In this document: positions 1-64,000 of the stretch, one piece after another
How the letters are laid out: every line of letters starts with the position of its first letter
Position numbering within the stretch: position 1 is the first letter of the stretch
Assembly (NCBI RefSeq): GCF_947331435.1
Contig: NZ_CAMZOF010000001.1
Location: 744,001 to 808,000 of the forward strand
Source of the DNA: Pelagibius sp. Alg239-R121
GTDB taxonomy: Bacteria > Pseudomonadota > Alphaproteobacteria > Kiloniellales > Kiloniellaceae
Reading direction: 5' to 3'
DNA: 64,000 nucleotides
Program-made: the position numbers and the translations under genes
The notes under the pieces: model-generated
What the model was told of the DNA's origin: nothing
Database searches by the model: none
Seen by the model: only the letters and a program-made list of their open reading frames with translations

Positions 1-1
1 C

Positions 2-718
2 TTACCGCTCCTAGCTCTCGCGCTTAAATCAGCGTCGCTGCAGGAGGTGGCCGTCAACATTGCCGAGGCTTATCTGGGTAAGGATGCGGGCCACCAGGTT
101 CTGCGAGGTAAGGTGAACCGCGGGTCGGTCGAGAGCATTGATGCCGTTATTCTTTTTGCGGATCTTCGAGGTTTTACCGCGGCTACGGACGCGCTCCCAA
201 GAGAGATCGTCGTGGAGCGGTTGAACAGATATTTTGATTGTATCGTGCTGCCGGTCGAACAGTATGGCGGGCAGGTTCTAAAATTTCTGGGTGACGGGCT
301 GCTTGCAACCTTTGCATTGGAAGCCGGTCACTCGGTGAAAGACGTCTGCGCTGCGGCGCTGAATGCGGCAGGCATCGCGAGCTCGCAGGTCGCAGCCTTC
401 AATCGTGAGCTCGAGTTGCAGGGTGAGGGGACGATGGCCCTCGACGTTGCACTCCATCTTGGCGATGTCATGTACGGCAACGTGGGTGCGGCTGACCGGC
501 TCGATTTTACAGTGATCGGACCGGCGGTCAATGAGGCAAGCCGGATCGAGGCGCTCTGTGGGCCACTTGATCGGAACCTGCTGATATCGGGAAATTTTGT
601 TGAGGCTATCGGAGATGACGGCGGCAGGTTTGTATCGCTTGGTTTTCATCTGTTGCGCGGTGTCTCGGGGCAGCGCGAAATCTTTGGCGTTTCGGACGGG
701 GCGCGTTCAATGGCTTGA
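2..718 (+). CDS. Class III adenylate/guanylate cyclase, 5'-truncated by window edge
   Basis: The reading frame is open from base 2, so the N-terminus lies outside the window; a GTG at 47 exists but the residues before it continue the same protein style. What remains is a class III cyclase catalytic domain. The first metal-binding Asp sits in FADLRGFT (about nt 155-178), the second in KFLGDG (about 283-300), and the transition-state Asn and Arg in AVNEASRIEA (about 524-552). Thr in FTVIG, in place of Asp, points to subclass IIIb. All catalytic positions I can identify are intact, so I expect an active nucleotide cyclase, probably making cAMP. The missing N-terminus should hold a sensory or regulatory domain. 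It converges on ribA with 69 bp between stops. A second cyclase lies at 6329. Confidence 0.88.
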   Translation, partial: LPLLALALKSASLQEVAVNIAEAYLGKDAGHQVLRGKVNRGSVESIDAVILFADLRGFTAATDALPREIVVERLNRYFDCIVLPVEQYGGQVLKFLGDGLLATFALEAGHSVKDVCAAALNAAGIASSQVAAFNRELELQGEGTMALDVALHLGDVMYGNVGAADRLDFTVIGPAVNEASRIEALCGPLDRNLLISGNFVEAIGDDGGRFVSLGFHLLRGVSGQREIFGVSDGARSMA

Positions 719-787
719 TTCGGTTAGGACACTCTAATCTGTTTCACATCCGAAATGATTAGCGAATGGGTCAGACCGTCTTCGAGA

Positions 788-2017
788 TCAGAGATAGTGG
801 CCGAAACGGGCGGCTTTGGTTTCCAGGTAGAACTGGTTGTGACCATTGGAGGGGAAGTGATGGGCCACGCGCTCCTCGATGGAAATGCCGCAGCGGGCCA
901 GCGCTGTCACTTTCTGTGGATTGTTAGTCAGCAGCTTGATCCGTTTGAAGCCTAACTGGCGCAGCATTTCTGCCGCAGGAAGGTAGATCCGCTCGTCGGC
1001 GTCGAAGCCCAGCTGTTCATTGGCTTCGGCAGTATCTGCGCCCCGGTCCTGGAGCTCATAGGCGCGCAGCTTGTTGATCAGGCCGATCCCTCGGCCTTCC
1101 TGCGACAAATAAAGCAGAATACCGGATCCGGCTTCTCCCATGGTCCTGATGGCGCCGCGCAGCTGGTCGCCGCAGTCGCAACGCAGGCTGCCCAGTAGAT
1201 CACCGGTAAAGCATTCTGAATGCATGCGGGCCAACACAGGTGTGGCAGGGTCGGGATCGCCGATGATCAGGGCGAGGTGTTCAATGCCGCCGTCGTTCGG
1301 CCGAAAGGCGACGACCTTTGTATTCTCGGCATGATCCAAAGGGATCTTTGCCGCAGCGACCTTGGTCAAGGCCTGTGCCGCACCGAGGCGGTAATCGGCA
1401 ATATCCTGGCCTGCTACGGTCAGCAAGTCGCGTTGCGCCGCCCAGTCATTGATAACCTGAACCGGCACCGTCTGGCTGTTCGCTGCCACTGCCGTGGCTG
1501 GAGTGCTGGTTCCAATGGCTACCTGCGCAATGACGGCGGCAGGCAAGAGGCGCGCGAGTTTCGCCAGGTCGATGGCGCTTTCGCTCAAGGCAGCGGGCGC
1601 CATGGTGACCCGAGGCCGAAGCACTTCAACGTCATATCCCGGCTCGTCGGTCGGGTCGGCAAGCGATTGGATGGCACTGGCTTCGATGGCATCGTTGTCG
1701 AGCGACAATGCGAAGACGCCGCCGACGGGGATCAGGGCGCGGGCTTCTTCGAAGCCAATGGCCGCAGCACGGCGGGCGGTTAACAGCAGGCGTGGAGAGG
1801 TATCCGTGCCGCTGGCTGATTCGGATGTCAGGGATCGTAGTTGCGCCAGCGACGCATCACAAAGGGTCTCGGCCGATTGGACAAGCGCCGCGAAACCATC
1901 ACTTGTATAGACAAGCACGCAGGCACCGCGACGCAAATCAGCGACGGCGCGCTCCACGGACTGCAGCGCGTTGGCGGCAAGGATGGTCTTGGTGGCAACC
2001 AATTCAGACATCTTCAT
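788..2017 (-). CDS. ribA: GTP cyclohydrolase II with extra N-terminal domain
   Basis: First committed step of riboflavin synthesis: GTP to 2,5-diamino-6-ribosylamino-4(3H)-pyrimidinone phosphate plus formate and pyrophosphate, in the cytosol. The C-terminal half carries the zinc-binding cysteines in HSECFTGDLLGSLRCDCGDQ, the catalytic EGRGIGL region and TNNPQK near the end. The protein is 409 residues, about twice the length of the E. coli enzyme. The first ~200 residues have the position of a RibB domain, but I see no clear RibB acidic catalytic motif, so this half is probably a degenerate RibB-like domain of the kind common in alphaproteobacterial RibA. It stands alone on its strand; I looked for an FMN riboswitch in 2018-2248 and did not find one. 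Confidence 0.9.
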   Translation of the reverse strand: MKMSELVATKTILAANALQSVERAVADLRRGACVLVYTSDGFAALVQSAETLCDASLAQLRSLTSESASGTDTSPRLLLTARRAAAIGFEEARALIPVGGVFALSLDNDAIEASAIQSLADPTDEPGYDVEVLRPRVTMAPAALSESAIDLAKLARLLPAAVIAQVAIGTSTPATAVAANSQTVPVQVINDWAAQRDLLTVAGQDIADYRLGAAQALTKVAAAKIPLDHAENTKVVAFRPNDGGIEHLALIIGDPDPATPVLARMHSECFTGDLLGSLRCDCGDQLRGAIRTMGEAGSGILLYLSQEGRGIGLINKLRAYELQDRGADTAEANEQLGFDADERIYLPAAEMLRQLGFKRIKLLTNNPQKVTALARCGISIEERVAHHFPSNGHNQFYLETKAARFGHYL

Positions 2018-2248
2018 TCGCTACTCTACGAAGTACACCGACACTTTACGGAGTCACCGGCGTCATGTCACCGTCCGCTGTCCAGGTCAAGAGACAGTTG
2101 TTTTTTCGTAATCGATTGTCGATCCACAACTTACGCCTTTAACATGGGTTGAACCCGGTCTTCAGACAAGCGGCGGAACGCTGCGGACTGCGGGATTTAG
2201 GCTAACGAACGGCGCGTGACGGGGGGTGTTTGAGATGGGTGAGGGGCA

Positions 2249-3130
2249 ATGACGGCAAAAGTCTTCCTGGATTACGACCAGGCCGGGTTGGATCGGGAAA
2301 TGAACCTGCGAGGCCGCTGGCCGGAGCATCAGGACTATTTTGATCGTTGGGGACGGGACTCACTGGAAGTTAGAAAGGCCTGCAGATGTCACATTGATCT
2401 GTCCTACGGCGAGAGTGAGGGCCAGAAACTTGATCTGTTTCTTCCGGCCGAAGACGAGGAGGGGGCGCGTGGCGATGGCTTTCCTTTGCTTGCCTTCATT
2501 CACGGCGGCTATTGGAAGTCACTCGACAAAGGCGATTTCAGCTACTTGGCCCCGGCTTATCTCGAACGTGGGATTGCCTTTGCGTCCTTGAATTACGATC
2601 TTTCCCCGACCGTTGATATCGCCGAAATGGTGGGGCAGGTGCAGCGCGGGCTGGCCTGGTTGGTTCAGCATTCCGGCGACTATGGTCTCGATCCCAGCGG
2701 ACTTTACGTCGCCGGCCATTCCGCAGGCGGTCATTTGGCGGCAATGGCGATGAACCCGGTCTGGACGGCGTCTTTCGGCCTGCCGACGACAATCATCAAG
2801 GGCGGTTGCTCGGTTTCCGGTGTCTACGACTTAGCTGCGGTGGCCGCCAGCCTGCAGCAGGACGAGCTTCAGATTTCACCCGAGATCGTGGAAAGTGAGA
2901 GCCCGATCCGAACTGTACCTGAACAGGCAGCGCCCCTAATCTGTGCCGTCGGTGCCGAAGAGACCCGGGAATTCATCCGTCAGCAAGGGGTTTACGTCGA
3001 GGCCTGGGCGCAAAAAGGATTGTCCTGCAGAGGCCTTAACCTGCCGGGAGATAACCATTTTTCGGCGGCTGACCGGCTCGCTCAAAGAGACCACCCCTTG
3101 TATCTGGCGGTCCTCGACATGATTTCTTGA
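2249..3130 (+). CDS. Alpha/beta hydrolase, arylformamidase (KynB/AFMID)-like
   Basis: A 293-residue single-domain alpha/beta hydrolase. The oxyanion-hole motif HGGYW lies near residue 86, the nucleophile elbow GHSAGG near 156-161, and a likely catalytic His in GDNHFSAADR close to the C-terminus. HGGYW is typical of arylformamidase-like esterases, which hydrolyse N-formylkynurenine, but no other kynurenine-pathway gene is near, so the substrate is open; other short-chain esters or amides are possible. No signal peptide, so cytosolic. The ATG has a GAGG ribosome site five bases upstream. It stands alone between ribA (divergent) and the response regulator. Confidence 0.75.
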   Translation: MTAKVFLDYDQAGLDREMNLRGRWPEHQDYFDRWGRDSLEVRKACRCHIDLSYGESEGQKLDLFLPAEDEEGARGDGFPLLAFIHGGYWKSLDKGDFSYLAPAYLERGIAFASLNYDLSPTVDIAEMVGQVQRGLAWLVQHSGDYGLDPSGLYVAGHSAGGHLAAMAMNPVWTASFGLPTTIIKGGCSVSGVYDLAAVAASLQQDELQISPEIVESESPIRTVPEQAAPLICAVGAEETREFIRQQGVYVEAWAQKGLSCRGLNLPGDNHFSAADRLAQRDHPLYLAVLDMIS

Positions 3131-3359
3131 GGTAATACCACTTGAGCCGGTAAGCGGACGACATCAATTAACCCAAATGTGAGAGCGCTAAACAGGCTAT
3201 ACTCACGTTCTTGGTAGCAATTCGATTCTGTAATCCTATGCATTAAATTTCCTGTCTGAATACCGAGAGCTGGTTCACGGGGCACGCAATACGTCGCCTG
3301 CTTGAATAGGGCCTCGTGCAATGGTATTTCAGGAAAAAGAACACAGAGGGGCGTCATCA

Positions 3360-4055
3360 ATGGTGGCTGCGGTCGGTAAAAAGATTCTCCTGGTGGATGA
3401 CGATGATCCACTCCGCCAGTCGTTGGGCGAACAGCTGCGCCTGCACGAAGAGTTCGAGACCATTGAGGTCGATAACGGTGCCGCCGCAATCGACATCACG
3501 AAAAACGATCATTTCGATGCAATTCTGCTGGACGTCGGTCTGCCGGACATGGATGGCAGAGAGGTCTGCCGTTTACTACGCCGCAATGGCGTCAAGTCGC
3601 CGGTGATCATGCTGACGGCCGCCGAGTCCGATGCGGACACGATCCTTGGATTGGATGCGGGGGCGAACGACTACGTCACCAAGCCGTTCCGCCTTGGTGT
3701 CTTGCTGGCACGCCTGCGGGCGCAGCTGCGCCAGCACGAACAAAGCGAAGATGCGGTCTTTACTATCGGTCCCTACACCTTCCGCCCAAGTGCCAAGGTC
3801 CTGATCCATGGCGAGACCCAGCGAAAGGTCCGCCTGACCGAGAAGGAAACATCAATCCTGAAGTACCTCTATCGCAACGGCAGCAAAGTCGTTGGACGCG
3901 ATATCCTGCTAAATGAGGTTTGGGGTTACAACGCGGGCGTGACCACCCATACCCTGGAAACGCATGTTTATCGCCTGCGCCAGAAGATTGAAGCCGATCC
4001 GTCGAACGCCGAGATTCTGGTCACCGAGCCTGGCGGTTACCGGCTGGTACCGTGA
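3360..4055 (+). CDS. OmpR/PhoB-family response regulator, orphan
   Basis: Receiver domain (about residues 6-120) with acidic pocket VDDDD, phosphoacceptor Asp in LLDVGLPDMDG (D58 from this start) and the conserved Lys in VTKPFR. A winged-helix Trans_reg_C DNA-binding domain follows (about 130-230), with the typical RLTEKE, VWGY and ETHVYRLRQKIE segments. So it is a phosphorylation-controlled transcription factor. An upstream ATG at 3321 would add 13 residues; the ATG at 3360 is preferred because GAGGGG lies eight bases before it. No histidine kinase gene flanks it: the neighbours are a hydrolase and an MBL protein. Its partner kinase must be elsewhere in the genome. Confidence 0.9.
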   Translation: MVAAVGKKILLVDDDDPLRQSLGEQLRLHEEFETIEVDNGAAAIDITKNDHFDAILLDVGLPDMDGREVCRLLRRNGVKSPVIMLTAAESDADTILGLDAGANDYVTKPFRLGVLLARLRAQLRQHEQSEDAVFTIGPYTFRPSAKVLIHGETQRKVRLTEKETSILKYLYRNGSKVVGRDILLNEVWGYNAGVTTHTLETHVYRLRQKIEADPSNAEILVTEPGGYRLVP

Positions 4056-4270
4056 AGCCATCCATGATCGCCGGTCTTATCTTGTGACCACCGTGAAGAC
4101 CTCGCGATCGGGGCCGGATTAAGATCCGCCGGTTCCCGTTCACGACACTGTGACTCTCAAGCCAAATTTACCGCGCGAGTCGGCTTTCGCCATAATTTTG
4201 CCAGATTTGTCTTGGGATGCGTCTTCCGTTCGCCTAAATAAGATTGAGGGTTGAAAGGAAGACTGTCGAA

Positions 4271-5104
4271 TTGGCCGAAAACTCCGAGTTTTATGTCCGC
4301 TTCTGGGGTGTTAGGGGCTCGATCGCCTGTCCCGGCGATAGCCACCGGCGTTACGGCGGCAATACGTCCTGTCTGGAGGTGCGCTGCGGCGATCACGTGC
4401 TGATCTTCGATGCCGGCACGGGCTTGCGGCCGTTTGGAGAGAACCTCTGTACCCTGGCACAGCTCGAAGCCGATATCTTTCTGACCCATACGCACCACGA
4501 CCACATCATCGGCCTGCCGTTTTTCAAACCCAATTTCAACAAGCAGAACCGCATCCGCTACTGGGCGGGCCATCTTCAGCCCGAACATAGCCTGCATGAT
4601 GTTCTCTGCACCTTCATGACCGCGCCGCTGTTTCCGGTGCCGCCCAAGATTTTCGCGGCAAATGTGACTTTTCACGATTTTTATGCCGGTGACGTTCTGG
4701 AGCCTCGCCCCGGTGTGCACATCAAGACCGCACCCTTGAACCATCCGAACGGCGCGACGGGTTATCGGGTGGAATTCGGCGGCAAGTCGATCTGTTATGT
4801 CACCGATACGGAACACGTCGATGGCCAGCCCGACCGCAACATCCTGGAGCTGATCGAGGGGGCGGATATCATGATCTATGACTGCACCTACACGGATGAA
4901 GAGTTCCCCCGTTTTAAAAACTGGGGCCACTCCACCTGGCAGGAGGGCGCCCGCCTCTGTGATCGCGCCGGTGTGGGCCAGCTGGTTGTCTTTCACCATG
5001 ACCCGGCTCATAACGATGAATTCATGGATCAGGTCGCGAAAGACGCAGATGAAAGTCGGCCCGGGACCGTCGTGGCTCAGGAAGGCATGGTTCTCCATCC
5101 GTGA
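4271..5104 (+). CDS. MBL-fold metallo-hydrolase
   Basis: Metallo-beta-lactamase-fold protein with the dinuclear-metal motif HTHHDH (H73, H75, D77, H78 from the TTG at 4271), preceded by IFDAGTGLR and followed by the distal His in APLNHPNGATGY and Asp in CYVTDTEH. The opening YVRFWGVRGSIACPG and the RYGGNTSC segment are typical of a PhnP/RNase Z-like subgroup of phosphodiesterase-type hydrolases with unknown substrates. A TTG at 4244 is in frame, but AAGGAAG sits correctly spaced for the TTG at 4271. The stop overlaps the GTG of the next gene (GTGA), so the pair is translationally coupled. Confidence 0.8.
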   Translation: MAENSEFYVRFWGVRGSIACPGDSHRRYGGNTSCLEVRCGDHVLIFDAGTGLRPFGENLCTLAQLEADIFLTHTHHDHIIGLPFFKPNFNKQNRIRYWAGHLQPEHSLHDVLCTFMTAPLFPVPPKIFAANVTFHDFYAGDVLEPRPGVHIKTAPLNHPNGATGYRVEFGGKSICYVTDTEHVDGQPDRNILELIEGADIMIYDCTYTDEEFPRFKNWGHSTWQEGARLCDRAGVGQLVVFHHDPAHNDEFMDQVAKDADESRPGTVVAQEGMVLHP

Positions 5105-6048
5105 CGTTACAATCGGATTCGGGAAAAGCCTCGGCCCCTTCGGGCGCGATTGGGACGGCCCAGGACGCATCGGCGCGTAAGCCGCTTCCTGGGCGCGTAC
5201 GCCGCCGGCGCCTCTGGTTCGGGCTGCTGACCCTGTTCAACTTCGCACGACGCGGTTTTTTCATTCCCTATCGCTATGCCGCCAGCCTGCCTGACGCCGG
5301 CGAAAGACATACTTATTCGGCGCTTGAGACGCTTTTTGAGAAGCACAGGCCGGCATTTACCGCGTTTCTTGCCTCGATGGCTCCTTTCAAAGCGGATTTC
5401 GAGCGGATTGGGCCCGATGCGCCGCCCCAACCGCGCTGGCGGCAATCCTGGTTTCCGCGCCTGGACGCCGCAACCGCCTACAGCCTCGTGCGGAACCTGG
5501 CGCCCAAAAGGATCATCGAGGTTGGTTCGGGGCACTCGACGCGCTTTGTCGCCCGGGCGATTGCCGATGCCGGGCTGGATACCCGCGTCACGGCGATCGA
5601 TCCCGCACCACGCGCGGATCTCGGCAGCTTACCGGTCCACTTGATCAAGAAAACCCTGCACGAAGCGGGTACCGAAGTTTTTGCCGAACTTGAGGACGGC
5701 GACTTCCTGATGATCGATTCCAGTCATATTCTGATGCCCGGCAGCGATGTCGACGTGCTGTTTGGGCGCGTCCTGCCGGCGTTGCCTGCGGGTGTGCTGG
5801 TACAGATCCACGATGTCTTTCTGCCTGATGACTATCCGGCATCCTGGGATTGGCGCGGATACAACGAACAGCTCGGGGTTATTCCGCTGCTGGGATCGGG
5901 CGGCTGGGAGTTGATATTTGCCAGCCATTTCGCAGTGAGCCGGATGGCCCAAGAGGTTGCGTCCTCGGCTGTCGGGGCGCTGGAGCTGCCGAATGAGGCA
6001 ATCGAGTCCGCCGTTTGGCTGCGCAAAACCTGTCCGGCTATCGACTAA
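5101..6048 (+). CDS. Class I SAM-dependent methyltransferase-like protein
   Basis: A 315-residue protein with a basic, Arg-rich N-terminal segment (about residues 25-45), a short hydrophobic stretch, and a Rossmann-type core. The SAM-binding loop is IIEVGSGHSTRF near residues 138-150; an acidic motif II lies in TAIDPAPR, and FLMIDSSH and QIHDVFLP match the later strands of Methyltransf_24-type enzymes. The acceptor is unknown; enzymes of this group often act on sugars or small secondary metabolites. It is coupled to the MBL hydrolase by a 4-bp GTGA overlap, so the two probably act in one process. Confidence 0.7.
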   Translation: MTLQSDSGKASAPSGAIGTAQDASARKPLPGRVRRRRLWFGLLTLFNFARRGFFIPYRYAASLPDAGERHTYSALETLFEKHRPAFTAFLASMAPFKADFERIGPDAPPQPRWRQSWFPRLDAATAYSLVRNLAPKRIIEVGSGHSTRFVARAIADAGLDTRVTAIDPAPRADLGSLPVHLIKKTLHEAGTEVFAELEDGDFLMIDSSHILMPGSDVDVLFGRVLPALPAGVLVQIHDVFLPDDYPASWDWRGYNEQLGVIPLLGSGGWELIFASHFAVSRMAQEVASSAVGALELPNEAIESAVWLRKTCPAID

Positions 6049-6268
6049 AATCACACTCATCCTCATGACCAAGGACCTACCTTGGTCAAATTCTTACGGT
6101 CACGGAAGGTCACGACAAACTGACGCCAAGTGATCAAGTAGTCGTTTATACTTCAATGGTAAGAGTTCAGTTGGCGGCCGCGTGCAGGTACTGGCGGTTA
6201 TGGAAAAGGCCTTGGCTCAGATATTCTAACTTGGCGCCTTCAGCTAAGGCCACTTCCGGTGACGATAT

Positions 6269-6384
6269 CTCTAGAGTGCGATCGTTCTGAATTGAAACAA
6301 TCTGGGACGTGAGTCGGCCGCTAACACTATGAAGAAGAGGCTGATTTACGTCTTCACGAATGCAGCGAAAAACGGTCAGACTCT
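6269..6384 (+). repeat. Interspersed intergenic repeat, copy A
   Basis: This 116-bp stretch aligns along its whole length with 29604-29718. Shared segments include CTCTAGAG, GCGATCG, CTAAC, GAAGAGGCTGATT, ACG and a final TCAGACTC. Copy B is non-coding, while copy A overlaps the first codons of the cyclase gene at 6329. Shorter related pieces occur at 11428-11482 and 18171-18210. I see no ORF or terminal inverted repeats, so it is a small non-autonomous or palindromic repeat rather than an IS. Confidence 0.7.
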
Positions 6385-7771
6385 CAACACAATAACAAGC
6401 GCGATTGCGGCGAAACGGGCAAGACATTTGGGCATTTTAGATTGGTTACGCAAATCCAGTGAACCGGTGCTGCCGGAACGCGTTAGCCAGGCGATCCGCG
6501 ATCAGGAAGACGCGACCGAACGTCTGATCGGCTGGGTTCAGCTGACAGTCGTCGTGACCTTCGGCGGGCTCTACTTCGCGGCCCCCAAGGTTTTTTCCGA
6601 AGATGTTGATTTCGCACCGGTGCCCTGGGCGCTGGCGATTTACCTTGTTCTGACTGTGATCCGCATCGTCTGGGCGCATAAGACCCGACTGCCGTCCTGG
6701 TCGCTGGCCGTTTCAGTCTTTTTCGACATGACCTTGCTGATGGTGCTGATATGGAGCTTCCATCTGCAATACGAGCAGCCCGCGTCTTTTTATCTCAAGG
6801 CACCAACGCTGCTGTACGTCTTTATCTTCATTGCTTTGCGCGCGCTGCGTTTTGAGGCACGCTTCGTCCTCCTGGCGGGCATCGCCGCGGCTGCGGGCTG
6901 GGGGATTCTTATCCTCTATGTAATCAAGGTTGATCCGGTCGATACCATGATCACTCGGGATTACGTGCAATACATGACCTCCAACTCGATCCTGCTGGGG
7001 GCCGAGTTCGATAAGATCATCTCGATCCTGGTGGTCGCCGTGATTCTGGCGGTGGCACTGCGGCGGGGTCGGGCGCTTCTGGTGCGTTCAGTGAGCGAAG
7101 GCCTGGCAGCCAAGGAGCTATCCCGCTTTTTTGCCCCTGAAATCGCCGCCAAGATCACGGCTGCCGATCAAGGTGTTGCGGCCGGTACCGGTGAGATGCG
7201 GCAGGCGGCTATCGTCAATCTCGACATGCGCGGTTTTACCCGCATGGCCAGCCAGGAAGAACCGTCTGTTGTGATGGGCGTGCTTGCTGAGTACCAGCAA
7301 CGCATGGTGCCGTTGATCCAGAGACACGGCGGCAGCATCGACAAGTTCATGGGTGACGGCATCATGGCGACCTTTGGTGCCTCAGCACCGTCCGAGACCT
7401 TCGCTGCCGATGCAATGCGCGCGTTGGACGACGTTGCGGCTGCCTCGATCCGCTGGCATTCCGAGCGCGAAGCTGCCGGCGAGTATTGCCCGGAAATCAA
7501 TGGCTCGGTTGCCACCGGACAGATTCTGTTCGGCGCAGTCGGCGACGAGACCCGGCTCGAGTATACGGTGATCGGCGACGCGGTAAATCTCTCTGCAAAG
7601 CTGGAGAAATTCAACAAGAAGGCCGGTACACGCCTGATCGCCGATGCCGAAACTTATCATCTGGCATTGGAGCAGGGTTACGTTCCGACGAACGGCGACA
7701 AGCGCAGCTTGCCCGCCGCCGAGGTCGACGGTATCTCCCAGCCGCTCGATCTGGTTGTGGTTTCAGACTGA
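6329..7771 (+). CDS. Membrane-anchored class III adenylate cyclase
   Basis: About six hydrophobic segments (roughly residues 68-225, for example LAIYLVLTVIRIVW and LLMVLIWSF) precede a short linker and a class III cyclase domain (about 270-475). Metal-binding Asp residues sit in VNLDMRGFT and KFMGDGIMATF. The Asn of the NxxxR motif is present in DAVNLSAKLEKF, but Lys stands where the transition-state Arg is expected, so activity may be altered. The start is uncertain: the ATG at 6329 and about 18 codons lie inside an interspersed intergenic repeat (6269-6384) that also occurs non-coding at 29604, so a downstream non-ATG start is possible. The gene stands alone. Confidence 0.85.
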   Translation: MKKRLIYVFTNAAKNGQTLNTITSAIAAKRARHLGILDWLRKSSEPVLPERVSQAIRDQEDATERLIGWVQLTVVVTFGGLYFAAPKVFSEDVDFAPVPWALAIYLVLTVIRIVWAHKTRLPSWSLAVSVFFDMTLLMVLIWSFHLQYEQPASFYLKAPTLLYVFIFIALRALRFEARFVLLAGIAAAAGWGILILYVIKVDPVDTMITRDYVQYMTSNSILLGAEFDKIISILVVAVILAVALRRGRALLVRSVSEGLAAKELSRFFAPEIAAKITAADQGVAAGTGEMRQAAIVNLDMRGFTRMASQEEPSVVMGVLAEYQQRMVPLIQRHGGSIDKFMGDGIMATFGASAPSETFAADAMRALDDVAAASIRWHSEREAAGEYCPEINGSVATGQILFGAVGDETRLEYTVIGDAVNLSAKLEKFNKKAGTRLIADAETYHLALEQGYVPTNGDKRSLPAAEVDGISQPLDLVVVSD

Positions 7772-8275
7772 AGGTCTCTGACTGAAAGCCTAGTGCCGAA
7801 CGCATGGATTTGAGAGCTTCGGACTGCTGCGGCTCAATTTCTACCAGATGGAGAATTCTCAAATAGCAACCAGGGCACTTTTGTGCACCGTTCGAGTCTT
7901 GGGCAAAGTTTGTCATTCCGAGCGTCTGATTGCTTATCTCCGAGTAAGAAAAGAGTGAGAATCAACCTAAAGATCATATAGTTGAAATGTAAAATACGTT
8001 CTAAGGGAATTCCGTCGAGAACGACCGTGCGCCACAGGTTTGCGGACGAAACAGGTCAAAGATCGTTGCGTCACTCGATAAAACAGGCGCCTATTCAAGC
8101 AGCATTATTTGACATGGAAATTAAACTTTAAATTGCTCATAAAGTGTGCTTTTTGCTTAATCTGCGCTGGCCTGAAAACAGATGTTTTTGTTTGTAAGGA
8201 ATTGATAAACCCGAAGGTTTGGCGACGACAACGATGAGACACGGCGGTCGATGTGCATTTGAGGATTAAAAGACT
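7772..8275. other. 504-bp gene-free stretch, AT-rich towards the right
   Basis: No credible gene on either strand. The right half (about 7930-8270) is visibly richer in A and T than the surroundings. A good -35 like TTGACA lies at 8109-8114, but the matching -10 region (ATTGCT) is weak, so I only suggest that the promoter of the 8276 gene is here. The change in base composition fits local acquisition of the 8276 gene. Confidence 0.4.
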
Positions 8276-9088
8276 ATGCCCAATGATGACGTGATCAGCG
8301 CAGTGATCGAAGACCTGGTTGTCACCGCAGAAGTCGATGACGACGACGACGATGATGACGACCAATCGGAACGAAGAGGGAGCTGGCACCAGATCCAACA
8401 GGTTCAGCCCACGGCCAAGCCCAAGGCAAGCTCGACCCTCGGCACCAACCCGCGCAGAAGAGCCGCGATGCAAGTGGCGAAGGGCACGGCGAGGGTTGGC
8501 TTGACAGGAGCATCCATCGGCACGGGGGTCGCCACTGGCGCTACTATGGGATGGATGGCTGTCGCCACTGGCGCCACGCTCGCGGCAGGCCCGATTGGCA
8601 TACTCGTCGCCAGCACGGCACTGACACTGACCTCTTCGGCCATTAATATCCGATCAGCTTACAAGACCCAACAGCATATCCGGGGGCTGGAGAGGATCCA
8701 GGCGAACTCGGGTTCGTTTGCCTGTTTTGGGGCCGCAGGTCCGAAACATACGGCCATCGCACACACGATCCTGCCCTATGTCATTGCGAAGAAGAAGAAG
8801 AAGGTGGTGCGCAAAAGCGCCAAAGCGATACCGATCATCGGGAGCACGATTGAAGGCGCTCGCTCCGGTATTAAGAGCCTGCACAAGAGAAGAATGGGAA
8901 CCCGGGGGGTGGACCGGGAGCTTCATGCGGAAACACTGGCCAACCATCACTGCAACTCAGACTGCGGGATGACCGCGGCAATCATCGCGGAGCTCTTTTC
9001 TGTGGACATCGCGGACGCCGAAGCCGCCCGCCAATGCTCAATCCCTCAGCTCGCCGCGTTAATCGCAATCAAGTTCAAGTCTGTGTAG
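8276..9088 (+). CDS. Uncharacterised protein with acidic run and glycine-zipper hydrophobic core
   Basis: I do not recognise a family for this 270-residue protein. In order it shows an acidic N-terminus with nine consecutive Asp (about residues 21-29); a Pro/Gln/Lys linker; a Gly/Ala-rich hydrophobic block (about 75-122) with GxxxG spacing in GASIGTGVATGATMG and GPIGILVAS; a KKKKK run near 173; a basic segment SLHKRRMGTRG; and a conserved-looking C-terminus with NHHCNSDCG and AAIIAEL. The hydrophobic block is long enough for one or two membrane-inserting helices; glycine zippers occur in pore-forming toxins, effectors and some phage proteins, but no such system is adjacent. ATG preceded by GAGG about 12 bases upstream. 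Likely an accessory gene. Confidence 0.6.
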   Translation: MPNDDVISAVIEDLVVTAEVDDDDDDDDDQSERRGSWHQIQQVQPTAKPKASSTLGTNPRRRAAMQVAKGTARVGLTGASIGTGVATGATMGWMAVATGATLAAGPIGILVASTALTLTSSAINIRSAYKTQQHIRGLERIQANSGSFACFGAAGPKHTAIAHTILPYVIAKKKKKVVRKSAKAIPIIGSTIEGARSGIKSLHKRRMGTRGVDRELHAETLANHHCNSDCGMTAAIIAELFSVDIADAEAARQCSIPQLAALIAIKFKSV

Positions 9089-9233
9089 TTCCTATTCGAA
9101 TTCCTGCGGTAATCCTGATGGTATCGATGTTTCTGAGGAGAGTGGCCGTTCTAAATCGAAGCGATCAGGACCGATTGCTCCTTTGATCAATTCTCGTTTG
9201 CTGCCGGTCCGTTTCCAGCAAGTTCGGCAGGGA

Positions 9234-10400
9234 TCAAGCCCGGTGGTGAATTGGTTCCAAAGGCCGGAAGAAGGCAGCTCCGCATAGGAGTGCGGCCAGA
9301 TAGATGACAGCAATGATCATATAGAATCCCTCTGCACCGACGCTATCGATCGTTTGCCCGGCCAGGACCGGCGATATGATTGAAGCGACCGCGTAGACGG
9401 CAGCGAAGGCGGCGGTTGCGGCGGTCAGCGCTGCGCCGGAAAAACGATCACCGATCAGCGCGAGCCCCCCGGTATAAAGCCCGAAATTCGCGCCACCCCA
9501 AAAGAACATAAGGAGGGCGGTCGGCCAGAAGCCGAAGCGATTACCGAAGAACAGTAGGGCTGTGCTGCCAAGGGACACCAGGCAACATCCCAGAACCGTC
9601 TGCCGCCGGCCAAAGTGGTCCAGGGCTATTCCCACTGCGGGCTGACCGACCAGAAGTCCGATATGGAAAATTGTTACGAACATTACGCCTGTTTCGATCG
9701 GATAGGACTGATCCAGCGCTATGACGGGGAGCAGGCTGATGACCACGGCATCGATGGCTGACGCCACAAACAGAAAACCAAAGGCAAAGGGAAAGGCAAT
9801 GACCGCAGGTAGTATTCGCGTGACAGAGGTTGGACGGATGGCGCAGTCGACCGCTGTACGCACGAACCCGAGCGGCAGGATCGCGCAGAGTGTTGCGAAG
9901 GCGCAGATCAGCAACAGCAGGAGGGGCGTATCGGGCGTGACCGCCACGACCGCGGGTCCGATGACGAACCCGAACGCGACTGCCGCCGAATAAACACCCA
10001 TGATGCGTCCGCGCCGGGCCGGCTCCGCAAAGACGTTCAGCGCGGTTTCCGCAACGACAAACAGCATATTCGCGCCGCAACCAAGTAGAAATCGTGCGGC
10101 GAAGAGGGCCCAGAAATCGCGGACAATTGCCAGAATCACGAGCGAGCCCGCCATCAAAATCACGCCGGAAAGCGCAGTGAACCCGGCCCCGAACTGCCTG
10201 CCTAAAATCGGCACCACGACAACGCCGGACAAAAGCCCGAGACCGGTGGCCGCTGCATTGATACCGTTCCAGACCGCAGGCACGTCCGCGGAAAGCAGGA
10301 CTCCAAGCAGCGGATAGGTTGTCCCCATTGCCAAGCCATAGATCAGCACGCCCGAGATCAGGGCCGCAATTATCCGTCCGTTCGTCTGAATCTCTTGCAT
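9234..10400 (-). CDS. MFS transporter (YfcJ/YhhS-like style), 12 TM
   Basis: A 388-residue protein of about twelve hydrophobic segments; cytoplasmic loop GRQFGAG follows TM2, ARFLLGCGANM matches the TM4/5 MFS signature and DHFGRRQTV the repeat of the loop in the second half. This is a typical proton-coupled major facilitator, substrate unknown. An ORF start at 10481 would add 27 unlikely residues; the ATG at 10400 gives a normal short cytoplasmic N-terminus before TM1. It is divergent from a LysR-type gene at 10527 with 126 bp between them, the usual arrangement of a transporter with its own regulator. Confidence 0.85.
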   Translation of the reverse strand: MQEIQTNGRIIAALISGVLIYGLAMGTTYPLLGVLLSADVPAVWNGINAAATGLGLLSGVVVVPILGRQFGAGFTALSGVILMAGSLVILAIVRDFWALFAARFLLGCGANMLFVVAETALNVFAEPARRGRIMGVYSAAVAFGFVIGPAVVAVTPDTPLLLLLICAFATLCAILPLGFVRTAVDCAIRPTSVTRILPAVIAFPFAFGFLFVASAIDAVVISLLPVIALDQSYPIETGVMFVTIFHIGLLVGQPAVGIALDHFGRRQTVLGCCLVSLGSTALLFFGNRFGFWPTALLMFFWGGANFGLYTGGLALIGDRFSGAALTAATAAFAAVYAVASIISPVLAGQTIDSVGAEGFYMIIAVIYLAALLCGAAFFRPLEPIHHRA

Positions 10401-10526
10401 CTTCGCTCGCACGCGGTTTGTGATCACCAGGGTCGAAATTCGGTGAGAGCATCTATAAAAGACAATCCAACTTGTGCTCAAACGACATTCTTTGGTTCAA
10501 GCGAAGCTTTTTGTTATACTCAACAC

Positions 10527-11408
10527 ATGCGTAAGCTCCCGAATTTGAACGCGATTCGAGCCTTCGACGCTGCCGCCCGGCATGGCAGCTTCGCGCAGGC
10601 GGCGGACGAGCTTGGTGTCAGTCATGCCGCCGTCAGCCGTCACGTGCGCAACCTGGAGGCTGAACTGGGCGTCGCCCTGTTCGAGCGGTATGCCCGCCAT
10701 ATTGTTCTGACGGGCGAAGGCAGTTTGTTTGCCCGCACGGCTGCAGATTCGTTGAATGGTCTCGAGATCGGCACCGGGCGGCTTAGACGCGGTGGCGGCC
10801 GCGGGACTGTTGTCCTCGATATCGAGTCCGATCTCGCGACCCGATGGCTGATGCCTCTTTTAACCGATGAGACGCTGACCGCGCTTAACATCAATCTCGA
10901 TGTGCGAATCCGGCCCGATCCGCCACGCAGCGTGCTGGGCGATGCGGATCTCGCCATCACCTGGGGCGCGGCCTCCTGTACCGGTTTTAAGGCGACGCCG
11001 TTCCTGGACTTCGAAGCCTTTCCGATTGCGGCGCCCTCGCTGCTGGCCGCTGGTCCCGATCCTGGGGACCGCGCGTTTTTCACATCGCACCGCTTGATCC
11101 ACGAACGCGGCATCTACTGGTGGCGCCGCTATTTCGACGCCATGGAGTTAAACTTTGATGACGCCGCCGCACATGTGTTTGTCAATCGTGCGCATCTCAG
11201 CATCGATGCCGCCGTGCGTGGTTTGGGATTGGCGATTGGGGACAATGTGATTTGCCGCGATCATCTCGCCTCTGGTGCGCTTATCCGGCTTCCCGGCCCC
11301 GTTTTGGCGAGCCGCGAGCACTATCATCTCCTGCTTCCCAGCACGGCCGCCCTTTCCGGGCCGGTCCGAAAAGTTGCCGACTGGCTTCTGGAACAGGCAC
11401 GTTCCTGA
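10527..11408 (+). CDS. LysR-family transcriptional regulator, GcvA-like
   Basis: A 293-residue LysR protein: an N-terminal winged HTH (about residues 5-65) with LNAIRAFDAAARHGSFAQAA and SHAAVSRHVRNLE, then a periplasmic-binding-like effector domain. The HTH resembles the GcvA group. The ATG at 10527 starts exactly at the normal LysR N-terminus; an in-frame ATG at 10395 would add 44 unrelated residues and overlap the divergent MFS gene. It probably autoregulates and controls the MFS transporter from the shared 126-bp gap. Confidence 0.88.
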   Translation: MRKLPNLNAIRAFDAAARHGSFAQAADELGVSHAAVSRHVRNLEAELGVALFERYARHIVLTGEGSLFARTAADSLNGLEIGTGRLRRGGGRGTVVLDIESDLATRWLMPLLTDETLTALNINLDVRIRPDPPRSVLGDADLAITWGAASCTGFKATPFLDFEAFPIAAPSLLAAGPDPGDRAFFTSHRLIHERGIYWWRRYFDAMELNFDDAAAHVFVNRAHLSIDAAVRGLGLAIGDNVICRDHLASGALIRLPGPVLASREHYHLLLPSTAALSGPVRKVADWLLEQARS

Positions 11409-11427
11409 TTGAGCCGAACAGGAAAGC

Positions 11428-11482
11428 GAATTACCCTCTAACCAGTTGATCGGAATATGCTCTAAGCAAACGATCGGACCCT
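11428..11482 (+). repeat. Interspersed repeat fragment, copy D
   Basis: Contains GAATTACCCTCTAACC and AAACGATCGGACC in the same order as in the repeat at 29604-29718, but with the middle shortened. It sits directly before the ATG of the metallophosphoesterase at 11489. The match is partial. Confidence 0.4.
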
Positions 11483-11488
11483 TTCTTC

Positions 11489-12283
11489 ATGCCCCGCATT
11501 CTTCACCTCACCGATCTGCATCTGCGCCATCACCAGCCGGGCTCGGCGGAACCTGCAATTCGGCTCTCTCGTGCGATGCCTGAGATGCTCGAGCGTCTGG
11601 CGCTCAAGCTCCCGGACTTGGACATCGATGTGGTGGTGATCTCTGGCGACTTGCTGGATGTTCCGGACGAGGTGATCGTCAGCGGAAGCCCTGATGGTCG
11701 GGCTCACGAAGACTGGCTGGCCGAAGTCGAGCGGGATTTTGGCCTGATTCGGGGGTGGCTCAGCGATACCGGCATAGACTACGTCGTCTGCCCGGGAAAT
11801 CATGACCATGAACCCCTGTTCCGCCGGATTTTTCCGGAGGCGGCGGATTTCGTCGATGCAGCAGGTATTCGGTTCTTCTGCTTTTGGGATGAACTCGGTT
11901 CAGACCGGCAACCGCGCCGGACTGCCGCAAGACGGGTCCTCTTTGAAGACGCGCTTACCTTACCGCAACATAATGTGCCGCAGATCCATGTGCAGCACTA
12001 TACAATCGATCCACCGACGCTCTCGAACGGCGCGCACTACGAATACCTGGACGCGGCGGAGTTCAAGCGGCGAATAGATGCGTCGGGGCGTGTCAGGGCT
12101 GTTCTTTCAGGTCACTATCATCCCGGCATCCTGATACAGGACGGCGCGGTGCTTTACTCGGGCCCGCCCGCCTTCTGTGAGGCGCCGCATAGATTTCGGG
12201 TTTACGACCTTGCCGGCGATGGCGGTTTTCTGGTCGAAAATCATAGCGTGACCGATCCAATGAAAGAGAGCGGGAAGACATGA
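11489..12283 (+). CDS. Calcineurin-like metallophosphoesterase
   Basis: A 264-residue phosphoesterase with all core metal motifs in order: DLH in LTDLHLRHH near the start, GD in ISGDLLD, the GNHDHE motif in the middle and GHYHPG near residue 210. It is cytosolic, with no signal peptide. The substrate cannot be read from sequence: phosphodiesters such as cyclic nucleotides, UDP-sugars or nucleic acid ends are all possible. Its stop overlaps the start of the LysE-type gene by 4 bp (ATGA), so both are one operon. Confidence 0.85.
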   Translation: MPRILHLTDLHLRHHQPGSAEPAIRLSRAMPEMLERLALKLPDLDIDVVVISGDLLDVPDEVIVSGSPDGRAHEDWLAEVERDFGLIRGWLSDTGIDYVVCPGNHDHEPLFRRIFPEAADFVDAAGIRFFCFWDELGSDRQPRRTAARRVLFEDALTLPQHNVPQIHVQHYTIDPPTLSNGAHYEYLDAAEFKRRIDASGRVRAVLSGHYHPGILIQDGAVLYSGPPAFCEAPHRFRVYDLAGDGGFLVENHSVTDPMKESGKT

Positions 12284-12903
12284 TCGAGATATCCTGGATG
12301 TTCTTTATTGGCGCATCCCTGGCGGTGATCCTCGCACCCGGGCAGGACATGGTCCTGGTGATGTCTCGGGGGATGAGCCAGGGCGCAGCGGCAGGTATCG
12401 CCACGGGCGCAGGTGTTTCCGTCGGTCTGCTTTGCCATACGCTGCTGGCGGCGCTTGGTTTGGGAGCTCTCGTGGCCGCCTCCGAGTTGGCCTACAGCCT
12501 GCTCAAGTATGTTGGCGCCGCGTATCTGGTTTACTTGGGACTGCGGATGATTCTCTCGGGCGTGACCCGTCTCAATACACAAAGATCAAGCCAGGCATCG
12601 CTCGCCAGACTCTTTTACCAAGGGGCCTTCTCCAATCTTTCCAACCCCAAGATCGCTTTGTTCTATTTCGCTTTTCTTCCTCAGTTTGTGCCGGAGTCGG
12701 CGCAAAACCCAACACAGGTGATCTTTCTGCTAGGTGTTACCTTTGCAGTGCTGACTTTCATCATCAAGGTGCCGGTGGGTTACTTCTCGGGAACGCTTTC
12801 GAACTGGTTTCGCCGTCACCCAAAGGCCTTGGCCTGGGTCTACCGTTCAAGCGGAGCCGTATTGATCGGTCTCGGTGCACGCCTCGCAATCGAAGAACGC
12901 TGA
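12280..12903 (+). CDS. LysE/RhtB-family amino acid exporter
   Basis: A 207-residue membrane protein of about six hydrophobic segments with the family hallmark APGQDMVLVMSRGMSQG near residues 19-36, then GVSVGLLCHTLLAALGLG and KYVGAAYLVYLGLRMI, then FSNLSNPKIALFYFAFLPQF. Family members export amino acids such as homoserine, threonine or lysine. It is translationally coupled to the preceding metallophosphoesterase. Confidence 0.88.
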   Translation: MIEISWMFFIGASLAVILAPGQDMVLVMSRGMSQGAAAGIATGAGVSVGLLCHTLLAALGLGALVAASELAYSLLKYVGAAYLVYLGLRMILSGVTRLNTQRSSQASLARLFYQGAFSNLSNPKIALFYFAFLPQFVPESAQNPTQVIFLLGVTFAVLTFIIKVPVGYFSGTLSNWFRRHPKALAWVYRSSGAVLIGLGARLAIEER

Positions 12904-13100
12904 CGTTTGGTTCAAACCTGTAACCGTCAGTTGTGTCTTAACAAGGTGTGTTCTTCTCGACTTGAATCAATAGTTCTCGCGGAATTGAGAATCTGGCCCG
13001 CGTCACTGTGCGGCATTTGCTCCAAGAAAACGATATTGATCAGTTAAGTCGTTCCAGACGATTTAGGACCGTCTCCTCTCGACGGAACCGCCTGCGACGA

Positions 13101-13763
13101 TCAAAAGTCGAGCCCACCGAAGAAATCTTCTTCGTCATCGCTTTCTACCTCCGGGCGATTCTTCCTATTCAGTATTGCTTGCTGTTTCAGGACAATCAGG
13201 TTTGAAAATCTTTTGATGAGCCATGCAGGCCAGGAATCGCCAGGTTTCTCGTCCCCTTTGGCACTATCGCGCGTATGAATGTAGAGCATGAATACATCAT
13301 TAGGACTCAACCAAAAACAGTTGTCGTCCAACCTCTGTATTCCAAAAGTATCTGCGATCCTGTACCACTCGACAACGACATGGGGACCTTCGATGTGCCC
13401 GTGCCAAAGTACATTATCGCGTGGCGTTGTGATGTCGATGTGACAGGCTACTTCGCAATCTCTGCCGTCCGGCAGTTTGAATCCGATCGTACCGTGCTTC
13501 TCCGACGAATAAGCGTTGCGGCCCCAGTACTCGATAATCGATTTGCAGATATGAACATTGTAGCGCACGTCGTAGTGCTGCTTGCCAAGACCACCACACA
13601 TGACTGAACCGAGGGGATTGCTTCGCGTCCCTTTCTCATTTGTTGCCTTGTTGGGACCTGGATTATTTAAAAACATAGCCGCCTGCTCGGCTTGTCGTGC
13701 TTTTAACGCAGTGGCCTGAACTTCGGCTTTTGTTACTGTTGGAAAGCGCCCACCTCTACCCAT
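13101..13763 (-). CDS. Uncharacterised protein with acidic C-terminal tail
   Basis: A 220-residue protein I cannot place in a family. The start is well supported: the ATG has GGAAGGAGGG about eight bases upstream. The N-terminal ~40 residues are polar and Ala/Gln-rich; the central part (about 55-165) has mixed beta-strand character with many aromatic residues (HYDVRYNVHICKSIIEYWG, VVVEWYRI, CFWLSPNDVFMLYIH); the end is very acidic and finishes DDEEDFFGGLDF. No signal peptide or membrane segment. It is flanked by gaps of about 200 and 250 bp and looks AT-richer than the neighbours, suggesting an accessory gene. Confidence 0.65.
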   Translation of the reverse strand: MGRGGRFPTVTKAEVQATALKARQAEQAAMFLNNPGPNKATNEKGTRSNPLGSVMCGGLGKQHYDVRYNVHICKSIIEYWGRNAYSSEKHGTIGFKLPDGRDCEVACHIDITTPRDNVLWHGHIEGPHVVVEWYRIADTFGIQRLDDNCFWLSPNDVFMLYIHTRDSAKGDEKPGDSWPAWLIKRFSNLIVLKQQAILNRKNRPEVESDDEEDFFGGLDF

Positions 13764-14013
13764 GGTTTACCCTCCTTCCAATTCTCGACGCGTCACGAGG
13801 GGCTTTCTGAAATAGTATCCGCTTGTTGGCAGCAATCCAACCTGACAATCTTCAATTTAAGGTAGCGTGACCGGAGCTCCATTGCTTTGCGATTAGCTTT
13901 TCCACGGGGTCAGAACGAGGTTAACGCCATTCTTTCCCCGCCGCGTGCGGGATGGTCGCCAAGTGACGTCAGGCCGTCATGGGCTGGCTTCACTTAGTCG
14001 ACAGAAACGCCAG

Positions 14014-15225
14014 TCACTTATAGGGATCCGCTGCGTCGCGCAGTCCGTCGCCGAGGAAGTTGAAGGCCAGGATGACGAAAATCACGGGTTGGACCGGCAG
14101 CATCAGCCAGGGATAGAGCGCAACGACGTTGATGTTCTGCGCTTCGTTGAGCAGGACGCCCCAGGAGGTGATGGGCGGCCGCAGGCCGAGCCCCAGGAAG
14201 GAGAGGGCGGTTTCGCCCAGGATCATGGTTGGGATGGCGAGGGTGGCCGAGGCGATCAGGTGGCTGGCGAAACTGGGCAGCAGATGCCGTCCGATGACCC
14301 GTGAGGGGGACGCGCCCATCAGTTGGGCCGCGGTGCAGAAATCCTCCTCTCGCAGGCTGAGCAGCTTGGAGCGCACGGCACGGGCCAATCCGGGCCAGTC
14401 CAGCAGGCCGAGGATGACCGAAATCCCGAAAAACACGCCGATCGGGCTCCAACTGACCGGCAGCAAGGCCGAGAGTGTCATGAACAATGGGAGTTCCGGG
14501 AAGGACTTGAAAATTTCAATGGCACGCTGGATTACGTTATCCACCCAGCCACCATAATAACCCGCGATTCCGCCTATTATGGTGCCGAGAACAAAACTGA
14601 TCGCTACACCGATCAGGCCGATGGTCAGAGAGATTCGCGAACCGTAAAAAATCCGGCTGAGCAGATCCCGCCCCAGGCGGTCGGTGCCCCAGAAAAAGGC
14701 GGTGCCGTCTTCGGCCGCGCAGACCAGGTGGAAATTGCCCTCGATCAGGCCCCAGAAGCGATAGCTTTCTCCGCCACAGAAGAATCTCAGCTTGTCGACT
14801 TTCTCCGGGTTCGGCGTGTATTCGCGCCGCAGGTTCTCCATGTTGAGATTGTAATCGTAGCCGTAGACGAAGGGTCCGACGAACTCGCCTTCATGGAACA
14901 GATGGACGGATTGCGGCGGGGCGTGGATGTAGTCGATGTGACGGCTGTTCAGGCTGTAAGGGGCGACGACTTCGCAGATCGCGGCCACAAAATACATCAG
15001 AAGCAGCACAATGCCTGAATAGACGGCCAGCCGGTGCCGTTTGAACTTCCACCACATGATTTGCCACTGGGAGGCCAGATAGTAGCGTTCCTGTTCCGGC
15101 GTGAGGGCTGAAACGGAGAGAGGGTCAAAGGGCGCGGGATTGACGAAGTGGCCAGAGCTTTCTTGTGGTGAAGCAGCGTCCTGGGTCGAACCGGGGCCTT
15201 GAGGAGGCAGGGTCTGATCGGTCAT
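14014..15225 (-). CDS. Peptide-type ABC transporter permease (DppC/YejE-like)
   Basis: A 403-residue inner-membrane permease. After a polar N-terminus there is one TM (about residues 68-90), a periplasmic stretch of about 100 residues, then the conserved LGTDRLGRDLLSRIFYGSRISL segment that opens the permease domain, five further TMs, and an EAA loop (MGASPSRVIGRHLLP). The long periplasmic insert and N-terminus resemble YejE. It is last in the operon and overlaps the upstream permease by 4 bp. No binding-protein gene follows it. Confidence 0.9.
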   Translation of the reverse strand: MTDQTLPPQGPGSTQDAASPQESSGHFVNPAPFDPLSVSALTPEQERYYLASQWQIMWWKFKRHRLAVYSGIVLLLMYFVAAICEVVAPYSLNSRHIDYIHAPPQSVHLFHEGEFVGPFVYGYDYNLNMENLRREYTPNPEKVDKLRFFCGGESYRFWGLIEGNFHLVCAAEDGTAFFWGTDRLGRDLLSRIFYGSRISLTIGLIGVAISFVLGTIIGGIAGYYGGWVDNVIQRAIEIFKSFPELPLFMTLSALLPVSWSPIGVFFGISVILGLLDWPGLARAVRSKLLSLREEDFCTAAQLMGASPSRVIGRHLLPSFASHLIASATLAIPTMILGETALSFLGLGLRPPITSWGVLLNEAQNINVVALYPWLMLPVQPVIFVILAFNFLGDGLRDAADPYK

Positions 15226-16220
15226 TTCGTGGCACCTCCGCCGAGCCGGATTCGGGGGTCGAGAACCGCGAGTGCGAGATCCGAGAGAAACACGCCGACG
15301 ACAACGAGGCCGGCCTCAAACATCAGAAAGGATCCTGCGAGGAACATGTCCTGACTCTGCAGTGCGCGGACCAGCATCGGACCCGTGGTCTCCAGACTGA
15401 GCACCACCGAGACAAGAACGGCGCCGGAGATAAGTTGCGGCAGGACGTTGCCGATGTCCGCGATAAAGGGGTTGATGGCCATGCGCAGCGGATACTTCAG
15501 CAGCACCTTCAGGGGTGAAAGGCCTTTGGCGCGGGCCGTTACCACATACTGCTTCTGCAACTCGTCGAGCAGATTGGCCCGCAAGCGCCGGATCATGGCG
15601 GCCGTGCCAGAGGTGCCGATAACGATGACCGGGATCCAAAGATGCTCCAGTACCGACTTCACTTTGTCCCAGGTCCAGGGGTGATCGATGTACTGCGGGT
15701 CCATCAGGCCGCCAATCGAAGTTCCGAACCAGAGATTGGCGAAGTAGAGCAATACTAGTGCCAGCAGGAAGTTGGGGGTTGCCAAGCCCAGAAAGCCGAC
15801 GAAGGTCAGGACATAATCGCCCACACTGTACTGCCGTACCGCCGAATAGATGCCGATTGGAAAGGCGACGGCGTAGGTAAAGAGGATGGTCGAAAGCGCA
15901 ACGATGAAGGTCAGCCACAGGCGGTCGCCGATCACTTCGTTGACCGGCAGCTGATGCTCGAAGGAAAAACCCAGGTCTCCCTGCAGCAAGCCAAACACCC
16001 AAACTGCGTACTGCTCCAGGAACGGCTTGTCCAAGCCGTACTCCCGGCGCAGATACTCGATCTTCTCCTGATCGACGGCTTCGCCCTGGGCCTGCATCTC
16101 GGCGATTTCCGTCTCCAGGAAGTCGCCGGGCGGCAGCTGAATGATGACGAAGATGATGAAACTGATCGCCAGCAGTGTCGGGATCATGGTGAGGATGCGT
16201 CGGACGGTATAACCCAGCAT
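15222..16220 (-). CDS. Peptide-type ABC transporter permease (DppB/YejB-like)
   Basis: A 332-residue permease with the family N-terminus (YTVRRILTMIPTLLAISFIIF), the periplasmic LRREYGLDKPFLEQY segment, GDLGFSF, and the EAA-like loop in VTARAKGLSPLKVLLKYPLR. About six TM helices. It lies 2 bp downstream of the double ATPase and overlaps the second permease by 4 bp, so all three are one transcript. Confidence 0.9.
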   Translation of the reverse strand: MLGYTVRRILTMIPTLLAISFIIFVIIQLPPGDFLETEIAEMQAQGEAVDQEKIEYLRREYGLDKPFLEQYAVWVFGLLQGDLGFSFEHQLPVNEVIGDRLWLTFIVALSTILFTYAVAFPIGIYSAVRQYSVGDYVLTFVGFLGLATPNFLLALVLLYFANLWFGTSIGGLMDPQYIDHPWTWDKVKSVLEHLWIPVIVIGTSGTAAMIRRLRANLLDELQKQYVVTARAKGLSPLKVLLKYPLRMAINPFIADIGNVLPQLISGAVLVSVVLSLETTGPMLVRALQSQDMFLAGSFLMFEAGLVVVGVFLSDLALAVLDPRIRLGGGATK

Positions 16221-16222
16221 GA

Positions 16223-18148
16223 TTATGCCCCCCCCGCCGCACTGCGCAGTTCATTGTCGGCCGCCGGCTGGGCCCGAACGAAGTGGCCGCCGCCCAGATC
16301 GACCATGTCCATCTCGGTATGGCCGTCGATGGTAAAGGGATAGGGCCAGGTCTCGGGGTTTGACGCCCGGCCTTCCATGAGCGCACTCAGATCGAGCCGG
16401 TGCGCCGGATCGGGCTCGGGAACCGCGGAGAGCAAAGCCTGGGTATAGGGATGGGTCGGATTGCGGAACAGCAGCTCTCTGGGCGCCAGCTCGACCAGCC
16501 GGCCCCGGCACATGACGGCAATCCGGTCGGCGATGTAATCCACCACGGCGAGGTTGTGGCTGATGAAGATGTAGGTCAGGCCGAGAGAGGCCTGCAGATC
16601 CTTCAGCAGGTTTAGAACCTGGGCCTGGATGGAAACGTCGAGCGCCGATACCGGCTCATCGCAGATCAAAAGGTCGGGTTTCAGGGCGAGCGCGCGGGCG
16701 ATGCCGATGCGCTGGCGCTGGCCGCCCGAAAAGCTGTGGGGGTACCGTTGCAGGTAGCGTACATCGAGGCCGACGACGCGCATCAATTCCTTGACCAGTT
16801 CGGCGCGCTCGGACGGATTGGTCATACCGTGGATGATCAGGGGCTCGCTGATCAGCTCGAATACGGTCATGCGCGGGTTCAGGGAGGAAAAGGGGTCCTG
16901 AAACACGAACTGGATCCGGGTGCGGAAATCGATCAGGTCCTTTCCCTGGAGGCCGAGCACGTCGGTGCGTTTTCCCCGGTCGTTGAAAGTGATCGCGCCA
17001 TTGTCCGGCGAGGCCGCCCGCATGATGATCTTGGAGAGCGTGGTCTTGCCGCAACCGCTTTCGCCCACCAGACCCAGGCATTCGCCGCGTTTGACCTCAA
17101 AGCTGACATCGTCGACGGCCAGGACTTTGGCTTCTTCGCTGGACGTGAAAAAACCGCCTTTGCGCGTGTTGTAGGTCTTGGTGATGTGGTCGACCTTCAA
17201 CAACGGCGGTTCGTTGGCGTCTTCCGGCCAGGGCTTCATGCCTTCGCCCAGATTGATGCCGCTGTCATGCGAGATTTCGCGGATCGGCTGGAGGCGCTCG
17301 CCCGGCTTCATGTCGAAGCGCGGAACGGCATGCAGCAAGGCCTTGAGATAGGGATGACGCGGATCGCCGTAAATGTCGGCTAGATCGCCACGCTCCATGA
17401 CCTCGCCGTGATACATCACCACGACCTCGTCTGCGACATTGGCAACCACGCCCAGGTCGTGGGTGATCATCAACACCGACATGTCGAGTTCGCTCTGCAG
17501 ATCCTTGATCAACTTGAGAATCTGGGCCTGGATTGTGACGTCAAGGGCGGTTGTGGGCTCATCGGCGATCAAGAGTGCCGGACGGCAGACGAGAGCCATC
17601 GCGATGACGGCACGCTGCCGCAGGCCGCCGGACAGCTCGAACGGATAGGTATCGTAGGCGCGGACAGGGTTTGGAAAGCCGACCAGCCGCAGGATATCGA
17701 TGACCATCTCGCGCCCCTGCGTGCCGCTGACCTTCTGGTGAAGGTGCAGGGCCTCGCCGATTTGGTTGCCAACCGTGTGGACGGCTGACAGCGACGTCAT
17801 GGGTTCCTGGAAAACAATGGAGATCCGGCTGCCGCGGATGTCGCGCATGGCGGCTGAGTTGGGGGCCAGCGCCGCAATATCTGTGACCGCGCCGCCCTGT
17901 GCGGGATCGGCGAAGAGAATCTGACCGCCTTCGATATTTGCGGATTTGGGGAGAATTCCCATGATTGCCTGGCTGACGACGGATTTTCCCGAACCTGACT
18001 CACCGACGAGTGCGACTGTCGACCCACGGGCAATACGGAAGGAAACCCCGCGCACGGCTTCCAGCTTGCCTTCGGGCAAAGTGAAGGCAATTCTCAGGTT
18101 TTCGACACGCAGAAGATCGTCTTGCGATGCCTGGTCTCGGTCACTCAA
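16223..18148 (-). CDS. Double-domain peptide ABC transporter ATPase (YejF-like, DppD-DppF fusion)
   Basis: 641 residues with two complete ATPase domains. Domain 1 has Walker A GESGSGKS near residue 52, signature LSGGLRQRA and Walker B LLIADEPTT; domain 2 has Walker A GESGCGKT near residue 366, signature FSGGQRQR and Walker B LLICDEPVS. Both keep the oligopeptide-type C-terminal extension. Translation starts at a TTG with GGGGGA nine bases upstream; no ATG fits. First gene of a three-gene operon for peptide or opine-like uptake. The substrate-binding protein normally encoded with such sets is absent on both sides. Confidence 0.92.
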   Translation of the reverse strand: MSDRDQASQDDLLRVENLRIAFTLPEGKLEAVRGVSFRIARGSTVALVGESGSGKSVVSQAIMGILPKSANIEGGQILFADPAQGGAVTDIAALAPNSAAMRDIRGSRISIVFQEPMTSLSAVHTVGNQIGEALHLHQKVSGTQGREMVIDILRLVGFPNPVRAYDTYPFELSGGLRQRAVIAMALVCRPALLIADEPTTALDVTIQAQILKLIKDLQSELDMSVLMITHDLGVVANVADEVVVMYHGEVMERGDLADIYGDPRHPYLKALLHAVPRFDMKPGERLQPIREISHDSGINLGEGMKPWPEDANEPPLLKVDHITKTYNTRKGGFFTSSEEAKVLAVDDVSFEVKRGECLGLVGESGCGKTTLSKIIMRAASPDNGAITFNDRGKRTDVLGLQGKDLIDFRTRIQFVFQDPFSSLNPRMTVFELISEPLIIHGMTNPSERAELVKELMRVVGLDVRYLQRYPHSFSGGQRQRIGIARALALKPDLLICDEPVSALDVSIQAQVLNLLKDLQASLGLTYIFISHNLAVVDYIADRIAVMCRGRLVELAPRELLFRNPTHPYTQALLSAVPEPDPAHRLDLSALMEGRASNPETWPYPFTIDGHTEMDMVDLGGGHFVRAQPAADNELRSAAGGA

Positions 18149-18170
18149 CGCTAAATTCCCCCATTTCCGC

Positions 18171-18210
18171 TAAAGCGCGATCACTCCTGATTGAGACGAT
18201 CGAACTCCCG
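18171..18210 (+). repeat. Interspersed repeat fragment, copy C
   Basis: TAAAGCGCGATCACTCCTGA followed by TTGAG and CGAACTC mirrors the AGAGCGCGATCGCTCTTGAT unit of the repeat at 29604. It lies just upstream of the ABC ATPase start, in a 168-bp gap that holds nothing else I recognise. Confidence 0.45.
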
Positions 18211-18316
18211 TTCTCCCAGACCGAAATACCCCAAAACCAAATCTGCTGGCGCAGACTATCCGAACTCAACCCTGCCGTCACTTCATGCCCTTGTTATTTC
18301 GCGTGAGCCCCTGGCG

Positions 18317-18886
18317 TTATGCCTCGAATTCTTCTCTGGATTCCGCATCGATATCGATGCCCATCGTTAGTAAGTTACCGGCCGTTGCCGGGTCGATCCC
18401 AAGATTTACGGCGCGGGCAGCCTGTGCAGCCTTTGTCGTGATTGCCGTGAAGCCCTCGAGCGAGGATTCGAAAGACATCGAAGTTTTCCGTTCTGCAACG
18501 CTGGAAAGTGTGAGTTGCATGAAGCCCCCGCCACCCGTGCCGACACCTTCCTTATGATGATTACGCCGCGTGCCGAAGTAGCGTAGCTTGACCTCGGTCA
18601 GCTCCGGCCAAGCCAGATAACGCGAGAAATGGCCGTTGGGAGACTGACTGCTGGCGGGTCTTATCTGCGTCGCGATTCCCTGGTTATCAAGCGATACCTC
18701 CAGATACTGACGCTTCAGTGTGCGTAGGGCGAACACGGCAAAGAGGATCGTCAGGGCCCAGAATATCAGAGTCACGAACCAAGGGAGAGGACCTGAGAGA
18801 AGCACACCCAGAGTCACAATCAATCCTGCCGCGGCTCTCAAGTAGTCACCGATGACCGATTTAACGGGGTAACGATAGACGGTCAC
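18317..18886 (-). CDS. Uncharacterised two-TM membrane protein in the glycosyltransferase operon
   Basis: A 189-residue protein with two adjacent hydrophobic helices (about residues 13-32 and 35-52) separated by a tight GPLPW turn, then a soluble domain with VSLDNQGIATQIRP and FSRYLAWPELTEVKLRYFG, resembling a PH-like (bPH) or DUF-type membrane-associated fold. I infer a small inner-membrane accessory protein facing the cytosol. It is the last gene of the eight-gene operon and overlaps the deacetylase gene by 4 bp, which argues that it works in the same process. Confidence 0.65.
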   Translation of the reverse strand: MTVYRYPVKSVIGDYLRAAAGLIVTLGVLLSGPLPWFVTLIFWALTILFAVFALRTLKRQYLEVSLDNQGIATQIRPASSQSPNGHFSRYLAWPELTEVKLRYFGTRRNHHKEGVGTGGGGFMQLTLSSVAERKTSMSFESSLEGFTAITTKAAQAARAVNLGIDPATAGNLLTMGIDIDAESREEFEA

Positions 18887-19797
18887 GCCTTGCCTTTCCT
18901 CGCCGGCTTCTGCTTTTTCACCCCGTCGGCGACCGGAAGGTTCCGTTCCGGCGCGTCAGCTGCACTGTTCCTTGCGGGGTCTGGCGCCCCATCGTTGTTA
19001 TCAGCATGTGAAAATGCTTCGGAAGGTGCAAGTAACTTAGTTGCGGGATGCAGACTCAAGAACTCCAGAAGTTTGTCCAAAAAGTCCCAGCTGGCACTAT
19101 CGTGGACCAAGTGATGGGTCAGGATCCCGGTGGCTTCCAGGCTGCAGTGAGCGCTATCCGTTCGCGCGAAAGCCGCGCGTCGTGCGTGAAGATGATCGCA
19201 CAGCAGTGCCAGGGCTTCGGTTTCGCCCAGAAAACCGCGCTCGGGCTTCCAGCGTAGCAGATCCGCATGGGTATTGACCTGCAGAAGCCCCGGAGCCGGG
19301 AACGTCTGTTTGCGGGCTTTGTAGGTCGAGAGCCCGGTAAAGCCGCCGTCCCGCAGGCGCGGGACCAGTTCCGGCGTAATCCGGTTCCAGGGCGGCACCA
19401 AAACCGGCAACATCCTTTCACCGAAGAGAGTCTGTAGGCGATGACGTCCCGCAGTTAGTTGCTCGATGGTTTCTTCGATCGACGCTGCAGCGCTCAATTC
19501 AGTCTTCTTTTCGCCTTCAGGCGCGGTGTTTCGATGGGCAATGCCGTGCTGCAAAACGGAGATTTCGGCGGTTTCGGCCCCCGTCCAATCCGCCAGATAC
19601 TTGGCCAGCGCCGTTTCGCATTGTTCCGGGATGACGGCCAGCGCCAGTCCTGCGGAATGCTTCAGCGAAAGCGCCAGCAGGCGCTCCAGAGCAGCGCTTG
19701 GCGCCACGGCGTCATCGTCGCGCCACCAGAAGGTCGCATTCAGGCCGGCCTGCTGCCAGGCCCCCAGTTCCTGCCTGAGACCGTCCCATCCGGTCAT
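18883..19797 (-). CDS. Polysaccharide deacetylase-like (NodB-fold) protein
   Basis: 304 residues. The N-terminal motif FWWRDDDAV (about residues 23-31) supplies the catalytic Asp pair, LQHGIAHRN (about 102-110) the metal-binding His pair region, LVPPWNRI the PxxW-type motif, and ILTHHLVHD a late catalytic His region. Together these fit a metal-dependent carbohydrate esterase-4-type deacetylase, removing acetyl from N-acetylated sugars. No signal peptide is visible, so it would act in the cytosol on a nucleotide- or lipid-linked intermediate. The C-terminal ~50 residues are low-complexity and basic. Overlaps both neighbours by 4 bp. Confidence 0.75.
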   Translation of the reverse strand: MTGWDGLRQELGAWQQAGLNATFWWRDDDAVAPSAALERLLALSLKHSAGLALAVIPEQCETALAKYLADWTGAETAEISVLQHGIAHRNTAPEGEKKTELSAAASIEETIEQLTAGRHRLQTLFGERMLPVLVPPWNRITPELVPRLRDGGFTGLSTYKARKQTFPAPGLLQVNTHADLLRWKPERGFLGETEALALLCDHLHARRAAFARTDSAHCSLEATGILTHHLVHDSASWDFLDKLLEFLSLHPATKLLAPSEAFSHADNNDGAPDPARNSAADAPERNLPVADGVKKQKPARKGKA

Positions 19798-20978
19798 AGT
19801 GGGCTCCCAGCGGACTGCTTCTGCGCCGCTGCACGGACAAGCGCCGCGCTCCGTTCAGCACCGGAGGTATCGAGGTGATGGAGAAGATCTGCGGGATCAC
19901 TCGCCAACAAAGCGTCCTCGATGCCGGCGGCCAGGCTCTCGGCGTTCAGGCGGTCTTCCCTAATCACGGTGGCGACGCCGCGCTCGGCCAGCAGTTGAGC
20001 CCTGAGCGCCTGTTCGGTCTGTTGCGTGGCTGCAAAGGGAACCAGGACGGCAGGGACGGAGGTCGCCAATATATCCATCACCGTATTGTAGCCGGCCTGG
20101 CTGATGGAAAGCCGCGCGTGTGACAGCAGTTCCGTGAAGTCGGGACGGGCGCGTTCGAGAACTACACCCTCGCTACAGTGGCTCTGGAGTCTGTTAAAGG
20201 TCTCTTCGGCTAAATTCGGGCCCGCCAGCAGGCGCCAAGGCACGCCCGAGAGCGACGTCATGGGACGTGCCGCCAGTGCGGCTTCGATGAGAGGCGCGGC
20301 AACGGCCCCGCCGCCTGCAGAGACAATGACCTCGCCATCATGACGCTGTCGGCTGGGGAGGGCGTTGGGTGCGGCCTCAAGCACGTAACCGGTGTAGCGA
20401 ATCTTGTCCCGAAAGCTTTCGATGGCGGGGAAAGAGCGTTCGAGCGGCACGAATTCAGGATCGCCGTGCACCAGAACCTGATCGAAGTAGTCTTCGACAG
20501 CCTTGATGATCCACTCGGTCTTGCCCGGTTTCTTGTGGGTGGTCAGCACGTCACGTAAGGAACAGATGATCTGCGGTCGTCTGGCTGACGCTTTGGCGGC
20601 ATCGAGCAGCGGCATCAGTTCGAAGCGCATCTGGCGTCGGCCGAAAGGGAACATTTCAAAGAGCAGAACCCGTGGTTTGTGTTTCGCCAGGAGTTCGAGC
20701 AGGATGTCCCGCCGTGCCGCTTTGCCCCGATCGTCAAGTTCGCGTCCCGTCTCGTCCACCAATGTGCTGAAACTCTCATCCAGCGTGCGCAACGGCGGCA
20801 GCTGTACGAATTCACAGCCACCGACATCGGTTTCGGGCACCGGAAGTCCGCCAGAGACAAAGACTACCCGCAGTCCGGCCCGGTCCATGGCGCGGGCCAG
20901 GATGCAGGCCCGACGCAGGTGCCCGATGCCCAGCAGGTGCTGGACGTAGAACAGGACATCGGCGGCTTCGGTCGGCAT
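19794..20978 (-). CDS. Glycosyltransferase, MurG/GT28-like fold, copy 1
   Basis: 394 residues. The N-terminal Rossmann domain opens with DVLFYVQHLLGIGHLRRACILA, a GxGH-type acceptor loop like MurG, and has RPQIICSLRDVL before the linker; the C-terminal donor-binding domain contains ISAGGG-like VSAGGGAVAAPLIEA, the RPDFTELLSHARLSISQAGYNT segment and PFAATQQTEQALRA. Donor and acceptor sugars are unknown. It is clearly paralogous with the gene at 21570: both share VQHLLGIGH, FVSGG, FVQLPPLR and EMFPFGRRQMRFEL. Four bases separate it from the phosphatase gene upstream. Confidence 0.8.
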   Translation of the reverse strand: MPTEAADVLFYVQHLLGIGHLRRACILARAMDRAGLRVVFVSGGLPVPETDVGGCEFVQLPPLRTLDESFSTLVDETGRELDDRGKAARRDILLELLAKHKPRVLLFEMFPFGRRQMRFELMPLLDAAKASARRPQIICSLRDVLTTHKKPGKTEWIIKAVEDYFDQVLVHGDPEFVPLERSFPAIESFRDKIRYTGYVLEAAPNALPSRQRHDGEVIVSAGGGAVAAPLIEAALAARPMTSLSGVPWRLLAGPNLAEETFNRLQSHCSEGVVLERARPDFTELLSHARLSISQAGYNTVMDILATSVPAVLVPFAATQQTEQALRAQLLAERGVATVIREDRLNAESLAAGIEDALLASDPADLLHHLDTSGAERSAALVRAAAQKQSAGSPL

Positions 20979-20982
20979 GGAG

Positions 20983-21573
20983 TTACCTGGTTGTCAGCGG
21001 GATGTTGAGGCTTTCCACCACTGCCGTACCGTCAGGCGACAGGCGGAAGGCATGGCAGCAGTCGTTCAGAAGCTTGGTTGGCGGCTTTCCGGTCATATCC
21101 CAGCCGCTCGCGAGCGAATAGAGTGCGCGGATGATGCCCTTGTGGCTGATGGCGGTGGTCGGCTCCCCTTTCTCGCCCAATTCGCTGAGCAGGGGCTTGA
21201 GCCGGATTTGCAGATCGCGCGGACTTTCACCTCCGGGCGGCTGCAGGTCCAGTCCCTTGGCCTCGTTCTGAACCATTTTGTCGCCCAGTTCCCGGCGGAG
21301 GTCGGTGAGGCGCCAGCCTTCCCATTGCCCCCAATGCATCTCCCGCAGGCGCTCGTCGATCTGAGCATCCGGATGCTCCAGCAGGGCGGCGGTCTCGCGG
21401 GCCCGCAGCAGGGGACTGGTCAGCCAGCGGCTGGCGCGCGCTTCATCTGGCAGGCGCCAACCTGGTATATCCACGCGTGCCGTCTCTGAAAGACCGATGT
21501 CGCTTTGCCCCTGAATCCGGCCTTCCGCGTTCCAAGAGGTCACGCCGTGGCGAAGGATGAAGAGCAGGGTCAT
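20983..21573 (-). CDS. Histidine phosphatase (phosphoglycerate mutase-like) family protein
   Basis: 196 residues with the phosphohistidine motif LRHGVTSWN (H9), the second active-site segment SPLLRARETA, the acidic residue in EMHWGQWEG and the late His in TAISHKGIIRAL. A cytosolic phosphatase acting on a small phosphorylated compound; the family covers sugar phosphates, alpha-ribazole phosphate and others. Lying between two paralogous glycosyltransferase genes and overlapping one by 4 bp, it probably removes phosphate from a sugar intermediate of this pathway. Confidence 0.85.
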   Translation of the reverse strand: MTLLFILRHGVTSWNAEGRIQGQSDIGLSETARVDIPGWRLPDEARASRWLTSPLLRARETAALLEHPDAQIDERLREMHWGQWEGWRLTDLRRELGDKMVQNEAKGLDLQPPGGESPRDLQIRLKPLLSELGEKGEPTTAISHKGIIRALYSLASGWDMTGKPPTKLLNDCCHAFRLSPDGTAVVESLNIPLTTR

Positions 21574-22802
21574 GGCGCCCTGCCTTCGGTTTGACCGTTT
21601 TCATGATCTGAAAGCAGGCTTTCGATCCGCTTTGCGGTGTTTCGGGCGCCGTCGGTGTCCAGCTTGAGGCGGCTTGTGCCGCTCCGGCCGAATTCCGCCG
21701 CGATGGCCTGGAGCAGGCTGTCGGCGGTCAGATCCTGTTCTTCGACGAGCGTGAGGGCGTCACGACCGGCAAATAACCTTGCACGCAGGGTCTGCTCGGT
21801 CTCAAGGCCGCCTGAATAGGGCACGATGACCCTTGGGCACCCGGCGCGCAGCACCTCCATGACGGTGTTGTAGCCGCCCTGACTGATCGAAAGGCGACAG
21901 TTGGGCAGCAGTGACGTGAAATCGGGGCGGGAGCGCTGGACCATCACGTTGTCGCGGGCTTGCGCCTTGAAGGCCTGAAAATCAACTTCCGGCAGGCTAT
22001 GACCGATGAGGATCCGCCAGCGGCAGTCTTTCAGGTGTGCCAGCGCCGGCGGCAGTCTCTGGCTTGCGGCCAGGGCGGCGGTGACCAGGGCCTCGCTAAC
22101 CGCGCCGCCGCCGGTCGAGACCAGGATTTCGTCGATCCCGTCGCTGGGATGCGGCGGTTTATCGACCGATTCATCAACAACGTAACCTGTATATACAACC
22201 TGGTCGGCAATTTCGTGTAAGGGCGGAAAAGTCTCGTCGAAGGGAATGAGATCGGGGTCGCCGTGGACCAGGGCGAAATCAAACACGCGCTGTATCCAGT
22301 CGATCATCTCAGCGATGCGCTCTCGTTTGGGCGGCTCCACCAGGATATCGCGCACCGACGACAGGATCAGGGGTCGGTGTGCCGCGGCGTGGGCGGATTC
22401 CAGCAGGGGCCGAAGTTCAAAGCGCATCTGACGGCGTCCGAAGGGGAACATCTCAATCAGCAGCGCCCGCGGCCGCTCCTGCTCAAAGACCGACAGGAGT
22501 TGGGCACGGCGTTCGGCTTTGAAGCCATCGTCGGCTTCCTGGCCCTGTTCATCGACCAGGCGGCGAAAATGAATGTCTTCGGCACGCAGAGGCGGCAGCT
22601 GGACGAACTTCGCGGAACCGGTGTTCAGCCCAGGCACTGACATGCCGCCGGAAACGAAGGTCACTTTCAGGCCTTGCCGCTCCATGGCCCGGGCAAGGGT
22701 TGCGGCGCGTTTTTGATGGCCAATCCCAAGCAGATGCTGGACATAGAAGAGCACATCGGTCCGCTGGGAATCATTCGTCAAACTGTTCTGCACCTGGCTC
22801 AC
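21570..22802 (-). CDS. Glycosyltransferase, MurG/GT28-like fold, copy 2
   Basis: 410 residues, close paralogue of 19794-20978 with the same motifs in order: TDVLFYVQHLLGIGHQKRAA at the N-terminus, FVSGGMSVPG, EMFPFGRRQMRFEL, LVHGDPDLIPF, VSTGGGAVSEALV opening the donor domain, and RPDFTSLLPNCRLSISQGGY near residue 300. The two copies probably add related sugars in succession, or the same sugar to different acceptors. Four-base overlaps with both neighbours. Confidence 0.8.
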   Translation of the reverse strand: MSQVQNSLTNDSQRTDVLFYVQHLLGIGHQKRAATLARAMERQGLKVTFVSGGMSVPGLNTGSAKFVQLPPLRAEDIHFRRLVDEQGQEADDGFKAERRAQLLSVFEQERPRALLIEMFPFGRRQMRFELRPLLESAHAAAHRPLILSSVRDILVEPPKRERIAEMIDWIQRVFDFALVHGDPDLIPFDETFPPLHEIADQVVYTGYVVDESVDKPPHPSDGIDEILVSTGGGAVSEALVTAALAASQRLPPALAHLKDCRWRILIGHSLPEVDFQAFKAQARDNVMVQRSRPDFTSLLPNCRLSISQGGYNTVMEVLRAGCPRVIVPYSGGLETEQTLRARLFAGRDALTLVEEQDLTADSLLQAIAAEFGRSGTSRLKLDTDGARNTAKRIESLLSDHENGQTEGRAP

Positions 22803-23956
22803 AGCCTGATCTCCCCATGAGGCTTTGCCGCAAGTGCACGCTGCAGAATAGCGTCGAGGTCTTGGGAGGCGGCCGTAAGATCGTGCTCCATAGCGGCTTT
22901 CTGTGCTGCCGCTGACGCCATGCTTATTCGCCGTTCCGGCTGGTCGAGCAGGATTGCAACTGCCGACGCAATGGCATTCCCGTCTTCAGGTTGGGTCAAG
23001 AGACCCGTCACCCCATCCTCGACGATGGCGGGGACGCCGCCTGTTCTGGCCGCAACTACGGGAAGGCCGCTGGCCTGCGCTTCCAGCAATGCCATGCCAT
23101 AAGCCTCATTGACGGCAGGCCAGACCAGAAGATCACTGGCAGCGTAGATTTCCCGCAGGGCCTCAGGGGGCTGTTCACCCAAGAACCGCAAACGCGCCGG
23201 ATCGATCGAACCGAATGCCTGCTCGACGTCCTGTTTGGCCGGTCCGTCGCCCACGATTAAGATTTGCCAGGGGTGGTCCTGCAGCCCCGTCAGGGCCTTG
23301 CTCAGCAGCCGGTAGGAGGCCAGTTTGTCGCCCCGCCTCATCATTGCGACACTCAGCAGCCAGGGCTGATCCGGGTCCAGCTTGAATGTTGACGACAGCT
23401 TCCTTTTGGCCTCTTGGACTTCAGGCGCCTGTAAGCGAAGGCGGCTGATGTCCAGAAAAGGTTTAATGGGTTCCAGTGTTATGCCATCCGGCAGGCAGGC
23501 CGCATCGTGGGGATTGACGGTGATGACAGCGGCGCTTTGGGCCAGGGCATCCAGCGTGGCCTGATGTCCCAAGTCCCAGGGGCCGCCTGCACGCTTGTAG
23601 GCGACCGAGGCCTCGGCCACAAGATATGGGATATCGAGGCATTTGCAGACTTTGGGGCCGACCCAGTCCGGAGCCTTGTAGTAGAGATGATAGGTGAACC
23701 AGGCTTGCGGGCGCTGGCCCTCGGGCCTGGCGTCATAGCGCCGCAGAAGACGCTCGGCGAGGCCTTCGCCCAGCCGTTTCAGGCGGTTTTGGCGTGCGGG
23801 GTCGCCCTTGGCATCCCGGCTGCGCAGACGGGAAGCAAGCTCGACCCTATGTCCTGCCTGCTTGAAAGCTTCGAGAAACAGCTGGGCCATATGGCGATCG
23901 CCGGACGGCACCGGATGGTCGGGCGGCTTCATGGGTGCGTAGAAGGCGATACGCAT
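22799..23956 (-). CDS. Glycosyltransferase family 4
   Basis: 385-residue GT-B retaining glycosyltransferase. The N-terminus MRIAFYAPMKPPDHPVPSGD has the short-linker acceptor loop of GT4, ILIVGDGPAKQDVE marks the start of the donor domain and the EX7E region is EAYGMALLEAQASGLPVVA. The YEEAS-like order and the IVEDGVTGLL end are standard for GT4. It starts one base inside the stop of the preceding gene (TAATG) and overlaps the next by 4 bp. Confidence 0.88.
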   Translation of the reverse strand: MRIAFYAPMKPPDHPVPSGDRHMAQLFLEAFKQAGHRVELASRLRSRDAKGDPARQNRLKRLGEGLAERLLRRYDARPEGQRPQAWFTYHLYYKAPDWVGPKVCKCLDIPYLVAEASVAYKRAGGPWDLGHQATLDALAQSAAVITVNPHDAACLPDGITLEPIKPFLDISRLRLQAPEVQEAKRKLSSTFKLDPDQPWLLSVAMMRRGDKLASYRLLSKALTGLQDHPWQILIVGDGPAKQDVEQAFGSIDPARLRFLGEQPPEALREIYAASDLLVWPAVNEAYGMALLEAQASGLPVVAARTGGVPAIVEDGVTGLLTQPEDGNAIASAVAILLDQPERRISMASAAAQKAAMEHDLTAASQDLDAILQRALAAKPHGEIRL

Positions 23957-25236
23957 TACTTTTGCTCAAAGCGCGATAGTAGGGCGTCGACGCCGCTTTG
24001 CATTGCGAATTCGCTTCTGACCCGCTGACAGCCTGCGGTCGCCAGCCTGTGCCTCCTGGCGGGATCAACGATCAAATTCCGAAGCGCCGCCGCCAGATCA
24101 TCGGGGCTTTCGGGCGGGACCAGCAACCCGGTTTCACCGTCGCGGATCAATTCAGGAATGGCTGACACGGCCGTGGAAACGCAGGCGACCGCCTGGCTTT
24201 GAGCTTCCATCAGCACATTTGGCAGGCCGTCGCGGTCACCGTCGCTTCCGATCCGGCTGGCAAGCACGAAAAGATCCGCCTTGCGATAGTTTTCCAGCAC
24301 GACTTCCTGCGGCTGGGCGCCGAGCCAGTCGATGCGCGTGTCGATACCGAGTTTCCGGCCGAGGGCACGCAGTTTGTCCGTCAGTTTTCCGCCGCCGATA
24401 TGTACAAGGCGCCACTGCAGTTCCTTGGGCAGCTGTGCCAGGGCCGTCAGAAGGTCATTATAGCCCTTCTTTTCTACCGCCCGCCCCACCGAGAGCAGGA
24501 TAACCGGATTTTCGGGATCGCTGCCGTCACCTTGCTTTGCGTTGCTGTCGTCATTGTCATTGCCCGCAGAGTCTGGTGTTGACGGATCAGGGGCGTGCGC
24601 AGCGTTAGGACCAAAGCGGGTCAGGTCCAGGCCATGATAAACAAGTCCGACCTTGTCGGGATCGGGGGCAAGTTCGGCGAGATGGTCCCGGCCGACCTCG
24701 GTGCAAGTCACCAGCCACTCCAAATCCGCCAGTTTCTCGCGCTTTTCCCACTCCGGCGTGGTCCAGATGTCCTTTGCATGAGCGGAAGCCGACCACGGCA
24801 AACCAGTCATGACAGCGGCATAGCGGGTGACCGAGGCGGGGGTATGCAGGAAATGGGCGTAAAGCTGCTTGATGCCTGCCGGCAATTCTGCGGCCAGCAC
24901 GCAGGCCTGACCGAACCGGCGAATCCGATTTGGAGTGCGGTCCCGCAACAGATCGCGCAGGAAAATGCTGCGTGCCTTCCGGTAGCCCGGCAACTTGGCG
25001 GCTTTGCGCCAGGCCCGCCAGACGCGTGCGGGCTCGTCGTGCAGATATTCCGGCAGATAGGTGACTTCAGCCGTGATCTCGCGGTGGACCGGGTGAATCG
25101 ACGTATCCGTCGGATGACGCAGCGAGAAGAAATGCAGGTGAAGGCCGCGTTGCTCCAGAGCCAATAGCTCCTGCGCGATGAACGTTTCCGACAGGCGCGG
25201 ATAGCCTTTCAGAATGACGGCAATGCTGGGTGTCAT
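23956..25236 (-). CDS. Glycosyltransferase family 4 (WcaL-like)
   Basis: 426 residues. The opening AVILKGYPRLSETFIAQELL is characteristic of colanic-acid-type WcaL/AmsK transferases. A low-complexity Asp/Asn-rich insert (about residues 225-245) precedes LLSVGRAVEKKGYNDLL, and the donor-site acidic motif is GLPNVLMEAQSQAVACVSTA, where the second Glu of EX7E is less clear because Asn-Val-Leu-Met-Glu replaces the usual order. Presumed inner-membrane-associated, using an NDP-sugar. Its presence supports an exopolysaccharide or glycolipid pathway. Confidence 0.87.
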   Translation of the reverse strand: MTPSIAVILKGYPRLSETFIAQELLALEQRGLHLHFFSLRHPTDTSIHPVHREITAEVTYLPEYLHDEPARVWRAWRKAAKLPGYRKARSIFLRDLLRDRTPNRIRRFGQACVLAAELPAGIKQLYAHFLHTPASVTRYAAVMTGLPWSASAHAKDIWTTPEWEKREKLADLEWLVTCTEVGRDHLAELAPDPDKVGLVYHGLDLTRFGPNAAHAPDPSTPDSAGNDNDDSNAKQGDGSDPENPVILLSVGRAVEKKGYNDLLTALAQLPKELQWRLVHIGGGKLTDKLRALGRKLGIDTRIDWLGAQPQEVVLENYRKADLFVLASRIGSDGDRDGLPNVLMEAQSQAVACVSTAVSAIPELIRDGETGLLVPPESPDDLAAALRNLIVDPARRHRLATAGCQRVRSEFAMQSGVDALLSRFEQK

Positions 25237-25258
25237 GACTCGTGCTTTTGAACCGCGG

Positions 25259-26503
25259 TCAAGATCTGCCGGGCATGGCGGTCTCTTCGCCGCCGTCTTG
25301 AAGCGCTGTAAGGCCGGTCCGGCGCCGGGAGATCCATTGTTTGGTCAGCTTGACCACGTTGCGGCGACCGTCCAGCAGCCCTGGAACGACGGTTTCCGAC
25401 GGCAGGCGCTGTTGAGGTAAATTGCGCAGGGCCGTCGCCATGGTCGTGGCATCTCTCTCGCCATCATCGCTCAGCATGGTGAGCAGGCCGAGGTCCTGTG
25501 CCCGGGACGCGCGGATGAACTGCTCCAGGCGCGGCTCGGTCCTTGGGACGATCAAAGCCCGTTTGTCGAAAGACAGAATTTCGCAAAATGTGTTGTAGCC
25601 ACCCATGCCGACCACGGCCAAAGCCCGCTTTACGAAGGCTTCCAGTTGGGCATCGAAGGTGATGGCCTCCACATTGTCGAGCCGGTTTACCCGTTCAATG
25701 AACTCACTCTGCAGTTCCGACCCCATAAAGGGGCCCAGCACGATCAGGGCAGGATGCGGCAGATCGGGGTCGCTCTCGTAGGCGCGCAGAACCCAGTCGA
25801 TGATGGCCTCGCCGTCACCGCCGCCGCCGACGGTGACCAGCAGAAAGGGCTCTTTGATCTTTTCCAGTTTGGGCTGTGGCGCGTCCTCCGTGGTGCTGCG
25901 CCGGAGATAGCCCGTATAGGTTACCTTGCGGTGAACCGATGGCGGCAGGTCGATGCCTTCCAGCGGGTCGCAGATCTGAGGCAGGCCGTAGATCCAGATA
26001 TCGTCGTAGTAGTTGCGCAGAGCCGGCTCTACGCCTTTGCGCTCCCATTCCGGCGCCAGAAGATAGGGCTCGTCCATCACGTCGCGCAGGCCCAGCACGC
26101 AGGGCGTGCCGCGGGCTTTCAGCATCTCGAGGGTTGCTTTGACCTCGCCGCGCAGGCCCAGTGGCTCCTTGTCGACGATGAAGATGTCCGGATCGTAAAC
26201 CTTGGCGGTATGTTCGATGATCGAGGACCGGATGGCCAGGGTGTCGCTGATGTCGATGCGCAGGCTCAGGGAGGTGTAATCCCCGTCGCGCAGTTTGATC
26301 ACGCCCGGAATTCGCACGAAGTCGACACGCGAAGCGAAACCGTAATTCCCGATAATGGGTGAACCGGACAGAATCAGGACCGACAGATGGTCCTCGGCCT
26401 TGGCCAGCGTATGGGCGATTTCACGGCACCGCCTCAGATGTCCGAGCCCAAAGCTGTCGTGGCTATAGATTAAAACGCGCGTGTCGCGCTGGCTTTGGGC
26501 CAT
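25259..26503 (-). CDS. Glycosyltransferase, MurG/GT28-like fold, divergent third member
   Basis: 414 residues. The opening VLIYSHDSFGLGHLRRC matches the GxGH acceptor loop of the two other MurG-like copies, but the rest has diverged; LLVTVGGGGDGEAIIDWVL begins the donor domain and VVGMGGYNTFCEILSFDKRA with VPRTEPRLEQFIRA matches the sugar-nucleotide region. It is the first gene of the eight-gene operon, 22 bp before the GT4 gene, and shares a 249-bp gap with the divergent ABC gene at 26753. Confidence 0.82.
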   Translation of the reverse strand: MAQSQRDTRVLIYSHDSFGLGHLRRCREIAHTLAKAEDHLSVLILSGSPIIGNYGFASRVDFVRIPGVIKLRDGDYTSLSLRIDISDTLAIRSSIIEHTAKVYDPDIFIVDKEPLGLRGEVKATLEMLKARGTPCVLGLRDVMDEPYLLAPEWERKGVEPALRNYYDDIWIYGLPQICDPLEGIDLPPSVHRKVTYTGYLRRSTTEDAPQPKLEKIKEPFLLVTVGGGGDGEAIIDWVLRAYESDPDLPHPALIVLGPFMGSELQSEFIERVNRLDNVEAITFDAQLEAFVKRALAVVGMGGYNTFCEILSFDKRALIVPRTEPRLEQFIRASRAQDLGLLTMLSDDGERDATTMATALRNLPQQRLPSETVVPGLLDGRRNVVKLTKQWISRRRTGLTALQDGGEETAMPGRS

Positions 26504-26752
26504 TAAGTGTTCTCTTCATTCCCTTCCGGCCTGGTTTTGCGGCCGGCCCGTCTCACCCGGGCGCGGATGATTGCACAGTATCGCTGTCTCAACCAGTGTG
26601 CAGAAGCAAATTTCAGCAATTAGCCGGTTACTGTCTCCAGCAAACCCGGGGCGTAACGTTTGTTCCCGCGGTGTTTACCGTCATTGGGTCATCGTTTATG
26701 GTCCAAAATTCTGGAAACCTGAGTCAGAACCGAAAGCAGTCGATCCGGCTTT

Positions 26753-29470
26753 ATGGAACGTAATCTTTTCAAATACGTATGGCGTCATAGCCGCCGTGAG
26801 CAGCTTGGCATCCTGCTGTTGGTGTCGATTTCCCTGCCGTTCTATTTTCTGTCGCTCAATCTTCCCAAACAGATCGTCAACGAAGGCATTATCGATGGCT
26901 TCGACCTGATCGGAAAATCTGAAACAGAACAGCAAAGAGCGCTGTTCTCGCTCGAATCCCTCGTCGGAAATGAAATCGGGCCTCTGTTCGAAGGCCTGGT
27001 GCTTGGGCCCTATGGCTACCTACTGGCCCTTTGCATCGCCTTTCTGGCGCTGGTGATGGTCAATGGCGGCTTTAAGTTTTTCATCAACACTTTCAAGGGT
27101 CAGCTCGGCGAACGCATGCTGCGGCGTCTGCGCTTTGAGCTCACCGACCGGGTTTTGCGTTTCCCCATTCCCTTCGTCAAGCGGGTCAAGCAGGCCGAAG
27201 TGGCCACCATGATCAAGGATGAAGTGGAGCCGCTGGGCGGTTTCATCGGTGATGCTTTCGTGACGCCCGCGTTTCTGGGCGGCCAGGCGATTACCGCCAT
27301 GCTGTTCATCATGGTTCAGAATATCTGGCTGGGACTCGTTGCTGCCGGAATCGTGGTGTTTCAGGCGCTCCTGATCCCCAAGCTGCGCAAGCGGATTTTG
27401 GATCTGGGGCGGCAGCGGCAGCTGACCGCGCGGAAACTTGCTGGACGAGTCGCGGAAATTGTCGACGGGGCAATAGAGATTCAGGCGCACGACACGACGA
27501 ATTACGAACGTGCCGACATGACCAAGCGGCTGGGCGAGATTTATCGTATTCGCTTTGAGATCTTTCAGCGCAAGTTCTTCGTCAAGTTCCTGAACAACCT
27601 GCTCTCGCAGTTTACGCCCTTCATCTTCTATTCGGCAGGCGGTGTGCTGGTGATCAGCGGCCGTCTCGACGTCGGTGCTCTGGTCGCGGTCATCGCGGCC
27701 TATAAGGACCTGCCCGGACCGATTAAGGAGCTGATCGATTGGGATCAGCGCCGGAACGACGTCCAGATCAAGTATGACCAGGTTATCGAGCAATTCCAGC
27801 CGCCCATGATTATCGATCCGGAGCTACAGGATCCGGGAGAGGACAGCGGGCCTTCGCTGACCGGTTTGATCGAGGCAAACTCCCTGACTCTGGAAGACGA
27901 CAACGATACCAAACTGGTCGAGGGCGCCAGCTTCAATTTCGATCTTTCTCACCACATCGCCATTGTCGGACCGAGCGGTAGCGGCAAGGACCATCTGAGC
28001 ATGATGCTGTCCGGAATGCTGTCGCCCAGTTCGGGCACCATCAAGGTGGGCGGACGGAACCTCCAGGAACTGCCATCGGCGGTGACCGGGCGGCGCCTGT
28101 CATATGTCGGTCCCAACACTTACTTTTTCCCGGTTTCGGTACGCGACAACCTGCTTTACGGCCTGAAACACCGCCCCCTGCGCGAACCTGAGTACGACAG
28201 CGAGGGACAGGCGAAACAAGCTGCTGATACGGCCGAAGCGTTGCGATCGGGCAACTCGCCGCTGAACTTCGACGCGGATTGGGTGGAATATGCGGCGGCA
28301 GGCGCATCGGGACCAGGCGAGATCAGCCGGCACATGATCCAAATCCTGACCGATGTCGGTCTTGAGGAAGACGTTTATCGGCTTGGCCTCAGCGGAACCA
28401 TTGATGCCGACGCGCATCCCGAAGTCGCGGAAGGAATCTTGACCGCCCGTTCTGCGCTGTCTGATCGTCTGGCGTCGGAAGACGCGGAGGATCTGGTCGT
28501 ACGCTTCGATCCCGAGGCTTACAACCGGAACGCCACATTGGCGGAAAACCTTCTGTTCGGCACGCCGACAAACCCGATCTACGCTACCGATGTGTTGGCG
28601 CAGAGCCCTCTGATGCTGCAGGTCCTGAAGGAGAAGGACCTGACCGGACTTCTTCTCGACATCGGTTACAGCATTGCCAAGACCATGGTCGAAATCTTCG
28701 CGGACCTGCCCTCCGGTCATCCCTTCTTCGAGCAGTTCAGCTTTATCGAAGCCGATGATCTACCGGAGTTTACGGCACTGATCGCCCGCGCGGAGAAGAC
28801 CGGCCGTGGCGAGCTCGGGGAGACGGAAGAGGGCTTGTTGCTGAATCTGCCGTTCAAGTACGTCGAGGAGCGGCATCGCCTTGGGTTGATCGATGGTGAT
28901 GCGGAGAAGAAACTGATCGCGGGACGTCAGCGTTTTTCCGAACTTCTGATGGAAAAGGATCCGGGTGCGGTTGCCTTTTACCGGCCGGAGTCCTACAACG
29001 CGGCCGCTTCGCTGCAGGACAACATTCTATTCGGCAGATTGGCTTACGGACAGGCACAGGCGGCCGAGACCATCGGGCGGGTCATGTCTGAGCTGCTCGA
29101 TGAACTGGGTCTGCGCGAACGGGTGGTCGAGGCAGGACTGGACTACAACGTCGGTGTTGGGGGCTCTCGTCTTTCTATCGTGCAAAGGCAAAAACTGGGA
29201 TTTGCCCGCTGCTTGCTGAAGCAGCCGGACATTCTGATCGTCAATGAGGCCGCAGCGGGTATGGACAGTTCGACCCAGACAAAGCTGTTGGAAACCGTGC
29301 TGCAGCAGCGCCGGGGCAAGGGCATCGTTTGGACCTTGCAGCATCCCAGGGCCGCGGAGCATTTCGACCATGTGCTGGTCATGCGCGCGGGGCGGATTGC
29401 GGAACAGGGAAGCTTTGCTGAACTGACACAGCCCGGTTCAGCGCTCAGCGAGCTGCTCGCGGCGGAGTAA
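26753..29470 (+). CDS. ABC exporter-like protein with degenerate ATPase and large repeat-bearing insert
   Basis: 905 residues. An exporter-type transmembrane domain (about residues 15-340) is followed by an ATP-binding cassette that starts near 370. Walker A is GPSGSGKD (406-413), with Asp in place of Ser/Thr after the Lys. The signature reads GGSRLSIVQRQK (about 802) in place of LSGGQ, and Walker B is ILIVNEA (about 827) with Asn in place of Asp. The H-loop His in TLQHP is kept. Between Walker A and the signature are about 390 residues, three times the normal distance, containing three copies of a Q-loop-like motif: near 449 (GPNTYFFPVSVRDNLLYG), 584 (DPEAYNRNATLAENLLFG) and 742 (RPESYNAAASLQDNILFG). 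Probably exports or flips the product of the divergent glycosyltransferase operon, or acts as a structural or regulatory ABC protein. Confidence 0.85.
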   Translation: MERNLFKYVWRHSRREQLGILLLVSISLPFYFLSLNLPKQIVNEGIIDGFDLIGKSETEQQRALFSLESLVGNEIGPLFEGLVLGPYGYLLALCIAFLALVMVNGGFKFFINTFKGQLGERMLRRLRFELTDRVLRFPIPFVKRVKQAEVATMIKDEVEPLGGFIGDAFVTPAFLGGQAITAMLFIMVQNIWLGLVAAGIVVFQALLIPKLRKRILDLGRQRQLTARKLAGRVAEIVDGAIEIQAHDTTNYERADMTKRLGEIYRIRFEIFQRKFFVKFLNNLLSQFTPFIFYSAGGVLVISGRLDVGALVAVIAAYKDLPGPIKELIDWDQRRNDVQIKYDQVIEQFQPPMIIDPELQDPGEDSGPSLTGLIEANSLTLEDDNDTKLVEGASFNFDLSHHIAIVGPSGSGKDHLSMMLSGMLSPSSGTIKVGGRNLQELPSAVTGRRLSYVGPNTYFFPVSVRDNLLYGLKHRPLREPEYDSEGQAKQAADTAEALRSGNSPLNFDADWVEYAAAGASGPGEISRHMIQILTDVGLEEDVYRLGLSGTIDADAHPEVAEGILTARSALSDRLASEDAEDLVVRFDPEAYNRNATLAENLLFGTPTNPIYATDVLAQSPLMLQVLKEKDLTGLLLDIGYSIAKTMVEIFADLPSGHPFFEQFSFIEADDLPEFTALIARAEKTGRGELGETEEGLLLNLPFKYVEERHRLGLIDGDAEKKLIAGRQRFSELLMEKDPGAVAFYRPESYNAAASLQDNILFGRLAYGQAQAAETIGRVMSELLDELGLRERVVEAGLDYNVGVGGSRLSIVQRQKLGFARCLLKQPDILIVNEAAAGMDSSTQTKLLETVLQQRRGKGIVWTLQHPRAAEHFDHVLVMRAGRIAEQGSFAELTQPGSALSELLAAE

Positions 29471-29603
29471 GAGGCACCAATCTGGTCTGGCCCATTGCTT
29501 TGGGGCAGGCCTCTGTTTGGCGTAGCAGATGAGTTAAAACCAGGGCGCGAAGTCGTGATTGGTGCAGGGGAACGACAATAACCACCTTAACTGAGGTGGG
29601 TGA

Positions 29604-29770
29604 CTCTAGAGCGCGATCGCTCTTGATTGACCATCAAGAGCGTGAATCGCCCTCTAACCTTTTGATGAAGAGGCTGATTCACGTTTGACTTTATACGAAA
29701 GTAAAACGATCAGACTCCGGAGCGTGATCGCTCTTGATTGACCGTCAAGAGAGTGTGAAAGCCGCTTAAC
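29604..29770 (+). repeat. Interspersed intergenic repeat, copy B plus adjacent half-copy
   Basis: 29604-29718 is the full-length match to copy A at 6269. It is followed at once (29718-29770) by a second start of the same unit: CGGAGCGTGATCGCTCTTGA then TTGACCGTCAAGAG. Each unit contains self-complementary stretches (AGAGCGCGATCGCTCT; CTCTTGATTGACC with GTCAAGAG), so the transcript would fold. Just before it, 29582-29599 is a CCACCT/AGGTGG hairpin downstream of the ABC gene, without a T-tract. The 315-bp gap 29471-29785 holds nothing else I recognise. Confidence 0.7.
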
Positions 29771-29785
29771 GATAGGGACAGGAAA

Positions 29786-30238
29786 ATGAGCATCGAGCAG
29801 GAAGTCGAAATTCTTCGAAACATTCCGCTTTTCGCAAACGTCGAACCGGCGAAGCTGAAACTCATGGCTTTTGCCAGCGAAAGGATGATGTTCAAACCAG
29901 GCCAAGTGCTTTGCAGTCAGGGCGATCCAGGCGACGCGGCCTTTATCCTGATCGATGGACAAGCGAACGTCGAGGTCAATACGCCGGATGGGCCGCTGAC
30001 GGTCGCAACCATGCAACGTAATGATATTATTGGTGAAATCGCAATTCTCTGCGACGTTCCCCGAACCGCGACCGTCGTCGCCGAGAGTGAATTGGTGACC
30101 TTGAAAGTGACCAAGGACCTGTTCTTTCGCATGGTCACCGATTTTCCTGAAATGGGTGTTGAGGTCATGCGGGTATTGGCTCACCGTCTCGAAGCCATGA
30201 ACGCGCAATTGCTGGCAGCCCGTGCCGGCAACGCTTGA
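29786..30238 (+). CDS. Cyclic nucleotide-binding domain protein
   Basis: 150 residues, essentially one cNMP-binding beta-roll (about residues 10-125): IPLFANVEPAKLKLMAFASE, then LCSQGDPGDAAFILIDGQA, and the phosphate-binding cassette with GEIAILCDVPRTATV, where Glu and Arg are the expected cAMP contacts. It lacks the DNA-binding HTH of Crp, so it is not a transcription factor by itself. Lying 315 bp after the ABC gene and 12 bp before a methyltransferase gene, it could sense cAMP and control either partner protein. Two class III cyclases occur in this window. Confidence 0.88.
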   Translation: MSIEQEVEILRNIPLFANVEPAKLKLMAFASERMMFKPGQVLCSQGDPGDAAFILIDGQANVEVNTPDGPLTVATMQRNDIIGEIAILCDVPRTATVVAESELVTLKVTKDLFFRMVTDFPEMGVEVMRVLAHRLEAMNAQLLAARAGNA

Positions 30239-30250
30239 GCAAGAGTAAGA

Positions 30251-30748
30251 ATGAGCCGTTTAGATAGCGTCATCCGCCGGTTGCAGGCGCAGCGTGCCTG
30301 CCTCCAATATGGTGTCGAACTTGTACGTGAGCTGTCCGGTCCGGTTTTCGAACTGGGCCTAGGGAATGGACGTACGTACGATCACCTCAGGGAAATTTGT
30401 TCCGGATGCGAAATATTCGTGTTTGAACGTAGTGTTGCTGCCCATCCCGATTGTATTCCCGACGATGCCCACCTCTTTCTCGGTGACTTGTCGGAAACCT
30501 TGCCGGCGGCGGTTGAACGTTTCCGTGGTCAGGTCCGTCTGATCCATTCGGACATCGGCACGGGAGACCAGGCAAGGAACGCGGAGATTGCCCGTTACAT
30601 TGCCGGCTTTTTGCCGGATCTCCTCTGTCCTGGCGGCATCATCATCTCGGATCAGGACACGGTTTTTGCCGGTGCGGAGCCCGTTGCACTTCCGGACGAC
30701 GTCCGCAGCGGCCGCTACTTCATGTACCGGGCAGGACCGACAGGTTAG
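30251..30748 (+). CDS. Small class I SAM-dependent methyltransferase-like protein
   Basis: 165 residues. GPVFELGLGNGRTYDHLRE gives the SAM-binding glycine loop (about residues 32-44), CEIFVFERSVAAHPD the acidic motif II, and LIHSDIGTGD and PGGIIISDQD later Rossmann strands. The small size leaves little room for a substrate cap. Twelve bases after the cyclic-nucleotide-binding gene, so co-transcribed; I infer a role in the glycan/ABC locus, but the acceptor is unknown. Confidence 0.75.
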   Translation: MSRLDSVIRRLQAQRACLQYGVELVRELSGPVFELGLGNGRTYDHLREICSGCEIFVFERSVAAHPDCIPDDAHLFLGDLSETLPAAVERFRGQVRLIHSDIGTGDQARNAEIARYIAGFLPDLLCPGGIIISDQDTVFAGAEPVALPDDVRSGRYFMYRAGPTG

Positions 30749-30820
30749 ACGGCAATCCTCGTTCGGGACTGCATCAATCAAGAATTACCACATGTGAACG
30801 CGGCCAAAACGCAAGGTTTT

Positions 30821-30834
30821 GCCGTACGTACGGC
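30821..30834. terminator. Palindrome between convergent genes, possible bidirectional terminator
   Basis: GCCGTACGTACGGC is a perfect 14-bp palindrome, preceded by GGTTTT and followed by CCGTACGTTT, which could extend pairing. It lies in the 101-bp gap between the convergent methyltransferase and xth genes. No clean T-tract, so the terminator reading is tentative. Confidence 0.3.
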
Positions 30835-30849
30835 TCCGTACGTTTATGG

Positions 30850-31644
30850 TTAATCGATATCCACCATAATCGGTACGTGATCCGAAGGCTTCTCCCAGGA
30901 GCGGCTGTCACGCAGAACAGTCATTGAGGAAATCGAGTCCTCAAGGGGCGGAGTGGCCAATGCATGGTCCAATCGCCACCCGTAGTCCCGCGCGAAGGCT
31001 TCTTTGAAACGGTATCCCCACCAGGTGTATAAAGGTTCCGGTAGCGGAACGAAGTGCCGCCCCACATCGATGAAGCTTCCCGCCTTGTGCAGGCGAAGCA
31101 TATGTTCCGACTCGATAGGAGTATGGCCGACCGATTTTAGTAAGCGCTTGTGATTCCAGACATCCTGCTCAAACGGGGCGACATTCATGTCGCCGACGAG
31201 GATTGCCCTGCGCTTAGCCAAACTGTCCTTTTTGGCCCATTTTGCCATCTCGGTTAGAAACTGAAGCTTGTGGGCGAATTTGTCATTTTGTTCTGGATCC
31301 GGAACGTTTCCACCCGAGGGAACATAGAAGTTGTGAATCTCGAGGCCGCCGTCGACCGTTACGCTGATATGACGGCAGTCGTCCTTCTTGCACCACACCC
31401 GCCTGTCTTCGGCTTCAAAGGGCAGGCGGGACAGGATTGCGACTCCATTGTAGCTCTTTTGTCCATGGACAGAGAGATGCTCGTAACCCATTGACTTTAT
31501 GGCATCGTACGGGAAGTCGTCGTTCTGAACCTTGGTCTCCTGCAGGCAAACGACCTGAGGCGACTGCTCTTCGGTAATGCGCGCAAGATGGTCCAATCTC
31601 TGGCGTAGGGAATTGACGTTCCAGGTGATCAATCGGACGGACAT
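30850..31644 (-). CDS. xth: Exodeoxyribonuclease III
   Basis: 264-residue AP endonuclease / 3'-5' exonuclease of base-excision repair. Motifs of the EEP fold appear in order: ITWNVNSLRQR at the N-terminus, LQETKV with the metal-binding Glu, HNFYVPSGG, GDMNVAP with catalytic Asp and Asn, WRLDHALA, and the final SDHVPIMVDI with the catalytic Asp-His. Length matches the family. The ATG at 31644 gives the normal N-terminus. The 630 bp upstream contain a probable small RNA on the same strand. Confidence 0.93.
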   Translation of the reverse strand: MSVRLITWNVNSLRQRLDHLARITEEQSPQVVCLQETKVQNDDFPYDAIKSMGYEHLSVHGQKSYNGVAILSRLPFEAEDRRVWCKKDDCRHISVTVDGGLEIHNFYVPSGGNVPDPEQNDKFAHKLQFLTEMAKWAKKDSLAKRRAILVGDMNVAPFEQDVWNHKRLLKSVGHTPIESEHMLRLHKAGSFIDVGRHFVPLPEPLYTWWGYRFKEAFARDYGWRLDHALATPPLEDSISSMTVLRDSRSWEKPSDHVPIMVDID

Positions 31645-31962
31645 GCTCGCTCCCAGAGTGTTGAGTGACGGGGATTTTGTTACGCTATCGAAACGACCAG
31701 CAATATCACGAAGAGACGCTGCTGGATTTAATTCCGGTACCGTAATGATACAACTTGACGTGAGGATCCTTTCCGGAAGGCTAGATCAAACGCCGCTCAA
31801 TTGGAATCAATTGATTGCGGAACGCCTGTCGAGCCGTTTGCGCCTCCGTATCGCGTACCGGCGCAAAGAAAGGTTTCGTTGTAAGTATCGCGGCAGCGAC
31901 GCCAAGCAAGACCGGTCCCGGACATCCGGTGTCATAAGTAATCAGCGGGTTAAGGCATTGAC

Positions 31963-32087
31963 AAAATAAAGGAACGCCCGGTCGGGGGGAGAGCCGGGCG
32001 TTCCAGTTCTTCGCAGAGATTGGAAAGACGATAGGGGGGAGCTATGTCTTTCCATTCTGGCCGCGTGCCGTACTGGCTGCGGTCTTA
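31963..32087 (-). ncRNA. Predicted small RNA with C-rich hairpin loops and intrinsic terminator
   Basis: On the minus strand two perfect hairpins follow each other. The first has arms TGGAAAGAC and GTCTTTCCA (32046-32054 with 32021-32029), extended by ATAG/CTAT, around a CTCCCCCC loop. The second has 11-bp arms GGAACGCCCGG and CCGGGCGTTCC (31994-32004 with 31971-31981) around CTCTCCCCCCGA, followed by TTTATTTTG, a good intrinsic terminator. A third weaker stem (CCGC/GCGG) lies upstream near 32060-32085. C-rich loops complementary to Shine-Dalgarno sequences are typical of alphaproteobacterial anti-SD small RNAs. The plus strand has no T-tract, so the minus strand is favoured. Confidence 0.65.
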
Positions 32088-32093
32088 GACTAA

Positions 32094-32121
32094 TAGATAG
32101 GTCGGATTTCGGAACTTACAA
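32094..32121 (-). promoter_or_regulatory. Sigma-70-type promoter of the predicted small RNA
   Basis: Minus-strand -35 TTGTAA (32121-32116) and -10 TATCTA (32099-32094) are separated by 16 bp, placing the start near 32087, upstream of the two hairpins. Confidence 0.5.
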
Positions 32122-32276
32122 TCGGGTTCCGTTATGCATCTTGTGCAAAACCGCCCCGCAAGGGATGCAAGGCAGGAATCCCAAGCCGTTAGTGTCACGA
32201 AAAGGATGTCTTTTCCGTCAGTGGCCGCCGAATTCCACGCCAGAGATCACAATTCCGGCAACGTCTCGATCATTGT

Positions 32277-33068
32277 CTATGCCGACAGAGCCTGCAATGA
32301 ACCGGCCGCCCGCTTAACGGCGCGTGCCTGAGCGGCCTCGCCGAAAGCTTGGAACAGCTTCACAGAATCCTCATTTTCCATGACCTTGTACTCAGGATGC
32401 CATTGGACACCCAGCGCAAAATCGCGTGCGCCGTCTACCTTGATGGATTCCACCGTGTCGTCGTGGGCTCGGGCCTCGATGCTCAGGCCGTCACCCAGGC
32501 GGTCGACCGCCTGCCAATGCAGCGAGTTGATCGTGATTTCCCGGGTACCAAGCAGGCTTTCCAGCAGTCCGCCCTCAAGCAGGTGGGCTGGGTGCCGCGG
32601 ACCATACTGAACATCGGGATCATCGTGCCTGGGTTGGCGATGATCGAACTTCTGGGGCAGCTCGTGGACACGCGCATGCAGCGTGCCGCCGAAGGCCACA
32701 TTCAGTTCCTGCATGCCGCGGCAGATAGCGAAAAGCGGCAGGCCCTGGCGGATGGCTTCACGGATCATCGGAAGGGTGGTCGCATCGCGCTCAAGATCAT
32801 GCGGTTCCGCTTCGGGAGTCGCTACGGCACCGTAACGATCCGGATGAACGTTAGAGGGACTGCCGGTCACCAGCAGTCCGTCGAGCCGGGCGACGGCTTG
32901 GGGAATATCGATCAGATTGCCCAGCGAAGGCAGCATGACGGGCAGGCCACCGGTTGCCAGAGATATCGCCCGGACATATTTGTCGCCGACGGTGTGAAAG
33001 CCTTTACCGTCGTACTCGCGTACACAGGCGGGAACGCCGATCAGAGGAGCATAGGATGATTGAGTCAT
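32277..33068 (-). CDS. Gamma-glutamyl-gamma-aminobutyrate hydrolase-like (PuuD, peptidase C26)
   Basis: 263 residues of class I glutamine amidotransferase fold. The nucleophile Cys is in LFAICRGMQELNVAFGGTL, and the catalytic His-Glu pair in GVQWHPEY near the C-terminus; VTGSPSNVHPDRY is the usual glycine-rich loop. Homologues split gamma-glutamyl-GABA in putrescine catabolism, but no other puu genes are adjacent, so the substrate may be another gamma-glutamyl compound. Stands alone, divergent from the desaturase-family gene. Confidence 0.85.
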   Translation of the reverse strand: MTQSSYAPLIGVPACVREYDGKGFHTVGDKYVRAISLATGGLPVMLPSLGNLIDIPQAVARLDGLLVTGSPSNVHPDRYGAVATPEAEPHDLERDATTLPMIREAIRQGLPLFAICRGMQELNVAFGGTLHARVHELPQKFDHRQPRHDDPDVQYGPRHPAHLLEGGLLESLLGTREITINSLHWQAVDRLGDGLSIEARAHDDTVESIKVDGARDFALGVQWHPEYKVMENEDSVKLFQAFGEAAQARAVKRAAGSLQALSA

Positions 33069-33189
33069 GTCGGTCAGCTTAGCTGTTCACGCAATGAAGG
33101 CAAGGGTTAGGGGAGGGATCAAACAAGCGTGAAGGAGAATTCCTCGACGTCCTCTTGCGAGGTCCGGGCCAGAGGGATACCTAAGAGTT

Positions 33190-34023
33190 ATGGAAGATCT
33201 GCAAGCATCCATTCTGACATGGAAAGGTGGCGTCGTCCTGGTGTGGTTCGCCGCCTTTTTCATTGCTGAGCGCTGGAAGCCGGCAGCACGTGAGCAGCCT
33301 GAACCGCTGGCGCATGAGGATGCGCGCCCGCTTGGTGCCTGGTCGAGGGTCGGGCGCAACCTGGGCCTCTGGGTCGCCAATGTCGGCTTGTCGCCTCTGG
33401 TCGTGGTGCCGCTTACGCTCTGGGCGTCGGAACAGGCCCTGGACTGGCGCCCCCTGTGGTGGTCAGGGCCCGCCGGGTTGCTGCTCGACCTTATGATACT
33501 TGATTTTCTGATCTACTGGTGGCATCGCGCCAATCACGAAATCCGGTTTCTTTGGCGGTTTCACGAAATTCACCATCTCGACCGCTTCCTGGATACCTCT
33601 TCAGCCTTGCGGTTTCACTTCGGCGAGGTGCTGCTGTCGGCCTGCGCGCGGGCCGCCGTTATTATTCTGCTTGGAATCCCGTTTTTCTCGGTCATTATCT
33701 TTGAGATTCTGGTGCTCTTGAGCGCGCTGTTTCACCATTCGAACCTGCGGATCGGCGCAGATACGGAACGCTTGTTGTCACGATTGATCATCACCCCGTC
33801 GATCCACTGGGTGCACCATCATGCGGTTCGGCGGGACACGGATTCGAACTACGGCACGATCTTCAGCTTTTGGGATCGTTTGTTCGGTTCCAGCTCCAAG
33901 ACAGAACGCTGGTCCGACATGCCGATCGGTGTCGAGCGGACCGAAGAGCGTAGGTTCCTTGGACTGTTAATTCGGCCATTTTCAGTCCGGCAAGCTCCGC
34001 CTGCTGCGGAAAACCAACTCTAA
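33190..34023 (+). CDS. Sterol desaturase / fatty acid hydroxylase family protein
   Basis: 277-residue membrane di-iron enzyme. Histidine motifs in order are HRANH, HEIHHLDRF, HHSN and HWVHHH, the standard eight-histidine arrangement of the FA-hydroxylase family, and about four hydrophobic helices. It adds a hydroxyl or desaturates a lipid or isoprenoid in the inner membrane; candidates are hopanoids, carotenoids or ornithine-type lipids. It converges on lolA with 11 bp between them. Confidence 0.87.
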   Translation: MEDLQASILTWKGGVVLVWFAAFFIAERWKPAAREQPEPLAHEDARPLGAWSRVGRNLGLWVANVGLSPLVVVPLTLWASEQALDWRPLWWSGPAGLLLDLMILDFLIYWWHRANHEIRFLWRFHEIHHLDRFLDTSSALRFHFGEVLLSACARAAVIILLGIPFFSVIIFEILVLLSALFHHSNLRIGADTERLLSRLIITPSIHWVHHHAVRRDTDSNYGTIFSFWDRLFGSSSKTERWSDMPIGVERTEERRFLGLLIRPFSVRQAPPAAENQL

Positions 34024-34034
34024 ACTGGCGCGAT

Positions 34035-34841
34035 TTAGCGCCCGCGATTGTCGTTGGCGCCGGGGGTCTCGATCTCCAGATCATCGTATTCGAACACCGA
34101 GCTTTCGATCGGAAGATCGTATTCGGCGTTGAAGAGGGAAACCTGTGTTGCGATTCCCTGTGCATCGATCACTTCCCACTTGTGCAGCCGCAAGGGTTTG
34201 TCGCTGAAGGTGAGTGTGATGCGGCCGACATCTCCGTTGGAGCTGTCCTGGAGGACCATCGACAGGGTGCCGGCTTCCCGGACGATATCGACGATTTCGA
34301 TGTCATCCGCCAGTTCGACCTTCTCGCGGATCAGGAACCAAAGCGGGGTTTCCCACAGCGGCAGGAATGTTGCCTGTTTCAGTTCCCGGTCATAGTACAG
34401 CAGGGTCAGGCCATTCGCGATCAACAGGGCGGGATGCGGATCGTCGTATTGAAACCGCATTTTTCCAGGCCTCTGGATGTGTACTTCGCCCTCGGCGAAG
34501 GATCCGTTTGTTGAGACCTGGATGAAACGGGCGTGGACCGAGGTCAGGCTGTTGAGGTAGCGCTCGATCCGGGCGACGGCGGCGCTGTCGTCCGGTGACA
34601 GGGCCGCGACCTGCGCTGGTTCTCCATCGGCCTTGAATTTCCTTGGCCCGGTCCAGTTGATCGCGGGTTTCAGGCCCGGCGGCTGCGCCAAATCGTCCGC
34701 TGCTTGGGCGGCCGGTTTTTGCGCCGAATTTAAGGTTGAATTTGATGTCGAATCTTGCGCGGACGCAGTCACCGCAAACGCGGTGCTGCCTGCGGCGGCT
34801 GCGATCGCCGAAACCACTGCAGCTCTGATCCAAGTCTTCAT
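34035..34841 (-). CDS. lolA: Outer-membrane lipoprotein carrier LolA-like
   Basis: 268 residues with a signal peptide (about 1-28, hydrophobic AAVVSAIAAAAGSTAFAVTA then SAQ) and a mature domain with the LolA pattern: YLNSLTSVHARFIQVSTNGSFAEGEVHIQRPGKMRFQYDDP, then LYYDRELKQATFLPL. It carries lipoproteins from the inner to the outer membrane, which fits the many lipoproteins encoded at 44823-50525. Immediately downstream of ftsK (3-bp gap), a conserved order in alphaproteobacteria. The linker before the domain (about 30-85) is longer than usual. Confidence 0.85.
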   Translation of the reverse strand: MKTWIRAAVVSAIAAAAGSTAFAVTASAQDSTSNSTLNSAQKPAAQAADDLAQPPGLKPAINWTGPRKFKADGEPAQVAALSPDDSAAVARIERYLNSLTSVHARFIQVSTNGSFAEGEVHIQRPGKMRFQYDDPHPALLIANGLTLLYYDRELKQATFLPLWETPLWFLIREKVELADDIEIVDIVREAGTLSMVLQDSSNGDVGRITLTFSDKPLRLHKWEVIDAQGIATQVSLFNAEYDLPIESSVFEYDDLEIETPGANDNRGR

Positions 34842-34844
34842 TCT

Positions 34845-37229
34845 TTAATCATCGTGTCCGCCGGCAGTGAGAACTTCACGTTTCCCAACGTGATTAGCCT
34901 GGCTTACGACGCCTTCCGCTTCCATCTTTTCAATTATCCGCGCCGCCCGGTTATAGCCGATCTGCAGCTGGCGTTGGATAAAGCTTGTCGAGGCCTTGCG
35001 ATGTTGGCAGACGATCGCCACTGCCTGATCATAAAGCTCGTCTCCGCTGTTGCCGCCGCCTGGGCCGTCCATGCCGTCGAACGCGGGTTCTTCGTCTTCG
35101 GTCACAGACTCGATGTAGGAAGGCTGCCCCTGTCGTTTCAAGCAGGCAACAACATCTTCGACTTCCTGGTCGGTCACCAAAGGCCCGTGAACACGGGCAA
35201 TCCGGCCGCCCTGGCCCATGTAGAGCATGTCGCCCTGACCCAGCAGCTGTTCGGCGCCCTGCTCACCCAAAATAGTCCGGCTGTCGATCTTGGAGGTCAC
35301 GTGGAAGCTGATTCGGGTCGGGAAGTTGGCCTTGATGGTACCCGTGATGACGTCGACAGACGGCCGTTGCGTGGCCATGATCAGATGAATACCTGCGGCG
35401 CGCGCCATCTGGGCCAGGCGTTGAACGGCGCCTTCGATATCCTTGCCGGCGACCAGCATGAGGTCGGCCATCTCGTCGACCACAACGACGATAAAGGGCA
35501 GGGGTTCCGTTTCGAAGGGCTGTTCTTCGTGGATCGGCTGACCTGTGTCGGGGTCGAAACCGGTCTGAACCTTGCGCGTCAGGATCTCGCCTTTTTTCTT
35601 CGCCTCTTCCATCTGGGCGTTGTAGCCGTCGATGTTCCGGACGCCGAGGCGCGACATGTTGCGGTAGCGCTCCTCCATCTCCCGGACCGTCCATTTCAGG
35701 GCCACAACAGCCTTTTTGGGCTCAGTCACCACAGGGGCAAGGAGGTGCGGAATCCCGTCATAGACGGAAAGCTCAAGCATCTTGGGGTCGATCATGATGA
35801 ATTTGCACTGATCCGGTGAAAATCGGAACAACAGCGAAAGAATCATCGAATTAACGGCGACCGATTTACCGGAGCCGGTGGTACCCGCGACCAGCAGATG
35901 CGGCATGCGTCCGAGATCGGCTATGGTCGGATGCCCGCCGATGTCCTTACCAAGAATCATGGGAAGCTTGCCGCCGGCGCGGTCGAATACATCGGACCCA
36001 AGCAGCTCGCGCAAATAGACGGTTTCGCGCAGGGCGTTCGGCAATTCGATGCCGATGACGCTGGACCCGGGTACGACGGCGACGCGCACGGAAATCGCAC
36101 TCATGGAACGGGCAATATCGTCGGCCAGACCCACGACGCGGCTGGTTTTGGTGCCAGGTGCGGGTTCCAGCTCGTAACGGGTGACCACCGGTCCGGGCCT
36201 GACCTTGACGATTTCCCCGCGCACGCCAAAGTCCTGCAGAACCGTCTCCAACATGGCGGCGTTTTTCTTCAGGGCGTCGCGGGTTTGCACGGCGTCCTGA
36301 ACCGACGGTGGTGTCGACGCGAGCAGTGTAAGCGGCGGAAGCTCGTAATCTCCGTCGGCACCGAAGAGCTTGGGCTGCTGCGCGTCCTGGGCGCGTTTAC
36401 CCGGTTTGGGGCGCGCTTTGCGCGGTGCGACGAAGTTGAGATCGTCCTCGGTCTCAACCTTAACCTTGGACAAGGGCCTGGTGTCTTCGTCCAGGCTGGG
36501 CTCGATCCGCTCTTTACGCTGTGCTTTCCGGCGCGGGGTTTTCGGTCGGCTGACCGCGGTTTCCACTGAATCGTGCGGTTCGTCGGCGCCGTCGCGCCGT
36601 CCAAAGTTTTCGGCAAAGCCCGACAGGCTGCGTCGCGCGGCGGCCCATTCATGGCGTTTGAGCCCCAGGGCGTAGAGCAGGGCCGAGGCCCCAAGCAACA
36701 GCGCAGGAACGGCCACAATCCAGGCGGCAACGCCGATCAATTGGGAAAGCGTGTCGAGGATGATACTGCCAAGCACACCGCCTAAACCGGCATTTTCAAC
36801 CAGCCAGCCCTCAGGTTGAGGCAAAACCGCCAGTCCCACTGCGAAGACAATGAGTCCGGCCACCAGCGCGCCGAGGCGCAGCCACCAGTGCGCCAGCGTG
36901 TGATCGCGGAACAGACGCCAGGACCAGCCGCCCAAGACGGGCGTCACCATAAAACAGCTCAAACCCAGGATCGGTAACAGGGTTCCCACGAGACTGGCGC
37001 CGGGCCAGCCCAGTAAATTGGTGACGGGGCCATCGGTCGCGTGATTGGGCGAGGGATCCATCGGATTAAAGGTCAGCAATGCAGCCAGAGCCGCTAAGGC
37101 GATGGCGAGCAGGATCAGGCCCAGCGCTTCAATCAGGCGCCGGCGCATGAAGTCTCCACTGCCTTCAGGCAGAAAGTGTGACCGCTCGTCACGTCCCGAC
37201 CGGCTGATTGCGCTCTCCCGTGCCGCCAT
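34845..37229 (-). CDS. ftsK: DNA translocase FtsK
   Basis: 794 residues. Four TM helices in the first ~190 residues, a basic linker (about 190-290), then the RecA-like motor with Walker [13 protein letters not shown] near residue 450, Walker [12 protein letters not shown], and a C-terminal winged-helix gamma domain ([20 protein letters not shown]). It anchors at the septum and pumps chromosomal DNA for dimer resolution. A second in-frame ATG at 37148 ([10 protein letters not shown]) is an alternative start, as the first 27 residues are polar. Co-directional with lolA. Confidence 0.94.
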
Positions 37230-37351
37230 CTTCGACCCTGTCTCCTTTCCTGGGATTTACCGTTCTCGGTTGCTACGTCTTGGCTGAAAGGCTCAAGATC
37301 CTAAAGATCTTTCACGAACAGCGATGTGAAGATTCTGTCAATCCGAAGGGT

Positions 37352-38560
37352 TTACAAGATCTCGACTATCCGGCCAAGGGCGGCTTTTGTGACCTCGGCG
37401 TCGAATACCAGTGCGATTCTAATATACTTTTCGCCTGGATTATAACCCTCACTGTCCGCAACAGACATATAGGCGCCAGGAAGCACTTTAATCCCGGCTT
37501 CCCGCCACAATTTCTGAGCCGCAGCTTCGCCGTCGCCGACATCCAGCCAGAGAAAGAAGCCGCCGTCCGGGACGCTGAATCCAAAACGATTGCCCAGAAC
37601 CTGCCGCGCAATTTCAAAATTCCCGCGATAAAAGCTCCGCACCGCCTCGACATGCTCTTCGTCATTCCAGAGCCGGGTTCCCGCCGCCATAACAGGCAGC
37701 GGCACGCCCGCACCGCCGACCCGCAGGATTGCATCCAGGCCGTCGATCACCTTCGCATCTCCCGCAGCAAATCCGCAGCGCAGGCCTGCAGCGTTGGAGC
37801 GCTTTGAAAGAGAATGAAAAATCAGAAGGTTATCCAAAGATCCGCCGAGCTCTCCAACAATGTCGAGCGCGCCTGGCGGCGGTGAATGTGTATAGATCTC
37901 GGCATAGCACTCGTCGAAGGCAACTACGAAGTCGTGCTTGCGGGCCAGCACGAGCAGGTCCTTGAGCTGCCGCCGGCTGGCGGCGGCCCCTTGCGGATTG
38001 GAGGGCGAGCAGAGAATACAAAGCGATGTGCGCGCTAAAACCTCTTCCGGCACGGCATGATAATCCGGCAGGAAACCGGTTTCACTCGTGGTGGGCAGGA
38101 AAACGGGTTCCGCGCCCGCCGCCACCGCTGCGCCCGCATAGACATGGTAGAAGGGATTGGGGATCAGGACCACGGGCGGGGCTGCGTCCCCGTCTCTCGG
38201 AGATTGAGGCACCGTTGCCAGGGTTGCAAAAAACAAACCCTCGCGGGAGCCGGGCAGCGGCAGAATGTGGCGCTGCGGATCGATGAGGCCCGGCGCGACG
38301 TCATAGCGCCGTTCGAGCCAGGCGCTGCAGGCCTCCAGGAAGGCCCGGGTGCCGCGCGCCGGCGGATAACGGGACCAGTCGCCGGCGTTGGCGGCGATTT
38401 CCTCGGCGACGAAGGCCGGTGGCTGGCCTTTCGGCTCTCCCACGGATAGCGCAAGTGGTATCGAAGCACCAAGCGGTGCAGGCCCTGCCGGGATTCCCTC
38501 CAGCAAACGGGTCAAACGGGAGAAGGGATGAAAAGCCTGCAGGTTTTGTCGATCGATCAC
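37352..38560 (-). CDS. PLP-dependent aminotransferase, class I/II (DapC/aspartate-type)
   Basis: 402-residue fold-type I aminotransferase. The PLP Lys is K253 in FHSLSKRSNAAGLRCGF; SPSNPQG carries the Asn that contacts PLP and FDECYAEIY the Asp that binds the pyridine nitrogen. The C-terminal Arg for the substrate carboxylate is in YIRIALVF. Genes beside ftsK-lolA in related genomes are often annotated as N-succinyldiaminopimelate or aspartate aminotransferase, so a role in lysine/peptidoglycan precursor synthesis is likely but not proved by motifs. Confidence 0.82.
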   Translation of the reverse strand: MIDRQNLQAFHPFSRLTRLLEGIPAGPAPLGASIPLALSVGEPKGQPPAFVAEEIAANAGDWSRYPPARGTRAFLEACSAWLERRYDVAPGLIDPQRHILPLPGSREGLFFATLATVPQSPRDGDAAPPVVLIPNPFYHVYAGAAVAAGAEPVFLPTTSETGFLPDYHAVPEEVLARTSLCILCSPSNPQGAAASRRQLKDLLVLARKHDFVVAFDECYAEIYTHSPPPGALDIVGELGGSLDNLLIFHSLSKRSNAAGLRCGFAAGDAKVIDGLDAILRVGGAGVPLPVMAAGTRLWNDEEHVEAVRSFYRGNFEIARQVLGNRFGFSVPDGGFFLWLDVGDGEAAAQKLWREAGIKVLPGAYMSVADSEGYNPGEKYIRIALVFDAEVTKAALGRIVEIL

Positions 38561-38881
38561 GCGTGTCGTTCCAGTCTCTCGGGCGAATTTGGATTGCTGA
38601 CTTTAGAGCGGATGAAGCTTAGTCAGAACCGCCTTGTGGTTACGATCTATCATGACTTTCCTCTCTAAACCTCTCCGTTAGAGCTGATGCTCCGGGTCAC
38701 TGGACCGTCTGAGGCTGTTCCATGCGACCAGAAGCTGCTCTAAGGATCGCGAGTCTAGCGGCGGAGGAATCCGCCTGGCAAGGAAAGGCTGGCGTATCGC
38801 GCCTGTTTCACGCTTGATTTTCCGGTGTTTCCCCCTTTGATTCCCTCTTTGATTCTGGGCGCAGCGTTCAATAGGCCGGTT
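38561..38881. repeat. 321-bp gap with intergenic repeat-like DNA
   Basis: No gene is supported. The segment 38601-38760 contains TTTAGAGCGGATGAAGC, CTCTCTAAACCTCTC, TTAGAGC and AAGCTGCTCTAAGGATCGCG, a style of imperfect palindromic repeat common between alphaproteobacterial genes. It is related in flavour to, but not a clear copy of, the repeat at 6269 and 29604. Confidence 0.35.
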
Positions 38882-39247
38882 TTAGGCCGCTTCAAACAGC
38901 TCGATCGGATTTCCAGAGGGATCTTCGCAAAGGATCTGGCGTCCCCCCGGTCCGGTGAGGATGTCGTTGCGGAAGGCCACACCCTTGTCACGCAATTCAG
39001 AGGTGACCTTATCCAGATTCTCGACCTGAACAACGATCCGAGCCCAGCCGCCGGGTTGCGGCTGTGCGCCGTCGGGCATAGGTTTGCTCGCGGAGGCCTG
39101 CGGACCTGCGAGCCAAAGCCGGAGGTCATCCTGCCGCAGAATTGCCATGGCAGGCCCAAACTGCTGGAGAAGCTCAAAACCGAGATGCTCTGTGTAGAAC
39201 GCGATGGCCTGATCGACGTCGGCGACGATGTAACGAACCTGAGCCAT
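38882..39247 (-). CDS. VOC-family (glyoxalase/bleomycin resistance-like) protein
   Basis: 121 residues, one vicinal-oxygen-chelate module of paired beta-alpha-beta-beta-beta units: VRYIVADVDQAIAFYTEHLGF, WARIVVQVENLDKVTSELRDKG and QILCEDPSGNPIELFEA, with the final Glu as the usual metal ligand. The usual His ligand at strand one is not obvious (VRYIVADV instead of an IxHxxL motif), so it may not be a metal enzyme. Function unknown; stands alone. Confidence 0.8.
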   Translation of the reverse strand: MAQVRYIVADVDQAIAFYTEHLGFELLQQFGPAMAILRQDDLRLWLAGPQASASKPMPDGAQPQPGGWARIVVQVENLDKVTSELRDKGVAFRNDILTGPGGRQILCEDPSGNPIELFEAA

Positions 39248-39424
39248 GATTCCCTCCGTGTTGATTGGTGCTGGAGCAGACCCGGGTTAGATGGAACCGC
39301 AACTGTCGGCCCGCCGGCCCGGCGAATCTATCCTGATCATACGACAGAGAACGGGTCATCTTTAAGGGGATTGCTGGCCAAAGGGAGGGGGCTGTTAAGC
39401 GTGGCGTCAGCAGCCCGCCGTTTT

Positions 39425-39832
39425 TCACCAAAAGAACCAGCGGAGCGTGGTTACGATGCCGACAAGCATCATGATCGAAAGAAACATCACCACCCCGACA
39501 ACACAAAAGAACTCAAAGCCAGCCATCGCAGGGTAGCCTTTATCCCGGTCCAGGCGGTGGGCTGGGTCAGACCAACTTTCCTCTGCGCGGGAACGATTGC
39601 CTGCCGTCGGACCACTGGCGACATTTGCCGGGTCAGGTTTACCGCCGGTTTCAAAGGATACCAACGCGGATTTTATCATTGTAAGCCCGAACTTTAGGTA
39701 GCCTTGTTCCGTCGTCGTGTCGTTCGACCCTACAGGGTGACCGCCGTATTGCGCCTGTAATGCCCCGGCTTTGTCATTTGAGACCAAGCCTTCGAGCTCC
39801 TCGACGAGTTCCTTGATGCGCTCTCGATCCAT
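39425..39832 (-). CDS. Small membrane protein, C-terminal TM helix
   Basis: 135 residues when started at the ATG at 39832 (MDRERIKELVEELEGLVSND); the open frame extends to 39940, but that part runs into the amtB terminator. An amphipathic coiled-coil-like N-terminus is followed by a polar linker with charge-rich repeats and one hydrophobic helix near the C-terminus (FEFFCVVGVVMFLSIMMLVGIVTTLRWFFW region). No family recognised. Probably anchored with a short C-terminal tail. Confidence 0.5.
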   Translation of the reverse strand: MDRERIKELVEELEGLVSNDKAGALQAQYGGHPVGSNDTTTEQGYLKFGLTMIKSALVSFETGGKPDPANVASGPTAGNRSRAEESWSDPAHRLDRDKGYPAMAGFEFFCVVGVVMFLSIMMLVGIVTTLRWFFW

Positions 39833-39922
39833 TGGGGAATCATCCGCCTGCTGTCGCTTTGCGACGACCGTGAATTGAAGAAGACCGCACGATAGCTTCA
39901 TCCCAGGAGGTTGGATCGAGTC

Positions 39923-39954
39923 AAAAAAAAGGCCCGGCATTCAGCGGCCGGGCC
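39923..39954 (-). terminator. Intrinsic terminator of glnK-amtB
   Basis: Minus strand: stem of GGCCCGGC with GCCGGGCC (39947-39954 with 39931-39938), loop of eight, followed by eight T (39930-39923). It lies about 68 nt after the amtB stop. Confidence 0.85.
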
Positions 39955-40021
39955 AGGGTGTTGACGGGGGAATCACCGCCAACGCACAATTGCATGCTCA
40001 CCGCTGTCGGTGAGCGCTTTT

Positions 40022-41401
40022 TCAGAACGCCTGGGATCCCTGACCGAATTCCGGATAGGCCTCCAGACCAAGTTCGGCTTTATCAAGACCGATTTCCTCT
40101 TCCTCGTCGGTCACCCGGATACCCATGGCCGTCTTCAGGGCGAACCAGACGATCAGGCTGGTGAGAAAGACGAAGGCGCCGATTGCGACAATGCCGGTGA
40201 TCTGCGTGCCGATGTTCGCACTCCCGAAAATGCCAACACAGAGCGTACCCCAGATACCGGCACAGAGATGGACCGGAATGGCGCCGACCACATCGTCGAT
40301 TTTCAGTCTATCGAGCATGGGAACCGCGATGACCACAATGGCACCACCGACGCCACCGATAATCAGGGCATAGACGTGGTTCTGCAGGTCGGGGCCGGCG
40401 GTGATGGAGACGAGACCGGCGAGCGCCCCGTTCAGGGTCATGGTCAGATCCATCTTCTTGTACAGGATCTGGGTCAGGAGCATTGCGGCGACCACGCCTG
40501 CGGCGGCGGCCATGGTCGTGTTGACGTAGACAATTGCAATGGCTGCAGCGTCCAGAGCCGAGCCCAGGGCCAGCTGCGAACCGCCGTTAAATCCAAACCA
40601 GCCGAGCCACAGGATAAAGGTGCCCAGGGTCGCAAGCGGCAGGTTCGCGCCAGGCAGGGGATTAACCCGTCCGTCCGGGCCGTATTTGCCCCGGCGCGCA
40701 CCCAGAACCAGCACACCCGCAAGGGCGGCCCAGCCACCAACGGAGTGGACAATGGTGGAACCGGCAAAATCGGAAAAGCCCATTGTCGTCAGCCAGCCCT
40801 GGCCCCAGGTCCAGGAAGCCTGGATCGGGTAGATAAAGGCCGCGAGGATGATGGTGAAGATCATGAAGGGCCAGACCTTGATGCGCTCGGCGAGCGTTCC
40901 AGACACGATTGAAGCTGTTGTAGCGACGAAGACCATCTGGAAGAACCAGTCGGACATGACCGAATAACCGTTGCTCGTCACCGCGCCGACCAGAGCCTCG
41001 GTCGCTTCTTCGGCACCCAGGAGATCCAATTCAGCCTGGCTGGAGTTATAGAGGAAGCCGAAAGAGCCGATAAAGCCATCCGACGGCACATCGACATACA
41101 TCAGATTGTAGCCGATCAGATAGTAGGCGATGCCCGCGAAGGAATAGAGCGCGATGTTCTTCAGGCAGATTGCAGCGGTGTTTTTAGTGCGGACCAGGCC
41201 AGATTCCAGCATGGCGAATCCGGCGGCCATCCACATGACCAGCGCGCCGTGGATCAGGAAGGAAAAGGTGTTGAAGATAAATGCGGTTTCTTCCGAGACG
41301 GCAGCCTGCGCCGCGTTGCTCAGGACGAGCGTTGTAGCGGCGGCAAGGCCGGTCAAAACCAGAAATTTGCGCCCTGGAGTTGGGAGTGTGAAGAGTTTCA
41401 T
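40022..41401 (-). CDS. amtB: Ammonium transporter AmtB
   Basis: 459 residues. A signal-peptide-like first segment (GLAAATTLVLSNAAQA) precedes eleven TM helices. Family hallmarks include FLIHGALVMWMAAGFAMLES, ASTIVHSVGGWAALAG-like DFAGSTIVHSVGG (pore His) and WLGWFGFNGGS; the second pore His is in VPVHLCAGIWG near residue 360. It conducts ammonium/ammonia and is blocked by GlnK. It follows glnK by 12 bp, is covered by a sigma-54 promoter upstream of glnK, and ends in a strong terminator. Confidence 0.95.
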   Translation of the reverse strand: MKLFTLPTPGRKFLVLTGLAAATTLVLSNAAQAAVSEETAFIFNTFSFLIHGALVMWMAAGFAMLESGLVRTKNTAAICLKNIALYSFAGIAYYLIGYNLMYVDVPSDGFIGSFGFLYNSSQAELDLLGAEEATEALVGAVTSNGYSVMSDWFFQMVFVATTASIVSGTLAERIKVWPFMIFTIILAAFIYPIQASWTWGQGWLTTMGFSDFAGSTIVHSVGGWAALAGVLVLGARRGKYGPDGRVNPLPGANLPLATLGTFILWLGWFGFNGGSQLALGSALDAAAIAIVYVNTTMAAAAGVVAAMLLTQILYKKMDLTMTLNGALAGLVSITAGPDLQNHVYALIIGGVGGAIVVIAVPMLDRLKIDDVVGAIPVHLCAGIWGTLCVGIFGSANIGTQITGIVAIGAFVFLTSLIVWFALKTAMGIRVTDEEEEIGLDKAELGLEAYPEFGQGSQAF

Positions 41402-41413
41402 CGAATAGGCCTC

Positions 41414-41821
<408 letters not shown>

Positions 41822-41836
41822 TCAAGAAGCGTGCCA
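41822..41836 (-). promoter_or_regulatory. Sigma-54 (-24/-12) promoter of glnK-amtB
   Basis: Minus strand TGGCAC-GCTTC-TTGA: a perfect -24 element, 5-bp spacer and a near-perfect -12 element (TTGA for TTGC). It is about 70 bp before the glnK start, as expected for nitrogen-regulated glnK-amtB operons. Confidence 0.75.
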
Positions 41837-41924
41837 ACTAGAGTGCACTGCACAAAAAGCCTGTGAATCCGGTCGCTTCAGGCCTGTGAGGCCGGACCCC
41901 TCTTTGCAGACTCTCTGAATATAA

Positions 41925-41972
41925 ATGCCTAATAATTAGGCATGAATAGGGTAATGATCAATAATTAGGCAT
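41925..41972. promoter_or_regulatory. Two NtrC-like enhancer sites upstream of the sigma-54 promoter
   Basis: 41926-41942 is the 17-bp palindrome TGCCTAATAATTAGGCA; 41955-41971 repeats its right half (AATAATTAGGCAT recurs exactly at 41931 and 41960), 29 bp apart. TGC/GCA ends around an AT-rich core of 17 bp match the shape of NtrC sites, and they lie about 90-135 bp upstream of -24, the usual enhancer distance. Confidence 0.5.
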
Positions 41973-42024
41973 TAACGACTCTCGGCCGGCTGACTTTCGG
42001 CCCAGAGCCTCGTAGGAGCTACCA

Positions 42025-42439
42025 TTGCGCCGAAGGAGGTTCCTGCGGCCTTTCGTCCATCGCCGCCGCGTTAACGTCCTGCTAAAGTGGGTTCCGCTGC
42101 ATCCCAAGATGTTACGAGCGCTTCAAGTCATGAAAGAATCTGCAGCCGGATCCGTTTTGGTCTTCGCGTCTCTTGGCCATGCCCTGTTTCATGGGCTTGT
42201 GGCGCTGTTCCTGACGCTTGTTCTGGTCCTGGAAGCGATTTGGCAAGGCCCCTCCGACGAATTGCTCGGTCCTTGGACACGCGGTGCCTTCGCCTCGCTG
42301 ATCGCGCAGCTTGTTTTAACCCGGCGGCGGGTTCTGTCTCTTGTTCTACATTCCGGCGGCCCTGGTGACCCTGGTGTTCTCGGTTGCGCTATTTCTGCCG
42401 TCGGGAGCCTGCTCGAGCGTTGCAGCAGCGGGTGTCTGA
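42025..42439 (+). pseudogene. Small hydrophobic membrane protein, probably frameshifted
   Basis: From a TTG at 42025 (GTAGGAG upstream) or the ATG at 42109 a frame encodes a hydrophobic helix (about 42160-42235) and then LIAQLVLT. After the C-run at about 42319-42322 this frame becomes Arg/Ser-rich, while the frame one base over reads GGGFCLLFYIPAALVTLVFS then VALFLPSG to a TGA at 42439, a second clear TM segment. Dropping one C joins both into one two- or three-TM protein. So either a sequencing error or a genuine inactivating frameshift. No family recognised; it lies between glnK (divergent) and the ubiquinone hydroxylase. Confidence 0.4.
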
Positions 42440-42481
42440 CAGAGAAGCTTTCGTAAGGAGGCTGGCCGAAGGGCGGCGAAT

Positions 42482-43840
42482 ATGGGAAAGAAGATTGCAG
42501 AGATGACGGAGACAGGTGTGGTGACAGTAAAATCCAGTGACTCCGGGAGGGCTGCTTCCGAGGTCGGTGCCTCCGATGGGACAACACAGCACTTTGAAAT
42601 TCTGGTCGTTGGCGGCGGCCTGGCCGGGCTTTCCATGAGCGCTGCGCTGGCGAGTGCGGGTATCGCCGTTGCCGTGGTCGATCGTGACGATCCGGAGAAC
42701 ATGATCTCGGTGCCCTACGACGGCCGGTCCTCTGCCCTTGCCCGCGGATCCCAGCAGATGCTGGCTGCGATCGGCGTCTGGCCGCATATGGCCGCAGCCG
42801 CCCAGCCGATCCTGGATATCAGGGTGTCGGACGGAAAAATCGGCAGGGCCACATCCAGGCTGTTTCTGCATTATGATCATCAGGATGTCTCCGGCGAACC
42901 GCTTGGGTACATTGTCGAGAACCGTGCGACGCGCCTGGCATTTCAGGCTCATCTGCCGACGCTGCCGACGCTCACGCGATTCGCCCCAAACGAACTGTCG
43001 GAACTGCAACGCGGCGCAGACGGCATGCCGGGGGCAAACCGGGTTCGGGCTGTTCTCAAGGACGGCCAGGTGCTCACGGCGGAACTGGTGATCGCCGCGG
43101 ACGGCCGCAATTCGACGCTGCGGCGAGAGGCTGGTATTCGCTCTACCAATTGGGACTATCCCCAATGCGGCATCGTGGGCACGGTACATCACGAACGGCC
43201 TCACGAAGGGGTCGCACATGAACATTTTCTGCCGGCCGGGCCCTTTGCGTTGTTGCCCATGACCGACGGCGAAAAGGGCGAATACCGCTCGTCGCTGGTC
43301 TGGACCGAATCCCGAGCCTTGACGCCGCACATGCTCGCGCTGGATGAAGCGGCGTTCTGCGCGGAGATGCAACGCCGTTTCGGCGACAGCCTGGGCAGGC
43401 TGCGGATGCCGGGCAAGCGCTGGTCCTATCCTCTGTCCCTGATGCATGCGGAACGCTACAGCGACCATCGATTGGCGCTGATCGGCGATGCGGCCCACGC
43501 CATTCATCCGATTTCGGGTCAGGGCTTCAATCTCGGCCTCAAGGATGTCGCCGCTCTTTCGGAGTGCATTGTCGACGCCCGCCGGCTGGGACTTGATATC
43601 GGCTCGCCGCAGGTGCTGGAACGCTATGAGCGTTGGCGCCGGTTCGACAACATGGCCCTGATCGCCACCACAGATGGGTTGAACCGCCTGTTTTCCAACG
43701 ACCTGCCGCCGGTCCGGCTGGCGCGTGACCTCGGTCTGGCGGCGGTCAACCGCATGCCGGGCCTAAAACGCTTTTTCATGAGCCATGCCATGGGGCTGGT
43801 CGGTGACCTCCCGCGCCTGATCCAGGGGCGGCCCTTGTGA
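42482..43840 (+). CDS. FAD-dependent ubiquinone biosynthesis hydroxylase (UbiH/UbiF/UbiL family)
   Basis: 452 residues. An extra polar stretch (about 1-36) precedes the FAD Rossmann motif EILVVGGGLAGLSMSAALA; DGRSSALA, VIAADGRNSTLR and the C-terminal RLALIGDAAHAIHPISGQGF with NLGLKD complete the group A flavin monooxygenase pattern. It hydroxylates the ubiquinone ring precursor in the inner-membrane Coq/Ubi complex. Which ring position cannot be told from sequence: rhodospirilla-type bacteria may use one UbiL-like enzyme for more than one position. Its stop overlaps the next gene by GTGA. Confidence 0.88.
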   Translation: MGKKIAEMTETGVVTVKSSDSGRAASEVGASDGTTQHFEILVVGGGLAGLSMSAALASAGIAVAVVDRDDPENMISVPYDGRSSALARGSQQMLAAIGVWPHMAAAAQPILDIRVSDGKIGRATSRLFLHYDHQDVSGEPLGYIVENRATRLAFQAHLPTLPTLTRFAPNELSELQRGADGMPGANRVRAVLKDGQVLTAELVIAADGRNSTLRREAGIRSTNWDYPQCGIVGTVHHERPHEGVAHEHFLPAGPFALLPMTDGEKGEYRSSLVWTESRALTPHMLALDEAAFCAEMQRRFGDSLGRLRMPGKRWSYPLSLMHAERYSDHRLALIGDAAHAIHPISGQGFNLGLKDVAALSECIVDARRLGLDIGSPQVLERYERWRRFDNMALIATTDGLNRLFSNDLPPVRLARDLGLAAVNRMPGLKRFFMSHAMGLVGDLPRLIQGRPL

Positions 43841-44574
43841 TTCCGGCTTTCGGCGAAGACTCGGTGAGGCTGTCCGTTGCAGCGAGATTTTGCCGTTTCC
43901 TGACTGTCCTATTGCTTGCTGGCACTGCTTCAGCTGCGAGTGCGATGGCCCAGGAGCAGGGCGATTCGGTGGTTCTGCAGGGCGGCGGGGGCGAGGTCTA
44001 TATCGGCGGACTGCCGCCTGGATGGGCTGCCGCTGCCCGGGTCGAGGGCATGCCGGTCGATTTCGCCGCCTGGACACCGCGGGGGCAGACCAGCAGCGAC
44101 TGGAAGGAGATGATTGCCGCGCAGCTCTTTTCAGGACTGGGCGGCCGTGAGCCCGCCGCGTTTCTCGATCGTGTCACGGCCGGTTACGATCAGGCCTGCG
44201 ATTCCATCTCGACCACGTCGATCAAGCCGGTTCCCGTAAACGGCTTGCCCTCTGCCTTCCGCGCAATCGCCTGCAGCCACAATTCGGCCAGCGGCTTTGG
44301 CGAGGTCGTGTTGCTGCGGGTCGTCACCGGCCGCAACGCGCTTTATCTGATGGAGCGGATTTACCGCACCGAACCCTTCGCCCCGGGCACGATCCCCTTC
44401 GACAACGGTTTCCTGGCTCAGGGCAAAACGAGCCTTGAGTTGGGGCTTGCCTGTCAGCGAGCGGTCGGCGTTGAACAAACGGCGACCGCCTCGCCCTGCC
44501 CGGAAGGCTGGAAACCCGCACTCGATGGCTTGGTTGAAGGGCAGGCAGTCACGGTCTTTCCGGCTGGGGAATAG
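43837..44574 (+). CDS. Exported protein of unknown function
   Basis: 245 residues with an N-terminal signal peptide (about 18-38, FCRFLTVLLLAGTASAASAM then AQ). The mature part begins GDSVVLQGGGGEVYIGGLPP and has GLPSAFRAIACSHN and LYLMERIYR, with paired cysteines (CDS, ACSH, CQR, CPEGW) suggesting a disulfide-stabilised periplasmic domain. I recognise no family. Translationally coupled to the ubiquinone hydroxylase (GTGA overlap), though a functional link is not obvious. Confidence 0.7.
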   Translation: MIPAFGEDSVRLSVAARFCRFLTVLLLAGTASAASAMAQEQGDSVVLQGGGGEVYIGGLPPGWAAAARVEGMPVDFAAWTPRGQTSSDWKEMIAAQLFSGLGGREPAAFLDRVTAGYDQACDSISTTSIKPVPVNGLPSAFRAIACSHNSASGFGEVVLLRVVTGRNALYLMERIYRTEPFAPGTIPFDNGFLAQGKTSLELGLACQRAVGVEQTATASPCPEGWKPALDGLVEGQAVTVFPAGE

Positions 44575-44771
44575 GGCGTTTCAGCTTCGGCGCGAGAATC
44601 CTGGCGTTTTCATTCTGAATTCCGATTGGCCGGTAGTTAGCCACTGATCACGTAAATATCCGGACTTCTTGCAGTCTAGGTTGCGAAGTCATACCGCTGG
44701 TTGCTGAGCGCCTACTTCTTGTCGCTCTGGTGTCAATATTCAAAAAATCTATGGTTAATCAGTTGCGTAAT

Positions 44772-44783
44772 CGGAAATTTCCG
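44772..44783. promoter_or_regulatory. Palindrome upstream of the lipoprotein array
   Basis: CGGAAATTTCCG is a perfect 12-bp palindrome 39 bp before the first lipoprotein gene (44823), followed by TATGTTTTT. A possible regulator site in the 248-bp gap 44575-44822; otherwise nothing is seen there. Confidence 0.25.
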
Positions 44784-44822
44784 TTCTATGTTTTTACAAG
44801 CATGCGAGGAATGGGGATTTAA

Positions 44823-45578
44823 ATGACAACTTTTGGTATTCGTGCCGCAGGCAGCGGCGGCGCTTCTTCTGTGTTTTCGATTGGCCGTCTCTTCGCCGTT
44901 CTGATGGCGGCGTTGTTTATCTCAGGCTGTGCGCAGACCAGGAGCCAGCTTACAACAGAGGGCGCACCAGTTGTTGGATCCGCGCCAAAGGTTTTGATGA
45001 TGAAAGCAGACGTCGAGATCTCGGTCCTGACGGCTGCGGGCTTGGAAGAACCCAACGCGGAATGGACGGAACAGGCAAAATCTCATCTAGATGGCTCGCT
45101 ATCGGAAGTTCTCGGAGGAAAGTCGGTCACGATGATTCCCTACGAACCGGTCGGCGGCGTTGGGCCTGAAAGCCTCAATGAAGCGCAAATACTTAAGCTA
45201 CACGAAGCGGTCGGAGCGTCGGTTCTTCTGCATAAATATGTTCCTGGGTTGGCATTGCCCACAAAGCAGAACAGGTTCGACTGGACGATGGGCGAGGCAA
45301 TCGCTCCTTTGAGGGCAAAGTATGACGCTGATTACGTCATGTTCCTGTTCCTGCGTGACAGTTTCTCGAGCGCTGGCCGTGTGGCTGCAAATGTTGTTTT
45401 TGTGCTCTTGGGCGCTGGCGCTCACGGTGGTCAACAAGTCGGATATGCGTCTCTCGTCGATATGAAGACTGGCAACGTTGTGTGGTTTAACTTCCTGCAT
45501 AGTACGACAGGAGATCTCCGAAAAGAGGAGGGCTCGCGGCTCGCAATCAGAAACCTGCTCGACGAAGCGCCTCTCTAA
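44823..45578 (+). CDS. Lipoprotein of unknown function, first of the array
   Basis: 251 residues. The lipobox LFISGC places the lipidated Cys at 36, after a longer-than-usual N-region (GIRAAGSGGASSVFSIGR). The mature protein is mixed alpha/beta with PKVLMMKADVEISVLTAAG, KYDADYVMFLFLRDSFSSAG and QVGYASLVDMKTGNVVWFNF, a pattern seen in GNA1162/curli CsgG-like-associated lipoproteins, but I would not assign it. Three bases separate it from the metalloprotease gene, so they are co-transcribed. Its leader closely resembles that of 47430 though the mature parts differ. Confidence 0.75.
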   Translation: MTTFGIRAAGSGGASSVFSIGRLFAVLMAALFISGCAQTRSQLTTEGAPVVGSAPKVLMMKADVEISVLTAAGLEEPNAEWTEQAKSHLDGSLSEVLGGKSVTMIPYEPVGGVGPESLNEAQILKLHEAVGASVLLHKYVPGLALPTKQNRFDWTMGEAIAPLRAKYDADYVMFLFLRDSFSSAGRVAANVVFVLLGAGAHGGQQVGYASLVDMKTGNVVWFNFLHSTTGDLRKEEGSRLAIRNLLDEAPL

Positions 45579-45581
45579 GAG

Positions 45582-46760
45582 ATGTTTAGTGTTAGACACT
45601 ATGTTCTTTTGATGGCTGTTGCCTTCGGGCTTTCGGCCTGCGGTACAACGAAGGGATCGACAGGCCCTGTCACACCCATAGCGCCGGGTGAGCGGCCTGA
45701 ACTACATACCGACGAGGCTGGCCTGTGGATGCAAGTGGAACAGGCTGAGGCGGAGCTGAAAACATCAGGCCGGGTTGTCTACGATCCCGAATTGAACAAA
45801 TACGTTGGGGAAATGGTGTGCCGGCTCGCAGCCGAATACTGCCAGGATGTCCGGGTCTATGTGGTCAATGCTGCCGGCTTTAACGCGAGCATGTCGCCGA
45901 ATGGCGCCATGCATGTCTGGACCGGCCTTCTGTTGAGAGTCGAAAACGAAGCACAGCTCGCAAACGTCTTAGCGCACGAGTTGGCGCACTACCGCCAGCG
46001 TCATTCGCTTCAACGGTGGCGTGATATTCGGGCTAAGACTGACGGTCTTGTGTTCTTTCAAATTGCAACGGCGATGGTTGGAGCTGCGCCCATCGGCGCG
46101 CTTGCGTCGCTGGCTGCTCTTGACAGCATTTACGGATTTTCGCGAGATCAAGAGCGAGAAGCCGATGATCTGGGGTTCGATAGCCTGACGGCAGCGGGCT
46201 ACGACCCCAGAGAGGCGCCGCGGGTTTGGGAGTTTATGATTGAGGAGAAAGAAGCTTCTGACGCTCCTAAAAGGACTTTCTTCTTCTCGACACATCCGCA
46301 AAGTGAGGAACGGCAAGAAACGCTGGCAAAAAAGGTTGATGAACTCGGGGATTTGACTGACAGCCTCATCCTCGGTGAAGAAAGGTTTCGCGCTCAAACG
46401 CTTCGCTTCAGGTCTGCGTGGCTCGCACAAGAGATCAAGGTCGGCGACTTCGGTCGAGGCATTGCGATGGTCGAACGCTTATTGAAGCGTGATCCAGATG
46501 CTGGCGAACTCCACTTTGCAAAGGGAGAGCTTCTCCGTCGTCGAGGTGGCGACGGAGATTATGATGATGCCGTGTCGGCCTACGAGCAGGCAATGAAAGC
46601 CATCGACTATCCCGCTAGCGTGCATAGATCGCTTGCTCTTGTTCAGTGGTCGCAGGGAAAAGATGCACAAGCCGCGGCAGCATTCCATGATTATCTTGAG
46701 AAAAAACCGGACGCCGATGATCGCCTGATTATCGAAAGTTATATAAGCCAGTTGAAATGA
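45582..46760 (+). CDS. M48-family metalloprotease lipoprotein with helical-repeat C-terminus
   Basis: 392 residues. Lipobox GLSAC gives Cys20. The zinc motif HELAH is at 132-136 (in NVLAHELAHYRQRHS) and the third ligand is in READDLGF near residue 196, as in M48 (HtpX/Oma1/BepA-like) peptidases. A C-terminal part (about 290-390) with FAKGELLRRRGGDGDYDDAV and ALVQWSQGKDAQAAAAF looks like TPRs. The closest known style is BepA/YfgC, which degrades or chaperones misfolded outer-membrane proteins. It may process the lipoproteins encoded beside it. 13 bp precede the next gene. Confidence 0.87.
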   Translation: MFSVRHYVLLMAVAFGLSACGTTKGSTGPVTPIAPGERPELHTDEAGLWMQVEQAEAELKTSGRVVYDPELNKYVGEMVCRLAAEYCQDVRVYVVNAAGFNASMSPNGAMHVWTGLLLRVENEAQLANVLAHELAHYRQRHSLQRWRDIRAKTDGLVFFQIATAMVGAAPIGALASLAALDSIYGFSRDQEREADDLGFDSLTAAGYDPREAPRVWEFMIEEKEASDAPKRTFFFSTHPQSEERQETLAKKVDELGDLTDSLILGEERFRAQTLRFRSAWLAQEIKVGDFGRGIAMVERLLKRDPDAGELHFAKGELLRRRGGDGDYDDAVSAYEQAMKAIDYPASVHRSLALVQWSQGKDAQAAAAFHDYLEKKPDADDRLIIESYISQLK

Positions 46761-46773
46761 GGTTCGACGAGCG

Positions 46774-47346
46774 ATGAAACGCCTTTTTATTCTAATTCCG
46801 CTTTTGATGTTTGTAGCAAGCTGCACGCACATCAAGATGATCGATCCCAAGCCTCAGGAAATCGGGAAGGCCTATCAGGTGAACCCGACAAAACAATGGA
46901 ATGGACTCAATAAATCGAGCTTCCAGACCGTCGCTGAGCAATGGACAAAAGACGGTCCACTTTTGAACGGTATGAACTTTTGGCACGATATTTCAAAGGA
47001 TGATGCTCTGTATGAAGAGCGCGGGGTCGAATATCCAAAGTTTCGAGAAGACATGCGGGCTACGGAAGTCATGGAGTTCTTTGTCAGTTCTGGAACCAAA
47101 TCCGGTGCTGTAAACATTGAAGCGTCCAACCTCAGGCCTGCCAAATTTGGCAATGCCGAGGGCTTTCGGTTCGAATATACCTATGCAACCGGCGATGGTC
47201 TGAAGATGCGCGGTATGGTGCTTGCTGCAGTCATCGATCAGAAACTTCAGATGATCTCTTACTGGGCGACGGACGCTCATTACTACGAAAAAAATGCCAA
47301 AGAGGCTGAAAAGATCTTTGAGACGATTGAGCTGACTTCATCCTGA
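46774..47346 (+). CDS. Lipoprotein family B, copy 1
   Basis: 190 residues with a short signal and lipidated Cys17 (LMFVASC). The mature protein starts with EIGKAYQVNPTKQWN, has DISKDDALYEERGVEYPKFR, LRPAKFGNAEGFRFEYTY and ends VIDQKLQMISYWATD. The same layout recurs in the genes at 48306 and 48996, each with Cys17, so they are paralogues. Function unknown; probably outer-membrane anchored. It follows the metalloprotease gene by 13 bp. Confidence 0.75.
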   Translation: MKRLFILIPLLMFVASCTHIKMIDPKPQEIGKAYQVNPTKQWNGLNKSSFQTVAEQWTKDGPLLNGMNFWHDISKDDALYEERGVEYPKFREDMRATEVMEFFVSSGTKSGAVNIEASNLRPAKFGNAEGFRFEYTYATGDGLKMRGMVLAAVIDQKLQMISYWATDAHYYEKNAKEAEKIFETIELTSS

Positions 47347-47429
47347 ACCATCAGTTCAAAGTTCTGTGTAGCCTTTAACCTTCTGAGTTTTCTGATTCTT
47401 TGAGTGCATTGGTGGCGAGGAGAATAATA

Positions 47430-48242
47430 TTGTCTGTAAAGGCGAATGGTGGATTGGGCAGTTTGAATTACGTGCCCTCTGTTGGCCGGATTATTGCCGT
47501 GATGACGGCTGCTTTGTTTATCTCCGGCTGTGTATCGCAACGTGCGCTGGAGGAACCTGAAGCAAAGCTCCATATCCAGAATACGCCGAAGTACGAGAAG
47601 AGCGCGGACGGCGGTACTCAGCTGGCTCGTCAGAAAAAGAACGAGGCGATTGATCTTTCGACGAAGGCCATCGTTGTGATGCGGGGTGAATTGCTGGCGC
47701 CAAGCGACTTTGAGTACAAGGCCATCAGCATAAACTTCTCCACGCAGGATATAGATTCGCTTAACAGCGGTAGAGACTCGTCGACCGACAGGATTGCATA
47801 TCTGTCTGCGACCAACAGTTTCTATGCTGTTCTGGTCGAGCCTGGCACCTACCGCTATGCGTGGAATGAGCTGGGCAATCCTGCCTGGATTATTTCGCGC
47901 TATTCACCGACAAAACTCATAGAATTCACGGTCGAAGCGGGCGAAGCGCTCTATGTCGGTGACCTAAAAGTCATTCTCCCCGAGGTCAGTGTTTACCGGC
48001 AAGATACGCTCTTGGGCGGGAAGGGCGCAAAGATCGCGCCGGGATTCACGGACTACCGTTTCAAAGTCAAGCAAGACGAAAATGCTGCAAGACAGTTCTA
48101 TGAAGGGCTGGCAATTGACGATAAACCGCCCCTTCAAGTTCGGCCTATGAGCAACAATCCCATGCCCAGGATCCGTCGATACTCAAATCCTAAGTGCAAT
48201 GGCCTTTGGTACATCGCCTACACAAGCCGTGGCATCTGCTGA
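47430..48242 (+). CDS. Lipoprotein family C, copy 1
   Basis: 270 residues from a TTG at 47430, chosen because GAGGAG lies seven bases upstream; an in-frame TTG at 47400 lacks this. The lipobox LFISGC gives Cys34. The mature part has EEPEAKLHIQNTPKYEKSAD, VVMRGELLAPSDFEYKAISI, FYAVLVEPGTYRYAWNE and GEALYVGDLKVIL, all shared with the gene at 49641. The core looks like a beta-sandwich. VEPGTYRYAWN resembles motifs in lipoproteins that carry a jelly-roll fold, but no function is known. Confidence 0.75.
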   Translation: MSVKANGGLGSLNYVPSVGRIIAVMTAALFISGCVSQRALEEPEAKLHIQNTPKYEKSADGGTQLARQKKNEAIDLSTKAIVVMRGELLAPSDFEYKAISINFSTQDIDSLNSGRDSSTDRIAYLSATNSFYAVLVEPGTYRYAWNELGNPAWIISRYSPTKLIEFTVEAGEALYVGDLKVILPEVSVYRQDTLLGGKGAKIAPGFTDYRFKVKQDENAARQFYEGLAIDDKPPLQVRPMSNNPMPRIRRYSNPKCNGLWYIAYTSRGIC

Positions 48243-48305
48243 TAGAGCCGACGTCATCGGCCGCTTTTCATGCAAACCAAATCAATAGTCAGAGAGGAGT
48301 GAAAT

Positions 48306-48887
48306 GTGAGGGCTGTTGTTCTTCTCTCGCTCATGGTCCTGGTGCTCGCGAGCTGTACGGCCGATCAGGTCAACAGCACCTATACGCCGCTGGGAAGCGA
48401 ACCACATTCGATTGGTTCCGCTTACCAGGTCACGCCGGTCGATAGCTGGCAAAAATACTCCTCGACCGCCGATGTCGATTTCCTCGTTCACTGGACGAGC
48501 GGAAGGTCCCACAGTGCGAACTTTGCTCTCTTCCATGACTTAAGCGAAGGGGATGCGCTCTTCAGATACACCGATCCGGACTTCCCTCTGTTTCGCGCGG
48601 ATATGACGCCGGAGGAGGTTGCGACGCTGTTGCGAGAAACTATGAAGCTCCGAGGAATGCTGTCCATTGAAACCGAGAATGTCAGGCCCGCGAAATTTGG
48701 AAGCCTTCCGGGTTTTAAGTTTGACACCAACTACGTTCGATCGAACAGCACCCTCGGTCGCGGCAGCGTGCTCGGGACGATCATCAACGGCCGGCTTCAA
48801 CTCATTTACTTTACGAGCGGTGTAGAGAGCTTCGACGAATATGTCGATGACGCTGAATTCATGATGGAGAGCGTCGTGCTGCAGTGA
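48306..48887 (+). CDS. Lipoprotein family B, copy 2
   Basis: 193 residues, lipidated Cys17 (LVLASC). Shares with copies 1 and 3 the order SIGSAYQVTP, DLSEGDALFRYTDPDFPLFR, VRPAKFGSLPGFKFDTNY and INGRLQLIYFTSG. The C-terminus ends MMESVVLQ and copy 3 ends IMNSVELQ. It is closer to copy 3 than to copy 1. The DNA after its stop (48879-48904) is nearly identical to that after copy 3, evidence of recent tandem duplication. Confidence 0.75.
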   Translation: MRAVVLLSLMVLVLASCTADQVNSTYTPLGSEPHSIGSAYQVTPVDSWQKYSSTADVDFLVHWTSGRSHSANFALFHDLSEGDALFRYTDPDFPLFRADMTPEEVATLLRETMKLRGMLSIETENVRPAKFGSLPGFKFDTNYVRSNSTLGRGSVLGTIINGRLQLIYFTSGVESFDEYVDDAEFMMESVVLQ

Positions 48888-48904
48888 AGATCTGCAGGAA
48901 CAGC
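48879..48904 (+). repeat. Duplicated 3' segment, first copy
   Basis: A 26-bp stretch, CTGCAGTGAAGAT followed by CTGCAGGAACAGC, recurs at 49572-49597 with two changes. It spans the stop codon of lipoprotein B copy 2 and the following bases. Confidence 0.75.
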
Positions 48905-48995
48905 GACGCGCAAGCATTTCATAGACCCTGCCGAACGTTGGTGTGTTGCCATTAACTTCGTAGTTCCAGGGTTTGCGAGTCTAGGGGAGTTTAGA

Positions 48996-49580
48996 ATGCG
49001 AAGATCCATCCTTGTTGTCTTGCTGGCTGTGGCCTTAGGCGGTTGCGGCGTTGATCTTGCCAACTACAAATACGCCGCTCTTGAGACCACGCCTCAAGCC
49101 ATTGGCTCAACGTTCACGGCAACTCCGGCACCCGGTTGGAAGCGCGTTACGTCAGATCTTGATCAAGACAGTCAGATCAATTGGTCGGCCGGTGAACAAG
49201 ACAACCGTGTTGGCATAAGATTCTGGTACGACCTCAACGAAGATGACGCATTGTTCAGGCACGTCGATCCGGATTTTCCGCTGTTCCGGCCGGACATGTC
49301 GCCAGCTGGCGTTATGGCAATGTTCAAGGAATCTCTGGAATTCAGAAATCTCCGAGAGGTCGAAACCACCAATCTCCGAGCTGCTGCGTTCGGTAATGCA
49401 GATGGTTTTCGCTTCGATACCTCCTTTCGTTTGCCAAACGACATTTCGGTCCGCGGCACGGTGCTGGCCGCAATTCTTGGCGATAAGCTCCAGCTGATCT
49501 CCTACTCAGCAAGCCCGGAGCTCTTTGAAGAATACCTGGGCGACGCGGATGCCATCATGAACAGCGTCGAACTGCAGTGA
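48996..49580 (+). CDS. Lipoprotein family B, copy 3
   Basis: 194 residues, lipidated Cys17 (VALGGC). Shares AIGSTFTATPAPGWKRV, DLNEDDALFRHVDPDFPLFR, LRAAAFGNADGFRFDTSF and LGDKLQLISYSASPE with the other copies. Copies 2 and 3 share the DPDFPLFRxDM block exactly but differ in the middle, so they are diverging duplicates. No catalytic motif is visible. Confidence 0.75.
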   Translation: MRRSILVVLLAVALGGCGVDLANYKYAALETTPQAIGSTFTATPAPGWKRVTSDLDQDSQINWSAGEQDNRVGIRFWYDLNEDDALFRHVDPDFPLFRPDMSPAGVMAMFKESLEFRNLREVETTNLRAAAFGNADGFRFDTSFRLPNDISVRGTVLAAILGDKLQLISYSASPELFEEYLGDADAIMNSVELQ

Positions 49581-49597
49581 AGATGTGCAAGAACAGC
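49572..49597 (+). repeat. Duplicated 3' segment, second copy
   Basis: Partner of 48879-48904 with two base changes. The pair marks one duplication unit of about 690 bp. Confidence 0.75.
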
Positions 49598-49640
49598 ATT
49601 TGGCTGTAGTAAAAAATTATCGCTGCAGATCAAAGGGATC

Positions 49641-50525
49641 ATGGAGATTGGAAGTCCAATGGTACGTTTAAGTGCCCACACTCGGGAAGATTGTCTCTAT
49701 CGCACCTGCTGTTTGTTCGGCCGCTTTCTGTTTACTGCACTTGCTGTTGCATTTGTTGCTGGCTGTACGCCGCCAGCGCAGCGCCCCTTGGAGGAGCCAC
49801 AGGTAAAACTGACTATCCAGAAAGATGCACCAGCCTATAAGAAAAGCAGCGACGGTGGCGCAGAGCAAGTGCGGGCGCAGGAGGATGAGGCTGTCGATCT
49901 CTCGAAAAAGACAGTTGTTGTTATGCGCGGGGAACTGCGCGCACCAAGCCGATTCGAGTACAAGGCGATTGGGATCAATTTTACCACTCAGGACGTTAAC
50001 GCCCTTCGTTGGGACGGGCTTTCCTCGACCAATCTTATCGAATACCGGTCTGAAGCTAACAGCTTTTATGCCTTCGTGGTGGAGCCGGGTACCTATCGTT
50101 ATGCATGGAACGTTGTCGGCAATCCTGAACGTTGGGGGTCGCGCTACTCCCCAACACAGTTGATCGAGTTTACGGCGAATGCCGGTGAAGCAATCTATGT
50201 CGGGGATCTGAAAGTGATCCTGACAGACAAGGATTTCTATCGCGGCGAGGATGGCACGGGCTTTGCGATCCGGTGGTGGGGCATTGTCGATTATCAGTTC
50301 GATGTGGAACGGGATGAGAAGGCTGCAGAGGCGTTTTATGCGTCCCTGTCTCTGGAGAATGCACCGCCGCTTCAGTCCAGGATTATGACGATCAACCCCA
50401 TGCCAAACGTCAAACGCTATACCAGACGGCAGTGTGATGGTTTGTTGGGTTTCGGTGCGTATGGACGCCCGCCATGCATCGTTGCACAAGACGAAGACGA
50501 CTGGGGAATTAAACCTCCCGGTTGA
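49641..50525 (+). CDS. Lipoprotein family C, copy 2
   Basis: 294 residues; lipobox FVAGC gives Cys42 (start ATG 49641, AAAGGGA upstream; ATG 49659 is possible). Shares with copy 1 the segments EEPQVKLTIQKDAPAYKKSS, VVMRGELRAPSRFEYKAIGI, FYAFVVEPGTYRYAWN and GEAIYVGDLKVIL, then DYQFDVERDEKAAEAFYASL. Its last 17 bases overlap the 3' end of the convergent dddP-like gene. Confidence 0.75.
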   Translation: MEIGSPMVRLSAHTREDCLYRTCCLFGRFLFTALAVAFVAGCTPPAQRPLEEPQVKLTIQKDAPAYKKSSDGGAEQVRAQEDEAVDLSKKTVVVMRGELRAPSRFEYKAIGINFTTQDVNALRWDGLSSTNLIEYRSEANSFYAFVVEPGTYRYAWNVVGNPERWGSRYSPTQLIEFTANAGEAIYVGDLKVILTDKDFYRGEDGTGFAIRWWGIVDYQFDVERDEKAAEAFYASLSLENAPPLQSRIMTINPMPNVKRYTRRQCDGLLGFGAYGRPPCIVAQDEDDWGIKPPG

Positions 50526-51762
50526 TCAGCTTGTCTTCGAAGGGGAAAACCGAGAGGAGTTCGGCGCCGGCTTCGCCGATCAGGACCTGCTGTTCGAGTT
50601 TGACGCCGATGCTGCCGCCTTCCTCGCCCATGTAGCTCTCGACGCAGACGGTCATTCCGGTTTCGAAATGGCCGTCGTAGCCGCCGGTCTCGAAGTCTTC
50701 CAGGTAGACGCAGCTGGGGTATTCGTCGCAGAGGCCGACGCCGTGGACCACCACCGAGTAGCGGTTGGGGAGGCAGCTTGCCGGCATTTTCCAGGAGATC
50801 TCGGCGAGCTCGCGGAAAGACAGGCCGGGTTTCAGCAGATCCATGTTGTACTGGATCTGTTCCAGTGCCAGGCGATAGAGGCGGCGTTGTTCGTCGTTGG
50901 CTTTGCCGCAGATGAAAGAGCGTGAGATATCGGTGCAGTAGCCGAAGGGGCCGACCAGATCCGTATCGAAGGAGACCAGATCGCCGGTCTCGATCACCCT
51001 GTCGCTGGATTCCTGGAACCAGGGATTGCAGCGGGTGCCGGTGGCCAGCAGCCGCGTCTCGATCCATTCTCCGTCCATCGCCGCATTGACCTGGTTCATA
51101 ATGGACCAGAGTTCGTTTTCGGTCATGCCGGGCTTCAGTTCTTCGTACATCCTGGCCATGGCTGCCTCGGTGGTGGCGATCGACGCCCGCATGCAGGAAA
51201 GCTCTTCCGCTGACTTGATGCAGCGCGCCAGCTCCAGGATCTCCTGCGCATCGGTCACTTCGATGCCGTGGCTGTTCAACGCCAAAAATCCTTCAGGGTT
51301 GCAGATGTCAATGGCCAGACGCTTGTTGCCGCCGCCGTGGCTGGCAACCAGATCGGCGATCTCTGCGGCCCAGGTCTTGGCACGCGCCTGTTTTTGCGGC
51401 CCGGCACCGAAGTAGGACCAGCCGATCGCCGGGCGAGTCTCGTCCACCAGTTCCAGGTGGTCTGACAGATGCTCGCAGTTATGGAAATCGAACATCACGA
51501 CCGGCCCTTCGGTCGCGATGTAGACGTACCGCACCGCATTGTGCATGGTCCAGACGGCCATGTTGCGGCTGTCGGTGGCATAGCGGACGTTCAGCGGATC
51601 GAAGAGCACACAGCCGCCGTAATCACGCCGGCGCAACAGCTCTCTCACCCGTTCCAGGCGATAGCTCCGAAGCGCGCCGAAATCCACCGTTCGGCGTGTA
51701 TTGTCGATCATCTGCCGCGCTCTGGCCTGCGCGTCGACCGACGATGTCCAGGACGTCAGCAC
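50509..51762 (-). CDS. dddP: DddP-like M24 metalloenzyme (candidate DMSP lyase)
   Basis: 417 residues of creatinase/aminopeptidase-P (M24) fold. The GTG at 51762 has GGGAGG seven bases upstream. Metal ligands are D266, D268, D278, H340, E375 and E390 (SFDTDLVGPFGYCTD; VVVHGVGLCDEYP; VESYMG; KLEQQ). From the published DddP structure, as I remember it, ligands are D295, D297, D307, H371, E406, E421, with catalytic D377 and Y366. Here D346 is six after H340 and Y335 five before it, the same spacing. So it may cleave dimethylsulfoniopropionate to dimethyl sulfide and acrylate. An ordinary M24 prolidase is less likely but cannot be excluded. No dmdA or acrylate genes lie beside it. Confidence 0.72.
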   Translation of the reverse strand: MLTSWTSSVDAQARARQMIDNTRRTVDFGALRSYRLERVRELLRRRDYGGCVLFDPLNVRYATDSRNMAVWTMHNAVRYVYIATEGPVVMFDFHNCEHLSDHLELVDETRPAIGWSYFGAGPQKQARAKTWAAEIADLVASHGGGNKRLAIDICNPEGFLALNSHGIEVTDAQEILELARCIKSAEELSCMRASIATTEAAMARMYEELKPGMTENELWSIMNQVNAAMDGEWIETRLLATGTRCNPWFQESSDRVIETGDLVSFDTDLVGPFGYCTDISRSFICGKANDEQRRLYRLALEQIQYNMDLLKPGLSFRELAEISWKMPASCLPNRYSVVVHGVGLCDEYPSCVYLEDFETGGYDGHFETGMTVCVESYMGEEGGSIGVKLEQQVLIGEAGAELLSVFPFEDKLINREV

Positions 51763-51876
51763 ACCGCACCTCCCCTATCACTGCCATTACCTTCAGGTGG
51801 CCAGTTTGTCGTATTGGCGGCCAACGACTTTTCCGCGATCGTCCGGGGTTTGTATTGCAGCGGCGTGGAAGAGAAT

Positions 51877-51888
51877 TTGTATAGACAA
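51877..51888. promoter_or_regulatory. GntR-type operator candidate upstream of the dddP-like gene
   Basis: TTGTATAGACAA fits the GntR/HutC consensus nyGTMTAKACny exactly. It is about 115 bp upstream of the dddP-like start, in a 232-bp gap that otherwise shows nothing. One site only, so moderate support. Confidence 0.4.
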
Positions 51889-51994
51889 CTACGGATGCAC
51901 CGCCGCGCCAATTAGGGGGCGATGGACTCAGTTGGGTCCTTTTTGGGGATAGATTGACCGCGCGCGGGAAGCCGCATTCAGGCAGCCGCGCCTG

Positions 51995-52384
51995 TCATGG
52001 GTCCCGGGACAGGCCTTGTTTCTCAAGCGCGTCTAGATACGCGGCCCAGATCTCCTCCTGCTCCTCGCCCAGTTTGTAGAGGTATTGCCAGGAGAAGATG
52101 CCGGTATCATGCAGGTCGTCGAACTTGATCTTGACGGCATAATTGCCGACTGGTTCGATATTCATGATGCCCACATGCCGGCGGCCGGGCAGGGTCTGTT
52201 TTTGCCCCGGGCCGTGCCCCTGCACTTCCGCCGAGGGGCTTTCGACCCTCAGGAGTTCGGCGGAGTATGAGAAGGCGGTGCCGTTGTCAAAATCGATCTC
52301 AAGTCGTTTTTCTTCCGAGATATAGCGAATCTCGCTGGGCCAGTGCTTGGTTTCGAGGTCTTGAGAGGACTGTTCGTCGACCAT
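51995..52384 (-). CDS. DUF971 (gamma-butyrobetaine hydroxylase-like N-terminal) domain protein
   Basis: 129 residues from the ATG at 52384 (an in-frame GTG at 52462 would overlap the upstream gene by 17 bp). HWPSEIRYISEEKRLEIDFDNG and the ESPSAEVQGHG segment then IMNIEPVGNYAVKIKFDDLHDTGIFSWQYLY are the standard DUF971 pattern, with strong core conservation. The fold is seen as the N-terminal domain of gamma-butyrobetaine hydroxylase and in proteins linked to Fe-S/MRP genes; the role of the stand-alone form is unknown. Likely an operon with the Trm112-like gene upstream. Confidence 0.8.
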   Translation of the reverse strand: MVDEQSSQDLETKHWPSEIRYISEEKRLEIDFDNGTAFSYSAELLRVESPSAEVQGHGPGQKQTLPGRRHVGIMNIEPVGNYAVKIKFDDLHDTGIFSWQYLYKLGEEQEEIWAAYLDALEKQGLSRDP

Positions 52385-52445
52385 GTTTGTCGAATCGCTT
52401 TCGCTTGGATCGGGCTGAAGGAAGCCTGGCTGAAAGGCCTGAAGA

Positions 52446-52634
52446 CTAATCGTCGAGCGCACGTGCCTCGTCGGCCAGCATGATCGGGATGCCGTCTCTA
52501 ATCGGGTAGGCGAGCTGCGCTTGCCGGCTGATCAGTTCCTGGGCCTCGGCGTTGTATTCCAGTGGGCTTTTGGTTACCGGGCAAACCAGGATCTCCAAAA
52601 GTTTTGGATCCAGCTTCGCGGTGGATTCGGTCAT
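52446..52634 (-). CDS. Trm112-family small zinc-ribbon protein
   Basis: 62 residues: [20 protein letters not shown] then [24 protein letters not shown], the classic Trm112/UPF0434 pattern. Only one of the usual Cys ligands (VCPVTK) remains visible, so zinc binding may be lost. Such proteins activate methyltransferases in eukaryotes; bacterial role is unclear. ATG with GAGG eight bases upstream. Confidence 0.85.
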
Positions 52635-52819
52635 TTTCTTTGCCTCAAATTAACGCTCAGCTGCAATTCAGAATCTGGCTGTCTTCGGCATGGAGTTTAC
52701 GCGACGTCGCCTGGTGACGCCAAGTTCCGAAAGTGTTTTCCACTCTCGCTATAGGAAATAGAACGAATTCACATGCTTTGCCGGAACCACATCGTGGTTC
52801 CGAGAGAACATGACCCGAT

Positions 52820-53530
52820 TTAGTGGGTGGAAAATCCGCTGCTCGATTTGTCGGCGCCCGGCTGGTGGATGGCCATTTCCATGATTTTGGTCATGGTTTC
52901 CGCACGCTCCTTCAGGGTCATGGCCTCCAGCAACAGCTGTTTTTCCGAGGCTGCGAAGGGGCAGATCATGGCGAGCGACGTTACCAGGTGTTCGTTCTCG
53001 GTCTGCCCAATGGCTTCCCAGTCGCCGCGAATTCCCTGGGACGAAAAATAACCACGCACGGTTTCGAGAAGATGATCCCGATCGATGGCGACATCGTTTG
53101 AGGTTAGGTCCCCCTGAAAGCGCTGGTAATCCGCTGTGACCCGGCGAAATCCGTTTTCCAGTTCCAGCTCCGCCGCGATCTCGAATCGGATGAGGCCGGC
53201 CAGCGTAATGAGATAGCGACCGTCGTCGGTTTCGCTGAAGGCATTGATACGTCCGGCACAGCCGGTCTCGTATATTGGCGGGCAATCCGGAAGGCCGGAT
53301 TGCCGGGGATCCGGCTGAAGCGGGCTGTTGGAGTTGTCCTCTTCACTGGGCTGTACCATGCCGATGATCCGATCACCGGCAAGCGCCGCATCGATCATGG
53401 CAAGATACCGGGGTTCGAAGATGTTCAGTGGCAGGTGTCCGCCAGGCAACAGCAAGACGCCGGAGAGAGGGAAAACCGGTATCTCATCGGGGAGGTCGTT
53501 AAAGGAGGGATCAAAGATGCAGCGGGTCAT
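52820..53530 (-). CDS. LON peptidase substrate-binding (LAN) domain protein
   Basis: 236 residues: EIPVFPLSGVLLLPGGHLPLNIFEPRYLAMIDAAL opens a Lon N-terminal domain, then GCAGRINAFSETDDGRYLITLAGL RFE and YQRFQGDL. There is no AAA+ or protease domain. Such stand-alone Lon-N proteins are common in proteobacteria; a role in substrate recognition is inferred. Ends SSSGFSTH. Probably an operon with the thioredoxin gene 194 bp upstream. Confidence 0.85.
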   Translation of the reverse strand: MTRCIFDPSFNDLPDEIPVFPLSGVLLLPGGHLPLNIFEPRYLAMIDAALAGDRIIGMVQPSEEDNSNSPLQPDPRQSGLPDCPPIYETGCAGRINAFSETDDGRYLITLAGLIRFEIAAELELENGFRRVTADYQRFQGDLTSNDVAIDRDHLLETVRGYFSSQGIRGDWEAIGQTENEHLVTSLAMICPFAASEKQLLLEAMTLKERAETMTKIMEMAIHQPGADKSSSGFSTH

Positions 53531-53724
53531 CCTGACGCCCTTATCCGGAAAACTGCGTCAAGGTTGAGAAACATCACGCGTTTGGCGGCGGCCAGGCGTG
53601 AAAGCTTTGGCAAATTCTTTCTCATCTTTTTTTCCGGCACCTCCTTCACGCAGTCACTTCCGAACAGGCGGAGCCTCATCCCTGACAGTCATGCAGGCAA
53701 CCGATGCGATCAGGGATTCCTGCG

Positions 53725-54663
53725 TCACGAAAACAGGATCGACGACAAACGCCCGCGCACATCCTGGGTCAGAGGATCCGTTTGGCCCCAGGCATCAAAG
53801 AACTTGACCAATTGCTTCCGCGCCGCTTCGTCATTCCAGGCACGGTTTCTGCGGACAATCTCCAAAAGAGCGTCTGCGGCGTCTTCGGACTTGCCGGCGC
53901 CCTGAAGGGCGAGCGCCAGATCGTAACGGCTCTGATGGTCGTTTTCGTCCTGTTCGACCTTGCGCGCCAGTTCGGTGATCTCTCCCACTTCCATGGATTG
54001 TTCGGCAAGCTCGACCGCGGCGGCCGCAGACGCGATCTCCGGACTTGCTGCAAGTTCGGGCGTCAGCGCGTCCAACAGCTCTCGTGCGCCCTCGACGTCG
54101 TCAGCGCCCAAGCGGCAGCGGATCGAGCCTGACAGCGCCCGTGCATTATCAGGCTCATGTTGCAAAATCTGGCCGAAAATCGCGGAGGCAGGGCCATGCT
54201 GGCCGTCTTCGAGTGCTGCTTCGGCCTGGGCCAGGGCCTGCTCGATCGGGCTGTCGCCCTGATCGCCGCCGGCTTCCTGTGCCAGCCGTTCCACGAAAGA
54301 CTTGATCTGACTTTCCTGCTGGGCGCCGACAAAGCCGTCGATGGGCTGACCCTGGAAAAAGGCGTAGACCGCTGGAATGGACTGCACGCGCAGCTGCTGG
54401 GCGATCGCCTGATTTTCGTCGACGTTGACTTTCACCATACGCACGGCGCCGCGGGTATCGCGCACCGCCTTTTCCAGCACAGGACCCAACTGTTTGCAGG
54501 GGCCGCACCATGGAGCCCAGAAATCGACGATAACCGGGGTCTTCATCGAGGCTTCGATGACATCCTTGGCAAAGGTCTCCTGCGTACCGTCCTTGACGGC
54601 ATCGGCTGCTGCAGCGCTTCCCTCCGGGCCGCCGGCTCCGATGATGGTTTCCATAGATTGCAT
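53725..54663 (-). CDS. YbbN/CnoX-like thioredoxin with TPR domain
   Basis: 312 residues. Thioredoxin fold (about 25-135) with active site WAPWCGPCKQ (C53, C56), followed by helical TPR-like repeats (about 150-310, for example AQAEAALEDGQHGPASAIFG). YbbN/CnoX holds oxidised proteins and hands them to GroEL/DnaK; unlike E. coli YbbN, which has lost the CxxC second cysteine arrangement, this copy has an intact CGPC, so it may be redox-active. An alternative start is the ATG at 54654, three codons in. Confidence 0.88.
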   Translation of the reverse strand: MQSMETIIGAGGPEGSAAAADAVKDGTQETFAKDVIEASMKTPVIVDFWAPWCGPCKQLGPVLEKAVRDTRGAVRMVKVNVDENQAIAQQLRVQSIPAVYAFFQGQPIDGFVGAQQESQIKSFVERLAQEAGGDQGDSPIEQALAQAEAALEDGQHGPASAIFGQILQHEPDNARALSGSIRCRLGADDVEGARELLDALTPELAASPEIASAAAAVELAEQSMEVGEITELARKVEQDENDHQSRYDLALALQGAGKSEDAADALLEIVRRNRAWNDEAARKQLVKFFDAWGQTDPLTQDVRGRLSSILFS

Positions 54664-54956
54664 TCCCGTCTTTTCGTTCTAAAGCCTGATTCAATAGACT
54701 AGAGGGCAGTTTCCATTCTCTATCGTTTTGATCGAGAACGGCGCACTCCGGTTTCCGGTTTTAACGATCCGTCCAATGTCATTTGCGGACGGATCGACAA
54801 CGGCAGCGTGCCGCGCAATCGCAATTTACATGGCTGTTCCGGCCAAGGAAAGCAAGCCGTGGTCAGCGGCATTGCCGGCGTCAAGGTCAGGCAGCATCAC
54901 ATAGTGCGACTTTTAGTGTGTGGATTTAAGCCTGTTTGGCTACCGGAGCGAGCAGG

Positions 54957-55475
54957 TTACAGATCGATAAAGTCCGGCACGTGATTCTCGGCTTCTAGAA
55001 ACCGGATCAGATCCTGAGGTCCGATGGCGGTCGTCATGCTGTTGACCAGGGGATGAAAGTTAAGCGGGTTTTCTTCCAGCATACCGCGGTCCAGTACGAA
55101 TTTCACCTTGCCCTCCAGGTCGTTGATGACCGCGAAAGGCGTGACGGCGCCCGGCTCCACACCGAGGTACTGTCGCAGCCGGTCGGGTGAACCGAAAGAG
55201 ATCCGCCCGGCACCCAGTGTCGCCCCCAGGGCCTTAAGATCGATCTTGCGATCCTCGAAACAGGTCACCAGCCACATCTCACCCTTCTTGTTGCGCAAAA
55301 AGAGATTCTTGCTGTGACCACCCGGCAGATCGTCGCGGACCGTTTTGGCTTCCTCTACGGTAAAGACCGGCGCATGCTCGACGGTGCGGGTCTCGATCCC
55401 CAATCGCTCGAAACAGTCGAACAGTTGCTGCGGTGTGGCAGCCTTACTTGCATCTTCGGAATCGGTTTCGGACAT
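54957..55475 (-). CDS. YbaK/ProX-type aminoacyl-tRNA editing domain protein
   Basis: 172 residues: TRTVEHAPVFTVEEAKTVRDDLPGGHSKNLFLRNKKG, SFGSPDRLRQYLGVEPGAVTPFAVIND and LNFHPLVNSMTTAIG. The KNLFLRNKK segment holds the Lys that stabilises the mischarged tRNA, and GxxP-type loop PGGH is present. It hydrolyses mischarged tRNAs such as Ala- or Cys-tRNA-Pro in trans. Single gene; no prolyl-tRNA synthetase nearby. Confidence 0.85.
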   Translation of the reverse strand: MSETDSEDASKAATPQQLFDCFERLGIETRTVEHAPVFTVEEAKTVRDDLPGGHSKNLFLRNKKGEMWLVTCFEDRKIDLKALGATLGAGRISFGSPDRLRQYLGVEPGAVTPFAVINDLEGKVKFVLDRGMLEENPLNFHPLVNSMTTAIGPQDLIRFLEAENHVPDFIDL

Positions 55476-55706
55476 GACATTTCGTTCCGGTGTTTCTTCT
55501 GGATCAGTGCCTCTGAGCGGCCGGCCTTAGCCTGATAACGTTCAAGACAGGCACACCGCAAGCGAGAATTGCAGTGTAGCTGCGGCGATTACGGTGCATT
55601 CCAGATCGGGGGGCGGTGCATCGGCCCAAGAAAAATCAATAAATCAGAGAGGAGGGGCTTGCAATGACTGCAGAAAGGCGGTATCTCCGCCGCCGAACAT
55701 GATGAT

Positions 55707-55781
55707 GCGGGCGTAGCTCAGGGGTAGAGCATAACCTTGCCAAGGTTAGGGTCGTGAGTTCGAATCTCATCGCCCGCTCCA
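55707..55781 (+). tRNA. tRNA-Gly (anticodon GCC)
   Basis: Full cloverleaf: acceptor GCGGGCG with CGCCCGC, D-stem GCTC/GAGC, anticodon stem TAACC/GGTTA around TTGCCAA with GCC at 55739-55741, T-arm GTGAG-TTCGAAT-CTCAT, and encoded CCA (55779-55781). Length 75 with CCA. Confidence 0.97.
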
Positions 55782-55804
55782 TGTTTCCTTCCATTTATAT
55801 TGAT

Positions 55805-55831
55805 GAACCGGCACTTGGGTCCGGTTCTTTT
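55805..55831 (+). terminator. Intrinsic terminator after tRNA-Gly
   Basis: GAACCGG with CCGGTTC around a 9-base loop, then TTTT (55828-55831), 24 bp past the tRNA end. Confidence 0.8.
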
Positions 55832-55998
55832 GAAGCGCCGGATTTTCTGTCTCGCAGGGCCTTTGTGCCTGCGTTGCAGTCCGATCTTTCGCGCTTTTTC
55901 CGCGCCTAACGCGGAACCGTCGTGGTCGCAGCAATGTAGCCTGCGCCGGGGTCTGCTTTATGTAGTAGGACTGGAATTCACGCCCTTGGCCGCCTCCG

Positions 55999-56832
55999 TC
56001 AGGGACCTACGGGCGACAAATTCTCCCGGAAAAGCCGGCCGCGATCGGGCAAGGCATCAGAGACGCCGGCCAGCCGCAGCATATGCCACGCCAGAGCGAG
56101 GTTGCTGGAGATCACCGGTTTTCCCAGCTCAGCTTCGGTTTCCTCGATAACACTGGCCACCCGCAGGTTGGTGCAGGACACGAAGACCGCGTCGCAGTCC
56201 GCCGCGCGTCCAACCCGTAGAATGGCGTCCCGGATTGAGGCCGGCGTGATCCGGGCGACAATATCTTCCTCGCTCTGATTGAAGGAGGCGACGAACGGGA
56301 TCTCGAAATTCTGCTGTTCCAGATGATCGCGCATCGCGCCGGTGACCTCTGGCAGATAAGGGGTGACGAAACTGATTTTCGTCGCTTTTACGGCACGGAA
56401 TGCGGCTTTTACTGCGGTTAGGGGGTTGGTGACGGCTATTGCCGCACGGCTTTCCTCTCCGCTCTCTTCCAGGCCTGCTCTGACGGCCTTGGCGACATTC
56501 TCCTCACCGATGATGGTCGAGCCCGACGTGCAGCCATAGCCGATCACATCGAGCCCCACGGCTACCGGCAGCAATTTGGCCGCTGCCGGCAAATTTGCCT
56601 CCATCCGGGCCAAGGTCTCACTGGTGACTTCAGGTTCGCTTGGGACGCGGCTGTGGTAGAGCGCCAGGCCGTCGACGCCCAGCAGGTCACGCAGTTCGAC
56701 TTCAATGGTCTGGTCGGTCTCCAGGACGATCAAACCCAGTTTGGCGCGGCTTCCGATGCCTGCGTCGGTCTCGAAAGAGAGTGAGGCCGCGGGGTCGTTC
56801 GAAATGGCGGCACCGGCAAGGGACGCTGTCAT
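55999..56832 (-). CDS. EutA-like Asp/Glu racemase / arylmalonate decarboxylase-family protein
   Basis: 277 residues from the ATG at 56832 (GGAGG nine bases upstream); a frame to 56889 adds 19 unlikely residues. The two catalytic-cysteine motifs of the family are in IGYGCTSGSTIIGEE and VFVSCTNLRV, and the opening RAKLGLIVLETDQTIEVELRDLL resembles EutA from ectoine utilisation. Maleate isomerase, arylmalonate decarboxylase and hydantoin racemase are other members. Its start is one base from the end of the M24 gene, so the two are co-translated and probably act in one pathway. Confidence 0.75.
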   Translation of the reverse strand: MTASLAGAAISNDPAASLSFETDAGIGSRAKLGLIVLETDQTIEVELRDLLGVDGLALYHSRVPSEPEVTSETLARMEANLPAAAKLLPVAVGLDVIGYGCTSGSTIIGEENVAKAVRAGLEESGEESRAAIAVTNPLTAVKAAFRAVKATKISFVTPYLPEVTGAMRDHLEQQNFEIPFVASFNQSEEDIVARITPASIRDAILRVGRAADCDAVFVSCTNLRVASVIEETEAELGKPVISSNLALAWHMLRLAGVSDALPDRGRLFRENLSPVGP

Positions 56833-56833
56833 G

Positions 56834-58030
56834 TCACAGTACCTCCGGAAGTTCGGCGGCAGCCCGGCGGGTGAGCCATTCAGCGCCACCGTCTCGAATC
56901 ACGATGTTTTCTTCGTGTACCATGAGCTTGCCCGGCGCAAAGGCCATGCCTGGCTCCAGGGTCAGGACCATGTTGGGCACGAGAAGCGTGCCGTCGGTGG
57001 CTGTGTTCGACGGCCATTCGGTCAATTGCATACCCAGGCCGTGTCCTACGCGCCCAACGTCATTGCCCAAGGCACCGCCATCTTCCAGGACCCGCCACAT
57101 GGCATGGAACAAATCCGACGTGGTCGCGCCCGGCCGGGCGGCCTGAAAACCAGCCTGTGTTGCGGCAAAGACCGTGTCGTAGGCCCGTCGAACCTGGTCC
57201 GTAGCTTTGCCGAACGAAAAGTTTCGGTCAAAGTCGCAAAAATAGCCGTCAAACGTCGAGCCCGTATCGAGAATCAGCAAATCGCCCTGCTGGAGACGCC
57301 GGTCGGAGGGCGGGGAGATGATGTCGTCGTAACCACCCTGACCGGCACCGCCAACCAGATAGGGGACATCGTCCGCGCCCCGATTGAGCAGCTCGGTCTT
57401 GAATGTCCGAAAGGCCTCAATCTCGGTCTGCTCGTCGGACAGCAGGCTGGGCAAGGTCTCAAAGGCGCTTGAGGCGACGCCGCAGATGTGGCGGATTTTG
57501 TCGATCTCGGCGTCGGATTTCACCATGCGCAGGCTGCGCACGATCCCCGTCGCATCCACGAAATCGTTGCCATGCAAAGACTTTCGAACCTTGTCGAAAT
57601 CACCGAATGGCATGCGGACGTGGGTTTCGGGCCCCATCGGAACGCCGATCCTGCCGGTTGTTCCCGCAGCGTCGCGCAGGGCGGCGGTCAACAGCGTCAC
57701 GCCGTCGTCCGACGGGCGGGGGGACGACCAGGTGCGAATATCTTCGATCCAGGTTCGTGCCATGACGTCGGCACCGATGGCCGGAATCACGGCGATGGGC
57801 TTGCCCTTTGCTGGGACGACAAGAAACCAGGGCCGCGTCGGACTTTGCCAGAACTGGGTCAGGAATCCCGAGAAATACCGGACTTCGGGTTCGGTCGAGA
57901 GTAGCAGAGCTCCCACCCGCTGCGCGGACATCAGTCTCTGCGCCGCCTGCAGCCTTGCCTCGAATTCTGATTCTGGAAAGCCCCGTTCCGGCGCCGGGCG
58001 CAGTTCATACAAAACGTTCGATCCGCTCAT
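56834..58030 (-). CDS. M24-family metallopeptidase-like hydrolase (creatinase/ectoine hydrolase-like)
   Basis: 398 residues starting at the ATG at 58030; a frame to 58198 is not convincing. A creatinase N-domain is followed by the M24 catalytic part: ILDTGSTFDGYFCDFDRNF gives the Asp pair, GHGLGMQLTEWP the His, TLEPGMAF the first Glu and VHEENIVI the last. All ligands are intact. The pairing with a EutA-like gene recalls ectoine hydrolase (DoeA/EutD), but the N-terminal domain does not look like DoeA, so the substrate may be another amide or cyclic compound. Confidence 0.8.
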   Translation of the reverse strand: MSGSNVLYELRPAPERGFPESEFEARLQAAQRLMSAQRVGALLLSTEPEVRYFSGFLTQFWQSPTRPWFLVVPAKGKPIAVIPAIGADVMARTWIEDIRTWSSPRPSDDGVTLLTAALRDAAGTTGRIGVPMGPETHVRMPFGDFDKVRKSLHGNDFVDATGIVRSLRMVKSDAEIDKIRHICGVASSAFETLPSLLSDEQTEIEAFRTFKTELLNRGADDVPYLVGGAGQGGYDDIISPPSDRRLQQGDLLILDTGSTFDGYFCDFDRNFSFGKATDQVRRAYDTVFAATQAGFQAARPGATTSDLFHAMWRVLEDGGALGNDVGRVGHGLGMQLTEWPSNTATDGTLLVPNMVLTLEPGMAFAPGKLMVHEENIVIRDGGAEWLTRRAAAELPEVL

Positions 58031-58302
58031 AAGCCAAAGACCAATGCAGTGAGTCACTCGTGCCGCTGCTATTTGTCGGGTAATTGCTTTTTGATTGCAA
58101 CCCGTTAGTGGTGCATTGCTACGCGCCTGCAATGATGGAGGCGTAGATATCGGAATCGGTGGCACATTCCTAGCCCGGCAGCCGTCAATCAAGCCCACGA
58201 CGGTCGAATTTCCGACTTCAGCCGGACCGGCGCCCGCAGCGCCCGAGACAGGAGATGCGTGATCAGAACCAAGACCGGCACGCGTGAGGTGTCGATCGCG
58301 AC

Positions 58303-59577
58303 TTACAGCTTGAATGGAATGTAGAGCACCAGATCCGGAATCAGATAGCAGAGCAGCACCGTCAGGAGCATCAGCAGGAGGAACGGCCAGACTCCGGCGG
58401 CAACCTCGCCGATCTGTGCCTTACCTACGGCTTGTATGACGTAAAGGTTGAGACCGACCGGAGGCGTGATGAGTGCGATTTCGATCAGGATTACGAAGAA
58501 GATGCCGAACCAAATCGGATCGATGCCCAATGGAAGCAGGGAGGGTGCCAGCACGGGAACCATGATCAGCATCATGGAAAGGGCTTCCAGAAAGAAGCCC
58601 ATAATGACCAGCAGCACCGACACCGCCAGGATAAAGAGCCAGGCTTCGTTGAAGTTGCTTGCGATGAACATCGAGATGTCTTGTGGAATCCGATAGAGCG
58701 TTATCGCCTTGCCGAAGATTTTTGCTCCGGCAACGATTAAAAGAATGGTGACGCTTGTGACCATGCTGTCGATCACGGCGGCTTTGAATCCGGCCCAATC
58801 AATCGAGCGCAGAATGAACGCCGTTATGAATAGTGAAAAGGCGAAGCCGACGGCGGCAGCCTCGGTCGGCGTGAAGACGCCCCAATAGATGCCCCACACA
58901 ATTAAAGCGGCCAACGCCATGGAGGGCAGTGCGCGCTTGGTGGCGGCAGCGCGTGTCTGCCAGGAAGCCTTTTCGGTCTTCTGGTACTCCGAGGAATAGG
59001 CGGCGTAGGCCATGGAGAAGAGAATAAACAGTCCAACCAGGATCAGGCCTGGTCCGATGCCTGCCAGGAAAAGCTTGATAACCGATTCCTCGGTGATGAA
59101 CCCGAAGACGATCAGGGGGATTGAGGGCGGAATCAGGATACCCAGAGTCCCACCGGCGGCCAGGAGGCCCAGCACGAACTTCCGTGGATAACCGCGGGAT
59201 TCCATTTCCGGGATGGCGACTGTCGCAATGGTGGCCGCCGTTGCGACGGAGCTGCCGGAAATCGCCGCAAAGAGACCGCAGGACAAAACGGTCGCGACCG
59301 CCAGTCCACCGGGCCAATGGCCGACCCAGGCCTGCACGGCGGCAAAAAGGTCGCGCCCAACCCCGCCCTTCAGCAGGACGTTGGACATCAGCAGGAACAG
59401 CGGCACGGAAAGCAGGATAAAGTTGTCGAGGCCGCCCAGGAGAGACTGCGGCACCATCAATGGTGAGAAGCCGCCGATTGCCAGTAAGATGAAGCCGAGA
59501 CCACCGAGCACGAAGGCGACCGGCACACCAGCGAGCAACAAGGAAAAGAGGGCAACGAGAATCAGGATGGTTGTCAC
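58303..59577 (-). CDS. TRAP transporter large permease (DctM)
   Basis: 424 residues with about twelve hydrophobic helices and the DctM pattern: VPVAFVLGGLGFILL, LSVPLFLLMSNVLLKGGVGRDLF, GSSVATAATIATVAIPEMESRGYPRKF, LIPPSIPLIVFGFITEESV and TPPVGLNLYVIQ. Forms the ion-coupled channel with DctQ. Overlaps DctQ by 4 bp. Confidence 0.93.
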   Translation of the reverse strand: MTTILILVALFSLLLAGVPVAFVLGGLGFILLAIGGFSPLMVPQSLLGGLDNFILLSVPLFLLMSNVLLKGGVGRDLFAAVQAWVGHWPGGLAVATVLSCGLFAAISGSSVATAATIATVAIPEMESRGYPRKFVLGLLAAGGTLGILIPPSIPLIVFGFITEESVIKLFLAGIGPGLILVGLFILFSMAYAAYSSEYQKTEKASWQTRAAATKRALPSMALAALIVWGIYWGVFTPTEAAAVGFAFSLFITAFILRSIDWAGFKAAVIDSMVTSVTILLIVAGAKIFGKAITLYRIPQDISMFIASNFNEAWLFILAVSVLLVIMGFFLEALSMMLIMVPVLAPSLLPLGIDPIWFGIFFVILIEIALITPPVGLNLYVIQAVGKAQIGEVAAGVWPFLLLMLLTVLLCYLIPDLVLYIPFKL

Positions 59578-60095
59578 GCCAAATCCTCATTGCCGCTTTC
59601 TGCGTGCCCCTTTGTGCCTTGCCAGCCGCTTCCGGACCAGACACGCACGAGTTCGGCAAGACATTGCAGAAACAGGACTGCAAGACCGAAAGGTACCAAG
59701 GCTTCCGCCCACCAGTTGGGAATGTTGAGCATGGTGCCGCTCGAACGGCTTTTTAAATAAGAATCCAGCGCGATGTCGAAACCCCAGTAGCAGACGATGG
59801 CGGCGAAGGCTCCAACGAAAATCAGCGTCAGGCTATCGGCGAGCTTTTTACCCAGCGGGCTGAAACGGGCATAGAGTGCTTCAATCGCGATGTGCTGACG
59901 TCGGTGCAGTGTGGCACCCAGGGCAAAGAAAACCCCAGCAATCATAAGGATCTGCGACAGCTCAGCGGCCCAGATGGTTGGGGCGTTAAGAGCATAGCGG
60001 GCAACGACCTCGTAGGTCAGCATCAGCCCGGTTGCAACAAACAGCCAGGCGGCAACGGTCCCCAGAAAAATGCTGATCGAATCGATCGCGCGCAA
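59574..60095 (-). CDS. TRAP transporter small permease (DctQ)
   Basis: 173 residues, four hydrophobic helices; LMLTYEVVARYALNAPTIWAAELSQ and GATLHRRQHIAIEALYARFS are family hallmarks. The C-terminus is polar. It is separated from dctP by 129 bp that contain a hairpin and overlaps dctM by 4 bp. Confidence 0.92.
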   Translation of the reverse strand: MRAIDSISIFLGTVAAWLFVATGLMLTYEVVARYALNAPTIWAAELSQILMIAGVFFALGATLHRRQHIAIEALYARFSPLGKKLADSLTLIFVGAFAAIVCYWGFDIALDSYLKSRSSGTMLNIPNWWAEALVPFGLAVLFLQCLAELVRVWSGSGWQGTKGHAESGNEDLA

Positions 60096-60180
60096 AACCG
60101 CCCCCTGTTTCCGCTGTCTTTATGAGAAGAGAGACTCCGTTTCTCAGGAACGGAAGCTCGAAAGGATAAAAGGTAGGAAG

Positions 60181-60206
60181 CGGGGACGGTCCAGGAACCG
60201 CCCCCG
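60181..60206 (-). terminator. Hairpin between dctP and dctQ, probable attenuator
   Basis: CGGGG-A-CGGT / ACCG-C-CCCCG stem-loop. It lies just after the dctP stop (60225) and before dctQ. Such hairpins let binding-protein mRNA exceed permease mRNA. No T-tract, so partial rather than full termination. Confidence 0.4.
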
Positions 60207-60224
60207 ATCTCTCATTTGAAAGGA

Positions 60225-61226
60225 CTACTTCTGGAGCTTCGTGGCGGCATCCATGACCTGCTTGCCCAGATCGCCGGCATCGGTGGCGTACTGGTCATAG
60301 ACCGGCTTGGAGCAGCCCCGCCAGGCGGCAATCTGCTCGGCGGAAGGCTCAACGATCTTCATGCCGTTCTCGACAGATGCCGCATAGGCGGCGTTCTCGA
60401 TCTCGGAGATCTTGTCGCGGACCGCAGCATCGGCCATGGCGGCAGCGTCGCTGATGATTTTCTGGTGCGCCTCGGGCAGTTCTGACCAGAACTTATCGTT
60501 TACCACCACGATGAACTCGATGTCGGCATGCTGAGTCTTGGTGATGGTGTCCATCACGTCCCAGAGTTTACGGGACTTTACGCCCGAAACACCGGTCATG
60601 CCGACGTCAACGGTGCCGCGCTGGTAGGCGAGATATTGTTCCGAGCCGGAAATCAGGGTCGGCGCGCCGCCACAGGATTTGATGAACTCGCCAAGGGTCT
60701 TGCCGAAGACCCTGACTTTTTTCTCGTTGACCGCGTCGGGCGTGGAAACGGCTTCGCCCTTGGAGAGCATGATGGCACTGCCATAGGCCTGCCACCAGAG
60801 CACGCGCGCGCCGGTCTGATTCAGGATCGCGTCGTCAAGCGGATCGCGCACCGGGCTACCTTTTGCGGTCGCCTTACGGATCAGATCGTCGGAATTGAAC
60901 ATGAAGGGCTGATAAAAAATGTCGACTGCGGGAACATCGCCGACGAAGCGTGTGAGAGAGGCAACGCCCATTTCGATGGCACCGGAACCCACGGCCTGCG
61001 GGACCTGCTTATCTTTATAGAGCTGGGCCGAATCGTAGATTTGGACTTCGATGTCGCCGCCGGATTTCTTCTCAACCTCGTCCTTGAAGAGCACCAGGTT
61101 TTGACCGAGATGGCTCTTGAGTGGCAGCTGCAGGGTGATGCGCAGCGTCGTGTCGGCTGCCTGTGCCAATGACACGCTGCCACTCAGCAAGGCCGCCGCT
61201 GCGGCCACGGTTAGCAATTTTCGCAT
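60225..61226 (-). CDS. TRAP transporter substrate-binding protein (DctP)
   Basis: 333 residues with a signal peptide (LLTVAAAAALLSGSVSLAQA). The mature part opens TTLRITLQLPLKSHLGQNLV and has GGDIEVQIYDSAQLYKDKQV and the conserved KVRVFGKTLGEF, with the carboxylate-binding Arg expected near there (KKVRVFGKT). Binds an organic anion in the periplasm and delivers it to DctQM. The substrate probably feeds the lyase and hydrolases around it. Confidence 0.92.
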   Translation of the reverse strand: MRKLLTVAAAAALLSGSVSLAQAADTTLRITLQLPLKSHLGQNLVLFKDEVEKKSGGDIEVQIYDSAQLYKDKQVPQAVGSGAIEMGVASLTRFVGDVPAVDIFYQPFMFNSDDLIRKATAKGSPVRDPLDDAILNQTGARVLWWQAYGSAIMLSKGEAVSTPDAVNEKKVRVFGKTLGEFIKSCGGAPTLISGSEQYLAYQRGTVDVGMTGVSGVKSRKLWDVMDTITKTQHADIEFIVVVNDKFWSELPEAHQKIISDAAAMADAAVRDKISEIENAAYAASVENGMKIVEPSAEQIAAWRGCSKPVYDQYATDAGDLGKQVMDAATKLQK

Positions 61227-61305
61227 TTGTTTCTCCCTTTAAGCCGGCGGTCCGGCTCTTGTTCTTGGTTTTTGGAAAAGAGACAGTCTGACTGACCTTA
61301 GCTTG

Positions 61306-61321
61306 CCAAGCCTAGGCTGGG
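61306..61321. promoter_or_regulatory. Palindromic operator candidate between dctP and the lyase gene
   Basis: AGCCTAGGCT (61309-61318) is a perfect 10-bp palindrome, with CC/GG outside one mismatch on each side. It lies in the 216-bp divergent gap, where a regulator of both operons would be expected. Confidence 0.35.
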
Positions 61322-61442
61322 CTGTCATCAAAAGAAAAGGATCGCATCACGCAGACTGGCGTGTGGCAAGTGATTTGCCAAAGCCTTTGTGACTGCGTTT
61401 CGGTTTTGAACCAAAGACATGAAACCAGCCAAGGACGAGACC

Positions 61443-62318
61443 ATGCAAGCATCCCCGGCCGCCCGGCTCCGCGAACTTCTGGCCAAACCGGAGCTGCAGG
61501 TTATGCCCTGTTGCTTTGATGCCCTGAGCGCCCGACTGATCGAAGAAGCAGGGTTTCCGCTCAGCTTCATGTCGGGTTTTGCGGTGTCCGCCGCAAAGAT
61601 CGGCGCACCTGACACCGGCCTGATTTCCTATGGCGAGATGGTCGATCAGGGCCGCGATATCTGCAGCGCCGTTTCAATTCCCGTGATTGGTGATGGCGAT
61701 ACAGGTTATGGCAATGCTCTGAACGTCAAGCGGACAGTCCAAGGTTACGCCCAGGCTGGGTTCGCGGCGGTCATGATAGAAGATCAGCTCGCGCCGAAAC
61801 GCTGCGGTCATACAAAAGGCAAGATGGTGGTCGACCGGGACACGGCCTACAGCCGCATCGAGGCGGCCGTGGATGCGCGCAATGAAGGCGTGGATATTCT
61901 CATTCTGGCGCGCACCGACGCCCGCCATACGAAGGGCCTGGACGAAGCCTTGGACCGGGCCCGGCAGTTCAGTCAGATCGGCGCGGACATTCTGTTTGTC
62001 GAGGCGCCACGGACGGAAGAGGAAATGCGCAGGGTTTGCGGTGAGGTTCCAGGGGTCCATATGGCGAATCTGGTCGAAGGCGGCGCGACGCCACTCCTTC
62101 CCCCGGAACTGCTTCAGGATATCGGTTATCGCGTCGCCGCTTACCCGCTGACGCTTCTCTCGGCGGCCATGAAAGCCATGACCGACGCCCTGGCCGAGAT
62201 GAAGACCGGCCGGCATCCTGATGCGCAGCTTCTGGAGTTTGGCGACCTGCGCAGACTGGTGGGTTTCGACGCCTACTACGATGCCGAATCCCGCTATGCC
62301 GGTGCCCGCGAGGACTAA
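61443..62318 (+). CDS. Isocitrate lyase / PEP mutase-family carbon-carbon lyase
   Basis: 291 residues from the ATG at 61443 (AAGGA seven bases upstream; an ATG at 61419 is also in frame). It contains the lyase signature KRCGHTKGK with the catalytic Cys, VIGDGDTGYGN with the Mg-binding Asp, ILARTDARH and IEDQLAPK. Members are methylisocitrate lyase, dimethylmalate lyase, oxaloacetate decarboxylase and PEP mutase. The intact Cys argues for a true lyase that cleaves a C4-C6 acid to pyruvate or a related keto acid. Divergent from the TRAP operon. Confidence 0.85.
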   Translation: MQASPAARLRELLAKPELQVMPCCFDALSARLIEEAGFPLSFMSGFAVSAAKIGAPDTGLISYGEMVDQGRDICSAVSIPVIGDGDTGYGNALNVKRTVQGYAQAGFAAVMIEDQLAPKRCGHTKGKMVVDRDTAYSRIEAAVDARNEGVDILILARTDARHTKGLDEALDRARQFSQIGADILFVEAPRTEEEMRRVCGEVPGVHMANLVEGGATPLLPPELLQDIGYRVAAYPLTLLSAAMKAMTDALAEMKTGRHPDAQLLEFGDLRRLVGFDAYYDAESRYAGARED

Positions 62319-62432
62319 CTGCATCGTCCCGACCTCTGGACGCGCTGAAGCAAAAAGGCGGCGGCATTGACCGTGTCAGCAGAGCGGCGCGAGGAATAGC
62401 ATGCCTGCACTTTAATCCGGAGGCCGCAATTT

Positions 62433-63644
62433 ATGGAGTTCGTCGCACCGCCAGCGCCTGATGAAAATGCGCTCCGCCTCGGGCGTCTCGCACGTCTGCG
62501 TGCCAGCCTGCGGGAATTCGATGTTCCCGCTGTGGTGTTGCACGACCCGCACAATGTGCGCTATGCGACGGGTGCGCGAAACATGATCCCCTTCCTACTG
62601 CGCAATCCAGCGCGCTATGTCTTCGTACCCCAGGAGGGGCCCGTCGTCCTTTTTGAATTCGAGGGCTGCGAGCACCTGGAAAAAGACAACCCGGCCATCG
62701 ACGAAATCCGCATTTCCAAAACCGTGTCCTATGTCGCACGCGGGCCGTTAATGGCAGAGACGGCAAAGGCCTGGGCCGACGACATTGCCGGGCTGATGCG
62801 CAGCCATTGCCCCGGCGAACAACGGATCGGACTGGAGCGTATCGATTCGGGGGCTGTTGCCTGCCTGCGCGATGCCGGATTCGAAATCCTTGATGCTCAG
62901 CACCCAGTCGAGCGGGCGCGCTCAATCAAGACACCCGAGGAGATCATCTGTTCGAAGCGATCAGTGGCCTGCGTGATGACCGGCGAATGGAAACTACGCG
63001 ACGCCATCCGGCCCGGGATCAGCGAGAACGAACTCTGGTCGGTGCTCCACAGCCATGTCATTGCCAATAACGCCGATTACATCGAAACCAGGCTGTTGAC
63101 ATCGGGGGAGCGGACGAACCCCTGGTTCCAGGAGACCGGGACCAGGCTCCTCAATGCCGGCGAAATCGTGGCGCACGACACGGACGTTGTCGGCCCCCAT
63201 GGTTACTATGCAGACTTTTCACGCTCTTTCCTTTGCGGAGACGGTTTGCCGAGCGTGGCGCAGAAGACATTGTACCGTTTGGCTTTTGAGCAGATTCATC
63301 ACAACATGGAGCTGATCAAGCCAGGCCGCAGCTTTCGCGAGATCACCGAGGCCGCCTGGGTTATTCCGGAAGCTTTCTATGCCCGGCGCTATTACCTGCT
63401 CATGCACGGAACCGGCCTGACCGGTGAATACCCCTATATTGTTCAGGATGCGGACTATGATGCCGGTGTGAACTATGACGGCGTTATCGAGACGAACATG
63501 ATTCTCTCCGTCGAGAGCTATATTGGACACGAAGAGGGTGGAGAGGGCGTCAAGCTGGAACAACAGGTGCTGGTGACCGAAAACGGGATCGAACTGATGA
63601 GTGATTTTCCGTTTGAAGATGGGTTTTTATCAGCCGAGATCTGA
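62433..63644 (+). CDS. DddP-paralogous M24 metalloenzyme lacking the catalytic Asp
   Basis: 403 residues, a paralogue of the gene at 50509 (shared NVRYATGARNM, ETRLLTSG, NPWFQETG, SFLCG, VKLEQQVLV). Metal ligands D249, D251, D261, H325, E361 and E376 are all present, and Tyr320 is kept, but residue 331, six after H325, is Gly (HGTGLTGEYP) where DddP has Asp. So it should bind metals but probably does not work as a DMSP lyase; an amide, ester or other lyase activity is more likely. ATG with GGAGG ten bases upstream. Follows the lyase gene by 114 bp. Confidence 0.8.
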   Translation: MEFVAPPAPDENALRLGRLARLRASLREFDVPAVVLHDPHNVRYATGARNMIPFLLRNPARYVFVPQEGPVVLFEFEGCEHLEKDNPAIDEIRISKTVSYVARGPLMAETAKAWADDIAGLMRSHCPGEQRIGLERIDSGAVACLRDAGFEILDAQHPVERARSIKTPEEIICSKRSVACVMTGEWKLRDAIRPGISENELWSVLHSHVIANNADYIETRLLTSGERTNPWFQETGTRLLNAGEIVAHDTDVVGPHGYYADFSRSFLCGDGLPSVAQKTLYRLAFEQIHHNMELIKPGRSFREITEAAWVIPEAFYARRYYLLMHGTGLTGEYPYIVQDADYDAGVNYDGVIETNMILSVESYIGHEEGGEGVKLEQQVLVTENGIELMSDFPFEDGFLSAEI

Positions 63645-63688
63645 AGCCGGCCCGGCGAACTTGCGAACCGGTGAAACAGACTCTTGGG

Positions 63689-64000
63689 TCAGATTTCGGG
63701 ATTACCGTCTTCGTCGAAGAAGACCGCAAAACCGAGTAAATGGTCGACGAAGGTATCGTAAGCACCAAGCGGTAACAGAACCCTCTGAAAGCGTGTGGCA
63801 ACACCTGAAGGGCGCCAGGTTGCGCGGCCATCGCGGAACACGGGCTGGTGGTGTTTGCAGCACAGTTCGACGTCGAGGTGAAAGTCCCGGCCGGAGTCAT
63901 AAGGGATGAACTCGCTGACTTTCTGACCGGTGACTTCACGCCCATAGACCTCGCGAAAGCGGGTTCCGGCGACCCGCACGATGAAATCGTGATTCGGCTC
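63689..64000 (-). CDS. PAS-domain-like protein, 5'-truncated by window edge
   Basis: The frame is open to the window end, so the N-terminus is missing; a GTG at 63979 is not the start. The visible 100 or so residues fit a PAS_5-type domain: FIVRVAGTRFREVYGREVTG, FHLDVELCCKHHQPVFRDG, RVLLPLGAYDTFVDHLLG and the end VFFDEDGNPEI. Such small alphaproteobacterial PAS proteins are thought to sense a ligand or redox state. Convergent with the M24 gene, 44 bp apart. Confidence 0.7.
   Translation of the reverse strand, partial: EPNHDFIVRVAGTRFREVYGREVTGQKVSEFIPYDSGRDFHLDVELCCKHHQPVFRDGRATWRPSGVATRFQRVLLPLGAYDTFVDHLLGFAVFFDEDGNPEI

Follow-up and report, generated by a model that had tools for sequence, protein, structure and literature searches.

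In the window (a stretch of 64,000 nucleotides from Pelagibius sp. Alg239-R121), a gene was recognized for a 905-aa protein which, judged by its sequence, is a type IV ABC exporter-like membrane protein of a family widely conserved in bacteria. Its designation as a pseudo-ATPase is well supported by the erosion of its ATP-site motifs. The Q/X-loop segment of its nucleotide-binding domain (NBD) occurs in three copies, and a cyclic-nucleotide-binding protein is encoded together with nearly all members of the family. The protein and its membrane part were located as follows:

26753..29470, plus strand: pseudo-ABC exporter, 905 aa, PF00664 and PF00005, AF2 model
26753..27802, plus strand: transmembrane domain, residues ~1-350, PF00664 at residues 91-315, helices in the AF2 model

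In Pfam, the ORF at 26753-29470 scored 59.6 bits against PF00664 (cut-off 28) and 64.4 bits against PF00005 (cut-off 25). These families, ABC_membrane and ABC_tran, were the only ones on the 905-aa chain, where no peptidase domain was found; the membrane domain and the NBD fold lie on the same chain, as is required of the type IV ABC exporter superfamily. The AF2 model of the 905 residues had a mean pLDDT of 82.7. Its transmembrane domain consisted of helices, with three stretches of pLDDT below 50, and residues 112-177 of this domain showed the highest conservation among the regions compared. In structural comparison of the AF2 model, the predicted NBD core was normal (Z 29.2, rmsd 1.7, 239/239 residues aligned), and the complete predicted NBD fold was split by approximately 290 residues between Walker A and the signature. 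A predicted structure with the motifs in unrelated folds, which the preliminary description had named as counter-evidence, was therefore not obtained.

In the source genome, the 905-aa protein scored 2009 bits and the next best protein 45.5 bits, so that no near relative without the insert was seen there. All 80 loci taken from genome contigs were translated without stops, and no internal stop was observed in the rows from the genome search either. Several public annotations naming the protein an ATP-binding protein are probably misleading.

Conservation was evaluated in an alignment of 133 homologues. A search at E 1e-60 yielded 59 ORFs longer than 700 aa, which together with the 80 genome-contig loci made 139 rows; these were reduced to 133 by removing rows identical over the stretch 51-200. 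A separate set of 13 members comprised two rhizobial proteins and 11 others. The ATP-site motifs were found at these positions:

27968..27991, plus strand: eroded Walker A GPSGSGKD, residues 406-413, from the alignment of 133 homologues
29171..29191, plus strand: eroded signature LSIVQRQ, residues 807-813, with LSIVQ at 807-811
29228..29248, plus strand: eroded Walker B DILIVNE, residues 826-832, with Asn831 and Glu832
29339..29341, plus strand: H-loop column, residue 863, Gln, with His in 26/133 homologues

The preliminary description had reported a Walker A ending in GKD, Asn for Asp in Walker B, the signature LSIVQ and a distance of about 390 residues between Walker A and the signature, and these were recovered as GPSGSGKD, ILIVNE with Asn831, residues 807-811 and 394 residues (counted from the end of Walker A), respectively. 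Its claim that the H-loop His is kept did not hold: the H-loop column is Gln863, and the His sits one position later, at 864, where 95/133 homologues have Arg.

Erosion extended through the whole family. Column 413 of Walker A was Ser or Thr in 11/133 homologues and Asp or Glu in 103/133, including the Asp of GKD in the window protein. The GG of LSGGQ was kept in none of the 133, and in the separate set by one member of 13 (L171). In Walker B, Asp was present in 23/133 and Asn in 84/133, with the catalytic Glu in 73/133. Walker A Lys and Walker B Glu were both lost in 12 of the 13 members of the separate set, the exception being L175, from the same genome as L051 of the 133-row set. Of eight canonical features of the ATP site, no homologue (0/133) had the full number, and the four best-equipped rows kept 5. 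Insert-free homologues with normal Walker motifs, which the preliminary description had also named as counter-evidence, were not encountered: the full canonical motif set was seen in 0/133 rows, and the insert was present in 133/133, partly as a result of selection, since rows were picked by whole-protein similarity, which disfavours insert-free relatives.

Outside the ATP site, strong selection is evident: the 60 best conserved columns included six positions of the Q/X-loop-like motifs, but not one of the 11 columns tested at the ATP site. The ATP-site columns lay between the 9th and 59th conservation percentiles, except Gln811 (75th) and Asp838 (90th). Surviving positions included Lys412 (86/133), Glu832 (73/133) and the D-loop Asp838 (127/133), as well as Gln811 (108/133) and Leu807 (131/133) of the signature. 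Since ATP-site positions survive in part, ATP binding or slow hydrolysis may persist in many members; a loss of ATP hydrolysis is inferred from the family-wide motif erosion.

Three repeat units and the insert proper were placed as follows:

28025..28399, plus strand: repeat unit 1, residues 425-549, motif 457-475, hhalign score to canonical NBD 87.1
28400..28714, plus strand: repeat unit 2, residues 550-654, motif 585-605, hhalign score to canonical NBD 31.5
28886..29230, plus strand: repeat unit 3, residues 712-826, motif 742-763, continuing into the signature helix
28184..28966, plus strand: insert proper, residues 478-738, modelled alone by AF2 with pLDDT 87.7

Because profile comparisons exceeded the shuffle controls, homology of the three segments to one another and to the canonical Q-loop/helical segment is well supported at the level of profiles. 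In hhalign, units 1 and 2 scored 39.7, units 1 and 3 35.1, and units 2 and 3 96.6 (E 7.9e-18), compared with a maximum of 20.8 when the columns of each pair were shuffled 60 times. Against a canonical NBD profile of six exporters (L010 left out), units 1, 2 and 3 matched in the Q/X-loop region with 87.1, 31.5 and 93.1 (the last over 87 columns), compared with at most 23.0 in shuffles; copy 2 was the weakest of the three matches. Repeat homology was also checked with real-segment controls.

The three shared motifs of the preliminary description were located at residues 457-475, 585-605 and 742-763, and in the comparison of homologues which it had proposed they were conserved beyond chance: at least 5/6 motif positions were present in all three copies in 131/133 homologues. 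The motif Asn was kept in copies 1, 2 and 3 in 131, 133 and 133 of 133 homologues, respectively; that of copy 1 was lost in 2/133 and in L176 of the separate 13-member set. Of the proposed duplication of a Q-loop subdomain inside one ATPase, the duplication within a single NBD was borne out by the scores among units and to the canonical NBD, while the word ATPase is better replaced by pseudo-ATPase in view of the eroded ATP site.

Structural searches with the insert alone gave weaker signals. In VIA, the first three rows were ABC exporter NBDs (Z 5.6, 5.4 and 4.8) and the first four re-aligned rows were all ABC NBDs, although a Z below 8 may reflect merely a common arrangement. The short strands of copy 2 were unformed in this insert-alone AF2 model. 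In Foldseek, no match reached E 0.001; the top rows were unrelated proteins, and among the best 50 rows ABC chains appeared only at ranks 38 and 48. When the insert profile was compared with PDB sequences at E up to 10, only three matches were obtained, all of them ABC proteins at the Q-loop and each insignificant singly (E 1.6 to 1.8). Pfam detected nothing in the window's own insert, and the inserts of 81 members, screened up to E 0.1, gave 10 singletons with no family in common. An unrelated inserted domain was rejected on the grounds that the inserts have no common Pfam family and that the insert profile is homologous to NBD segments.

Downstream of the exporter gene lies its partner:

29786..30238, plus strand: cyclic-nucleotide-binding partner, 150 aa, PF00027 at 68.5 bits (cut-off 27.5)

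PF00027 was the sole Pfam family in the 150-aa partner at E 0.001. A partner was present in 121/123 loci, as a separate gene just downstream in 115 and as a C-terminal fusion in 6; none was detectable in L055 and L060. The six fused rows formed one clade, and apparent fusions in L057, L063 and L071 were reading-frame artefacts and were counted as separate genes. In the ligand-pocket columns, Gly was kept in 122/122, Glu in 115/122 and Arg in 122/122 partners. This Glu and this Arg are the ligand-binding residues of the phosphate-binding cassette, and the partner thus has both these residues and a PF00027 score above the cut-off. Of 15 other ABC loci of the source genome that were compared, none had a cyclic-nucleotide-binding neighbour within 1.5 kb. 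The partner is a putative sensor of cyclic-nucleotide type; its ligand may be other than cAMP or cGMP, as the domain of HetC binds ppGpp. The nearly constant pairing with such a sensor suggests a transporter answering to a signal, not to ATP.

The surroundings of the two genes contained the following features:

30251..30748, plus strand: Methyltransf_17 protein, 189.3 bits, a frequent third gene
25259..26503, minus strand: divergent glycosyltransferase (Glyco_tran_28_C), match in 83/120 loci
23956..25236, minus strand: glycosyltransferase, Glycos_transf_1, match in 74/120 loci
22799..23956, minus strand: glycosyltransferase, Glycos_transf_1, match in 71/120 loci, including cross-matches to the other Glycos_transf_1 gene
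21570-22802, minus strand: Glyco_tran_28_C protein, within the 19794..22802 group
20983-21573, minus strand: histidine phosphatase, within the same group
19794-20978, minus strand: Glyco_tran_28_C protein, within the same group
16223-18148, minus strand: Opp-type ABC transporter ATPase, 60.5% identical to the Rhizobium leguminosarum cluster
15222-16220, minus strand: Opp-type permease, 65.7% identical to that cluster
14014-15225, minus strand: Opp-type permease, 64.6% identical to that cluster
6329..7771, plus strand: class III adenylate/guanylate cyclase domain protein, PF00211 at 34.3 bits
47..718, plus strand: second ORF of cyclase type, at the edge of the window, similar to the cyclase in the R. 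leguminosarum cluster

Neighbours were counted in 120 loci (L046-L165), with L017-L045 left out for their short flanks; the counts were made for genes other than the Opp and cyclase genes, among them the glycosyltransferase, Methyltransf_17 and histidine phosphatase genes, and are lower bounds, as many flanks were shorter than 6 kb. In both the 120- and the 123-locus sets, at least two genomes were counted twice (L075/L099, L078/L143). The Methyltransf_17 protein was matched in 58/120 loci, and the 19794..22802 group (two Glyco_tran_28_C proteins and the histidine phosphatase) in 63, 76 and 58 of 120, paralogue cross-matches being included in the Glyco_tran_28_C counts. In many of the 120 loci, with their often short flanks, glycosyltransferase and Methyltransf_17 genes were not found, and the flanks of the six fused loci gave no glycosyltransferase match.

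In R. leguminosarum and S. meliloti, a cyclase, an Opp-type transporter, glycosyltransferases, the exporter homologue and the partner form one gene run, and the genes of the R. leguminosarum run match those of the window. Positions 11-664 of the window showed 39% identity over 219 aa to the R. leguminosarum cyclase; the two window cyclases lie approximately 19 and 26 kb from the exporter gene.

When known systems are considered, the window protein has the membrane-domain and NBD fold in common with MsbA-type and NHLM-type type IV exporters, and differs from them in the extra repeat insert of about 290 residues, the eroded ATP site and the peptidase domain that was not found. Its best NCBIfam matches, TIGR03796 (156.1 bits) and TIGR02203 (153.8 bits), were far below the cut-offs of 853.3 for the NHLM exporter and 602 for the MsbA equivalog, and both assignments were rejected. 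In Nostoc HetC, as far as described in the parts available, an ABC exporter is joined to a cyclic-nucleotide-binding-type domain required for function; this cNMP domain is N-terminal and binds ppGpp, the protein also carries a C39 peptidase, and one residue of its ATPase is essential (PMC10986499). In the window family, by contrast, the ATP-site motifs have eroded, and the cNMP domain either has its own gene or is fused to the C-terminus of the exporter; in Pfam, the window chain had neither a C39 peptidase nor an N-terminal cNMP domain, and a HetC-type protein was rejected.

Degenerate-site exporters, CFTR and SUR have conserved non-catalytic sites or non-transport roles, according to sections of a review (PMC7756269), and repeated Q-loop segments did not feature in those sections. 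There, a degenerate site is described as paired with an active site; in the window family, both sides are eroded. S. meliloti MsbA2 (SMb21191) is a pSymB ABC exporter beside glycosyltransferases, which has been linked to the export of an unknown polysaccharide (PMC3687685, PMC12239276), and resembles the window protein in adjoining such genes. Identity with MsbA2 was dropped by position, not sequence, as its operon lies at about 938 kb of pSymB and the homologue at 842 kb. SMb20813 has been termed an msbA homologue (PMC10945364). The excerpts on SMb20811 (PMC6180224) and SMb20804/20805 (PMC5539429) give no placement relative to the homologue. Among the open-licence matches listed, as far as their text was available, neither repeated Q-loop segments nor this exporter family was described; subscription journals lay outside this search, which is not proof of absence.

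The reading preferred here, to which we give roughly an even chance, is that the protein is a functional and conserved pseudo-ATPase of the ABC exporter type, which exports a glycan or glycolipid under the control of a cyclic nucleotide. The X-loop normally contacts the coupling helices of the membrane domain. An NBD segment (strand, Q/X-loop and helical subdomain) would have been copied twice in tandem within the domain, with the ATP site eroding at the same time and the protein ceasing to be driven by ATP hydrolysis. Given the contact of the X-loop with the coupling helices, the additional copies most likely enlarge the cytosolic surface available for coupling and docking. We infer that the downstream partner, covalently attached in one lineage, docks on this surface and, when ligand-bound, switches the membrane domain. 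What is switched would most likely be the translocation of a glycolipid or an oligosaccharide produced by the adjacent glycosyltransferases, and the assembly is probably a homodimer. The sharper version, a cyclic-nucleotide-gated ABC transporter or flippase in which a cyclic-nucleotide-binding subunit has taken the place of ATP hydrolysis and the tripled Q/X-loop serves as coupling device, is possible but doubtful.

A slow or non-canonical ATPase, with ATP held by the P-loop and the acidic residue replacing Ser/Thr and with the partner only tuning it, is rather unlikely. It accords with the partial survival of Lys412, Glu832 and the D-loop Asp, with exporters known to function with one degenerate site (PMC7756269, in part), and with HetC, which in the excerpt seen couples a cNMP domain to an ATPase domain with an essential catalytic residue (PMC10986499). 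However, signature and Walker motifs of one chain are eroded, so that a homodimer has both of its composite sites affected, in contrast to the degeneracy of a single site outlined in that review; 12/13 separate members are without both catalytic residues, and the low percentiles of most ATP-site columns point the same way. This both-sided erosion would likewise impair both composite sites if the protein were the degenerate half of a heterodimer with a canonical half encoded elsewhere, which we consider quite unlikely. Degenerate sites are common among non-homodimeric exporters (PMC7756269, in part), and at least 150 ABC ATPase matches were present in the source genome (150 scored of 327 candidates), but in the annotated clusters of R. 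leguminosarum and S. meliloti, the further ABC genes in the vicinity are of importer type.

The retention of fold and partner despite a lost ATPase, and the turning of the exporters CFTR and SUR into a channel or regulators (in the parts seen of PMC7756269), also fit a signalling scaffold or receptor, in which a ligand sensed by the membrane domain is reported by the NBD together with its partner, as by SUR for potassium channels. The recurrent neighbours that were named (not all automatic clusters were) are glycan, methyltransferase, DNA-repair and transport genes, which argues against this role and leaves it improbable. That the gene is a decaying pseudogene or a sequencing artefact, or that the insert represents an unrelated domain, has a nearly negligible probability: the eroded motifs, the broken copy in the record of S. 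meliloti 1021 and a gene only in pieces in genomes G124, G139 and G178 could be read in that way, but the 80/80 stop-free loci, the nearly invariant motif Asn and the kinship of the insert to NBD segments stand against it.

ABC exporters are usually regarded as ATP machines. The present protein represents a large conserved family in which the fold is kept, the catalytic residues are lost, the element coupling NBD and membrane domain is multiplied, and a sensor of cyclic-nucleotide type is a nearly constant partner. If the preferred reading is true, a second messenger can take over the driving or the gating of an exporter scaffold, and the family would offer a natural system for probing the role of the Q/X-loop segment apart from ATP. 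It would also add a new candidate to the targets of cyclic-nucleotide signalling in Alphaproteobacteria, rhizobia included.

The forward-strand open reading frame at 26753-29470 encodes a protein of 905 residues, which was matched in two stretches by NCBIfam models of many exporters. Two domains were recognised in it by Pfam:

residues 91-315, forward strand: ABC transporter membrane domain
residues 390-494, forward strand: ABC ATPase domain, first two thirds

The search of the 8.02 Mb genome returned a single full-length copy; a further 113 matches were listed, all partial and scoring at most 45.5 bits.

As stated in the preliminary description, Walker A (GPSGSGKD) ends in GKD, Walker B carries Asn831, and the signature is LSIVQ, 394 residues from the end of Walker A (about 390 in that account). 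The H-loop His, said to remain, had been misplaced by one position: the H-loop column, 863, is occupied by Gln, and His is residue 864. In the alignment of 133 homologues, the Walker A Ser/Thr was kept in only 11, with Asp or Glu there in 103. The Walker A Lys was kept in 86, the Q-loop Gln in 43, the Walker B Asp in 23, the catalytic Glu in 73 and the H-loop His in 26. None of the 133 had LSGGQ with its GG or the complete set of eight ATP-site features, the best four reaching five of eight. Erosion of the ATP site is conserved across the family and is not individual.

The three Q-loop-like motifs were found where they had been placed, at residues 457-475, 585-605 and 742-763. The comparison with homologues that had been called for upheld both motifs and insert: the motif Asn was kept in 131, 133 and 133 of the 133 rows (copies 1, 2 and 3), and an insert of 264-298 residues was present in all of them, the rows having been selected by similarity to the whole protein. 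Among 13 further members, two of them rhizobial, Lys and Glu were both lost in 12; the exception (L175) shares its genome with L051, one of the 133. One further member (L171) had GG in its signature and another (L176) had lost the Asn of copy 1. Six motif positions, counted over the three copies, fell within the 60 best conserved columns, while the 11 ATP-site columns tested all ranked lower. Well-kept ATP-site columns were the D-loop Asp (90th percentile) and the signature Gln (75th); signature Leu807, outside the 11, ranked in the top 60. Because the motif positions are conserved while the ATP-site columns are eroded, the alignment points to selection on something other than ATP hydrolysis, and the protein is probably a pseudo-ATPase. 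Two insert stretches outside the motifs were also strongly conserved, 28664-28747 (residues 638-665) and 28868-28894 (residues 706-714), with consensus about IAxTMVELFADLPPGHPFFEQFSFI and ARHRLGLID.

The proposed duplication of the Q-loop subdomain was supported by profile-profile comparison of residues 425-549, 550-654 and 712-826 (units 1, 2 and 3). Scores among them were 39.7, 35.1 and 96.6, units 2 and 3 being the closest pair, against a maximum of 20.8 in 60 column shuffles per unit pair. When other segments of the protein were compared in the same way (20 comparisons), the highest score was 27.4, for segment 480-580, as expected of a true copy because this segment overlaps copy 1's own helical part; the next was 17.8. 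Against a profile of six canonical exporter NBDs from the same genome, units 1, 2 and 3 scored 87.1, 31.5 and 93.1, each in the Q/X-loop region (shuffles at most 23.0; six other segments, mostly membrane domain, at most 13.3), and the match of unit 3 took in the helical subdomain as well, as far as the signature helix. Since all units match the canonical Q/X-loop region, unit 3 through the helical subdomain, the element copied is the strand, Q/X-loop and helical segment. In ordinary exporters, this NBD segment meets the coupling helices. The tripling very probably arose by tandem copying.

The suggested structure prediction, an AlphaFold2 model from 81 sequences, gave a mean pLDDT of 82.7, mostly 85-95 in the insert and falling below 50 in three parts of the membrane domain. 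The order of elements was the same in all three copies, with a short strand, the motif helix and another short strand followed by helices. The predicted NBD closes normally round the insert, because its core superposes on the ComA NBD across model residues 367-903 (239 of 239 residues, 1.7 A, Z 29.2). Folded alone, the insert (residues 478-738) reached a pLDDT of 87.7; Foldseek gave it no match that reached E 0.001 and ranked unrelated proteins at the top. When 347 chains were re-aligned to this model, the first four rows were ABC NBDs (Z 5.6, 5.4, 4.8 and 3.8), the first three covering model residues of about 110-256 (protein 587-733); with such low Z, these matches count only as support. Searched against the PDB with E up to 10, the insert profile matched only three sequences; each belongs to an ABC protein and aligns at the Q-loop, and none is significant alone.

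Directly 3' on the same strand (29786-30238) lies a partner gene of 150 residues, whose sole Pfam family is the cyclic-nucleotide-binding domain. A strict search found a same-strand homologue of it in 116 of 120 loci, four of these fused; a looser one found it in 121 of 123 (absent at L055 and L060), as 115 separate genes just downstream and six C-terminal fusions (L058, L059, L067-L070). All six fused segments score above the Pfam cut-off. In a quick tree built from 133 members with four exporters as outgroup, their rows form one fork (support 99); long branches were flagged in this tree. No comparable neighbour occurred within 1.5 kb of 15 other ABC loci of the same genome. Given the fusions and the near-universal adjacency, the two proteins are very likely physical partners. 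The Gly and Arg of the cassette were invariant in all 122 partner sequences, and its Glu was kept in 115; ligand binding is likely, since the cassette is kept. The HetC domain binds ppGpp (PMC10986499), so the ligand could be other than a cyclic nucleotide. One genome (G154) carried three fused-form paralogues (L067, L068, L069), whose identity to the window protein is 28-31% and whose ATP-site motifs are eroded still further.

Of 190 genomes sampled across the class, 59, counting the window's own genome, matched at E 1e-60 or better, most at full length; three matched only in pieces. Phylum-wide, 27 of 398 genomes matched, all in the window's own class, the share of the 398 outside that class not being given. 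A named-genome scan yielded at least 551 relatives among 597 stretches; the best 80, which were retained, included Kiloniella, Pelagibius, Rhodovibrio, Reyranella, Azospirillum, Enhydrobacter, Dongia and others, and 12 of the 80 were betaproteobacterial metagenome bins by title. In the quick tree, twelve rows with such titles (L114, L115, L118, L119, L121, L123, L124, L125, L128, L144, L150, L162) formed with L120 and L145 a 14-row fork (support 100) nested among alphaproteobacterial rows, reflecting either horizontal transfer or mislabelled bins. In the plasmid collection, 262 records matched (144 Rhizobium, 80 Sinorhizobium), throughout below 60% identity; annotated rows among those listed were named ABC transporter or ATP-binding cassette protein. 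On S. meliloti 1021 pSymB (L178, 826000-862000; 15685-18436), the match spans only residues 138-883 and lies within a 762-aa ORF, overlapped by a 237-aa ORF in another frame. S. meliloti R28, unlike the 1021 record, has a single intact gene of 903 residues; the difference is one of strain or of sequence, and it concerns a laboratory reference.

Divergent to the window protein gene are glycosyltransferases and a histidine phosphatase, then an Opp-type transporter. Glycosyltransferase/phosphatase matches were found in 58-83 of 120 loci, a count that includes paralogue cross-matches and is bounded by the length of the flanks; no glycosyltransferase match was seen at any of the six fused loci. Both R. 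leguminosarum WSM1325 and S. meliloti R28 have a single gene run in which a class III cyclase and an Opp-type transporter are accompanied by three glycosyltransferases, the homologue and the partner. Identities between R. leguminosarum and the window were 60-66% for Opp, 41-54% for the glycosyltransferases, 47% for the window protein and 53% for the partner; the R. leguminosarum cyclase shared 39% identity with an ORF at the edge of the window and 27% with 6329-7771. The window's Opp-type transporter genes (14014-18148) encode an ATPase and permeases 60-66% identical to those of R. leguminosarum, but the substrate-binding protein gene of that cluster had no match in the window (tblastn, E 1e-5). 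Two ORFs of 189 and 304 aa (18317-19797), neither matching a Pfam family, separate the glycosyltransferases from the Opp genes; homologues of the larger occurred in 25 of 120 loci.

From this neighbourhood, a glycan or glycolipid cargo and a cyclic-nucleotide signal are proposed. The partner would gate the membrane domain, a step given an even chance; a glycan-type cargo is about equally poised between right and wrong. The reading as a whole, a pseudo-ATPase exporter for a glycan or glycolipid under control of a cyclic nucleotide, may hold with a probability of about one half. Some known exporters have a single dead site, and some ABC proteins have become a channel or a regulator (PMC7756269); HetC is an exporter that has a nucleotide-binding domain and in which an ATPase residue is essential (PMC10986499). 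Searches of an open-licence library brought up no family that joins ATP-site erosion throughout its members to a threefold coupling segment and a nucleotide-binding subunit of its own. Each half thus has precedents, and the combination would represent a variant of the ABC exporter kind.
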